Part shown: one piece after another, positions 1 through 64,000 of the stretch | Position numbering within the stretch: position 1 is the stretch's first letter | How the letters are laid out: every line of letters starts with the position of its first letter | NCBI RefSeq assembly: GCF_949628215.1 | Contig: NC_134280.1 | Coordinates: forward strand, 46,092,621 to 46,156,620 | DNA length: 64,000 nt | Direction: 5' to 3' | Origin: Phalacrocorax aristotelis | Taxonomy: Eukaryota > Chordata > Aves > Suliformes > Phalacrocoracidae | Notes under the pieces: model-generated | What the model saw: only the letters and a program-made list of their open reading frames with translations | Told to the model about the DNA's origin: nothing | The model's database searches: none | Made by a program: the position numbers and the translations under genes

Positions 1-119
1 CAACTCCCACAAAACTGCCCAACCCCACCAACAAGTTAGTAGCTATATTTATATTTTACCAGCATCAATATTAAATATGATATCGAATATACTTTGCCCA
101 ATTTATGGGAACTGCTTTA

Positions 120-4664
<4,545 letters not shown>

Positions 4665-4688
4665 AATGGAATCAGTTATCTCTTGTCT

Positions 4689-6546
4689 CTACAAAACAGA
4701 AAGAGAGAGGTTCTAGGATGAACTCTCAAAGAGATTCTCTGTATTGTGATAACCATGTAACATCTGATTAACCCTTTCAAGACAGGTTCTTTGCCTCAAC
4801 AGATTACAGTAAAAGTCCTTCAGGTGCTCACATGTCCAACTGAAATGTAAGATGCCAACTGAGACTGCTGCTCAGCGAGGACAACTTGAGGCTAATCTGC
4901 TGGGCTTGGCTGTAATGGAATGATGTTGGCCAGTTAACAACCACAAGTCAGAAAATGACATGGCTTAGGCAGCAAGGGAAGGTAAAAAATCTCTGACACT
5001 GCAGAAGTAGGCACTGCTCCATCTACATCTAACTGTATTCATGGTGACTACTAATAAAAAAATAAACTGCTCATCTACAGGTGAAGAGAAACAACCCAGT
5101 TACGCCACAAAGGGCTTATGATGGGGCATCACACAGAACTTAGGATCATGATACTGCTTCTAAGGTAAAGGTGCTTTCAAACCAAATTTTACAGGAGTCC
5201 CACTGTTATCTGACTAGAATGATGCTAAATGACAAGAAAAAGGAATTAATTTGTCATCTTTGTCAAAATGCCTTTTTGGACAAAAGAGTGTTCTATGACC
5301 TGCCGCTGCAGCCACATAAAGAAAAGCATTTAAGTAATAGTTCACTGTAGCCTGAATAAGACTTGTGGTGAAAAATATGATGTAATATAAAGTATCAGAG
5401 AGTCACACAACTACTGTCATCTTTGATGCTACTTACGAATTTTTTCACACAGAACTGTGGTTCCAGCAAGAAGCAATTTATATTAACTACAGACTGAAGA
5501 AATGGCTACTTGTTGCACACAGAAAACCCGTTTATGTTTTCAAGTAAAGCTTTCATAATAAATAAATCCAACCTGAACTCTCCAAAATGGGAGCTTTTTA
5601 AATGTAGTAAGGATGTTTATCCTGAAGAAGAGTGTGGATGGTATAATTATGTGTTTTCCTTTTGGACAAATGGGATGTTTTCCTACTTTGTGAGCAAGAA
5701 GTACAGTTGTCTGTACAGCAGACAAGAAATATGAATAAACAAAGTATCCATAGGGCATTAAATGCTCTTTATAACAAATTGGGTTATGTTTATTTGGCAA
5801 TTCTTAACAAACAACTGTTAGGATGGGGTAGCTAACGCATGGAGTAACTGCACTTACGCAGAGCAGCACAAAAATAACCTCAGGCATTAACTGATATTCC
5901 ACTTTTAACAGTTGCTCTCATTGATGTACGTTCACATTCTGACTCTGGAGAGATCTTTTAAGGCCTACCATACCAGACAATACATGTGCGATGTGGTTAT
6001 CAGGATAAGTGCCAGAATGCTACATTACTATCAGTTTTATAACTAAAGCTTCCCATACGCTTCTGACCATTAACCGTGTCATTCCTCCTTCCTGATATCG
6101 CCCCAAAACCACTTGTATTATAACAAAAATTACACATTTACAGCAAACATTTAAGTCAGTCAGCAAAGTGGTGTAGACCTGAGCCTGAAGGGAGGAAAAA
6201 AACTCAATCAAATGTAGTTCTCCACCCACGGAACCGCTTATTTTTTAACGTTTAATTAACCGTTTATTTTTAATGGTTTACGTTTATTTCGTAGATCTTT
6301 TGACAGAGCACATAACCCACCTGCAGGCACCAGAGAAGCTCTACCAGCACTTGAGGCATTAGAGGTAACAGGAATAAGGCACTGCTGAGCCACAGAGGCG
6401 GCACAAAGACCCCGAGATGTGACAGGCGGTAACGGGGGCTCCTGAGGGACGACGCCGCAGCTGCGGGAGGGCCCGGCCCGCCCGGCCTCCCCACACGGCG
6501 CCGGCCAGGCGGGCCTCGGCGCCCCACGCCGCCCGCCCACACTCAC
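4689..6546 (-). other. EXT2: EXT2 intron 1 (5' UTR intron)
   Basis: Intron between the non-coding first exon in the CpG island and the exon carrying the start codon. It is AT-rich over most of its length and becomes GC-rich above about 6400. No repeat or coding feature was recognised. Confidence 0.75.
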
Positions 6547-6700
6547 CTCCGCCCGCAGTCACTCGGACCCCGCTGGCGGCCCCACGGAGCGGGGCTCGCC
6601 GGTCCTGCTCCCGGTCCCAGTCCCCGCCGGCTGCCCCAGTCCCCGCCGCCTCCCGGCCTGGCAGCGGCAGACTTGCGCATGCGCATGTCCCAAGAGCGTC
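6547..6700 (-). other. EXT2: EXT2 non-coding exon 1 (3' end defined, 5' end approximate)
   Basis: On the minus strand a strong donor, CGGAG followed by GTGAGTGTG, ends a GC-rich stretch at 6547. This fits the untranslated first exon of EXT2, whose coding starts in the next exon about 1.9 kb downstream. The transcription start cannot be fixed from sequence; the upper bound given is a guess based on the NRF1-like site and the island centre. Confidence 0.6.
6675..6684. promoter_or_regulatory. NRF1-like palindrome GCGCATGCGC
   Basis: A perfect copy of the NRF1 core palindrome, lying in the EXT2 CpG island close to the likely transcription start. NRF1 sites are common in CpG-island promoters near the start site. 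The match is seen directly; occupancy is inferred. Confidence 0.6.
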
Positions 6701-6790
6701 GCCGTCCGGCCGCTCCAGCGCGAAGGGCGCCTCCCGGCGGCGGGAGGGCTGAGGCGCAGCGGGGCCTGCCGGGCGCGTGCCTTCAACACG

Positions 6791-7142
6791 CCTTGAATTT
6801 ACCTGTGACTTCAGCCTCTTTTTAGGGGAAGAAAACCAGTCTTTTCAACGTGCAAACATCTCCAGTCGAAGGCCGTGCCCTCTCCTCCCCTCCACCTCAC
6901 GTTCCTGCCCCGCCATGCCCGGCAGGCTCCTTGCCTTGGCTCCCCTCTGAAGCCTGCTTTACATTTTGGGGAGTTTTCTCAGCTGTTGATGACTTTCCTT
7001 CCAACAGTGGACTGGATTTAGCTCCACCCCAGTGACTGAAGCCTGGCTGCAGGATGTGGGAATGCCTTTTCCGGCTGAATGGGACCTGTCTTGGTCTGCA
7101 GGCAAACTCACCCTTTGCCAAAAAAAATATAAAATGTGGGTA
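6791..7142. other. Region upstream of EXT2 promoter
   Basis: Moderately GC-rich sequence between the EXT2 island and the first CR1 copy. It has no recognised gene or repeat; open frames on both strands look incidental. Confidence 0.6.
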
Positions 7143-7790
7143 AGATCACAGTCATACACTGGTTTGGGCTGGAAGGGGCCTTTAGAGTCCACCTAGTCCA
7201 ACCCCCGTGCAATGACCAGGGACATCTTCAACGAGATCAGGTTGCTCAGAGCCCTATCCAACATGATCTTGAATGTTTCCAGGGTTGGGGCGTCTACCAC
7301 CTCTTGGGCAACCTGCTCCAGTGCTTCACCACCCTCATCGTAAAAAATTTCTTCCTTATATCCAGTCTAAAACTACCATCCTTTAGTTTAAAACCATTAC
7401 CCCTTGCCCTGTCATAACAGGCCTTGCTAAAGAGGTTGCCCCCATCTTTCCTATAGTCCCTCTTTAAGTACTGGAAGATCGCAATAAGGTCTCCTCACAG
7501 CCTTCTCTTCTCCAGGCTGAACAACCCCAATCTCTCAGCCTTTCTTTATAGGAGAGGTGTTCCAGTCCTTGGATCATGTTTGTGGCCCTCCTCCAGACCC
7601 CCTCCAACAGGCCCATGTCCTTCTTGTGCCGAGGGCTCCAGAGCTGGACACAGCACTCCAGGTGGGGTCTCACCAGAGCAGAGTAGAGGGGCAGAATCAC
7701 CTCCCTCACCCCCCCGGCCATGCTGCTTTTGATGCAGCCCAGGATACGGTTGGCCTTCTGGGCTGCAAGCACATGTTGTTGGCTCAAGAT
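7143..7790 (-). mobile_element. CR1 LINE, 5'-truncated 3' end
   Basis: The 3' end of a CR1 retrotransposon on the minus strand. The low-coordinate end carries the degenerate tail followed by the characteristic GGTTTGGGCTGGAAGGGGCC stretch. Reverse translation of 7464-7790 gives remnants of the CR1 ORF2 C-terminus (for example AAQKANRILGCIKSSM and [19 protein letters not shown]) in a decayed frame. It is truncated at its 5' side near 7790, as most avian CR1 copies are. It lies between EXT2 and ACCS. Confidence 0.93.
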
Positions 7791-10700
7791 GCTGCAGCTG
7801 AACCATGCACACTGCAACAGTGCAGCAGCGACATTTCAGCAGCAGCAATGTAGTGTCCCTGCATGGGGCACCCATGTTCTCTACCTTTCTCTGCTCTCTG
7901 AGCTGATACCAGCAGACCCTGGCTATGTTCAGTGCCACTGAGGTAGAAACGAGGATGACTTTACATCTCCCACCTGTAAACAGTTCTCACCTCTTCTAAA
8001 CAGGCTCTTCTCTCCTGCCAGACATGGCCTGTTTTAGGAGCTAGTCCTCTGTTTTGTAAAGCTGCGGGTCTCCAGGCAGCACTGCAACAGCCACAGAGCT
8101 ACCAAAGCTCAGCAACGTCCTGCCATGCTAACTTCTCCTGCTGCAGCCCATTCAGTCACCTGATTTCTGGACCAGAAACATCTCTAGTCTGCTACCTGCT
8201 CTCTGCCACCTGGGATGCAAGGCAGGCCAGCTCTGGGCCTGTCCTGTAATCGTTTGTTGTTTAAAAGACTCTACCACGTGTATCCCACAGTGCCAACTTT
8301 CACTGGCCTGAAATATATTACTCCCCTCTTCAATTTTTCTTGTATCCATTTTTATATATTTGTATTTCATGTACAATGGTGAGGTGATGGTGTACTATCC
8401 TATAATGTGTCTTTGTGAAAGGGTTTGTACCTGTCCCTGCTCTAAACTGAGTCTCTCTGTCTGTGTCTCTCTCACACACGGAGAGTACAGTGTTCTTAAG
8501 CAGTCTTGACTGTCGGCAGTGGATTAGTTCCCTTCCACTTCACCTGCCCTTGGGAAAACTGCTTTCTGCAAAGCCATCCACACGCACACACAGAGGCAGC
8601 TCTGTGCTCCCACAAGAAGGGAAAAGCACTGTCACTGCAGTGCTTTCTCTCTCAACCTCTTCTTGCACACATTGCATAGCAGGTGATGTAGCATTCTTAG
8701 ACTCACTGCTACCTTCTTCATCCTGTCCATGACATTCAAAGCCAACAACAGAAAGGACTCATAGATCTTAAAGCGTCCTTTCTGAACACTGGTACTGGCT
8801 TTTTACTCCTCCCTAGTGCAAGTTACTAGGGTTTGTTAGAGCACAGTGCTTCTGGTTCTAACCGATCAGCTTGAAATTGCTGCAAGCTCCCCCATTCATG
8901 AATCAGTGGCAGGAACTCGCCTTTTGGAGGGTGAATGGACCATGACTGATTCTGTGAATTAGAAGGGGCACCATTCATGTGCTGGGGCTGCTGGGACAAG
9001 CACTGGATCTCCACAGCCAAGTGTCTCATCAGCCTGAGCTGTGCCTGGATGTGACAGAGCTGGGAGTGGGGTCTGCAGCCCTGGCATGTGACGGGGACAC
9101 TGGCTGGTCCACGTGCAGCTGGGGGGGGGGGACTGGGGGCCACCGAACGCAGCCTGCGCCAGCCCATGCAGTGCCCACCAGTGCTTACTCTACCTCCCTG
9201 CTCTGCCAGGGAGAAGAAAGTGCATCGAATCCATTGTAGCTGAAGCATTCACAGAGGCTTGATGATTGTTTGATCCCTGTAGGAAAACTTGGAAAGCAGT
9301 GCAAGTTTATTAAAAGCTGGAATTAAAGAAATGCAAGCAGCACCATCTATTTTATTTCAAATTAGAAAGAAAAATGGAGGAGGTAGTCTGTTTTGATAGA
9401 GATTTCCCTGAAACCACATCAGGGAGCCTGTTTATATTCTAGTGATGTAGCTAAGCCAGACAAGTCTGCAGCACAGCATCTATTTTTAGACTCCAGGTTG
9501 CCATTTATAGCTGTAAAAATATTCATCAACATCTGGAAAACAGACTATAAATTTTTATAAATGCACAAGAGAAGTCAGATATTTTACCTCCCTTTGCTTT
9601 GCCCTTTTATGTCCTGCCTTATATGACTCTTTGGGGGTCACCTGGGAATTTGTTTTTAAGGGCTTTACCATCACACCATACATTTGCCTGCTGTCGCATA
9701 CACCATCATGTATTTTTCTGCTGGGATGATCAGTATACAGAAGAGAAAGAAACAGTCAGACAGCCTTCTGCTACTGTGTCTCCACACACGTAAAGCAGCT
9801 GCATATGAGATTATGGTGCACCTTATGCAATCAGTGCTGGAAGCAGCACATTCTGAAAACACCTTTGTCATAAAAGGAGGTCATTTTAAAAGGCAAATAT
9901 GAAGGGGAAACTAATGGTTTGGGGACATCTTTTCCACCTTATTTTCAACCTATGGCATAGCATAACTAAAAAACCATAGCTCATTTTTTTTCTTCTGAAT
10001 AATTTGTCTGACTATTACCAGTACAAAAGGTACTGGACTAAATGAAAGAGTTTTTAGCACAAGAGAAGGCAGGATACCGTAACAGCCAGGTCATTGCCTT
10101 GGTTCACTATTTTGGTTTATGTCTTACAACCAAACAATACCCTAATTTACGTTAGTTGAGTTTATCTTTAGTCTGATCAAGAAACTGTATCTAGCAGCTA
10201 ATTGCATGGTTTTACATCTTGAGCCAGCCCATCATATACTTCCAGTACTGCTGGTTTGTGACTGATGGCGCTGGTCAATGCAGTGATCTGCCTGATGTTG
10301 GTAACTCTACATCCTCTACTGTTTTCCTGAACTGAAAAGAAAAAGAAATGTAAATATACTTTGGAGGTCTGCTGCTCTAGCTCCCACTGAAGGATGTGAG
10401 ACATGAGGCAATTCGGTTAGGCAAGTGTTCTCTTCAAAGAAACTATAATGTGGCAGAAACATGCAGATAGAAACACCCTGTCAGTGTGCATTCCCCCCAC
10501 CCTAAAGCTTTCAGCTGTCACAGTTTGCAGATGCATTAACCTTTAATCAATTGAATACTTTCTGCAGTGAGGTATTCAGGGAAAGAATGGGTCATGACAA
10601 GCATTTGCCTAGAATAACTAAGTGCTCATGCATGAGCTGTGCCATCAGACCTTGCTGGATAGCAGCAGGGAATAGAGAGGAGAGAGAGCTAAAAATAGCC

Positions 10701-13700
10701 TTCCCTTGCAGTGTTTTTCCAGACTATTTTTGATTCTTCATTTTGATAAGGTCGACTGGCTATTTGCTAAAAATAACCAATCCTAGCAAACTGAGGACAA
10801 AAAGTAGAGCATTTATAACCATCTCAGACTCTTTAGTACATTTGTTGGCTGCAGACCATCTAGGATCTTGTCATTGGTCAGTTGCCTGTGTTTTATGTAA
10901 TTGGTAATAAATAAAGCATAAATTGGAATGAAGAAAGAGTGTATCTTGCCACTCTGGTTTTCTTAGATGGAATGCACATCCTCTTGTATATAAATCCTTG
11001 TAGGTTACCCTGCCCTGTTCTTCATGATGCAGTCTGCATTGGTTCAGAAAGAACTAAAACAATTACCTGTTAGGTCAGCCCATCTTACAAAAATAGCTGC
11101 ATATGCAATTAAAAGTGCAAAAGCAGCTTTATTCTTTTGCACGCCTGATACTTTAGATGCAGAAATTTCAAGGGGTGTGATTCATGTAACTTCCTCCATG
11201 AGAAGGTTTTTTTATCCAGCCCTTGTGTACCGCCATCTCTCTGATGAAATGAAATCACTGCTGTGCCAGCAGCAGAAGAGCAACAGAGGGGTTCTGTAAC
11301 CAAGTAACTGGAGGAGGACTGCAGAGAAATTGTCAATATAAATGATAATTTGACCCCAAGGCAGGTTTTAAGAAACTAGGTGGTTATGGTGATGGGGGGA
11401 GCACACATCAGTTAGCCCAGCTGTACACTCTGTTGGATGCATTCTAATAAAGACAACAATTAAGCGTTGTATTGCATTGTAGATGTATTAGCATTTATTT
11501 AGAAAAAAAAAAAATCTATCATACAGTACATTTGAGCAGCTGCCCTTCTTCAGTTACGGTAGAGAACTATTAAGTTACTAGTGAATATTTTGCCTTAGAG
11601 GTATTTTGCTTGGGGTCTATTCAGTTTCTTTAAGGGAAAACTCATCTTCACAGATTTCTTCCTTAAACATGTATGATCCTTCATAAATATTTATCTAGAA
11701 TGGGCCGCACCTATGCTGTTCACTTAACTGCAATGTAACACGTTAATAATTCACAGATTCTCCCCTCCCACAAACATGGACATATCAAGGGTAGACCTGA
11801 AATGCATGCTAGGGAAGTTTCTATGACCGAGAGCAGTGCTATACAGGAAATTCCCACCTCTAACCTAAAAACACTGAACATTTCTCTGGAGTAAGAGAGA
11901 AGGGGGAAAAAAGAAAGAGAGACTGGAACATGGCAAGGACCATGAAACCATCTAGGATGCCCTCTGTGCTCAAATTCATTATAACCTCAACACAAAAATT
12001 GTATGCAAAGCGGAGCTTATAATCTTGTTTAGTTACAATGGACACAAGCAATGAAGGCACAGTGTTATACTCATCTTGATGGCTTTTCTTATTTTAGATT
12101 AAACACAGCAATTAAAAAAACATAGATGAGTAGCTTCATCATTTCAGGTACTGCTCTGTTTGCCTATTGCTGGACAAACTGGTAAAACGAAAGAAATGGG
12201 GGGGAACAGTCCTTAATAATTTCTCTATCTTTTTTTTTCTGTAGAGATTTGCCACACAGAAAAAAAAAAAGGCCATTAATAATAATGATGAGAAACTGTG
12301 ATAAGGGAGGACATCTAACATGGAGGAAGCAGAAGGAACAAACCATTTCTAGAGGCAGAGCCTGTGTTTTTTTCTGTCAGGGTATTCTTACAGCAAATAA
12401 GAGTTGATTTAACTTCTGTAAACACATACACAGGACTTTCTAAATGTTTACAAATTCTTTTCAACCAGTAAAGGTGATTTTCAAAATTTATGGGGTTTGT
12501 ACAGTCCAAATGAACGTTGCTTATTCCAACAGCAGCCTCATAACATCATGTTTCTCTCTAGCTTTATTTCCAGTTATATTTTGATTTTCTGTGACCAAGC
12601 TAACATTCCTCAGTGGAGAGCTCCTCAGGCCTGTCTTAAACCTGAAAAGAACATGGAAAATATTCCATTCAACAAAGTGTGTGGCTGTCCTGTTATTTTG
12701 TGTTACAGCAAGCTCAGATTGAAATTACTGTGAGCCATATTATATTAGCTGTGAGGATTTTGAAAGTGTATTACACCCTCTTTCCTACAGAGAGGTGTGC
12801 TTTACTAGCTGCTACCACACAGAGACAGTACAATAAACCTGCTTTCTGAGCAGTAAACATCTATGGGTGAAAAACATACTATATTAATTGTTACTATTGT
12901 ATATTAACATACTCAAACCATAGGAGTGACCAGAATACCAAAAGAAAAGAAAATTAGGAGTAATTAATGGTTGATTTTGCTATAGGAGTTCCCTAAAACA
13001 CCACTTCAACTAATGCCTATACAGTCTTACCTGGTTCTCCATTTCAAAGAGCTTTCTCCCTAAATTTTCATTGCTCAGACCCTCCTTGGGATACATGAAT
13101 AAGAGGGGGCAAACAAGTAAGTCCATTGTGCTTTGGCTGTACATCTCACCTCCCATTCCTTTGAGACCTGTCTTGTGCTATAGCTTTCTTTGTAGACACC
13201 CAAGAGCAAATGAAAAATAAATTACAATAATCAAAATCTGTACTTCAAAATATTGTATGTGGACAAATGCCAAGCTAATGATGCTTATAACTAGCCCTTA
13301 TATTCATCTTACCAATCACCTCACCACCTTGCCTCATCGCTGGCATCTGAGAGAAGGACCAGTTGCTTCTAGCAGCTGCCACGGGCAGCACCATCTTCTC
13401 CTCAGCCCCTGGTCAGATTCTCCTTCTCACTGTCCAGCCAGTTCTCCACCATCAGCTCATCAAAGTGCAGTCACATCAATTATTTGCTACCTATGCCTTG
13501 GTAATTTGGTTTATGATATAGATGTATGCTTTTGTCACTCATTCTGATGTGCCCGTCTGCCCAAATCTATGATGCCCAAGAACAAAACCAACAGAGCCGC
13601 CAACGGTACTGCTGTGAGCCATCAATCACTGACATCCCACCTCACAAAGTAGCTGTAAAATGAGAGCTGTTTTACTTGAGGATAGAACCAAAGAATAATC

Positions 13701-14530
13701 TGAATTTCCTATTAAGTCTCAATACTGCCCTTCTCCTAAATTATCTGCAGAGAAGTAATCTAAGCAAGATGCATGTATTTCATGGGACCATGGATTTTTT
13801 TCCTGCCTTTCCAATTTCATATTTGAGGCTTGATCAGAGGAGTAGAAATCAGTTTTTCACCTGTGATCAGCAAATTCCAACTGCTGGAATCCAAACTGAC
13901 AGCACAGAATTTAGCCTAAATTTTATCTTTCACCTCTCCAATTCATTATGTAAACACATTCCATAATGCCACCAGGATTACTATTAGAACAAATTCCAGG
14001 AGGAGAAAGGCACACTTCCATTCACTTTTCATGGGCAATTTCCTTCAATTATGGATTAATATGTATGCAGCAAAACCAGCTTAAATTCCTTTAAGATACG
14101 TAAAATTTTACAGTACCAAAATTAAAGAGCTTTGTATCTGTGAAAGAAGCTTTCCATCTAAAATACTTTATCACCATCATACAGGAAACAGTGTCTTTTA
14201 AAATGGAAAAGAGAAGAAGGAGAGGTGACTGAAGAATACTGTTTAGTCAAAAAATCACCCTGCAAATTGACAAATGTAGCTAAAAAATTGCCTTAATTAT
14301 CCTGATAATGGTGGAAGATGCCACCTTGGAAGCCTGTGGGCTTAAAGTAGGTACACCTAGCATGGTGGCAGAAGCAGCATTCTCTGCATTGTCCTGCCAA
14401 TATACCTCACTGCTAACCAGAAGGGATGGACTTCCAGGAATAGGAAGGCTGCAGAAAGAATATCTACTTTCAATCGCCTCTCCGTTCTTAGTTCTGTTGT
14501 GGACACTGTGCCAAGAGGCCAGTGGGTGCT
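7791..14530. other. Intergenic region between EXT2 promoter and ACCS 3' end
   Basis: About 6.7 kb without a gene I can support. It contains an 11-base G run at 9121-9131 and several A/T homopolymers (for example near 11501-11514 and 12229-12275). A small unit at 10985-11455 has a TATA-like sequence, a 91-codon frame and an AATAAA. None of the other open frames shows a recognisable domain. Confidence 0.7.
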
Positions 14531-15215
14531 GTTTATTTATATGAATACAAAAAAGAAAGATAGAAACAAGGACAGGCATTTCACCGATCAAGGGTGTTGG
14601 ATACTGTGTGATCTGAAGTTAGACTGGAAACCAACACAAAATTTACAGAACTCAGGCTAGATGACCATGGTTCTAAGAGCCCCACCCATGCAGATGAACC
14701 CATACACATGCTTATTTACCCTTAGCTGAGGCTAAGTTAGGGCTGGCACTGGGTTCTATCTCCCAAAAGCACCTCTTTCTGAAAGCAGTCATCTTCTGGC
14801 CCTGAAATAGTTACATCTGATCATCATTCAGGAAAAGGGAAACTTTATACATTTCAATGATCTCAAGTCTCCGTCTTCCTGGAAAGCGTGAAAGAAGCAT
14901 AAAAAAATGACACCACAGGACCTTATAAGAGAGTTAAGAGCATATTCATTAGAAATGAAATACAAAATACAGTGATGTCACAGGACGGGGGCAGCAGGCG
15001 AACAAGACCCCCACCATTCCCTACCCTCACCCCAATCCAAGGAATGCACCTATATAATACAAATTAGAGATCTCAAACAGGGGGGAGAGGAGGGGTTTTA
15101 CAAAGTGATTTTCTTCCTATACAGAAAATATATTATTTGCTGGAAGTCACTGCTGAGCTGCTAGGGGCCCAGGGTCAGTCACTGCTCAGGAAATTCCCTG
15201 AAGGTACGCAGACCC
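14531..15215 (-). other. ACCS: ACCS 3' UTR (extent uncertain)
   Basis: Sequence downstream of the ACCS stop codon on the minus strand. The first canonical AATAAA I find on that strand is at about 14532-14537, which would give a 3' UTR of roughly 0.7 kb. Weaker hexamer variants such as AATATA occur nearer the stop, around 15130. The true cleavage site is not determined. Confidence 0.35.
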
Positions 15216-15514
15216 CTACTGCTTCCCCACCAGTTTGCTGAACACATCATAGATCTCTGGCTTTTCCTGTGCAAACTGCTCGGCTGTGTTTTTCTGTAGC
15301 CAGTCGGATGAACGCATCTGTTGCTGCAAGAGGCCAATGAGGTCACCAAGGTTGGAGCTACTGGCACAAGTAGGCTCCTGGTGGCGGGACACAAAAATTA
15401 CTTCATCTGTGCTATCTGCTTTGCCATCCTGATCTGACTGACAAGGCTGCTCCTTCTCCTCAGCCAGTATTTCCTGCTCCCGCTCTTCCAAAACCTTGCG
15501 GATCCGTTGCATAC
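15216..15514 (-). CDS. ACCS: ACCS coding exon 15 (C-terminus and stop)
   Basis: Encodes G791 (split) to 889: [20 protein letters not shown], an acidic/Gln-rich tail and the end [12 protein letters not shown], then stop. The first residues match human ACCS (GMQRV...VL). The rest is longer than and unlike the short human tail. Acceptor CACTGCAG. Confidence 0.92.
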
Positions 15515-18500
15515 CTGCAGTGGTATAAGGAGAGAAACACTACTGGATTAGTTTAAACCACAAGTGTACCTAAGTCTGTCAAGATTCAGAAGAATATGGA
15601 GGACAGAAGGAAAGGAAAGAAAGCCAGAGGTGACAAGAGGATAATAATAGGATAAGTTTAGGATTAAGGAGAGGAGTAAACAGTGCTGCAGAAGTTCTGG
15701 TGTGAGGAAAAAGAGAAGAAAACATTACTCACCTAACTGTAGCCGATGGGTCTTGTCAGCAAAGATGATGCGGAACCATCCGGGTTCACTGCATTCAAAG
15801 GCTTTACCACAGGACAGGAGGACCTTGTTATCCAGAAAACGCCTCCAGAGCAGCATCTCCTCCTCAAATGTGCCTGTCCTAAGGTACTAGGGGAGTCAGC
15901 AGAAGGGCCAGAGGTTAGTAACATACAGGCTAAATCACTTAGATCCTCATGAATTTGTGATTCCAATGAGGTCTGCAAAGGCCAGGGGAAACACCTTTTA
16001 CCTCTGAAGTACAGCAGTTGTGATATAAAGGAAGAAATGGGGAGGAAAGTGGCTTGAGAACAGTAAGATTCCTGCAAGGAGGGAAATACACAGACAGACG
16101 AAAGGAAAAGAATGGGCAGAAATACCAGGCAGCCCTTCCCTTGGCTTATCAGACATAAGATTTGTTAAAACAAAATGCTTATCACAATATTGAACCTTCC
16201 TCTAGATACAGTTGCACCACATGCCTGCCCTCACCCCAGGAGAAGCCTCCCTTCCTAAGACTACCAACCTTTCGGAAATCAATCCAGACAAAGAAGCCTG
16301 CATTGCGGTTGAGAAAAGGAACCCCAAGTGTCTTCAGCTCATCTGTCACATATGTATGGGCAGCTTTTAGGCGGGCATGGTTGGCCCTCAGGTACACCTG
16401 GTTGATCCAGTCTGACCAGAAGATGATAAAGAAAAAAAAAATATCACAAACTATAGAAAGAATTCATAGAATCATAGAATCGTTAAGGTTAGAGAAGACC
16501 GGTAAGATCATCGAGTCCAACCGCTAACCTATCACTGCCAAGTCCACCACTAAACTATATCCTCAAAGCACCACATCTACCATTCTTTTAAATACCTCCA
16601 TGGATGGAGACTCCACCACCTCCCTGGGTAGCCTGTTCCAGTGCTTGACAACCCTTTCGGTGAAGAATTTTTTTCTAATATCCAACCTAAACTTCCCCTG
16701 GCGCAGCTTGAGGCCATTTCCTCTTGTCCTATTGCTTGTTGCTAGGGAGAAGAGTCTGACCCCCACCTCGCTAAAACCTCCTTTCAGCTAGTTGCAGAGA
16801 GCGATAAGGTCTCTCCTCAGCCTCCTCTTCTCCAGGCTAAACAACCTCAGCTCCCTCAGCTACTCCTCATAAGACTTGTTCTCTAATTCAGATCTGTTCA
16901 AGTCTCCAAAACACCCACAGTACCTTTTTCCATTTCACCCCTCACCTCCTTTTCTTGTTTTCCGTTTCCTCAAATAGCAAAAAGAGGGGCAAGAACTATT
17001 TAGCAGTTTCATGTCTATGCAGAAGAGTATCTTCTTGACCTTCCTGAGGATGTTTCCCTACATTCATAGCCCAGTTGTGGACTGTTAGCACTCCAACCAG
17101 GGCAAAGCTAGAAATACAGTTCCATTTTCCTCCTCCCACAAGCCTGTATTCTTTGTCTTTGCTCATCTGGTTCTACACAACACTGGCTATTTCTATACAA
17201 ATAGCTATGACTTCTTCAAAGCTGCTCCTCTAATTCTGCTCATCAGGAGCTCTGCAGAAATGGTCCTTTTCTGTAGAACTATCAGCCTCATGTTATACGG
17301 GCAGCTTCAGGATTACAGAATTAAGCTGTACAAACAGCAGACCACTTGGAAAAGTAAGGGGAGAGGATCCCCCAGGTACCAATACACACAGAACAGCAGA
17401 GGACCATACATGGAGCTACTGACTCACCTCTGTCTCTAAGCAGCTGTGCAACCTTGTGCTGGACAGGTCCACAAACCCCATGGAAATAACACAAAGAAGC
17501 CACTGCATTAGCAACATCTTGATTCTCTGTATATAAAGTACCAAAACGAATCCCAGAGACAGCAAAATCCTGCAGAAGACATGGAGAGACTACTTTATTA
17601 CACAGGAAGACCAGGGTCCTATTACTACAGCATGAGGAACCTGAGGACACCAGGCCAACCCTACCAGCCAGGAAGTCACCTCACGATGGCAACCAGCACT
17701 CACCTTGCTTATTCCCCACATCACATGAGTCCGTTGTGGATCAGGCAATCTGTATGTAGAAGGATGCAGATGGGCAGTTAGTGTCATAGGTGCTGAAGCT
17801 TTTGGATCACCAGTGCAGCATTGCAGAAACAGAGAGGTGGCATTACACGATGACAGACAGTGCAGCATGGAACATCAGTCAAGTAGGGAAAATTCAAATC
17901 CGACCTAACTTTAGAAGCTAGGAACTCCCTGGAACCAGGTTTAGACACAATTTTTAAATATTTCAGATATACAGATACTTGCAAGTGCTACATTTCATGC
18001 GTAGATTTCCTGCACATATGAAGCTTGTACATATAATGCTAGAAATCAGGCATCTGCCAATGTATTTGCCAAGAACTAGAAGGAATTTTCTTTCTTTCAA
18101 ACCCCAATGGTGTGGAGACAAAGTTCTTCTTTTGCAATGTTGTACATTCAAGCCCAGCAACACTGAGTTAACACTTAACCAAGTTTATTTTATTTCCTTG
18201 CAGAAATTGAAAGAAAAATGGTGAAAACTAGACATTTTTTAAAAACCCAAACATAAAAACACACCATATTTTTAAAAGGCGAGACTTGAAAAGTTTTTCA
18301 TCTCATTAAATCGACACCTAATAAAACCCATTCTCCAGTCTGTAATAACACTGTGATCCATGACTACTGTATGAAAAAAAAATAAACAGCAACAGAAAGT
18401 CTTTACAGGTATCAACAGAAATGTGGGAAAGAGGTAACAATGTTTAGGTAGGAAGAAGAGCCTCTCAACAAATTAGACATCTGCTTCAAGTTTTAGGGAC

Positions 18501-21500
18501 TGTCACAAGCAAATACCAAAGCACACATTGAAAAGTGTACCACGAGAGAAAACTAACTACCATTTTTTACTTGCTAGATTGTATTTGGCAAAATGCATTT
18601 GTCATTCAGAAATCACAAAAAAAAAAAAAAAAGAAGAAATCAGCATAAGGCAGATTCAGAATTTGCTAGCTCATGACTTAACTTCCAGTCACAAGTTCTC
18701 AGCAAGGCATCACGTTGAATTGTCACTGGAAAATGGCCAGGGAAGTAGGAGCTCATTTTACCTGTCCATGCCTAGGACACTGTGAAACGTGGCCGATTCA
18801 TCAAAAACTGACAGCATGTAGATCTCATCTACTATCACATGCAATTCATGTCTGCAAAAGGACAAAATGGAGATTACAAAAGAAGGCTGCTTCTGGTTTA
18901 GAAGCAGAAATAAATTCAGGCCTGCAGAGACTCACTTTGTACAAAGCAGAGGGACACTAAGGTTTGCAGAAGTAAAGCTTTTTTTTTTTCACAATTCAGA
19001 AGGTCTATTATGCGTACATTGAAGTGATTTAAGATATATCCACCTGTCACCTACTGCAACCATATAACAAGATAAAAATTCAGTCATTTCCAACACACTA
19101 GTGAAAATTAATTCCTGTATGTACTACCCATCTAGAAGTTCTATTATCATCCACTCAGAATCACATGGACATTGAATCTCAGAGAGTATCCATGATCCAT
19201 GATGAAGCTGGGAACCCATACTTGTATATTTCTTTGTCTTTGCACATACAGAAAAACTGAGAGGAAAGGAACTCAGCTTCTTACCAGGGAAGCACAGCAC
19301 TATCATGTTTGCTAGGACTACCAACAAATAAAACTTGCATTTCTTGATGCAAGTTGCTTTGCCACTCCAGATGACAGCACGGTCCATGTTCCCTTGTCCC
19401 CTTGCCTCCCATCTTAAGATCACTGCTGTGCTGCTGTGTGGAGGAATAGACTGTTTGCCCGACTTAAAAGGTATTCCCAGATAAATTCAGGGACAGCGAG
19501 TAGTCTACCAGATTCTGAAGCTGTATCCGACTCAGGATGCCTCAGCCTTCCAAACTGACATACCTTTTAGCAAATTCCAGGTATTCCCGTAGCTCTGACA
19601 AGGAATAGATGTCCCCAAGGGGATTTTGGGGATTGAGAAGAATTAAGGCCCTTACAGTGACACCCTGCAGAACACAAATAATGCAGTATTAAGAGAGTAC
19701 CCATCATGAAATAAATTTTCAGTCCCTCTACTTCAGCAGTGAGTGTGACACAAGATTCCCCTTAAGGGAAATTACTTTTCCCTTAAGGGAACCATGACTT
19801 TTCACCTCAAAGGTTAGATTTGTATGAGAACACTTTAAGCCACAAATTAAGATTTTTTTTCAATTACATCACTTGCAAAGTGAACTGAGCAGAAGATTAT
19901 AGAATGAATCTATGATTTTGAAAAGAGGGAGTCTGCCACAACCGTTGCCATCTGGTCAGCCAACGAGAAAGGCGCTCTCACACATTCTCAGCATGGTAGA
20001 GAACATTCTCTGAGCTGTATGGGTAATTGGGAAGTAACAAATTACTGAAGATTGCCCATGAATGGGGCAACAAAGATAGGTATTTGAGCTAGGTGGATCC
20101 AAACTGTTCTCATTTAGAGCACACTTGGCTGGAGATGTCAGATCTGGTAATGATGAAAAGATGCAGCTAAACTTACATAGGGCTTAGGACAATGTCCAAA
20201 CTTACAGACTAACTCTTCAGAAAGGTGAAACTCATCTGGCATTTACCCTCTAGATTTGCACCTCTCTCCCTCCTGCAAAACCTCTCAGTGTTCTTAGTGG
20301 ATTCATCTGCACTACTGCACTACAATATTGGGCCCAATGTTATTCAATATCTTTATAAGTGATCTGGATAATGGCATCAAGTGTAGCCTGATGAAGTTTG
20401 CTGATGACACCACATTGAGTGGGGAAGTAGACACTCTGGAAGGGAGAGCTGCTCTGCGGGGAGATCTGGATAGGCCGGAAGAGCAGGCCAACAAGAACCT
20501 TATGAAGTTCAACAAGGACAAGTGTAAGGTCTTGCACCTGGGAAAACACAGTCCGTGAGTGCAGTACAGACTGGGATCCACCTGGATGGAGAGCAGCTCT
20601 GTGGAAAGGGACCTGGGGGTCCTGGTGGACAGGAAGCTCAACATGAGTGAACAGTGTGCTGCTGTGGCCAAGAAGGCCAACAGGACGCTGGGTTGCATCA
20701 AAAAGGGCATCACCAACAGATATAAAGTCATTATCCCAGTCTACTCAGCACTTGTCAGGCCACACCTGGAGTACTGTGTACAGTTCTGGTCCCCGCTATA
20801 CAAAAAGGATGTGGACAGGCTGGAAGGGGTCCACAGAAAGGCCACCTAGATGATCAAAGGACTGGGAAGCTGCCATATGAGGATAGGCTGGGAGAACTGG
20901 GTTTGTTTAGCCTTGAGAAAAGGAGGCTCAGACGGGATCTCATCACCATGTACCAGTACTTAAGCTTAGGGCAGCTACAAAGAAGATGGAGACTCCCTTT
21001 TTACATGGAGTCACATGGAGAGGACAAGGGGGAATGGACACAAGTTGCTCTTGGGGACATTCTGATTGGACATGAGAGGAAGATTTTTCACAGTGAGGAC
21101 AGTGACCCATTGGAATAATCTCCCCAGGGAAGTGGTTGACTCGACCACATCGGACACTTTCAAGAGTTGTCTGGACAGGGTGCTGGGCCATCTTTGTCTA
21201 GACTGTGCTCTTCCTAGAAAGGTTGGACTAGATGATCCCTGAGGTCCCTTCCAACCTGTGATTCTGTGATACTGTGTAGAGCAGTCAGTTTTGGGCTAAC
21301 TCAGCTGGCCTTCCTGAAGAAAAAAAACCCTGGGCAGTCCCTACTTCTTAGTGCATGTCCAAATATAGCAGGGGCGGGGCAAGTTGTGATATGAATGGGT
21401 TCCAGTGCTTTGTGAATGGTCCAGTACTCCTGGTTTATCCTTTCTGCTGTAACCAAAATTGGACAGACATGACACCGTGGGATTCCCCCTAAGACTGCCC

Positions 21501-24500
21501 TGAGTTTGCAAGCAGCCTTATCTCAGGTCGTCTACAATGACAACTGGAAAGCCAGGTGCTAGGTTTTGAAAATGTTGTGGTCTTCAGGCCACTTCTGGGA
21601 TGTACTGCCTCAAACATATTGTAGACTTAACTGGTAATGTGAAGCTCAGCTAAACTCACCTCTGCCCGGGCATCCTGCAAGGCTTTTTCCAGTTTTTCCA
21701 CTGTAAGCTGAAAAGGCCGAGTGCTTGTTCCAGTAATCTGAAAGACATCACAAAGATAAAAGGCCAAGTTATTTCTATAGAGTCTGCCATGAGCCAATCA
21801 CCTAGGAAATGTTCCCCAAAAGAAAACAGCAACCCAACAATAACGACCCAGCAACCATCTTCCTATCCTTTTATACTACAGAGAGAATAAATACATAAAA
21901 AAAAGTTCATCATAGGCTGGCCACACACAGGGAATTCTCTAGTTATCCTCAAATAACTAAAACAATGTAAGATCTCCATGTGCTCTTCCACCCCTGGGAC
22001 CATCTTTAGTAGGGCAGTACATACTTCTGCCTCCAAGGCTCAAAATGGCCATTTTTTAAATCTCAAGAGCCATTATTGGGAATAAGATACAAGAAAAGAA
22101 CAAGACTGGAATCCAGATTTGTGGTCTCAAACAACTTTCTTGCAAATTATGTGCCCAGTTTCCCAGCAATAAATTGGGAACATGTCCACGGGCTGCAGCC
22201 TATCCTTGTTCTGAGGACTGCTTTCAGAAGTTCCCAAAGCTCAGCACTTTCGAGTGTCAATTATTTTTTAACTACAGAGTTTGGTATTCCCTTCCCGCAG
22301 GTCTTACCTTACTGTCTAAATAGGCATACACCAGCTTGACATTACCATAGAGGAAGACACTCTGGGTAATACCACCATAAAAGGGAGTAGCAATCAGAAC
22401 AGCTTCTGGAACCGAGAAAACAAAATTCGTTATCAACAGGTCCCAGTCCTTCTCTCTCTTCTAATGTACTTCAGCTAAACGTGAAAGCTTTTTTACAGCT
22501 GTGCCCTCTGGAAACACCATAATGTTACTGCCTTTTCCTCCACTTTATTTTTACATTAATTCTTTAATCGTCTGCAAGAACCCAGGTAAACATGAGTATA
22601 GCCAACGTTTAGTCTAACAAACTAAAACAGGTCACCATGAAAACAGTGAAGTCAGACAGGGTAAGGCACCAAGTGTGAGTGCATGACATCTGCAGACCAT
22701 GGAGATGATGAATTTCACAGCAGAGTCTTGCAGGAAACAAGAACTTTGCAGTAGGCCAATGTCAATTCCACTACTTCACTTCCATCAAACAATATTTAAA
22801 CAGAGTAACACATTATTTCCCAGCAAAAATAAACATTAAAAAGATCTCCCAACCATCCACTTACCCCCTGGATCACAAAGAACTGTAGCTAATGCAGAAA
22901 ATAAAGAGCCACAACCATTTAAAACAATCACCTACAGAAGAAAGAGAGAGGCTAGTGATAAATTTGTCCATAGAAAGACAACACTTTAAAATAATAATTT
23001 CTGACCATACTACTGAAATATATTTTATCCCCAATTCTCTGGTACAGATATTCCCAGAACTTTCCTACTGAAATCCCACTTCTACCAGAAATAACTTGAA
23101 ACCTGTTCTTTACTTCAGAGACACTTCGTCCCAGTGCTGTTCTTGATTCTAATAAGCAATTTAGAAGAAGAGCAGGCTTTGAGCAGGGAAAAAATCAGGG
23201 AGCAGTTCTGAACTCTTAGAAAAGCAAACTACTTTTCATCAGCTAATATGTGGTATTGTCTCTTTGTGGTAACAGCAGCTCCAATCTCCTGCCAAATTTG
23301 TGCAAAAGTAGGAACCATTGTCTTGTACAGGAGCAGGTTTGACTCCTGCTTGTAGAAGACTTGCTCACAGGTCCCATGAGTTTCACTCCAAGTATCAGAC
23401 AGAATCTGCTGCCTTGGAGAAGCAGTGGTCAGCAAATTGATTAGTGGTAACTTCAGTTCATGTGAAGTATGGGCTTCTGCTGAATTATTGCAGGCAGAAA
23501 AGCAATGGCTGCACCAGCTCCTGCTGCCTCCAGCACTCAGCAGAGGCAGGAGTCCCTGAACTCTACAGGTACCTGTGCCCAGCCTGCATCTCCCCCAGGT
23601 CAGCAGGTCCTGCAGAGACTTGGGTCTTGATTCCTTCCTTACAGCACTGCCTCAAAGTTTGGAAAGGTCTGTTTTCACAGGCTAAAACTACTCTTGGGTC
23701 CATTACAGACTTTTGTCCTGAAGGTGTAACAGCAGAAGGGGATGAAATTAAACTCAGCTGAAACAATGGGCACTTTTTATAAGGCTGAGGGATACAGGCA
23801 CAGTAGGTCCCAGAGCTGAGTAAAGAGATGAAAACAGAAAGCCCCACTGAGCGCACTGCCACGAGGAGTTGGCACACAATAGTAAAGCATGAGGCAAACA
23901 TACAGTAGACCTGGAGTGTTTTGGCTGAAGTGTGCATGAAAAGCTATTGAAATGGCTATGAATCAATCTCATTTACATGATAAAAGGCTGTCATCTTACC
24001 AAATAATTCGTTTTAAAAAAAAAAGAAGTTGCAACTGTGTGACAACAAATGGCAATACATTAGAATAGACACCAATGGAAAGTGGGTTACCCACATTTTC
24101 TGCCTTAAGAGGTGCAGGGGCCTTGCAGTAATAGGTCAAAAATCGAGCCACTTCCTCCCGTAAACTGAGAAAGACACAAAAGCAAATATTGATTCAGCTT
24201 ATTCTCCAAGAGGCTGGCCTTCCCCAGGTCCACATCTCAGGAAAATAAAGCCAGGGCACAGTAAAGTCTGGTAAAAATAGCTAGGAAACAGGATAGCTCA
24301 GGCCCACGCCCCAGACATGACTTTTACACATGTCAAAGGTGTCACAATAGTCTATAATGGTCCATACATTCCTGATGAGCTTTAATCGAAGCACAGAAGA
24401 GAAGGATTAAAGTCCCCAGTGTTCACTATGTTTCAAAATTGGAGTTACCTAATTCGTTAATGTATACAGTGCTTTAAAAACTGTCTTTGCTTTAGAAAAT

Positions 24501-27500
24501 TTGCATCTTCTCTCACGTGAAAGGATTTTTAACAGGATGAACTGGTAGGGCAGCTAATTTACGGTTTTTGCAAAGAAAAAGATTACTAAATGGCCTAGAA
24601 AAGTTTTAACTAGTGAGTGTAGTAACAGAAGTGGTCTGTATTCATCCATTTTGCTTATCAGACAAGTAGTCAAAAAGAGAAGCATAACGGAAAAGACTTA
24701 CAACATATGTCCCTTCCAGTCAGGATACTGAAGCAGTGGAGGCTCCATCAGATTCATATCTGTCTGTGTCAGCTGGGAGCAACGAGAAGAACCATTAAAA
24801 GCACGATCACTGGTATTGGAAACATGGAGATAGACAGGATCCACATACAGGCACACACCTGCATAGACATACACGCACACACGCAACTTCAACAGTTGTA
24901 AAACTGGACTGAGAAAGCCACTGACCATCAAAATTAAAGCAGCTTGGAAATGGACCAGCAAACCAATCAGTGGTAACTTCATGTTATGTGAAGTATGAGC
25001 TTCTGCTAAGTTATTGCAAGCCAACACTTAACTGCACGGAGATCTACAAAAGGACGCAGAATGGGCAATAGACGTGATGCTCATAACCAAGATGCCTGCA
25101 GAAGGCTGTCTCAGCAAATGAAGCAACCCAAATAGTCCCAAAGAGCGTTTTGCCCAAGCTCTGAGGACAAGAGCTTTCAGCTGGAAAGTAAATCCCAATT
25201 GTGAAAGCTCAGGTCTAGACTGTCAGAGACAGAAAAAATTCTGAATCACAGTCAGACATGTATTTTCTTTAATAATCTTTCAATATATTATTTTTTAAAT
25301 GAATTCTAGCTTTCACTTATGTCTCGGTTCCAAGTTACTGCAGCTCCTTCAGATCTATAATTCTGATAAGTTTTGATAAATGTTAACAAGGAGCTTTCAA
25401 AAGACAGGAGAAAAAGGAAATTATCTTCTTGGTAATTCTTCCTCAGAGCAGGCACTTTCTTCCTTATTAGGAGTCCATTCTGATCTCGAAGACAGATTCA
25501 CCTGAACTGTGGAGCCCTTTTAATGTTTATATTTAGATAAAGTATCCACAATAATTTTATCTAAATATTTTCAAGGTTGTAACTATCAAGGGTTTCACAT
25601 AATCCAGTTCTATGAAGTTGCGAGGGAAAGCACAATGGTGATGGGGCAGAAAGGACATTTTACATGAACAAGAAGGGAATGAACAAATATTATGCACAAT
25701 GTACCTTCCAAATATTTAATGGCAACCAAGTCTATGAGTCAATATTAAAAAAGGTGAGGGTGGGGCAACACGACAAGAAGGTGACAGTGCAAGGAAGGAG
25801 GGAAATTCAACATGCAGTGTGAAAGTTTCTCAACCACATTGAGAACCACAACATTCTGTATTGGTGTTTTAATAACTGGTGCCAAGCTCTGGAGTTTAAA
25901 GATACTGTCCTTACCCCATGTAGAATTACAACCTGATATTATAGGATTAAAGTTCCTTTATTCATCTGTAGATGTTCTTGAAGCCTATGCAGCACATAAC
26001 TGTGCCTCCTTAGATCTCTCTCCTAAACTTATCTAGAGAATGCAACATAAAACATATCAGCAGACTTGGCCAAACATGACTACGCAATAATAATGCATCA
26101 CCTTTAAGTGTTCCCCTCTTTAAGGGCTAAGGAAACTAGATGGGCCAGCTGAAACAAAGACCATCTGAGATCCCACGCCACAAAATATTCTCTAATTTAA
26201 GGGTCAAAAGTTGAAGGCAGTAATCTGATACATCACTTTATTCAGTGGAAACAGTAAGTATTTATTGTCTCAAACAGCAACAAATTATTTGCCTGCAGTC
26301 CCAGCTGGTGCTGCATTCAGCAAATCCATCCCGTAGCTCCAGGGTGCAATGACTGAGAAGCTGGCAACAGTATCTTTGTTCAGCTTCTTGCCACAGCATG
26401 ATGGCTCATCTCACTATAGCCAATGAAGCCGTAACTCATTTTCATAAGGCTAATTAAGATACAGCTGACTACCATCTCTCTGTGCACTACTTACTGCAGG
26501 CTTGGTGTTAGTTTTAAGGGAAAAGGACAGTGAAGGAAGGAAGGTACCACCTATGCAGCCTAGAAGGCACCGTTTTTGTGCAGGCGGCAGCTCTGCCTTA
26601 CCTGTTCTTTTAGCTGGAAGGCGGAGTGGTGGGGTAGCATCCCCCCGAGTCAGTGGAGTGGCAGGCAGAAATAAAACAAGGAACATTTTGAGGGTGGGGA
26701 TTGGGGGAACAGGAGCAACAGTGAACTTCAAACTGCAGAGGCCGACTGTCCAACCCTGAGCCACCATCCCTCCCCACAGACAACTTCAGGTAGGAGAAAC
26801 TGCCACCTGCCTGCCTCGCAGGCTGCACCTGGGCAGTGATTTTTAGGGGAATTGGGACACATTCCTCTACAGCATGGTTCTGCTGTTTTCTTTTGACTTT
26901 TTCTACTTTTTGAGTTGTGCTGTGTTTCATGCCTCTCTCTGGTGCAACTGAAAAAAGTAAGCAGGTAGCAGCTGACCCAGTCTGATTTCGAGAGATCACA
27001 AGGGCTGCCACCATTCACTGCTGCCACCCTCACACATTTTGGCTAAGTTCAGAACCGGGTGTCCAAATCATGTGACTTTATAATGGACAGATATGAAGAT
27101 CCTTGAAATTAGAGTTCAAAACTAATCTCAAAACCTCTGTATTAAATCAACTACTGTCAGCAAGAGAAAATAAAATGCATCTTATTTTCATTTAGTTTTC
27201 TGAGCCAAGTGCATCCCCAAAGGAAAACCCATCATGAAGAGGAACATAAAAACACCCTTGTTCCTCTCCTCCTGGAAAAATAACATAAATAAATGTACAA
27301 ATAGCTGGATTTAAAAGTGAATTCCAACAAATAAAAAATTCACAATGAAAAACTTTACCAAAGGAACCTGAGCAACAGCAACAACTGTAGGAAAGTGCAA
27401 GCACTGTGGAGGAACTAAATAGCAAATTCAGTATTTCTTTTTGGGATAGGACTTACCCGCTTAGACATCAGGTCAAAGCAGAGCTTATTCTCACTGGTGC

Positions 27501-30500
27501 CAAAGTTTATTATACCCTAGAAAAAGAAAAAAAATTGTTTACAGACACAAAAAACATGGGTATACATCACCTTAGATATCACTTCACTGAATTGCCTCCA
27601 AAAAGCTCATCAAGGAAAAGACAAAACAGAGTTCACATAATCTTCACTATATATAACTCGAGACACATATCTGTGTGTGTGTGTTTACATGTATGTCCCA
27701 GGCACTCAGCTTCTGAGTCAATAAACTGTCTAAATGAACGTGTACTAATGGGTTATACTTATTTACAGAATATGTTTAACTTAATCTTGATTCACTCACC
27801 GGTATATATCTAACTACAAAAGAAACCCTCAAACAGTTCTGAGAAAACTGAGGTTTACCCTTCAGCCACAATTTTAAACAAGGTTTTGGATACATTTCTT
27901 CATCTAAAATTGTTTATCACTCATTACCATTCCACTCCACTGATTTGCTCAGAATCCACAGAAACGTGTAGTCATAAGAAGTGGTTTAAACAATAAATTT
28001 TCCCTCCTGGAGAGACAACTATACAGTTCCAGTTTAGGATTTGGTCCTGCTTGTGCAGAGTTCAAATCTACTAGCACACTTTCACTACTGGAAGAGGTTG
28101 GGTAAATAAATTTTTTAAAATGCAAAATGAAATCTAAGCAACTCTATGTTTATGATGTTACTAAAGTACAAGTCCAGTTTTAGTCATTTTTCTAAAAAGC
28201 TAGTTCCTACATAGACAACAGTGGGGAGAAAAGGCGGTTTGTGCCTCATAATGCAGCTTGTATCAAGAACTTTACTGTGTTTTTCTACCTTAAAAATCTA
28301 GTTTTCACCACTTTTCACTACAGTCAGGGCTAGTAATAAAACATCTTTTAAGTTTCAAGTATTTCACTGTTTGAATGCAGGATCTATTTAAAAGTAATCC
28401 GCATATAAATTATTATTTATATTTACTATACTTGTTACTCAGTAATGATTTGCCATGAAGTATTAACACTCAGCCTTTGTGCCACAAGGGGGCTATGATG
28501 AGCTACCTAAAATTGGCCAGCCAAGGGTAAACAGAAAAAGTGTTAAAAAAAAAAGTTAATTAAAAGTAATTTAAAAAAAAAGTCTACTACTTAGTTGTTG
28601 CATCTGCTGCACCCAACACCTGCAATAATCAGATATAATCAGATAATCAGAGATGGTCTTCAGTGGGCAACAGAGGTGATGAGGTGAAAGGAGGAAGAGG
28701 AGCGCGCTCTGTTCCTGCAGACTTATATCTTTCAAGGCCTACTACTGCTATTATTTCCCCTATAGGGATATTGGAGCATGCAAACCTGAGCTGAACATGG
28801 CATTTATCTTTGATACACAGATGATCTTCAAAGCTACTTTTTATTCCTCTTCCTCAAACAAACAGCTTGACCCGCAATGCATTAGTGAGATTTAAAAAAA
28901 ACCCAACAAACCCCATGCTTTTAGCGTATCTGTCAGCAAACCTCTAAGAAAGTTTTTTCCTAGCAAGAAAGCCAGGAAAACACTTTGAGGTTCTCACTCA
29001 CATTGGGGTTCTTGTCTTCATCATATTTGTCAGCATGATAAGCTTTGTACCCTTCCTCAGTGGAGCCACGAAAAATGTTAGCAATGTTGCCACGAGCAGA
29101 GAGGTAGGGGCTTCTCTGGAAGTCGCTGGGGTTACAGAAGCCGTGCATGTCAACCCTCCTCTCGCTCAGCGGCCGAGGCCTCATCTCTTGCAAGTCGCCC
29201 CCTCCTCCTCCCATTCCCGTAATTTCGGACAGTGCCTGGCTGAAGTCCAAGCCCCGGGGCATTGCAAGGGAGGAGGAGGAGCCACTATGGCTCTGCTTTA
29301 GGATGCTGAGCATCTGAGCAAAGACATTGAACATGCGAAACTCATGCTCCCGCTCCAGTTCAAACCGGCGCTGCTCCAGCTGCATCCGGCGCTCCTCCAC
29401 ATCCAAATCTCGCTGAAATCGACGTTCTTCCATCTGCAAGAAGCGCTCTTCCATGGCCCGCTGAGATGTCAGGGTCTTCAGCAAGAGATCATCGAGCGGG
29501 TCCTTCACACGCTGGCCTTTCCGCTTTTTTCTTAGCCGATGCAAGGTGGAGAAGCCAGGCCGGGAAACCACGTTCTGGATCCGTGATGAGTTTGCCATGT
29601 TGGGCTCACTGAAACCTGTGAATATGTAAAAGCAAGGAAGAAAATTTAAACATGCAGCAAGTGGCACGGACGTGCTTTGCTGCCTTCCCCTGCCCCTCCT
29701 AGCAAACACCCTTTGATCTACTATAAGTCTTGCAGGAAAACCAAAGTAAAACCTATCAGGCATGTCTTGAAGTTTGTGAGTTTTTTAGAAGTTTGTTTTT
29801 AACTTCACATGTTGGGCATCCCCTCATGCCGCCAGCCCCTGCCCTATACTCGGCCTCCAAATCAACCTGAACAATTGTCCGCTCCCTCCACTGGACTAAC
29901 TATGCAACCACCACAGCGAAGAGGACTTAGCATTTCTTCCTGATCTCAGACATTAATCTCACACCAGCTATCGTCTCTCTTCTTCCCCACCATGCTGTGC
30001 TCTTCCATCAGCCTGTCCTAGACTGGTTTGAAATCTGCAGGATTTCCAGACTGTACCCTTCCTGGCAGCCAAGCAACGGCCAACTGCACTTTCAGTGCAG
30101 GAGTCTCATCTCTTGTAAACAGATATGCTCTTCCTGCCAGTGACTTTCAAAAATATCTTCTTTCCAAGTCCTAATGAATAGCTTAGAAAGGCAGGCAATG
30201 ATTACTCTCAAGTATCCTTCATTGTGGAGTGTCCTAAAAGATTAGATCCGGAATATACTTTAAAAGAACGCAAGGAAAGTTTCACCTGCAGGTTTACGGT
30301 GTAGCCATGGTGGAAGGGGGTCTCCTGATACAATTCAGCATGAGGACCACGGACAGCCCTGGTGATGTTCAAATGCTACCAAAAAGCATGCAATTTTTTT
30401 TTTTTTCAGTAAGGTAAGTACTGTCAGCATTATATGCAGAAATCTAGAACAGATACCTAGCCTGGCTTACGGCAGGCATGCCAGCCCTTTGGATCTCATA

Positions 30501-31384
30501 CACAACATTTAGCCTAGCACAGTAATTTTAGATTTTATTTACCTGCTGCAAGATACGTTTCGGGAATGGCCAGAAGACTATGAATGCCGATACCAGCCTT
30601 CTACTTTAAAGCTTTTTGGGACGTGGAAAAATAAGGATCCAAACGTCAGTGCAAAAACCAGGTGTCTATCTCTGCACCAGAAAAAAAAAAATCTGTCTGG
30701 GAAACCGGGCAGAAACCTTATGCTGGAATGTAAAAGGCTATCCCTACCTGAAGGTGAAACACTGGTTTCAATGGGAATCTCCACCCTGGAGATGGGAGAG
30801 TCGTTCTGGGCCCTCTCCAAGAAGGCTCTCTCCATCTCATGTTCTTCAGGGGAACCCTGCTGGTAAGACATGGATGGTGGGGGCTCTGGGGTCAAGCAGT
30901 GTTCATCAGAGTTCACCTCCTCACATTTGATTTCCATCAGTTCAGGGTGCTGGGCGTGTCCAAAGGGCAGGGCCGAGGAGGCAAACTGGTGATGGTAGCT
31001 CTCCACCATGCTGCCCTGCAGCACCTGCTGAGCCATCATGCTGCCGCTCAGGGAGCTGTAGGCCAGTGCCGGCCGGCTGGTCAACACTCGGTCCATCACC
31101 TCGTAGAACTTCCATGTCCGGCCGCCCCGCGGGGCCTTGCTGTTATCCTTGATCCTCCGGTATTCCAGCTTCATCTTCTTGATCTTCTCCCGGCACTGGT
31201 CGCCCGTCCGGTGGATGCCCTTCTCCCGCAGCACCTCGGCGATGCGGTTGAAGACATGCTGGTTGCGCAAGCAGCTCTCCAGCTCCATCTGCACCGACTC
31301 GTCGGCCCAGAGCTGCAGCAGCTCCACGACCTCGGGGTCCGACCAGTTACTGCCGCGCTCGTACTTCTTCCCCCGAAAATCCAT
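15216..31384 (-). CDS. ACCS: ACCS with N-terminal Myb/SANT-like domain and coiled coil (15 coding exons, about 889 aa)
   Basis: Joined coding exons in transcript order: 31384-30748, 29615-29002, 27516-27457, 24772-24702, 24164-24095, 22931-22865, 22405-22308, 21737-21660, 19664-19564, 18851-18762, 17749-17704, 17569-17428, 16411-16269, 15886-15733, 15514-15216. They sum to 2670 bases, exactly 889 codons plus stop, with GT/AG at every junction and consistent phase. Residues about 10-102 are a Myb/SANT-like (Myb_DNA-bind_4 type) domain, 239-248 a basic stretch and about 256-316 a charged coiled coil. From about 383 onward the protein is ACCS, a PLP fold-type-I relative of plant ACC synthase. 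Expected cofactor residues are present: N579, D607, Y610, K644 (Schiff-base lysine), R652 and R778. Human ACCS is about 501 residues, lacks the first two modules and is reported not to make ACC; its substrate is unknown. The start ATG at 31384 has A at -3 and G at +4. Confidence 0.88.
15733..15886 (-). CDS. ACCS: ACCS coding exon 14 (substrate-carboxylate Arg)
   Basis: Encodes residues 740-790, including [20 protein letters not shown] and [21 protein letters not shown]778 in GWFRI is the arginine that binds the substrate carboxylate in fold-type-I enzymes. Acceptor TCCCCTAG, donor GTGAGTAA. Confidence 0.95.
16269..16411 (-). CDS. ACCS: ACCS coding exon 13
   Basis: Encodes [20 protein letters not shown] and on to FFVWIDFRK (residues 692-739). 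Acceptor TCTGGTCAG, donor GTTGGTAG, a weaker but usable site. It matches human ACCS closely. Confidence 0.94.
16412..17427 (-). other. ACCS: ACCS intron 13 with CR1 insertion
   Basis: Intron of about 1.0 kb, of which 16463-16884 is a CR1 fragment in the same orientation as the gene. The remainder has no recognised element. Confidence 0.8.
16463..16884 (-). mobile_element. CR1 LINE, 3' end fragment in ACCS intron 13
   Basis: Begins at the low-coordinate side with the CR1 tail (AATTCATAGAATCATAGAAT on the plus strand) and continues through the conserved 3' UTR and ORF2 end. Landmarks on the plus strand include CCTGTTCCAGTGCTTGACAA and CTCCTCTTCTCCAGGCTAAA. It is truncated near 16884. Minus-strand orientation, sense to ACCS. 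Confidence 0.95.
17428..17569 (-). CDS. ACCS: ACCS coding exon 12
   Basis: Encodes [20 protein letters not shown] and on to QLLRDR (residues 645-691 plus one base). R652 in GIRFG is the arginine that binds the PLP phosphate. Acceptor TTCTGCAG, donor GTGAGTCA. Confidence 0.95.
17704..17749 (-). CDS. ACCS: ACCS coding exon 11 (Schiff-base Lys)
   Basis: A 46-base micro-exon encoding [15 protein letters not shown] (residues 630-644). The final codon is the PLP Schiff-base lysine, K644. Acceptor ACATACAG, donor GTGAGTGC. Confidence 0.94.
17750..18761 (-). other. ACCS: ACCS intron 10
   Basis: About 1.0 kb of AT-rich intron between exons 10 and 11, with an A-rich run near 18608-18640. No repeat family or coding frame was recognised. 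Confidence 0.75.
18762..18851 (-). CDS. ACCS: ACCS coding exon 10 (PLP-nitrogen Asp)
   Basis: Encodes [20 protein letters not shown] and on to GMD (residues 600-628, with split Arg codons at both edges). D607 is the aspartate that pairs with the PLP pyridine nitrogen and Y610 the conserved tyrosine. Acceptor TTTTGCAG, donor GTAAAATG. Confidence 0.94.
18852..19563 (-). other. ACCS: ACCS intron 9
   Basis: About 0.7 kb between exons 9 and 10. Nothing recognised apart from a short T run near 18980. Confidence 0.75.
19564..19664 (-). CDS. ACCS: ACCS coding exon 9 (NPQNPLG motif)
   Basis: Encodes residues 566-598 plus two bases, including [27 protein letters not shown] is the aminotransferase signature whose second Asn (N579) contacts the PLP ring oxygen. 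Acceptor TTCTGCAG, donor GTATGTCA. Confidence 0.95.
19665..21659 (-). other. ACCS: ACCS intron 8 with antisense CR1
   Basis: About 2.0 kb, nearly half of it a CR1 copy on the plus strand (20325-21282). It also holds two copies of a CCCTTAAGGG palindrome at 19759-19791. Confidence 0.8.
20325..21282 (+). mobile_element. CR1 LINE, about 0.96 kb 3' portion, antisense to ACCS
   Basis: A plus-strand CR1 copy that keeps the end of the reverse transcriptase region and the 3' UTR. Translation from 20328 gives [18 protein letters not shown] then FADDTTLSG, containing the FADD catalytic motif. Frameshifts and a stop near 20556 break it, and a second frame continues with [18 protein letters not shown] and [20 protein letters not shown]. 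The tail ends with the avian CR1 terminus (TTCCAACCTGTGATTCTGTG at about 21250). It is non-functional and 5'-truncated. Confidence 0.95.
21660..21737 (-). CDS. ACCS: ACCS coding exon 8
   Basis: Exactly 26 codons (residues 540-565), including [18 protein letters not shown], which matches human ACCS. Acceptor GTCTTTCAG, donor GTGAGTTT, phase 0 on both sides. Confidence 0.94.
21738..22307 (-). other. ACCS: ACCS intron 7
   Basis: About 0.57 kb between exons 7 and 8; nothing recognised. Confidence 0.75.
22308..22405 (-). CDS. ACCS: ACCS coding exon 7
   Basis: Encodes [20 protein letters not shown] and following residues to 539 (LVYAYLDSK). The TPFYGG stretch aligns with the PTPYY motif of ACC synthases. 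Acceptor GGTTCCAG, donor GTAAGACC. Entry phase 1, exit phase 0. Confidence 0.93.
22406..22864 (-). other. ACCS: ACCS intron 6
   Basis: About 0.46 kb between exons 6 and 7; nothing recognised. Confidence 0.75.
22865..22931 (-). CDS. ACCS: ACCS coding exon 6 (PLP phosphate-binding turn)
   Basis: Encodes residues 485-506, [20 protein letters not shown] then PG, plus one base. The NGCGSLF stretch is the position of the PLP-phosphate-binding turn in fold-type-I enzymes. Acceptor TTCTGTAG, donor GTAAGTGG. Confidence 0.92.
22932..24094 (-). other. ACCS: ACCS intron 5
   Basis: About 1.2 kb between exons 5 and 6. It contains copy A (23411-23495) of a short repeat that recurs in intron 3. Confidence 0.75.
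23411..23495. repeat. Short intronic repeat, copy A
   Basis: Shares long near-identical stretches with copy B about 1.5 kb away, for example GTGGTAACTTCA, ATGTGAAGTATG and GCTTCTGCT. It lies in ACCS intron 5. The family is not identified; it could be a local duplication or two copies of an old interspersed element. Confidence 0.6.
24095..24164 (-). CDS. ACCS: ACCS coding exon 5
   Basis: Encodes [20 protein letters not shown] then AEN (to residue 484). The donor is AAT followed by GTGGGTAA. This choice, rather than a later GT, keeps the length equal to human ACCS at the ENVVVLNG junction. Acceptor TTTCTCAG. Confidence 0.92.
24165..24701 (-). other. ACCS: ACCS intron 4
   Basis: About 0.54 kb between exons 4 and 5; nothing recognised. 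Confidence 0.75.
24702..24772 (-). CDS. ACCS: ACCS coding exon 4
   Basis: Encodes residues 438-460 plus two bases, [20 protein letters not shown] followed by GHM. The acceptor GCTCCCAG and donor GTAAGTCT are clear. It corresponds to the QRDMQRVEPSLLQYADWRGH region of human ACCS. Confidence 0.93.
24940..25022. repeat. Short intronic repeat, copy B
   Basis: Partner of copy A, in the same orientation, in ACCS intron 3. Similarity covers about 80 bases with scattered substitutions and fades on both sides. Confidence 0.6.
25529..25568. repeat. 13-base perfect inverted repeat, 14-base loop
   Basis: ATATTTAGATAAA at 25529-25541 pairs perfectly with TTTATCTAAATAT at 25556-25568. It lies in ACCS intron 3. 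It may be a remnant of a small palindromic element or chance in AT-rich sequence. Confidence 0.6.
27457..27516 (-). CDS. ACCS: ACCS coding exon 3
   Basis: Exactly 20 codons, [20 protein letters not shown] (residues 418-437), matching the conserved ACC-synthase-like start of the enzyme fold. Acceptor TTTTTCTAG, donor GTAAGTCC, phase 0 on both sides. Confidence 0.94.
27517..29001 (-). other. ACCS: ACCS intron 2
   Basis: About 1.5 kb of AT-rich intron between the coiled-coil exon and the first all-ACCS exon. It includes a (TG)n run at 27672-27684 and a small tandem of ATAATCAGAT near 28625-28650. No recognised repeat family. Confidence 0.75.
27672..27684. repeat. (TG)n microsatellite
   Basis: About six and a half TG dinucleotide units in ACCS intron 2. 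Confidence 0.7.
29002..29615 (-). CDS. ACCS: ACCS coding exon 2: basic stretch, coiled coil and ACCS N-terminal homology
   Basis: A 614-base exon in one open frame, residues 213-417. It begins [14 protein letters not shown], then has the basic [10 protein letters not shown] stretch (239-248). A strongly charged coil follows, with repeated EERRF, EERRM and EQRRF units (about 256-316), then a Gly-rich linker. The exon ends in a stretch homologous to the human ACCS N-terminus (from about 383: YLSARG, then [19 protein letters not shown]). The acceptor is CATATTCACAG and the donor GTGAGTGAG. Phase 1 entry from exon 1 completes a Gly codon; exit is phase 0 into GIINFG. An internal ATG (MANSS or MHGFCN) could start a shorter isoform. 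Confidence 0.9.
29616..30747 (-). other. ACCS: ACCS intron 1
   Basis: About 1.1 kb between the Myb/SANT exon and the coiled-coil exon. No second promoter-like CpG island or in-frame stop-and-start arrangement suggests that two genes meet here. Nothing else recognised apart from a T run near 30393-30406. Confidence 0.75.
30748..31384 (-). CDS. ACCS: ACCS coding exon 1: Myb/SANT-like DNA-binding domain
   Basis: Encodes residues 1-212 plus one base. The Myb/SANT-like domain covers about residues 10-102, with spaced aromatic residues W14, W26, Y75 and W91, the [17 protein letters not shown] helix and a final WKFYEVMD helix. This layout matches the Myb/SANT-like domains of ZSCAN20/ZSCAN29 and related MSANTD-type proteins. 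Residues 103-212 are low-complexity and acidic, with Met/Gln/Ser-rich stretches. The donor after PSG is CAG followed by GTAGGGAT (phase 1). The same frame stays open upstream of the ATG to about 31564 without another ATG, so 31384 is the likely start. The exon lies in a CpG island. Confidence 0.85.
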
Positions 31385-32130
31385 CGTTCCCGGGGTCTCC
31401 CAGGGGGTGCCGGTGTGCCGGGGGCGGCCACCGGGCCCAGGGCCGGGCCAAGCGGCGGGAAGGGGCGCCGAGGAGGGGGCTGCGCCGGGGCTCCCGCCCG
31501 CCGCTAAGCCCGGCCTGGCCCGGTCCGGGGGGCCGGGCCCCCCGCCGAGAGGGGGCTCTGGCACCTCGGCCCGGGCGGCCCTGCCTCCCCCCAGCCCCTA
31601 ACGGGCTGCACGGTCCGGCTCGGCACAGCTCGGTTTAGCCCATCCGCTAGAGCCGGGCGGAGCGAGCTAGCGGGGAGCCGGGCCGGCATGATCACATCCG
31701 GGGTGACGCACATGCGTGCAGCCTTATTCCGGGATAAATTTAGTCCGTGCCAGGTGCTGGCTGATCTCTCGGGGTCGTGCCAGGCCTGCCCGTCCCCGCC
31801 TGGCACTGCTTGGCTTCCCGCCCCCCCCCCCCCCCCCCGCCATCACTGGCCCAGAGCGAGTCGGGAGCCCTCGGTAGGACCAGGGCCCCTCCCCGGCCCG
31901 GCAGCCGCCGGTGAAGAAAGCGATACCCCCGCAGAGCTGCTTCCCCGGGCCCGCTTTAACGGGCGGAGGGGGGGGCGGGGGGTGTCTCTGGTGGGCCTTG
32001 GGATGTTGGCGGCTGTCCCCGGCAGCCCCCGGGCCACTCGGGCAGGGCTGGGGGACATAGCACTGCCTGTGCTCCCCGGCAGCAGCGAAGGGCTTGGGCG
32101 CCCCGTTTGGCACCGTCCCTCCCGCAGCCA
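31000..32130. promoter_or_regulatory. ACCS: CpG island promoter of the Myb/SANT-ACCS gene
   Basis: A long GC- and CpG-rich stretch covering most of coding exon 1, the presumed 5' UTR and the upstream region. No TATA box is visible. It carries an 18-base C run at 31821-31838 and a G-rich tract at 31961-31982. It is the only CpG island associated with the ACCS transcription unit, which supports a single transcript starting upstream of the Myb/SANT exon. Confidence 0.8.
31821..31838. repeat. Poly-C run (18 C)
   Basis: An uninterrupted run of C on the plus strand, G on the coding strand of ACCS, about 0.44 kb upstream of the ACCS start codon. Confidence 0.9.
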
Positions 32131-35100
32131 GAACGCTGAGCAAGCAGCAGGTACGGAGGGACCAGACGTCACATCAGTTCGCTCTTTACCACCCCCCACC
32201 AGCTGGTTGCACAGTTCAAATCCTTCCAAGTACCCCCGGTCTTCTGTTACATCCCTGAACAGGGTGGAGGACTGCAGAGAGCAGGATTTCTTCCTTTCCC
32301 TCTATGCCACCAGGTCAAATTCCCCTACAGAGATCTACAACTGCAGAACTCGAGTCTTTGCAGAGCTGTCCTGCCGCATCAGCTATGATGATGGCCTCAA
32401 GCCACACTGCAGGGCGAAGCATGTTGTACCATGGTCCATCAGTTTGGAAATTTCAGTTTCAATCCTGAGCCCGGCAGGATAAGGACTGAGCCCTAAGGCA
32501 GTAAGTATGAACATAAAACCAGTAATTTATGAGAAAAACAGAATGAAACACAGTGCATCCATATCCTGTACCACAGTTCTCACAGCTAGTGGACAGGTTG
32601 TGAAGGACACATTAGTTTCACAATTTTCCTTTTCAATCAAAAGAGTTTCATCGCAGCACCGTGGGGCTTTTATCCTATTCGTATTAACTTCCTCCTGGAT
32701 TTTAATAAATCATTCATGGCCACTCTGATTCCATTTCTCAGTCTGTGAAATGGGAAAAAAAAATCTTGATCTTCATTATATTTTGTGAAATACTTTGAAT
32801 ACTGTCTGTATGGGGTGGGGAAGAGACAAGATTTGGCTTTAAAAATTATACTACCTTTCCTAATAACTTATCGTCAGATAGTAGTTTGGATTTTTTCCAG
32901 TGGCCTGCATAAATAGAGTTTGTACTTCCACACCCCCATAAGACAGACATGGTTTTATTTTCCTAGAGTTTTTCATGGGAACAGCACTGTGTTCTACAAA
33001 TACGGTCTTAATTATGTAAGGACATTTACATTGACTGCATACTGGAGTATGCAAAGATCAGGGCAACAATTAATAGAGCCATCGATGGTAGAAGTTCAAT
33101 AGTAAATATAAACAGATTAAAGGCAGCATGGAATAGTCTTTTTAAAAAGCTTTTCAAAGAAGCCTGAGAGCCTGGCTGCAGCCTGTTATACCTGTTATAA
33201 CTTAGCCAGGCCACAGTAGAACATTCTCAAAAGTAACTCAACATACGCCCTGGCTTCAGAAAGAGCCACTATTTCAAAATGCAAGCATTAAAAGGGATGA
33301 AGCCTAGATTTGTGATATAAAATAATAATAATTAATCCCAAACTGCTGTTCATGGTTCAGTTGTTTCCACCTTTTTATGCTACTTGAAAGGGAAACTTGA
33401 TTTTTTAAAATTAATTTAAGAGCTTCCCTCACAATCATTTGTCAGGCATGCATAGCATTGAGAACAAATGTATCATGTGCTGTTATATTGCTGAGATATT
33501 TTGAGATGCCAGTTCTTCAAGCTGCTGTTCCAATTCAGATAGAAAGAGAAAACTACCAGGGGCTGTGTTGCCAAAGTGCAAGAAGCGATGGTGTTGAAAT
33601 GTGCACAGTGCCAGCCACCAAGAACCACAAAACCAAAAAGAAAGACTTTATTTTCTGAACTGGTTTGTACACCTATTTTAGAGACAGAAGCGTAGATGCC
33701 ACCTAACTTGACGTACCTAAGACAACTGGCTAATTCTTTTAACACTCATTTGACAAAAAACCCTCTTTAGCTTTCCTTTTCATGCAGCAAGCTCAGGAAT
33801 GCCAGCCAAATGCTGCCATTGAGTACCTTCCTTATTCTCAGAGAATTTCACACCTTGGTTTCATCTCAGCAGATGACAGCTGAGTGTCACAGTTACAGAG
33901 GGAGTAGGGGACTGTGCTGTCCTGCCAGTTCCCATAAGTAATGACATTCAAAATAAATTTTTATTAAATTTGGAGTCTAGCTCAATGGTGTGGTTGCAGA
34001 CGGCACTGAAATGAAAGCCCTGGAAGCTGAAGTTTCTATTTACAGCACATTTGATAGCGGAGTGGAAGGGGCCTATTGAATATCAGGCCTTCAGCTGGGA
34101 AGCATGACAACCATCATGGTGGTTTTGGTAGGGAAAACTTTCACAGAAGCCAACGGAGGCCTTGCAACCCAGTTAAATGTCAGATGGTAACAATAAATGC
34201 TTTTGTTGTAACTACAGCAGGTTAAAAAAAAAAATATTTAAAAGCCTTAAAATTAGAGAGGCCTTTGTGCTGCAAAGAGGATGGCTAATAATGAGAGGCA
34301 GTTTGGGTTAGCATCTCCACCATCGTTCTGCTCTCTACTCCTCTCCCAAAGAAAGTAATTCGCATCCTCTCCCGGCAAAGGGGACATTTAGCAGTTCCTA
34401 CTGCTGGCGCATCCTGAGCTGAAGCTTTGCAAAGCAAAACCTCTCTGGCTTTTTGGCTCATGGCTTTCTCGGCTCTGTGGGAGGAGACATGGTGGGATGG
34501 AGGTGTTTCTGGCAGGCCTCCTCCCTGGGCAGGCAGCTCGGTGGATGGCAGAGTTATGGGTGGAACGTCCCTGCAGAGGGTGCTCCAGCCCTGGCTACCT
34601 TCCTCTAGCTGGCGCACGCCACACTGGGTCTGTAACCTGCTTCAGGTTTTTGTGGAAGGTCATGGGTGGGAAGGAGCTCATGCAAGCAGGGGGACCTTGG
34701 CAGGCCAGGAATGCCTCAGCAGGAGATTTAACCAGAGGGTCAGTTGCCCAGCAGGCCTGTTTTCCACAAGTTCAAGTACATGGCTCTGCATGGTTTGGTA
34801 TAAAAGGAAGTTTCTGCTGCAGTTGACTAAAACACAACTCTGTTCCACATCCTCTGACATAGAAAAGGATGCTGGTTTGACTCTTGCAATGCTGTAGATC
34901 AGAGGAAGGCTATTTCCCTGGGATGCATCGCAGCTGCTGGCAGTGCTTTACTTAAAGCCCAGCAGCACTGTGACCGAAGCCACAACCATCTGATGCTTGT
35001 TTCCATGCTGACTTAGAGTCAGATGAGTTGAGCAGGCTCAGGTCTAATTCCTAAAGAGATGACACTGGTAACAATTCTTGGCAATAATTGCAACTTAGAA

Positions 35101-38100
35101 ATTAAAGTACAAATAGACCATTGAGACAAAAACATTCTTACATCTCCCTAGTTTGGTAGATAGTGTAAATAAATATGAGATTTTGCCATGTTATTGGACA
35201 AGCCACAACAAATTGAAACTCTCTTAATTCTGTCAGGTTTTCTGGATCTAAGCTGATGCCTGGCCAGAGATGGTGCAGAAAACCACCCCCAGGTCTGTTC
35301 TGCATCTCATTCCCCAGATTGCCAAGGGGCACTGAGCAGCTGAAGCCATCAAGCAGCATTTATTTTTATATTCTTTAAAAACTCCATTGTAGAGAAGTGC
35401 TGGAAAACACCCTTTCTGTTTCTAAAAAGTTTTTGATGTATAAATCTTATTAGTAATATTGATTGTCCAGTCAATCCTCCTGCAAAAACCCTCAGCCCAG
35501 TCCCTGAAAACCACAAAATGATAACTGAAATGAGGCACCTGAACCAAAATTAAGGTAGGATCTCTTATGTACCAGGATCTTCATTCCTAACTCATTACTA
35601 ATTCTTCCATCTCTATCTGTTTATTTGGAGATGAGTTTATATCTCACTGGCTTTCAGAGCAAGCAAGCCCCAACAGCCATCATGGGTGCCTTCTCTTTGG
35701 CTTCCTATTGCATTGGCAGGCACAGCAGGGGTACCATTGGCCTTGTTAAATTAAGATATCATTTTAATAAGCAGCTTCAGCACACAGACATGAGAGAAGA
35801 GAAGCAAAAGTTTGAGGGACTTATGCTCCCCACTCATGCCCGAAGGGTTATTTAAGGTAATTTACAGTAAAGCCCACAGAGGGCAGTAGGACAGTCTTCA
35901 AAAACCTTTTGTAAAGCAGAGCTAGACAAGGAAAACTGCAGAAGAAAAGAAGAGTTTGGTTATTAAGCATGCAGATTTTCTGGGACTGATTTTTTTTTTT
36001 CCCAAGTGTCAATTTTGTAACTGATTAAACAGCAAGTTGTGTTTTCTGTGAAACTCTGGGCAGGCGTCTCCCGTTGCGGACAGAGGGAGCTGTTGGAAGT
36101 GCTGAGTGTTTTCCACCCTCACAGTCACTATAACATCCACACAAACTGAGAAACTGTGTTTTTCCTACTTTCTGTGCAAATTACTTTGCTAAGAGCCGGG
36201 CCTGCTTACTCATCCCATGCAACTATTCCCTGGAGCATGAAGTGGTAATCGGGTTGGGGGTGTTTTAAGTACTGGCTAACCCTATGACTAATAACAGAGA
36301 TAAAGTGAATGTGAGTGTCTAAATTCATGTTAGAGAGATTCAAGGAAGGGAATGGATCCAGATTCCTATGGCTAAGCCTACTTCTGCAATTTCAGGCCTG
36401 GACAGGACTAAAATGAAGAGAAACAAATTCTCTTCTTCAAAGATATCTAAATTACTGGAGGCTCAGCTGCCATAATGCAATTTCAGTAAGTCATGACTGA
36501 ATAAGTGTCTACACTACAGATGAAACGGTGACAAATTTCAGGGCAGGAGTGTATTGCACTTCTGCTAAACTGATGACCACACCACAGGTAACTAGGGAGT
36601 GACAGGGTCTGTGTTTTCTTCTTCAGGGTGAAGTAACAGTGGCTGATGCCCCAGGCAAGAAATCTAACCCAGTGTGTCTATTAGGACCAATAAATTTACC
36701 TTTCCATATAACACTGACAATTGTCATCCTACATGTAGAGAAAGTTCTTGCAGTGTTTTACGTCCTGTGCATCGCTCCGCTAAAGCTTGCCAGGCATCTC
36801 ATGGCCAAGGCAAGCAAAGACACTCATCACTTGCAGATTCGCACGTACATTTAATTTCCTTGCAGGGCTGGTTGAAGCCTTCCCTTTCTAAACACAAGAG
36901 ATTTTTGCATTGCCCTAGAGAAAGAAACCCTGAGAGGCTTCACCGTGAAGGACGCATGGTGTGGCAGCTGATGAAGTGACCTCTGTTTGCAGCTTCTTCG
37001 TGGTCACTGATACTGGAAGAGGGCTGCAGGGAAAAAACACATTGAGGAGAGTAGAGGAAAAGAAAAGGTACTGGCTAGTACCTCTAGAGTAGAGGAAAAG
37101 AAGAGGTAGCTGGAAAATGAGCACTCAAAATTGCTTCCCTCTTGACATGCTGTTTATATTAGCCAGTCATGCATTTTTATTTGTCTGTTTTTTTTCTTTT
37201 TGGCCATTGCTGCTTCTTGGGCTGGCTCTGGTCTGTACTGCAAGTTCTTTGCAAGGAGACATGCAAAAGTTTTCTCCCTCTCTGCTGCCAGAAAAAAATG
37301 TGGGTCATTTCAGAACTCTCAGAGGCGGGGCCAAGAACCCCTCAGCCCTTTTTGTGGCCTCCAGACTCACATCTGCAGATCACAAAAATCTTATCACGCT
37401 GAGATAAGGTTACTGTTTTTATCACAAAGTTATGCGTTTTGATGGTATTATCCTTTTTCCTGAAAGACGTATTAAAGCAGTAGCTAATATGCTCAGGAAC
37501 ACAGCAACAACCTGCAGGGACACGTGTATTGCTATATTGCTTTACAAAATCAGGGCAAGCTAACACAAAAATTGCATCACTGAGGTAAATACAAGAGATA
37601 AAACTCTGCGAGTAATGACACAATAAAACCAGGTATCAACCCATTTCCCTCTCCGTGGCTGGCTGGACTGTGCCCTTCAGTTGCCTTAATTTTTTTTTAT
37701 TCCTCTGGTTTTAAGAAAAGCGTATTCAGGATCTGTCACCATTTGTCTTAGAAAAGCCAAAGGCAAGGAAAAGAGCAGGCTAACTGGCCCTTATCTGATG
37801 CTAAGGATAGACACAGAAACCTCCATGTTTGGTCTGATACAGAAAACAGTTGGGATTAAATTTCTAGATAAAACCACAGGTGAGAATTCTTTTGTATTTT
37901 CATTTATAACAGTTTACACTGCTTCTGTAATAACACCCGCAATAACTACATTTAGTGGTCTGAGGCCACAAAACTTGTGCTACTGCTTGGCTTGAACTCA
38001 GAGCTACAAAGGCAGCATCAGTGTACCCATCCAGCTCAGCTGTGCCCAGCTTCTGCTTTCCTGGACCAAGTGTAATCCTCAAAAGGGAATATTCCCCTCA

Positions 38101-41100
38101 CATACTGTAGTGCTGTCTATCCTTCCTTAGTAACTGCTCATAAATAGTCTTAAAAAAAAAAACAAAACCTAAACAAACAAACAAAACTTTCCTTCACAGT
38201 CAGTTCATGAGAGCTGGAGACCTTTCTGTTCTCCTTCCCTCATTCTCCCCATCTTGTGCAAGAGCTTCAGTAATGTTGCCCTTAAAAAGTCAGTAATTGC
38301 TCCCAGGAACATTGATTGTCCTTGTGTAACTACCAGAACACTCAGGAAACAGCCTAAGACTCTGTGGGACAACATCGGTCTTGCTGAACTCCGCAACACC
38401 AGCTGCCTGAGCTGTACTACTCTTTGATGCCTCATCCAGCTACAATGTGTTTATCTGAACTTGACGTGGCCCAGAAAAGAAATTCCAATTTAAAAATATT
38501 GTTTCAATCCAAACTTCCCAAGAACAGGCTGGGGAAATCATTGCTGTCTGGCTGTGCAAGGGAGTGAATGACAGGGAGCTTTCTGAACTGCCTGAAGTAA
38601 ATCTTCAAGTGAGGCTAGCAGAAATTTATTCTGACATTGAAATTCAAACAACCACATTTGATTGATTGCTGTTTGGAAAGGAGACATAACCAGAAGTTAG
38701 AATAGCACAGGGATCTGATACTTTTAAGCCGGTATTTGTCAATGCTGCTAAGAGTCTATCTTCCCTTCAGAGTAGCATACAGAGAAAAAAAAATTTGTCA
38801 AGGAAAGAAACATGGAAGTGGTTGGGATGGAAGTCAGTTCTCCCAAGACTGGAAATCATTCCAACTTCCCACACAGACCCAGAACCTGAAATACCTTTAA
38901 AGCCAGTGGCCCCCAGACACTTAAATTAAAGCCAGGAAGAGAATCCTCTTGTCCCGAGAGTTGTCCAACCTGCTATTAGTATTTAGAGAATAAAATAAGG
39001 CAGAAACAGTCAACAAGAGTATGCAGGTGCTGCTGCTACCTTTGTTTCTAAAAGGGCTGCCAAGCACCTCTTTTCTTCTTTTCTTATTGAGCAATTTCTC
39101 CTGCCCCTACCACTTGTCTGGCACAGACTGGCAGGGACACTGTCTGGTTTGTCCCACAGGAAGATTACCAATAGCTTGAGACTGGAAGAGGAACTTACTT
39201 GCTCAAAGGTTTGCCTGGTTTTCACAGCTATACTATCTGTGTTCATCTTCTGAAATTTCCATCTCGACCTGTGGTAGCACTACCATGGCGTAATTCCTGG
39301 AAGATGCAAAGTTTTTGAAATCTCCCATAAAAGACTCCCAGCCTCCCTAAGCTTCACTACATTTGGCATGAGAAGGGCTTCCTAATGCCTGTCTCCCCTG
39401 CTACAATACAAGTTTTAAGGAGGAATTTTTGTCCTATCTACCAGAAAACTGTCTTCTTTCACAGCAAGCTGAAAGGTAAACGTACAGCCTTCTCTTCTCA
39501 ACGAACTCAAAAGATGTAGAGAATATCTTCTCTAGACTTCTGATTATTTTTGGTTTTCTCCTCTCAACTCTCTTAAACTAATCTACAGCTTTTAGGAAAC
39601 CTGGCAGCCACAAGTAGGCGTAACACTTGAGCCAAAACCCTACCAGTGCTAAGCAGAAAAAGGAGATTCTTTCAGAGACTATACTCGTGTCTGTTTGTCC
39701 TAGGATAATGTTGGTCTCTTAACAGCAGCAAAGCATTTGAAACACATTCATTTTGCGATCCCTTAAAACTGCTAAAACCTTCCCTACCTGCTGTCCTGCA
39801 AGCCATTACCTACCTTGTATTCGAGAAGTGGATTATTCATTCCTATTTTGTACCTGTCAATATCGAATATTTCTCCATTTGGTCCTCTAGCACCTGAAGA
39901 CCCCTTTGAATTCCGACCCTGTTCTCCCATGTGCTTGTGTGCCCCCCAGCATGACACTGCCATGACGTTTGATACGCATTATCTCTGTTGTGCCTACAAA
40001 ACCATTAATGACAAGACCAACTGACCGGGCAGAGACCCTGCAGCCGCTTCATTGCTCCCTCCCCATTTGATGCAAAGCTGCAAGGGCTGTTCAGTGAATA
40101 GGCTTTTCCATGGGGCTGTGTACCCATGGACTTTCACCTAGGATGTATGTTCGTAGCTGGCTTGTGAGTATCATGTGGAGTACGGAACACCTCAGCCAAC
40201 TTGGAATATAGGACACCTCCTTTTTCTTCCCTGGTTAGTTACTCTGTCAGAAAAAGAGGGCAGACTGCTCTGATAGGATTTCTTCTTGATAGGCCTGCGT
40301 GCCTGTGACTTATTGCCTTGGTATCTTCTATATGCTTACACACAGCTCATTCGTTCTACTTTTTCCAGGAATCGGATCTGGGGTGACTACTACCCAGTTC
40401 TTTTCACCTCTTTCTCTTCTTTCTTCAAATGCCATCATTACATGCACCCTTTTCCTACATTTTGGGATCTTATCTATTTCCTATGATATCTCAAATACTT
40501 CCTAACAATTCTGCAGCTGTCTCAGCTAGTTCCCTCAATGCTGGACTTCATCAAGTGTGCCTGAGCAATCCTAGGATTGCCCTGTGTGCTGAGCAGTGCT
40601 ACACAAAGCCAGCTCCAATCTGCCAGAAGTTCATTCCCTCCAACACTGGTCCTGAGCCAACCCAGTCCTCAAAGCAGAGCAACCACATCCGTGCAATGCT
40701 GGATCTGACCTCATTATTTCTGCCAGATCCCACTGTTTCTTCTCACTCCCTGCATTACAGTGGTGCAGACCCATCCAGGAGGCTGCCACAAAGCTAATTA
40801 GATCTGCTGGTCCTCAGCTGGTTTGATCTAATACACAGGTCATCCATCCCAATATCCAGCGTATCTTTCCCTGCCAGTCAAATAGTGGGGAGTTGTTGAC
40901 TAACAGTCATCCCACTACACTGGCCCAGTTCAAAAAAAGTTAGCAGTGGGAAAAAACTTACTCTTAAAAATTATAGCTGTTGATCATCCCAATCTTTTTT
41001 TCTACTATAGAATAGGCAAATGCCTCACATGTAGTTATGACTATAACCTTACAACACAGTCATACAGCTTGCTCCCACTTTACATCTAAGAAGGAGAGGC

Positions 41101-44100
41101 ACAGAACAATTCAGTGACTTGTCACAGATCCAAGAGAACATGTGTGTAGAAGTACCAACAAGAGATGCTAGCTGTCTTCTCTGAGTTCAGTGCCTCACAA
41201 TGACAGCAGCATCATTTATCCAGAACTAGGATAGCCCAGAAATGAACTATACCTGTGCATAAAGCAAACAAAAATATTTCCCCATACCTTACAGCTGAAC
41301 AAAACACAGCTGGAGTAAAATACTAATATTTTGCTCTTACCTATAGACTTTGCTGGCAAACAGTCAGTCAGATTTTGCCTCTTAATGCTGGACACAGCTG
41401 CAGTTATAACTCTGACAAAAAGGCTGAGGAATTGCTCTCTTTTGTGTTTGTTTACTTTGTCAGGTGTGTTCATTAGACTCAGATTGCATCAAGGAGCTCC
41501 CAGAAAAGCATGTGTAAGAATCACACACCCCCTCACAAGGTTTTCCCATCAAAGGCCATGTCCTTGTGCCCTTGGTTAGGGTCATGTGCCTTCCTTGCAG
41601 TATTCAAAGAGCAGCATGTGCACTGGTTATCAGTCATCAGGTGTGAACCTTCTGGGGTGGAAGAGAGCATTCAGAAGTCACAGCCTGCTAGAAATTTCTG
41701 AAAATCTGATTCCTTAGAGGCTGTCAGGAGTTTTATTACATTTAAGGAAAAGAACAGAGTTTTGTAGTTTTTAGCAAGCCTTTTCTTTGAGAACTCAGTC
41801 TTGGTTCAAACTGTACTGTGTTCAGTCATTTTAACAGTATGATGTTTACTGAGCTGTTAAACAATGATTTATTTTAGGGAACTTCACAAAAGGTTCTAAA
41901 AACATTTAAGAAAATACTTGTAGATCTTCAAGTGACAGGCTGTTCAGCTACTCACTGGTCCAGGTGTCAATAACAATCAGATGTCATTTCCTGGAAGAAT
42001 GCTAGGGCTAACTATGTTTTCCAACCCCTAGTTTCAGATTTGCAAAGACTAGAGGGTTTCTGCAGAGATCACCTCCTAACCTGAGACGGTCACAGCAAAT
42101 TCCCATCCAAGAGCCTGAAGGAATACTTGACACCCCTCTTTCCAAAGCTGATAAATCTCTGGCAAATTGAGGCCCAGCACCCTTTGCAGGGTCTCTCAAA
42201 CCTGCCGAAAGCCAGTCTCTGCTGCTGATGTGTTGACATCATTTTCCAAATAGGATACATGGTGGGAGCAAAAGATTCTGCTTTAGATTTGTTAGTAATT
42301 TTTTAAAATAGCAGGTAAATGTAGTGCCAGTGAACTGAGTCAGGGTACTCATGCCCTGAATTCAGCCAGAAGGGGCATGTCATTTTCAGTTGACAAAGGG
42401 TGCTTTCCCCATGCCACCCCACCATTGTTGCATAGCTTGAAACTGGTGGGTGACTGCAACGGATGAAAGAAATACTTTCAGTCTCTAAGTCTGGAAAGCA
42501 TCTGGCCAGACTTCAGAAAGAGTTGTGCAGCAGAAACTGAGCAGAGGCCGGTTCCATCCAAACCTCCTGTCCAGACTACTGGAATGTGTCCAGGACCATC
42601 ACCACCCTAGCTGACACAGGAAAGGAAATGGAGATCACCAGTATTAAAGATGCGAGCTGCTTGGCTTGAACTTGAGTCAGGTGTCTATAACCAAGACAGT
42701 AGCAGCAGCCTCCATCCTTTGTAAATCAAGGCCTGGGGGAGAGAGGAAGCATGATCTCACTTGCAGTAGTATCAGAGACTTACAAACAAGAGCCTTCACA
42801 TCACATTCCCAATTTTTCAGCCTTTCAGTCTGTCCTGTTATTGTCTGACTGTTCAGTCCAGGAGTATCTTCCCCACCCTTAAGAGACTTTGCTTTAATTG
42901 AATCAAAATTTGAGTCTACTATTAAAAAGTTATTTTACTGGCTAGATTTAGTTCATGTCCCTTCACCCCTTCTCCTCTGCAGTTTTGAATCCATTGCAGC
43001 TGAATAGGGCAATTATCAAGGAAGACACACATAAACCTTCCCTTTGAAATGTATGCATCATTGCCATCTTTCTTCTCTATGCTTTCCCATTTTTCAGTTT
43101 GACTGAAATGGCTTTGTTTCAGAAGTGAGCAAAATTACAGTAACTTTTATGATGGAAATGAGTTACATTTCAAACCAGTTATTTAGAAATGATGAATACC
43201 TCACAGGAAAAACATTAAGTCTGTTGCTGGCCTGGAGATCTTGACTGAAGCAGGCTGTTTGTCCCACAAAGAAACCTGCCTCTTTCCAATTGGAAGCAAG
43301 AAATATTTTGGCAAGCAGAGGCAGCATACGTGGAAGTGTGTTCTGCCTGTTCCCAGGCTGCTTCAGTCTGATGATGGGATTTCATTCACTCTATCTCCAT
43401 GAAAGTCCTTAAGCTTCACAAAATTCAAATATGGAAAAAGAGAGAAGTCAAGAGTATAGTTACATTCAGAGAGAGCGCACAGATTTCCAAACCAGCTCTC
43501 CCTGTTAGCATACTTCAGACCTCTTTGCAGACAGAAAGATACCTCCTTCAGAAAGCACCAGAGTCTAAGCTAATATTAGTCTGCTTTAGTAGTAGTAGCT
43601 AGTTTTAAACCACTCCAGATCTTATCTGCATTACCAACCTTTGAGGCAGGGGCTTTGCTAAATGGCAGTGGTTGTTCAGTACCAAGGAGGCAGTATCATC
43701 TATCACTTACATGTCTCCAGGAGCAGAAGGCACTGGCATGGAAGACCTCCAGCACCAAAGCAGGAGTCAGTTCTTAGCTGTGCTGTCTCACCAGGCACTC
43801 TCTTGTGCTCCAAACCATTGGGGGAAGAGAGATCATTGCTGTCTCCCTTCCAAACCCAGGTACAAGCCACGTGCCTGTCCCACATGGAGAACGCACCAGA
43901 TGCTCCAAAGCGATGCTGGGGAAAAGGCACAGGTGATCCACTGATTAAGTGGTCAAGGTCTGGCCTCTGGTCCAAACCCAATCTTAGTTATGTAAAGAAC
44001 AATTTGCAAGAAGGGAGGAAGAAAATGAGTTTCATTTATGCCTTTCATAGATTTTTCTCCATCTGCTGCTGAGTTACAAGAAAAATGTTTATATTAATAT

Positions 44101-47100
44101 ATACAAAAATATGTAATTCCCTGAGGTCTGTGTATTCCCCATTCCAATGAATAAACCAGAAATTAAAACCAGCATTTACTCTCCACCAAAGATTTTATTA
44201 TCAATAACAGCCATCCTGACTTCCCCTTTTCCAGGAGACTTGTCTTAAAGCTCCAACTTTTAAGAAATAATAAATTTGGTGTTTTTTCAGGGCGTTAGTG
44301 AGTTCAGACTCAATCCACTTCTAGCTTCATGCTACAAACACAGGAGCTAGGAATACATTATTTAAATATGAATAAATAAACACTGATTTCCATAGAGCTG
44401 GGGCATTAAGAAAAACAAAAACAATCACAAAGTTGATAGAGAAATCCAGACCTTGGCATTGCAGAGCTGGTTCACTTTCTCTCCCATTTACATTCAGTCA
44501 AGCTGCCAGCTTGGCTCTCCCTCCCTCTCATCCACTGGGAATATTTATTCACATATGACCAGGCTTCAGATGTTTCCCACAAGACTGATGAGCTAACAAG
44601 TAAAATGTTGGGCCTAGGCTGGTGCAAAGATATTGTGTGTCTGTGTAACTATTAGACCTGTTTTAATGCTCACCTGTAACCCAGAAACAAACAGAAAGGG
44701 AGTGCTTGATGTTGCAGAGCATGTCTGGGGCAGAGGCTGGAAGCAGGTGTGCAGTGTTTGTCCTCCCTCTCCCAAACCACTTCAAAGCCTTGTGCCGGCT
44801 GACAGGAAACTGATTAAATACAGTGTTGTCCTTACTTGAGTAGAGAAGTGTTAAAAACCTTTCCGATGGGCAGGAGGCAACTGGAAGATGCAGTTTGCTC
44901 TAGCCGCTACCAGGCAGGACGTGCATATACAGACACCCAGTCTTTGTCTTGTCTTGCTCATCTAGACATGAAGGAGCCTCCATGTGGAGTTACTCCAGCA
45001 TCACTGAGGACAAATTGGACCTCTTTCTCCAGAATCCCATATTCTTTCAGTTTCCTCTAATGTCATCATGTCCGGGGTATGTGGCAATGAAGGAGAAAGA
45101 GCTGCTTTCATGGACATGTCCAATCCGAAGGCTTGGAGCTTGATTCATACAAGTGCTAATGTCCAGAAGCTACTCTAAACCTCTGGTACTTTTTTAAGAC
45201 TTTGTGCTCTGGTTCACAACCTCTGTCAAAATTAACGGCAACAGTATAAGTAAGGCAGACAGTCATAGCTGTCTGCTTTACTCCTCTGCTGAAGATCATC
45301 ACTCCTACAAGTTGTGGCAACCGCTGGTGAACTTCTGCATCAACTTCTAAGAGAGGTTTAGAAATCTCTGAAACCTTTGCAAAGTCACTGGTGCCAGATT
45401 CAGAACTCGTAGCAGTAGGTGACGTTCATCTCAACAAAGACAAGCAGTACAGTGCCTGTGCTCCAAGTGAAGTGTGCTTTGCTGTAATTTCTCTCCATGT
45501 TCACAGAAAGTACTGAAAGACTACAAGAGGGATGAGATGAAGAAACACAAAGACGCTGATCTTCAGTGACAGAAGTTCATCTGTGCAAGGAGGGGTGTGG
45601 GACCCTACTGAATTGAGAAGTCACCACCACAGTGTGATCTTTCAGTGGTCTGGGGTTAGAAGTGAGTTGAGTATGGTGGTACCTTACCTTTGATATGAGA
45701 CTCAAGTGAGATGCTGTGCTGATCACAATAGTTGATAGTTGAAGTATAGGCCTTTCCCAGTCTGCTCCAAGACTTTTTGTAGAAAAGGTGTGATACATGT
45801 TTTTCTTCACATACTAAATAATCTCATTGCATTCTGAGGGATATTCAAAGCTTTTTGGTGACACAGTTTCATTGTTTTCTCTTAAATATTTAGCTGTGCA
45901 AGATCACGCTGTTCAGGTCTGGAATGTCTCAATATGGAAGAGAGAAATGAGACTGCCTGGAGCTGGGCCCAGCATTTTTCTGTAAAAGTATATTAAATAA
46001 AACAAAGCATTTACAGACATAAATAAGAGATGAAAGATCAGAGGGGAAGAGGAGGAAGCAACCGAAATCTCTCTCCTGCTGTGTCCAGCTTTTAACTCAA
46101 ACACAAATACTAGAGATGGGGGAAAGGGGGCAGAAGAAAAAGAAGAGAATATGATACAGAGAAAAGAATGTGAAGAAGCTGTACATTTCATCACAATCTC
46201 AAACCTGCTAGGGAGACAAATGGAAATAAGCAGGTATCAGTGTGCAGCCTTTTATGGGAAATCTTCCATTCATAGGAATTCTCTTCATTTCTACATGACC
46301 ATGTCTCACTGGTCTTTTTTCCTCACCATTGGCTGATTCTGTATTCACAGTTCCTCTCTACAGTTAACCACAGCAAATATTTTGAGCAAAAGTCACTTTC
46401 CATCTCACACAATATTGGCGAAGAAACCTAACAGAGACCTACCAAGAGAAGACCCAGGGCTAATAAAGTTACTTTAATAATAAAATTATCTCTCTTAAAC
46501 CAGCATATTTAAGGCAAGTGGAAAAGTATGCAACTTTCATCTACAGATCAGAAGGGAATTAACTCCATCTCTTTCAAAATTCACTTTCCTTTCTGATGTG
46601 GTCGATGAGATGGCAGCTGTGGTGGTGGTTTCTGGGTGGGACAGAACTGCTCCCTAAGAACATGATTAAGATCTGCCACTAAACAGCACCAGGTGAGAAC
46701 TTGATTGCTATGGTCTCAAGAAAGAGTCAAGGAGATGGCAGAAGCAAAAGGATTTGCTTTCATTCCAGGGGTGTCCTAAGATAACAATATTTTCATGGGT
46801 TTTGCATCAATGTGTTATGTTCTTTCAGGGAATTACAGCTTTAACTTACTTTCCATGAAACCAAAACATCACTGTAGCCATATTCCTCCTAGAAAACAAG
46901 AACGTCTATGAGTTGCTCTCATACATGCATAAATAGGTGCGGCTAATTTTTTTCAGTTTCCCCATGATTAGGTGATACTGGGATAGGAATGCTCATCCAG
47001 ACAAATACAAAATACTCTTTTTAGCAAAAATGCAGCAGGTGGAAATCTGACGTAAGCAGTCATTGTTGGCATAGAAGTATCTGAACTAGGGTTCGCGTTG

Positions 47101-47937
47101 TTAACCCCTGACATCAAGAAAAGGCAACTGTAAGAGTCTCAGAAGGTCCTAACTTGCAGAGAGAACCAGGCAATGGGAGACTAGGCAAAGTGCCTTTACT
47201 GGTGGTTTTAAAAACAAAATTAAACCACTTACAAATGATTCAGTAAAAATATTACTCAAGTTTCAGCAGTGGTCAAAAACAATCAATCTTAAGGCATACT
47301 GACAAGATGACAAAGATAATGCTGAAAATATAATGGAATTATAGGAATTATAGTAGTCCATCCTCTGAAATAACTGTGTTCAGTTTTCTTTTTTAAAAGA
47401 AACAGCTAAAATAAAATTGAAAATTACAAAGGAGACACTAGGAAGATTAAAAAAGTATCCATATAAAAACACAGAGGGATCCAAAGAAATGGTTCTTTTA
47501 GAAGAGAAGGAAAGCAGGTGAGCAGGGATATGAGAGGGCAGACATAGGCATAACTGTGGAAGAGATGATTTAGGCATACCTAATGACCTCACTTTAAAAT
47601 GCAAGACCCAGAGAGCACCCAGTTAAAGAAGCTCCAAGCGTAAAACTGTCCCACCCACCCACAAAGCTTGCCATTCACTAGTGAAACAGGTAGAGCTGAG
47701 ACAAAGTATTTTGAGTTACGAAGTGCAGAGCACAGTTACACAGATGGCTCCACAGGAATTTATAAGACAGCCCTTGTCTTGAGAACTTGCTTGAGACAAA
47801 GTGCTTGCAGGAATGCGAAAAATCCAGCAGAGATTTATGCAAACAGCAGAAGCACTCTCCATAGTTACACATGGTTATTAACCCAGTGTCCATTTTGATA
47901 GCATTTTATGCTGTCCTCTGAAGCAACAAAGGCTGGG
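32131..47937. other. Intergenic region upstream of ACCS, first part
   Basis: About 15.8 kb with no gene I can support. Open frames are short, overlapping and without recognisable domains. Local items are a short tandem duplication at 37050-37113 and several A/T homopolymers. No tRNA-like or other structured RNA was recognised. Confidence 0.65.
37050..37113. repeat. Imperfect tandem duplication, period about 39
   Basis: AGTAGAGGAAAAGAAAAGGT at 37050 recurs as AGTAGAGGAAAAGAAGAGGT at 37089, each followed by a CTGG within a few bases. It is a small local duplication in intergenic DNA. Confidence 0.65.
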
Positions 47938-47990
47938 CACAGTGATGGGCCTTTGGTCTAAGCCAGCGTGGCCATTCCTGTGCTTGAGTC
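47938..47990 (+). mobile_element. Possible ancient CR1/L3-like 3' tail
   Basis: The stretch GATGGGCCTTTGGTCTAAGC, CAGCGTGGCCATTCCTGTGC resembles the terminal sequence of old amniote CR1/L3-type LINEs (a GGCC-TTGGTCT...CAGTATGGC...TTC pattern). The element body before it is not recognisable by eye. Confidence 0.4.
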
Positions 47991-50900
47991 CTGCTAGACT
48001 GACACTGCACTGAGAAGGTGCTGGTAGACATTTCCTTTTCTAAAACATTTCCACTGAGGGAAATCCATTTTTCCTTTTTAGGTCCCAGTGGTTTTCCTTC
48101 ATCTTTCCCACTGGAAAATCTCCCAGGAATACACCAGTATTTTGTTCAGGGAAGTGCCTATGAGCTGTACCCGCTGCAGCACTGGACAACAGGGCAGCTT
48201 CCCGCCCGACTTCCCTGAAGCAGCCAAATTTCTAATGCTGCAAGCCTCACATTTTTGGGAGAGACAGCCTCACATGCCAGATCCATCAGAGGGGCTGCCA
48301 CTATTCACTGCTGAATTTGAGTTAACAAAAGGCTTTTTCTATTCATCATTATTCAATGACTTCGGAATTTTCAAGAATAGAACAAATTGTAATGACCAAA
48401 TTTCTGCATTCATGACAAACTAGCACCAAGGAAGGGGATAATTAGTCAGATTAATTAGTCTGGGGAGAGGGAGCCAATCTAGGAAGCATGTGTTTAACAG
48501 AGCAATCACAGAGCTCTAGAGTCGGTATTGTGGGTGGGTTTTCCAGGGACCAGGGGAATTATTGAAGCAGCCAGACCAGCAAACAGCTGCAGTAACAAAA
48601 GCACAAACCAGATGCCAGCCCATAGGAGCTTAGAAGAAAATACAAATGAGGATCCAACACTGAACAAGGCATGAGGCGCTGACGTCAACAGCGTTGCACC
48701 AGGAATGTGCTTGGCTCCTGTGCAAACCCAGCTCCATCAGAATTTCCCCTGCAAATTCCTTGTGACTCCTATCCAAACCCTCTACCCTTCGGAGACACTG
48801 AACCCCTCTCGTGTTTGTCTGTTGAGAGTACAAGGGGGGTGAAAATCTGTTTTCCACTTTGCATCCCGCTGTACAAAATATGGCGTCTGCAGCAATTAAA
48901 CCCAACTGGCTTGGGCTGCTTTGAACCCAGCAGCTGAGCAAAGCCCAGCCTGGAATCAGTCGAGGCGCCACTGGTTTGGGGTTTTGTTACAAACTGCAGT
49001 GAAGGCCAGGTCTGCTCAAGTTCACAAATGCTTTGTCAAACTGGGTTATGCTTTGATCAAGTCTGACTGTTTTGAGAGGAAAAAATGTGGAGCAGAGAGA
49101 TCCAGAGCTGGGTTTTTTTCTCAGAGGACCTTGTGTGGGAGAACTCAGTAAATATCCAGGCAGCTCAGGCAGCCAGGTGTTGGGAATTTCACTCCTGTTT
49201 CCATGGGTGGGCTGAGTCGGAAGGCAGGCTCTGACCTAGAGTTTCAGGTCACAGTTCAGCCAGGCACCTGAGAGTCTTGATCTTGATAAGAACGAGCAAG
49301 GAGGACCTGCCCAAAGTCCCCTTTCAGATACAACTGCATCAGAGAGATAACAAAGCCAGACAAAACTCTGGATGAGGGTTTGAACTTGGCAAGTTCAGCC
49401 CCATCTCTGGGACCTGCCTGGCCTGGGGTGCTTGTTCTGTGAGGGCAATCTTTCCTCTAAGACTTCTAGCTTTCTATAGCCTAGTAAATATTGTAGAAGG
49501 TGGTGTCAGACAGAAAATGTCAGAACCCCAAAGACACCTGACACTAAGAAGAAATGTTTTTCAAACCTGCGGCAACAACAAACCCCTGACCTGAGCTTTC
49601 TGCATATTTCAGGGGAGATCTGAGCCAGCGGAGGTTCTTGCAGAAGGCAGCAGCTTTATGCCCATCCTGGGTAGCACAGCATGTGGAGTTGCAAGGGACG
49701 TTTGCTCTGCAGAGACTGTGTTTTGATGGGTGCATTGCATGTATGGCCCTGTGGAGTGTATCAGTATAAACAGAGAGCAGATGGAGCCTGAGTAGTCCAT
49801 GAGACATTTCCAGCTGTGAGTGTACAGAGAACCAAAGAGGAAGCAGTGATAGCAGCTTTCCCTGGGGGATCTGCCAAAGCCCCAGGCACCACATGTAGAC
49901 CTGGGAAAAGGACCTCAGCTGGCCATCCTCACCCCCAATTCATCCCTTGTTTGCTTTGTGCAAAACCAGGTAGGAAAGGTTTTCCCTTTTCTAGCCGGTT
50001 CTTCATGACCCAGCCTGTCCTCTGTTCAACTTCTGCTTTCCTTCTCTTCTCCTCCACTCTGGATTTCACCTATGCATTGCTACTGCCTCACAGAAAATAC
50101 CAATCAGTGCTTGTAAGTAGCTGGGATGATGTGCAAGGGCAATTCTTACTCATCACCCACGTGCCTCAGCTTAACAACCAGGACTCGCTTGATCTGAAAC
50201 ACAGGCTTTAAACTCAACAATTTCTACTGCAAACAACAGTCTGAGAGGTCCTATGGGTTACACAGGCTGCCAGAGAGAATATTCACACAGATTATGCAGT
50301 TACATATAGCTAGCGCTTGCAAAGGGAAAAGCTACTCCAGGCCTTCCAAATACACTAGTTTCAAGGGATTCATTCTTACTCCCAAAGGGTTAGCTATTAT
50401 GAGGAGTAAAAGCTATAGAAATAGGACATAAGGAAAGCGGAAAATGAGAAGTGGGGCAGGCATATTCTTGACCTACTCTATTATCTAATTGCTTTGAAAA
50501 TTAGAACGTTGAAGCCTCTGGTAAAAAATTGATAGTTTTTTAATTATTATATGCTTTCTCAAGTTATTTGAATATCTGCTATAGTTTTCACCCATACTTT
50601 CATGGGTTACAGGAGAAGAAAGTCCTTCATACAGAGTGATATCATAGCCAGCCTGGAAAAAAAAATAAAATCTCTGCAGCGTGGGAAGATCGAACAGAAT
50701 TAAAAAAAAAAAAAAGTTACTGACTCAAAACAAAGGGCTGAACTGCTTTTGCCATGAGAAAAGGAACAGAGAAAAAAAAGCATAAAGGAAGGAAAGGAAG
50801 TAGGACAGAGCTCACTGGGGAGCACAGTAGCCAACCTGACTTGCCAGTACTCTGGCACAAGTGCAGCAGGGGTCCAGGACCCAATTTGCTGTCCCCGGGG

Positions 50901-53900
50901 GTCTCTTGCCCTAGATATGGCAGAGTCAAAGCCTTCCTCAGCTAATCCTGAAAAAGTCAAACTGGCGATAGTGGGGGAAAGGATGCTGTTCTGCAAAAGA
51001 TTTTTTTGACAGAATCTGAAGAAATACCTCATGTCCTGAAGGAGAGAAGGGACAATCCTGGTTAAGATCTGTGGGTGATGCCCTCTGGGATACTCTTGCT
51101 CAGTTATGGGTAGCACGTTACCAGTAAGACATTGTCAAAGCGGAAAAATCAGAGAAGAGAAACAAACAGGAGAGAGGGGACTGAGCTAGACTGTCAGAAC
51201 TGAGACGTCTCTGCCATTTGGTTGGGAGACAAAACAGATATGCTAGTAAGTCTGCAAATATGGCAAAAGTAACCAGAAGATTTTTTTATGCATGCGAAAA
51301 GGACTTAGCTAGAAAGTAAAAAAAAAAGTAACGTGACTAAAGAAAAATCATGTAATACGGTAGGTCTGAAAGCTTCAGTACAAGAGTATTTTTCAAGTTA
51401 GACTGGCCAAGATACTAAGAAATCATGCAGCAGGACTGGGTTTCTTTTAGTAGAAGAAGGGTCAGGAGGGAAAAGGAATAATCTGTGACTCTGGGAAATA
51501 GCAGAGATCTGTTTCATGGCATGCGAGGGAAGGGCGTCAGGTCCTTAGGTAATTTCAAAGACCTAAATGCTTTTTCTGGAGTACTCAGCTCTGGTGGTCT
51601 AGGAAAGTTACTCCATTTCTTGAGTGAGGATTTATTGGTAAAGAAAATGTAAAGAACAGCACTGCATCCAGCTCCCTGCTCTCCAAAACACTGCATGTTT
51701 TCACAAGAGACATGGCATTTCTGAGTTGCCAACTGTACCCCACCCCTCCACCCCACTCCATGCCAGCCCATCTGCTCCAGCCTGGAGCTCACAGAAGTTA
51801 CTAAACTGCTCAAGTGCTTAAGTAACATAAAAGTACACATGACAGAGGAAAGGTTTTGTGAAGGCATCTTTCAACACCAGCTCTGTTTACCTGTCCAGCA
51901 CTTCTTCCTGTACTTCACTCCCCTAACTGAATCCTGACCTAAAACAACCTATGTTTTTAAAAACCTTTCCATCCAAGTGACACAAGTAATACTGCTGATT
52001 TCAGCATACAGGAAGAAACCACTCAATGTAAGCAACAACAATGAAATCAGGCTCTAAAAGTTTAGATTAAACTGAAAAATTGCACTAGTGACTCATTCTG
52101 CCTGGTGATTCCTAGTTTAGGGTGCTGAGAAATACAGCTCTGCCTGGAGATTATCTCTGTATGTGAGCACACTAGGAGGAAGGATGCAGGATGTACAATA
52201 CCGTCTCTCAGATGAGAGGAGAGAAAACCTGCAATGCACATCTGTGTAATGGGACAGTGAGGTGCAGCAGTTCTGACTTCTTCCCACGGTCTGTCCAGAT
52301 TTTGGTCTCTGTGAAATCTTTGAATCACACCAGATCAGTAACCTCCTGAAAGCAGCCTCTGTGTGTATCCAAACAGCTGAGCGGTTCAGTCCATCTGCTT
52401 GGAGTTTAGCACTTCAGAGTGCTCTGGCAGCACAGTCTTAGGTGGAAAAGAAGAGCTGGGCCGGCAAATGATTACAGTGTGGGACCTGCAGCAGAATATT
52501 TTAAATCACAGACATTGAAAGAGAGGATTCATTAAAAAAAAAAAAAAAACAAGAAGTGGGGAGAGGCCTGGGCAGCCCTTCCAAACCCATGAAGCAAACA
52601 AACATACTTAAGCCTTTGGATTATGCCTCAGAGCAGGGTTGCACGCACAGGTTTCCCAGCAGCAAGGTCCTGTGCCGATCAGTGCCTCACAGCAGTGGTT
52701 GGGAAAGCAAGAAGTACGTCATTCATCTGAAGGCAAGCAGGCAGGCAGGTCACCCAGCCCTGCTAGAGCAGCTGGGGACAGGGGAACATGGTGGCAGCCA
52801 CTCTGCAGAGCAGGGAGGAAGCATCCAAGCACCATAAAGCACTGCATTGGGGGTAGGAGATGGGAAGAAGTAAATCACTTTGCTGGCTTCCACAAGAAGG
52901 GAATAAAAATGACAAAATGAGAGCCTTAATTGCAGGGTAGAGATGTATCATCCCCTCTGCTCTACACCCCTGTAGGGCTATGCCATGCAGATGTCTCTGG
53001 CTGGGGCAGTTGCCAGCAGGGCTTTGCAGAGGCTTTGTCTCTGGATGGGGACTGTGCACTGGCAAAGAAATTACAGCTTTTATGTGCTTGGTAGCTGCAA
53101 TTGTGGCTGCGGCTTTGTGTTCCTGCGTTGATAGAACACAGCTTGTTCCTTCCCCCCATCTAGCCTTCATGAGGAGGATAGGAGCATTATCATGGGCCAA
53201 ATAACAGATGAGGGGAGAAAGGACTGATGAGTAAAAGCACAGATTTGACATTGGAAGTGGAGGTGAAGGCATCCCCATAACACACAGACATCACACCTGC
53301 AGGCTGAGTTGCTGGGAAACAACAGAGCCAGGGGAAGCAGCTGCAGGGGGAGGAAAGTAACTGAGAACACAGTATCACCATGTCCTTCATCCTTCCTTGG
53401 ACACTTTCTCTGGTGCCTGGAGAAAGGTCACTGTCATGACAGCTGGAACTGCGATCCGCGATACTGTTCAAGCAAGACAGATAACTTGCAAGAAGCAGCA
53501 CCTCAGCGACCCCCAAGCATGTGAACTGAGTGGTTTAGCTGTCGGCATGTAAAGAGGAAGGTGCCTGAAGGACAGATGATATTGCAAAATTCACCCCTTT
53601 GCCTGAGGACAGCCCTGAACCTATGAACTGCTCACCTCTTCTTCTGCAGGATGACTGTTTTTCACTGGGAAGCCAACAGGCAGGTGTGACTCACCCTCTC
53701 AAACACCAGCTAGCCCTTGGGGTCAGTGGGTGCCCCTGTATCACTCCCCCCAGACACAATGCTTTCCTCAGCCTGAGCATGTTTTGCACAGCTCTCTGTG
53801 CTGAGAAGGGGAGACAGCACTGCAATACTTGCTTTGCCTTGCCTTTAGCATAAGAGGTGGGCTGAGGCACTAATTCATTTTGTTCTGTCATGGAACAGGA

Positions 53901-56900
53901 TAAAAAAGAAAAAAGGAAGTGTTTTTGTGGGTCCCCCTGAGACTGACATATTTTGGAATATCTGGCAAATTGAAAACATGTGCCTTTAGATTAAGTGAAA
54001 TGTTTTATTAAGTGGAAAACAAATAATTTCCCTTGGGGGGCATTTTCTGCAAAAGCCAAAGGAATCAGACAAAATGGCTGGGTTACCGAGGGAGCAGAGG
54101 CTGTTCCTGGGGCCGCAGAAAGAGGTGGTACTGCATGGGCTGCACTAAGCAGCTGGCTGTGGAGTCACACTTACTGTGACCTCAGGAATTATGGGAAATG
54201 AAGTAGAGCAGCTTTAGCTGAGACAGTTGGAGGGCCCTATTACACAGGGCAGAGTAGCCCCAGTACTGGTTGTCGTCATGTATGATGGAACCCCAAGTTC
54301 AAGCCTCACGTATGTGAGCCAGAACATGTACTTTTATCTGCCCCCATTACCCTTCCTGTTAGAGGGTCGCAATCACTAAACCTTCAGATGTGCTACATAC
54401 ATCTTTCAGGCTTCTCTTTTGAAGCCATCCCACCATTTCTACAACAAAACATAATGGAGACAGGATAGCACAACAGCCTGGTGACTGAAGTACCTGGGCA
54501 TCTGTCTTTGCAGCAGAATACTTGTATGTGGGTCTCTCACACCAAAGGGTCTTCTGCCCTAGTGAATGGACTGCAAACCCCAACAGTAACTGGTAGCCAC
54601 TTCCACTTAGGATTCCAGCCCAAACAATCTGAAACATCGTGTAACAGAAACATCAAAAAATTGGGCAGTCTACATTTCAGCCGTAGATAGCTGAAACAAT
54701 CTGCTTATTTTTACCTAAACTAATCAATCATTTTGAGCAACCAGGTACTGCAATCTTTGGCAAAAAAAGAAAACAAAATCTGCTAAGATGGAGCAAAAAA
54801 GGAACATGCACATATTTCTGTCTTTTTTCTCTCATAGATTTGCATTAATTATTCTTGCCTTTGGTCAGCAAGCAAGAAGGACACACATTTTCTTGCCTGC
54901 ATGCAACTCCGTCAGTAACCTTTGAACATGGCAAATCACCTGTGTGGCAGAACCCTAAGTTGTGCAGTACTAGGCAATGCTCCCAAAGAGATGGGAGCAA
55001 AGCCTCCTCTGTTCCACTGATGTGGGCTCAACTAGGGTGCTGTAAATACTAAAGGGAAGGCCAACCAGATCTTGCATAAACAACATCAAGGTCCTTTTGT
55101 GTCAGCACCTCAGAAAATTACCTCATAACAAGGTTTTCATGGAGAGTATGGTTCTGCACAGCTTTCTAGCTTCCTTGACGTAAGTGCTTGCAACACACGC
55201 TTACAGAACACGCTCTCCTTCAGGGCCAATTTATGCTTGTTTTAATGTTCTTTCCAAAATATCTTACTGGGGTCATGGGAAGTGCTATGCAGCCAAGTCA
55301 AGTGATGAGCATCAGTGTGTTGTCAGTATATGAAAGCAAAACAAACTTTTCTTTAAAGGAATTAGAGAGTCTAATGACCGAGCTAATCTGAAAGACTTCC
55401 AGAAGAAACCGCAGCTGGTAAAGGACAGAAACTAGAGGTTTTTACCTCCAGTTACTCCCCTAGGTGGAACTCCTCAGTACCCCAGACACAAAGCCAAGCA
55501 TAGCACAGACAGCAACAGGATGGCCAAAGCAGGGATCTGGCATCAGAATATGTTATTCCCAGACTAGATCAACTAGTCCATCATTTCTAGCACAGCCTCA
55601 GACAAAGCTGACTCCCCGTGTTGCCTTTACCATCTGTATAATCAGGAAAACAGGTGGATTTATTGTACTTCCAAACAGTAATGACCAAATGCCTCAAGCT
55701 GTACTGTAATTCCCACCCCTGTGAGACAGAAAGGTACTACCACCCCTGCTTTGAAAATGAGGAGCAAAGAATAGTTAAAACAGAAGCCTTCGCCCAAATT
55801 TGCACATAAAACCAATGGTAAAGCAGCTGAGTCCAATCCAGTTGGCTTGTCCCTAGGTCAGGACTTTAACACTGTCCTCCCAGCTAGACCTGAGATTTCA
55901 TCTAGAAGGTAAATATTGATGGATGTTGGCAAGTTTTTAATTTACCTGCAAGATTTCAGTTTGTGGAATTCACCTCATTAAGATCTCAGTGCCCCTTTAC
56001 TTATGGGCAGCAAAATTGCTGCATAGAGAAACTAAGCATCCCACAGCTAGTATAATTTCAATATAATATAAGTGAAGCCACTTGGACACGAAGGTGGTAG
56101 GCATGCCATGGCTTTAAAGTCATAATATTTCATCTTTGATTTCAGTCTGTAATAGGATAAAACTGCAGAAAATTGGGTTCTAGGATCTCCTTATACAGTT
56201 GTCAAACTTCTCTAGGGGTTTCAGTTCTCTGGAGTTGGGGTTTTTTAAGCACTAACTATACCTGTGACCAAATTCCCAAGAAAGTAACATCTGGATGTAG
56301 AAAATACTAACTTTTTTTTGTTGCTGTTAGCTTCAAACTGGTTCTGTAAAGGCAGAACACAGCAATATCTTATCAGACCCTGTAAAACAATTTTCTTTCT
56401 TGCAAAGAGTTTTAGAAATGGCCAAACACATTCCACACTTAGTCTCCATTGAACAAGCCTCCAGAGCCCATGTACAAGTAAACCTCAGTATACATTGTAT
56501 TTTTATACAGTAATAAAAGCAAGTGCTAAAAGCTAGTGTCACATCTCCAGCCACAGCCACTCAAAATCTCAGTTACAGTAAGGTCGAAGTCAGATCTCAG
56601 GCTAGCTGAATAATAGGATTCCTCTTCCATAGAAATTTTCAATAGCTTAGATGTAATTTCAAGTAGGCATAAAAAAAGGTTTGCGTGTTCCCTATGAAAC
56701 AGAAATTCTGTAAAATTTAATTTCAGAAACACTGATACATGGTGTTTCACAGATACTAGATGTAGCCCAGGACTTCAGTAGCTGTTGAATAAAATTACTA
56801 TAGGGTTTTTTCCCCCAGTATCACTGCTGTTCAACACTGAGTAGGGACAGCAAATTTATTTGGGAGTGAGCAACACCGAAACTGAGGAGTCACATCAACT

Positions 56901-59900
56901 TCACTCAAGAGACAGGTTCTATGGGACAGGAGGGGTCCCATCTTGGCCAGCCAGAGGATGCCAGGACTGTGACTACATGGCAGTAATTCAGGGGCAAACC
57001 TTTGAAGCTGTGTTTCTGTGCAGCACTGAGGTCAAACATGTGATACAACAGGCAAGTTATCTAACAGGAGACTGACAACTAAAGTTTGTCAGACCACATA
57101 TGTTTCCATGAAACATTTTTGCTTCAGCAAATACACATTTTCTAGCCACATCATCTTTGTTGAAACATTTCTAGCAAGCTCTATTCAGTTGTGCTTGCTG
57201 CCAAAATTACAGTTTCTCTTCATACAGGCTACATGAGAGCTGTCATCAGGACCTTATCAATGTAGATCCTTTGAGCACACACGTGGACAGTCTAATTCTG
57301 TCACCAATAGCATCAGCTGTAGCAAATTGTGCACATGTGCTCCCTTAACCAATTTGTTGTGGTACTTAGAAACACACTGGGCTGCACTAAATAGACAGCA
57401 TTGTCCAGCTCTGCAACTCTTCATTAATTACTGCGGTGTCATAACCCAGCATAGGTAGATGCTTTTCAGAGGGGAGCCACAGAGAGCAACTTTGTTTTGC
57501 AAGCAGGCACACGGACAGTCCATAAAAGCACAGGACAGCTAAGAAAGAAAAACACATTCCAATTCACTGCTAATGACTGACTTGACTTTGTGCTGAACAA
57601 AGCGAACCTAGCACACGGAGTATTTAAATAAAAACATGAAGCAGTGCATTGAGAAACTATAAAAGGAAGCAATATATAAGAAATGTAATTTCTGCATCCT
57701 TTTACAGTACCATCTAGGAATGCACAGTACTTGGTAGAACCACAGTATCAGGGCAGTTGAGCTGTCACACTGCAGTAGACATGCTAAGAGGCATAAGATG
57801 CTCTGCAAATGACTGAATTCTCTATTAACTTAAAACAGGACGAAAACAGTCACGTTGGTTCCCACATCAGTGCATGAAGACCGTCAGGTCCCCACTGTCA
57901 CAATAGTCATTGCTGGCAATCAGGGAAGCTGGATCCAGAGTAAATGCAGAAACAGCAGGACAAAGCGCTAGGGCCTCCTAGATACATGGCTACCTCTTCA
58001 CATATAGTATGAGAGCAGCTATGAGCACAGCCTGCTCAATGATGTGGCCCCCCACGGACAGCCCCCAGTCTGCGTGCAGAGTAGCCTAAAAAGTGTGCCC
58101 AAGTATGTGACATCCCAGGAGATAGCCTCCAGACCCACTCTGAGATCACACGGGGGTGCTCTTGAAAGAGTCCTCCAGGTGTGGTGGCACTTATACCTTT
58201 AAGTCCTCTTTGGAGCAGGGATTGTTTCTTGCTATTGGCTTGTATCAGGCTTGAAGCCTCTAGATGTTACTGTCATGGGGGTGATTCTTGGACCAGGAAG
58301 CCCTGCTTAACTGTATTAGATGCATTTGAGTAGATGTGTACATGCACTGAAGACATTACCATGGCTTGTTACTGGATGGAGACCAGCCAGCTTTACCTGC
58401 ACTTGTCGGTACAATCCCTCTATCAGGCACCACATTTCATGCAGCAGAACGAAGACAGCCACGATGAGAGATTTTCTCTTCCACAAGTTCAAACTTAGAA
58501 GAGTTAAAACAAAAAGGACCTCTGCCCCAGCTGCATAAATAAGAATATTTCCATACAGAACAGGACCTAAAGGGAGGTTAGATAAGAAAGGCCTTGGAAG
58601 CAGGAAAACCAAACAAAGCCAGTCCCTGCTACGCCCACTGAGAAGCAGCCACACAAGACCTGCAAAGACTCACAGGCAGGCAAGACCAACTCAATAAGGT
58701 TTCTGTGAGCCCAGCCAGGAGGAGAAACGGCCAGGAGGATTACCTCAAGCTGGATGTTCCCAGTGACATGAAAGGGGAGCAAGGCTGCAGTCAGTCCAGG
58801 CAGCTCAGCAGCACATCAGCAGGGAGACATTCCTGGCCCTGGGCAGGAGGCTCACCTGAAGGCCACCCTGGTTCCTGTTCACCATGCCAGCTCAGAACAG
58901 GGAGATAGTTTAATCAGACCATGCAAGTTCATGGCAATCCTCACTCACCTCAAAGAGGCTTTCCTCTAATAACCAACCATCTTGGGCTCAGGCGGTGGTG
59001 GGAAGCTTGGGTTCTTCTGCTGAGATCTCAACACTAAGCTAAAAGCAAGAAGTACATGGGACCTAGGCAGATTTTGGAATGCTCAACTCCTACACGTCTC
59101 TAAGGGATCCCAGAGGCCTAGGACAGAGGTCTGCACTCTCCCCAGCACCCTCACAGAAATGACAGCTTGCAGCCATGTGTGGAGAGGCTGCAGCCTTGTT
59201 CTGCTGACAGCGGCTGTGCTGAGCCCACCTGCACCCACCAGCCACCTCTCCCCTCTGGGATACCTTGGCCTTTACGCTGTGAGGAGGCTGGCTGATGAAC
59301 AGTTTCTTGACTGAAGGGATGATTCAGATACAGCTGTGGCAAGAGGAAACTCTCATGCTACAACAGTGCACAGAACACAGCGTCTCTGCTGCTCAAGTCT
59401 CCCTTCCCCGCCCGCACACCCCACAGCTCTCTCCCTCTAATTTTATTCCCAGAGCCCAAAGATTGCTTTTAACAAAGACGGTTGAGTCATTTCCCAGCCC
59501 TGATGTGCCATCTACCAAATGCTTCAGATGACTGATATCTTAAGAAAGAATCCAGCCTGTTCCCTTGCTGCACTTCTTAAAGCCACTGAAATGGAGCAAT
59601 TATACCCAATTTCTGTGACAAAGAATGAGAAGTCCTGTCATTATCACAGCTTCCTCTTGGAAAGGTGGTGGGTGAGAGGACAAAATACATGAGCAGTGTC
59701 ACAACAATACCAGGCTGATGCATGCCACAAACTGCAGCTGGCTGTGAGTCTGCACCAGGAAGGTGTCTCTTCATGTGCAAAAAGAAGAAGAGAGATTCAC
59801 CTGGGCATTACAGGAAGGCAGTGCTGTTTGATGGTGGGCCCAAGGGAGCAGGGGTGACCTTTAAAGGACCCCCTACTAGCTAGCTGCCACTACACTCAGG

Positions 59901-60549
59901 GCCCAACACCGGGTTCTCTGTACAGACTCTGGAGGGACATTAGACATGACACACTGGACTCCCCATGCCTGGGCTCAACAGAGCGTGGCATACCCAGAAC
60001 CTCTGGAACAGGCAAGGCAGCTCCATGGGGAGGTGCATAACAGAGCATTACTCTGCCTCTGGAGTCTCAACCCAACACATGCTTTTACAGGAACAAAATG
60101 CTGTCAGCCAGCCAGGTAACCTTCATATAAGGCAACAGAACATTTATCCATGGCTTCACATCCACCACAGGAGAATACATATACTGCCGGCTTTTATTCC
60201 CTCCCATGCGTAGTCCCATAAGGGGTGCCAGAGGTCAGCAGAGGAATGGCCGCGCCTGTGACCCCCAGGCAGCACTGGCATCTGTTATGGATGTTGGCAA
60301 GGCTGCACAGGTAGCACCTTGCTGACCACTTCCATGGCTACCTCAAGCCACCAAGAATCACTCAGTGCACCACTCCTTCCCCCCACTCCTGATATCAGTC
60401 TCCACAACTATCCCACCTTCTCTCATGCACATAACTGATCCACTGCTGCCTGGATCAGAGGATGCCTGGTATGCACCAGTGTGTCTGTGTTCTCACATGC
60501 CTCACAGCAATAAGACCTTTCATGGAAGCAAGGAGAGGAGGCAGCAGGC
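47991..60549. other. Intergenic region upstream of ACCS, second part
   Basis: About 12.6 kb with no supported gene. One exon-like frame at 48081-48218 is discussed as a finding. A 16-base A run lies near 52533-52549. Longer open frames such as those at 52763-53278 (minus) and 49816-50211 (plus) show no domain and no splice or promoter support. Confidence 0.6.
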
Positions 60550-60597
60550 CCTTTTCCCAACCTTAATGATTCTTTTCCAACCTTAATGATTCTCTTA
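60550..60597 (+). repeat. Tandem CR1-tail-like 21-base units
   Basis: CCAACCTTAATGATTCT occurs twice, 21 bases apart, just before a CR1 fragment that ends with the related AGCCTTAATGATTCTATGAT. These look like the remnant 3' tail of an earlier CR1 or a duplicated tail. Confidence 0.6.
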
Positions 60598-60802
60598 GGA
60601 AAAATGCTGTTACTGGAAGAGTGGTCAGGCATTGGGACAGGCTGCCCAGAGAGGTGGTGGTGTCACCATCCCTGGAGGTGTTCAAAAAACGTGTAGATGT
60701 GGCACTTCAGGACATGGTTTAGGAGGCATGGGGGTGTTGGGTTGATGGTTGGATTTGATGATCCTAGAGGTCTTTTCCAGCCTTAATGATTCTATGATTC
60801 CA
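60598..60802 (+). mobile_element. CR1 LINE 3' fragment
   Basis: Contains the CR1 3' landmarks GGACAGGCTGCCCAGAGAGG, CCCTGGAGGTGTTCAAAAAA and GATGATCCTAGAGGTCTTTT, and ends CCTTAATGATTCTATGATTC. Plus strand, 5'-truncated to about 0.2 kb. Confidence 0.95.
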
Positions 60803-62892
60803 TTAGCCAGAGTGGTTGCCAGTAGCATGGCTCTGCCTCTGCTTTCTACTCTATATGGGACTCAGGTGCAGCAGTCTGGAAACCTCCAGCTTTGTTCAGC
60901 TGTAGCATGAGGCTGACAGATGAAGGAAGGACAAGTAGAAGAGGCAAGGAAAGTAGACAGGGATAAACTCAAACGCGAGCTTCCTTGCATGTCTACTTGC
61001 ATCTGAATGCACAACTATTACTTAGAAGAAATTGGATGTTGTCACAAATTTCAACATGCAACAAGGGGAATCTTTAATGAGCCTGACCTCTCCCTTCTGC
61101 AGGGGGTCCATACTGCTCCAGCTTTTTCCTTCCTGCTTTCCTACCGCAGTTTTGCTGCCCTCATATTCTGCTGCTCCCCACCATCCTGTTCCCTTTTCAC
61201 AGCCTGTATCTATTCCAATTCACCACGTAGACTTTTGAAATGTAGAGACCAGTTACACTCTCCATCTCATGGCTAAGGCTCTCTCTGCTCCTCTCTCATG
61301 AACCCAGCAAAGCCCCTTTCCCCACTGACTGCTGTCTTCAGCCCCCAGCTCCAGCCAATATGGACATATTACACACCAGTAAAACCACGACCACCCACTG
61401 CCCCTAACCCTTTCCTGTTTTAAGTTCAAGCTAACACAGTATAACCATGCAAGTCCAAGGTGTACTCTCCTGCTCCCCTCTCATTAGCTGCTGTGATTTG
61501 CTAAAGTCAAAGATCAGACAGATCTCAGCTCTCCCAGTCATTTCTCTGCACCCAGCCTATGAATTGCTGAGTGAGTCCGAATGAAACAAATTGATGAGCA
61601 ACCTTGGGCTTCAGCCTGCCCTTTCACTGATGCGACACTTTACAGTGCTGAAATAGAAGTGTAAATGAGAGCAGAATAAAGGTACGAACCTACACTTAGG
61701 TGTCTGGAAAGCTATATGATATTTGTACTGTTGGCAGGATACTGACTTTATAAATAAGTTAGCACATGCTTATGTTTACAGGTTTGAGTGTAGCCTATAT
61801 CCCTTGCATAAAACACATGCATGCCTTCCCAGCCACAAAGGACAGCCCCAGAGAGCAGCTATTTCAGGCATTTTGTGTCTTTTAGCAATATTAATACCCT
61901 TGGATGAAAGTCACCATTGCTCTGCAGCAGGGTCACTGATCTAGCCTTGCCAAAACCACAGCAAAGTTTTCTTTAAAGATGAGCACTTCTCTCCCCAGAG
62001 CAACTCCCTGCCTCAGACACCAGTGCCTGATAACTCATTTCTCTGTTGTCATCCGAAAGAAGGAATAACAAGTGAAAACCAGAAACCAGGGTGGCCTGGG
62101 AAAATTTTGACAGTCTGGGGAAGGAGAGCAGAGGAAGTGTCTCTTTGTTTATATATCTTCAGATCTTCAAATAAAGATTTCCCTGAAAAAACATCATGAC
62201 TTCCTCTAACCAGATGAAGAAAAGATGTCAGCTTGTATCTCATCAGATTTTTCTGGTGTAAAAGCCAAACCAGGTATTTAGATATATTATGGCATTCAAT
62301 GACAGTAATGTCCCTTTTGCGAAGCACAACTTGTATTTAAACACACAGACTAAACTAAACACACCAAAAGAACAGAGCGTACAGAAACTACAAGCCACCC
62401 ACTCAACCTTGCAGATGCAAAACAACTGAACCCACAAACGAAGAAGGCAGCTGGAGAATGCTTGCCTGGCTCAGGCGGCAGTGGTGGAGCAGCGCCTGTA
62501 TCACAGAGGTGGGTGCAGGGCTGCACAAACACAGCCCTGGGTATACGGTCCCCCACGCCACCCCAGAGGCCCCTCTGGGAGATGCCAGACGTCCCAGCTA
62601 CCTCTTGCCTCAGTCACACTCCTCTTCTCTAGCACCAGAGCACATTTCTCAACATGAAACATACTTGCAAAGCTGCAGTGCTCCCAGACTCCCTCAAGTC
62701 CAGCCTGTACACACTTGGCCCCTGTTAATTTAGGCACTTCAGGAAGCAAGACTGATTTGGGAAAAGGTAGGGAAAGCTTGGCCTGGAATAGGATAGAAAA
62801 ATCTCAATAAAGTGTACAAGAACATGACTGCATGCAGTTGACACGGGACAGAGCAAGGGAATTTCCCTTAGTTATTAAGCCAAAACCCAAAT
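60803..62892. other. Intergenic region between two CR1 tails
   Basis: About 2.1 kb with no recognised gene or repeat; open frames look incidental. Confidence 0.6.
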
Positions 62893-63058
62893 CCTGATGA
62901 GGGTGGTCAAGCAGTGCAACAGGCACCTGGAGAGGCACATATTGACCAGGTATGGCCCCAGGCAACCCAAGGTGGCTTTGACAGTTGGTTCTGCTTTGAG
63001 CGGATGGAAGGACCAGGTGATTTTCAGAGATCTCTTCCAACCTAAATTAGATTCTACA
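62893..63058 (+). mobile_element. Diverged CR1 LINE 3' fragment
   Basis: A short, decayed CR1 tail: AGGCACCTGGAGAGGCACAT in the middle and AGAGATCTCTTCCAACCTAA with ATTAGATTCTAC at the end match the usual CR1 terminus with several substitutions. Plus strand. Confidence 0.75.
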
Positions 63059-64000
63059 AAGGTGTTAGATCACAAGTTACCATTAAGCATTGGAATAAAA
63101 CAGGAGCTTGAAATAGCTATTTACAGTACTTAGGAAAGGAACTGTGATCAGGGTGAAGAAATCAAAAGCAGGAAGATTTGGAAATATTCCATTATTAAAA
63201 TAAAAATGATGAAATAGGTTTTATTGAAATCGCAGGCCAGTCACATGCCTGACATTCCTAATATTGCTGGATACATCCAAGATGGGAAAGGCAGACTGGG
63301 GAGAAAATGAGCAGCACCTTCCTCCACCGTCAAGAGATTATTTTCCTTCCTACCATCCTGCCGCAGGTCGCAGAGTCAAGGGTAAGGATCTGCTCTGGGA
63401 GGAGGCGGCTCCCTGTCCAGCGCCAGCAGGTTCTGGCAGACAGGAGTGACCTCTCCTGGAGACTCCCAGCCTGGTAGCCCTGTTCCAGGGATGGCAGGAG
63501 CCCAGCCACAGGCTCTGGTTGCCTCCATTTGGCCAAAGCACCAGAGGAAGGCCCCCAGCAAATCTCTGTGGGCACCCCAGTGCCAGCCATGTCCCTCAAG
63601 AAAGAAACACACCTCACAGCAGACACCCTCCATAAAGTTGTCAGCCTGTGGAGAAAGTTGTCTTTGGCAAGCATGCTTAGTTTGTATTTGGCATGAGCAG
63701 GATGACCTGATAATGAAGTGCTTTCTTATTTTAGCCATAAATATGGAGTTCTTTAAGCAGATGTTGATGGTAAGATCACTAGTTTATTTAAGGTAGGTAA
63801 CTGTGTCAGTATGTAAACATCAGGAGGCATTTTACAGCCTCACTTGGCATTCTCATATAAAAGCAGCAATCTGCAAAATTAGCATTGCTCTTAGGAAGCA
63901 GGTAGCATTAAGAATGATACAAAAATGGTGGGCCTGGAAAGACAAGGAGCATGTTCAGCCATACAGGCCCACCTAGAAGACTGTCTAGCACAACACATTC
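63059..64000. other. Intergenic region to the right edge
   Basis: About 0.9 kb, moderately GC-rich in the middle (63290-63600). Overlapping open frames occur on both strands but none has a recognisable domain. Confidence 0.55.

Follow-up and report, generated by a model that had tools for sequence, protein, structure and literature searches.

Whether a bird gene can encode, in a single chain, both a Myb/SANT-like domain and the ACC-synthase-like PLP fold of ACCS, and what such a protein might do, is the question raised by this locus of Phalacrocorax aristotelis. Such a protein would join a transcription-factor domain to a metabolic PLP fold, which to our knowledge is uncommon among animal proteins. 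Both ACCS and ACCSL count as orphans among vitamin-B6 proteins. Human ACCS is without the ACC synthase activity of its name (available portion of PMC2748086). A DNA-binding form would offer a testable idea of the family's role, namely that a fold which senses or handles amino acids was coupled to gene regulation.

The window, that is, the whole stretch of DNA analysed, comprises 64,000 nucleotides of NC_134280.1, and all coordinates refer to it. The gene was rebuilt from this sequence as 15 exons on the minus strand, extending from 31384-30748 (first) down to 15514-15216 (last), which join into one frame of 889 codons plus a stop, with GT..AG borders at all introns (14/14) and consistent phases. 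The exon borders were picked by eye, guided by ACCS motif words, and were then checked computationally. This reproduces the exon model and frame proposed in a preliminary description of the locus, including the junctions 30748/29615 and 29002/27516, but that model had missed a 12-nt microexon at 26613-26602. The features are as follows.

31000..32199, unstranded: CpG-rich region that lies over the SANT exon and extends upstream, GC 0.61-0.85 and CpG o/e 0.57-1.00 in six 200-bp bins (also 500-bp profile)
30748..31384, minus: exon 1 (residues 1-212), with ATG, Myb/SANT-like PF13837 domain (12-99) and acidic tail (frame, Pfam, trihelix model)
29002..29615, minus: exon 2 (213-417), with RKKRK (241-245), helix-like stretch (253-323), linker and first ACCS residues from about 383 (frame, alignments)
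27457..27516, minus: exon 3, ACCS, GTSENKLC (frame)
26602..26613, minus: 12-nt microexon, LKEQ (sequence; chicken primers in the available part of PMC12847875)
24702..24772, minus: ACCS exon with QYPDWKG, where two aligned ACC synthases have QDYHG (frame, alignment)
24095..24164, minus: ACCS exon (frame)
22865..22931, minus: ACCS exon (frame)
22308..22405, minus: ACCS exon, TPFYGG (frame)
21660..21737, minus: ACCS exon (frame)
19564..19664, minus: ACCS exon, NPQNPLG (frame, alignment)
18762..18851, minus: ACCS exon, VDEIY (frame, alignment)
17704..17749, minus: ACCS exon whose last residue is the lysine of GISK (K644 in the 889-residue model), opposite the YSLSK lysine of ACC synthases (frame, alignment)
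17428..17569, minus: ACCS exon (frame)
16269..16411, minus: ACCS exon (frame)
15733..15886, minus: ACCS exon, GWFR (frame, alignment)
15216..15514, minus: last exon, C-terminal tail and TAG stop (frame)

The microexon stands in the context ag-CTAAAAGAACAG-gt, and the reading frame is intact with or without it. When it is included, the chicken ACCS primers of PMC12847875 yield a predicted product of 137 bp, and the available part of that paper prints 137 beside these primers, in a column whose heading is not visible; when it is left out, every possible site of the reverse primer has at least 8 mismatches in 22. Because the primers fit a cDNA that contains the LKEQ microexon, the frame of the fusion gene is probably one of 893 codons. 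These primers probe only the ACCS part of the gene.

At the N-terminus, a Pfam scan of the predicted protein places residues 12-99 in PF13837 (E 3.5e-21), at 75.8 bits against a curated cut-off of 27. The structure model predicts a trihelix, with mean pLDDT of 84-96 in seven ten-residue blocks over residues 11-80, the third-helix residues (59-79) are basic (9 K/R, 3 D/E), and among proteins of known structure exon 1 comes closest to GT-1, which binds DNA (E 2.6e-4). Twenty columns are identical between this domain and four other SANT domains of the same genome and the score lies far above the cut-off, and the domain therefore gives no sign of decay. Further along, the stretch at 253-323 is without proline or glycine, is 39% charged and appears helix-like. 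The coiled coil previously placed at about 256-316 is not confirmed as such, as the heptad periodicity of this stretch is no better than that of shuffled sequence (380 of 2000 shuffles reach it).

The C-terminal part matches PF00155 at residues 420-786 (E 1.2e-60) and is ACC-synthase-like. Structurally solved ACC synthases can be aligned from about residue 400 to about residue 800, and they make up the six best PDB relatives (E 7.4e-65 to 5.8e-61) among the 60 listed of 72 at E <= 0.001, so that the domain ranges first proposed were roughly right. The PLP lysine and its partner motifs have recognised roles in such domains, and SK, NPxNP, DEIY and GWFR are all kept in alignment with two ACC synthases. 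Two motif positions differ from those of ACC synthases, with YPDWKG for QDYHG and WGISK for YSLSK. The tyrosine of QDYHG, which has a role in ACC synthase activity, is absent from the fusion protein, and in this respect the protein departs from plant ACC synthases. Among the 25 of 64 matches listed, an NCBIfam scan gave aminotransferase-type matches only, all under their cut-offs.

The case for a single gene comes largely from relatives within the same genome. A genome search at E <= 0.001 found ACCS matches at the fusion gene (C5) and at an unfused paralogue on C2, these being at least the copies present; no additional copy was found at that threshold. The C2 paralogue is of 488 aa and is 51% identical to the fusion protein over 437 aa, the similarity beginning at about residues 383-390. 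All of its introns (13/13) match those of the 15-exon fusion model in place and phase, its exon borders having been set by eye with the fusion gene as guide. Unlike the fusion protein, it is without SANT domain and helix, having instead its own GC-rich first exon and a short Gly/Ala/Pro-rich N-terminus, and none of the 8 PF13837 matches in the genome falls on C2. It is probably the gene that the chicken annotation calls ACCSL: about 31 kb from it there is a PEX1 N-domain, and in the available chicken chromosome 2 gene list ACCSL adjoins PEX1 (PMC10976558).

Compared with C2, the fusion gene has a single extra intron, which separates the SANT exon from the helix exon. The same arrangement of SANT exon, phase-1 intron and helix exon occurs in an MSANTD-like gene on C1, where no ACCS match was found at E <= 0.001. 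The two SANT domains are 41% identical (E 6e-20), the phase-1 introns of C1 and C5 coincide in the alignment (...PSG/FSE versus ...GDG/FKE), and the helix exons match by blastp (E 4e-7; 0 of 2000 shuffles attain the score) and in targeted tblastn (E 2e-4 and 9e-5). Among six ten-kb regions around PF13837 matches, the helix exon is present only at C1. At genome scale the helix similarity is weak and shows in targeted comparisons only: at E <= 0.001, C1 is missing from a whole-genome search with the C5 helix as part of the query, and C5 from one with the C1 helix. Within the fusion gene, a single uninterrupted exon 2 encodes the helix and, in the same frame, the beginning of ACCS. Because two paralogues can be compared and exon 2 is shared in this way, the reading of the SANT, helix and ACCS parts as one gene, already put forward in the preliminary description, is well supported at the level of genomic sequence, and the gene layouts of the two unfused relatives suggest a real and old gene fusion. 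That exons 1 and 2 are joined in the mRNA is an inference from the DNA of one species.

The reading favoured here, to which we assign a probability of about 0.5, is that a SANT-helix gene became joined to an ACCS gene and that the product may be a PLP-responsive, nuclear, DNA-bound regulator. The joining would have occurred in frame, within the present exon 2, at the first coding exon of the ACCS gene, giving a predicted protein that begins with a Myb/SANT trihelix, continues as a long, charged, helix-like stretch and then carries a complete PLP domain of fold type I that resembles ACC synthases. Such a protein could enter the nucleus by way of its basic stretch, the ACCS domain and helix could dimerise and so offer two SANT domains to DNA, and the PLP domain, its lysine kept and two motif positions changed, might sense a ligand or handle amino acids locally. 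The indirect signs (basic third helix, RKKRK, trihelix model and GT-1 match) make a nuclear or chromatin role plausible, and a nuclear, DNA-bound, PLP-binding dimer seems the most likely form. The working principle would be that of the bacterial MocR regulators, reached independently. In MocR/GabR proteins an N-terminal DNA-binding domain is likewise followed by a fold-type-I aminotransferase-like PLP domain (available parts of PMC5320631, PMC5734734 and PMC6677901), so that the predicted chain shares this architecture. However, MocR proteins bind DNA through a GntR winged helix where the fusion protein has PF13837, and membership of the MocR family was rejected because none of the fusion protein's 4 Pfam matches at E <= 1 is a GntR domain. 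In the portions available, the literature on ACCS or SANT terms mentions neither a SANT-ACCS fusion nor a pairing of a SANT-like domain with ACCS, and neither do PMC10027918, PMC2748086, PMC12363045, PMC12847875, PMC8088581, PMC9179366 and PMC10976558; in the available part of the last, ACCSL and MSANTD4 appear on separate chromosomes.

The fusion protein shares its PLP domain family with human ACCS, and the N-terminus taken for the latter matches exon 2 only from YLSSRG onward. We take human ACCS to be a protein of about 501 aa with neither SANT domain nor helix, and human ACCSL to be without a SANT domain as well, although residues 1-125 of ACCSL, in an unverified sequence, can be aligned to the helix part of exon 2 (alignment score 78, attained by 0 of 5000 shuffles). 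That mammals lost the SANT part is a reading of these human sequences only. A rather doubtful extension would make vertebrate ACCS ancestrally a PLP-responsive DNA-binding regulator, kept whole in birds and cut down in mammals to ACCSL, which would retain the helix, and ACCS, which would have lost it; if true, the lack of ACC synthase activity in human ACCS would be easier to explain.

Possible, if somewhat unlikely, is that the fused protein is real and yet works as an ordinary ACCS-type PLP enzyme, its SANT domain serving to contact proteins or chromatin or being a mere remnant. The PLP motifs are kept, and the C2 paralogue shows that a SANT-less ACCS is retained in the same genome. Moreover, according to the available part of PMC9179366, Myb/SANT-like trihelix domains, which also occur in the Myb-like DNA-binding proteins of Harbinger transposons, can contact both DNA and proteins. 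The basic third helix and the GT-1 similarity nevertheless speak for DNA, and a mere leftover sits poorly with a SANT domain that shows no sign of decay.

It is improbable that the locus has two main products, each with its own transcript, namely a SANT-helix protein that stops beyond exon 2 and an ACCS protein from an internal promoter. Read-through past the exon 2 donor does meet a stop after 13 codons, an AATAAA lies at 28845, and the mild CpG enrichment of exon 2 (o/e 0.53-0.89) leaves room for an internal start. The single AATAAA is, however, no evidence, as 16 AATAAA or ATTAAA sites occur in 14000-32500; the only strong CpG island within 14001-34000 is at exon 1; and the exon 2 donor scores well (9.0), in an exon where the ACCS part already begins in the frame of the helix. 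Two separate genes are similarly weakened by this shared exon and by the paralogue introns.

Although a single assembly was examined, a misassembly or chance reading that stitched together two unrelated neighbours is very improbable, given the one open exon that holds helix and ACCS start, the intron matches with two paralogues, and a downstream exostosin exon that fits the ACCS neighbourhood. No Pfam match of any kind was found in six frames of 33501-48500. The exostosin exon, on the same strand as the fusion gene, was found in a Pfam scan of 1-14000 in two minus frames. The human gene order is presumably ACCS-EXT2, and the best explanation of the locus is that the fusion gene is the ACCS gene near an EXT2-type gene.

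The minus-strand gene running from 31384 to 15216 of the window is, with a probability of roughly 0.9, a single fused gene in which a Myb/SANT-like domain and an ACCS-type enzyme share one frame. The GT/AG sites and consistent phases of the 15 exons and 889 codons given in the preliminary description were upheld, except that one microexon had been overlooked. Within the predicted protein, Pfam assigns PF13837 (Myb/SANT-like) to residues 12-99, where its 75.8 bits clear a cut-off of 27, and PF00155 to residues 420-786, with 206 bits. Among the best 60 of 72 matches to proteins of known structure, ACC synthases take the first six places and cover about residues 400-800 (two alignments). The junction lies inside exon 2, where the helix, a charged helix-like stretch reaching about residue 323, is followed by LSARG from about 383; as the SANT-helix and ACCS halves meet within one exon, the fused frame requires no unusual splicing. 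A CpG island covers exon 1 (31000-32199), and exon 2 is itself mildly CpG-rich (observed/expected 0.53-0.89 in 29000-29599), so that an internal start is possible. No report of a SANT-ACCS fusion was found in searches of the open-access literature on ACCS or SANT, and the long form may well be present in automated gene models.

In the 15-exon model, the missing segment belongs between exons 3 and 4:

Window 26613-26602, minus strand: 12-nt microexon encoding LKEQ, indicated by published chicken ACCS primers (excerpt of PMC12847875)

In that excerpt the primers for XM_015287196.4 are printed beside the number 137, and the reverse complement of the second primer spells AAA CGG / CTA AAG GAA CAG / CT and crosses the LKEQ segment, for which the window reads ag/CTAAAAGAACAG/gtaagg. 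With the microexon included, the primers differ from the window cDNA at 4/20 and 3/22 positions and yield a 137 bp product; with it omitted, the best reverse-primer site has 8 mismatches and lies upstream of the forward site. Ten AG/12 nt/GT stretches occur in this intron, so splice signals by themselves prove nothing, and none of the four such stretches in the corresponding intron of the paralogue on contig C2 is LKEQ-like. The frame is thus likely to comprise 893 codons, and since 12 nt preserve the frame, forms with and without the microexon may both exist.

A search of the whole 1.28 Gb genome with residues 213-889 (E <= 0.001, 22 candidates examined) placed every ACCS-like exon it detected on the contig of the window, C5 (at least 12 matches), or on C2 (at least 4), where they belong to an unfused gene:

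C2:26314439-26327497 (loci L022-L023), minus strand: unfused ACCS-type gene near PEX1

This gene appears intact (488 aa, 14 exons, its own GC-rich first exon), and its protein is 51% identical to the fused one over 437 aa. All 13 of its introns match introns of the 15-exon model in position and phase, the exon borders, all GT/AG, having been chosen by eye with the fused gene as guide. The first exon contains LSARGARIAGG, the counterpart of LSARG; none of the genome's eight PF13837 matches lies on C2, and 40 kb of C2 compared with residues 1-379 (SANT and helix) gave nothing better than E 4.7. A single extra copy of one ACCS exon lies 3' of the gene (L021 7731-7645, minus strand). An AAA lid match 5' of the gene and a PEX1 N-domain at C2:26358760-26358882 are consistent with the chicken chromosome 2 gene list GATAD1, ACCSL, PEX1 (excerpted from PMC10976558), and the C2 gene is probably what chicken annotation names ACCSL. 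A chicken ACCSL is listed as differentially expressed in the magnum of the hen (PMC8088581, in excerpt). Human ACCS and ACCSL both carry entry 11 in a table excerpted from PMC2748086, which we read as the chromosome; given the chromosome 2 setting, the gene called ACCSL in birds is therefore unlikely to correspond to human ACCSL.

Relative to the C2 gene, the fused gene has one extra intron, between the SANT and helix exons, and this intron aligns, in identical phase, with the SANT/helix intron of a gene on contig C1, a contig with no ACCS match at E <= 0.001. The C1 SANT exon is 41% identical to its counterpart (E 6e-20), and the next exon carries the helix (E 4e-7, a score reached by 0/2000 shuffles). 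As a whole-genome query at E <= 0.001, the C1 helix recovered C1 alone and not C5, nor did the search with residues 213-889, which include the C5 helix, list C1 at that threshold; on these comparisons, the helix is the weaker of the two links behind the fusion reading. Among six 10-kb PF13837 regions (L009-L012, L033 and L034, with limited flanks; the eighth genome match, L008, outside the set), a helix exon was seen in C1 only (E 9e-5; next best 0.65). Three successive PF13837 exons within about 21 kb (L009-L011, C4:52942000-52971999) form a small tandem SANT family, beside which no helix exon was found. The introns of the ACCS half and of the SANT-helix half thus each match those of an unfused gene elsewhere in the genome, and the locus looks like the product of a fusion between two genes.

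As for its age, in provisional human sequences the N-terminus of ACCSL can be aligned to the helix of exon 2 (score 78, reached by 0/5000 shuffles). The N-terminus of human ACCS cannot (3816/5000 shuffles score as high), and the LSARG...DKN part aligns with both. Should these provisional sequences be correct, the helix-ACCS join would predate the bird-mammal split and SANT would have been lost in mammals, which we offer as a lead only.

Given one fused gene, a role as a DNA-binding regulator is somewhat favoured. A SANT trihelix is predicted (pLDDT 84-96 in ten-residue blocks over residues 11-80; whole exon 64, pTM 0.44), residues 59-79 hold nine K/R and three D/E, exon 1 matches the DNA-binding protein GT-1 (E 2.6e-4), and a basic RKKRK stretch stands at 241. 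No regular heptad pattern supports the coiled coil first proposed for the helix. IKCE at residue 152 and, in the C1 gene, IKVE at 171 look like SUMO sites, but their pattern is found at two further places in the fused protein and at one further place in C1. Aligned with ACC synthases, the enzyme domain retains the PLP motifs, with the QDYHG tyrosine replaced by W and the first serine of YSLSK by G, positions with presumed roles in those enzymes. The fused protein might enter the nucleus and dimerize through its PLP domain, which would set paired SANT domains on DNA under the control of PLP or an amino acid. The nearest working model is the bacterial MocR family, whose members combine a DNA-binding domain with an aminotransferase-like PLP domain in a single polypeptide (PMC5320631, in excerpt); by this analogy, MocR-like PLP control is conceivable, if rather unlikely. 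Membership of that family was rejected, the GntR domain being absent (Pfam).

Family matches were absent from window 33501-48500, and downstream of the gene glycosyltransferase exons were recognized:

Window about 4364-4122, minus strand: exostosin GT47 exon, from a family scan (two of three minus frames)
C5:46028598-46036631, outside the window, same strand as the fused gene: GT64 exons

Both probably belong to one EXT2-type gene. Within an ACCS intron, LINE reverse transcriptase-like frames (FADDTTL) lie antisense at 20298-20849 on the plus strand, as judged by eye.
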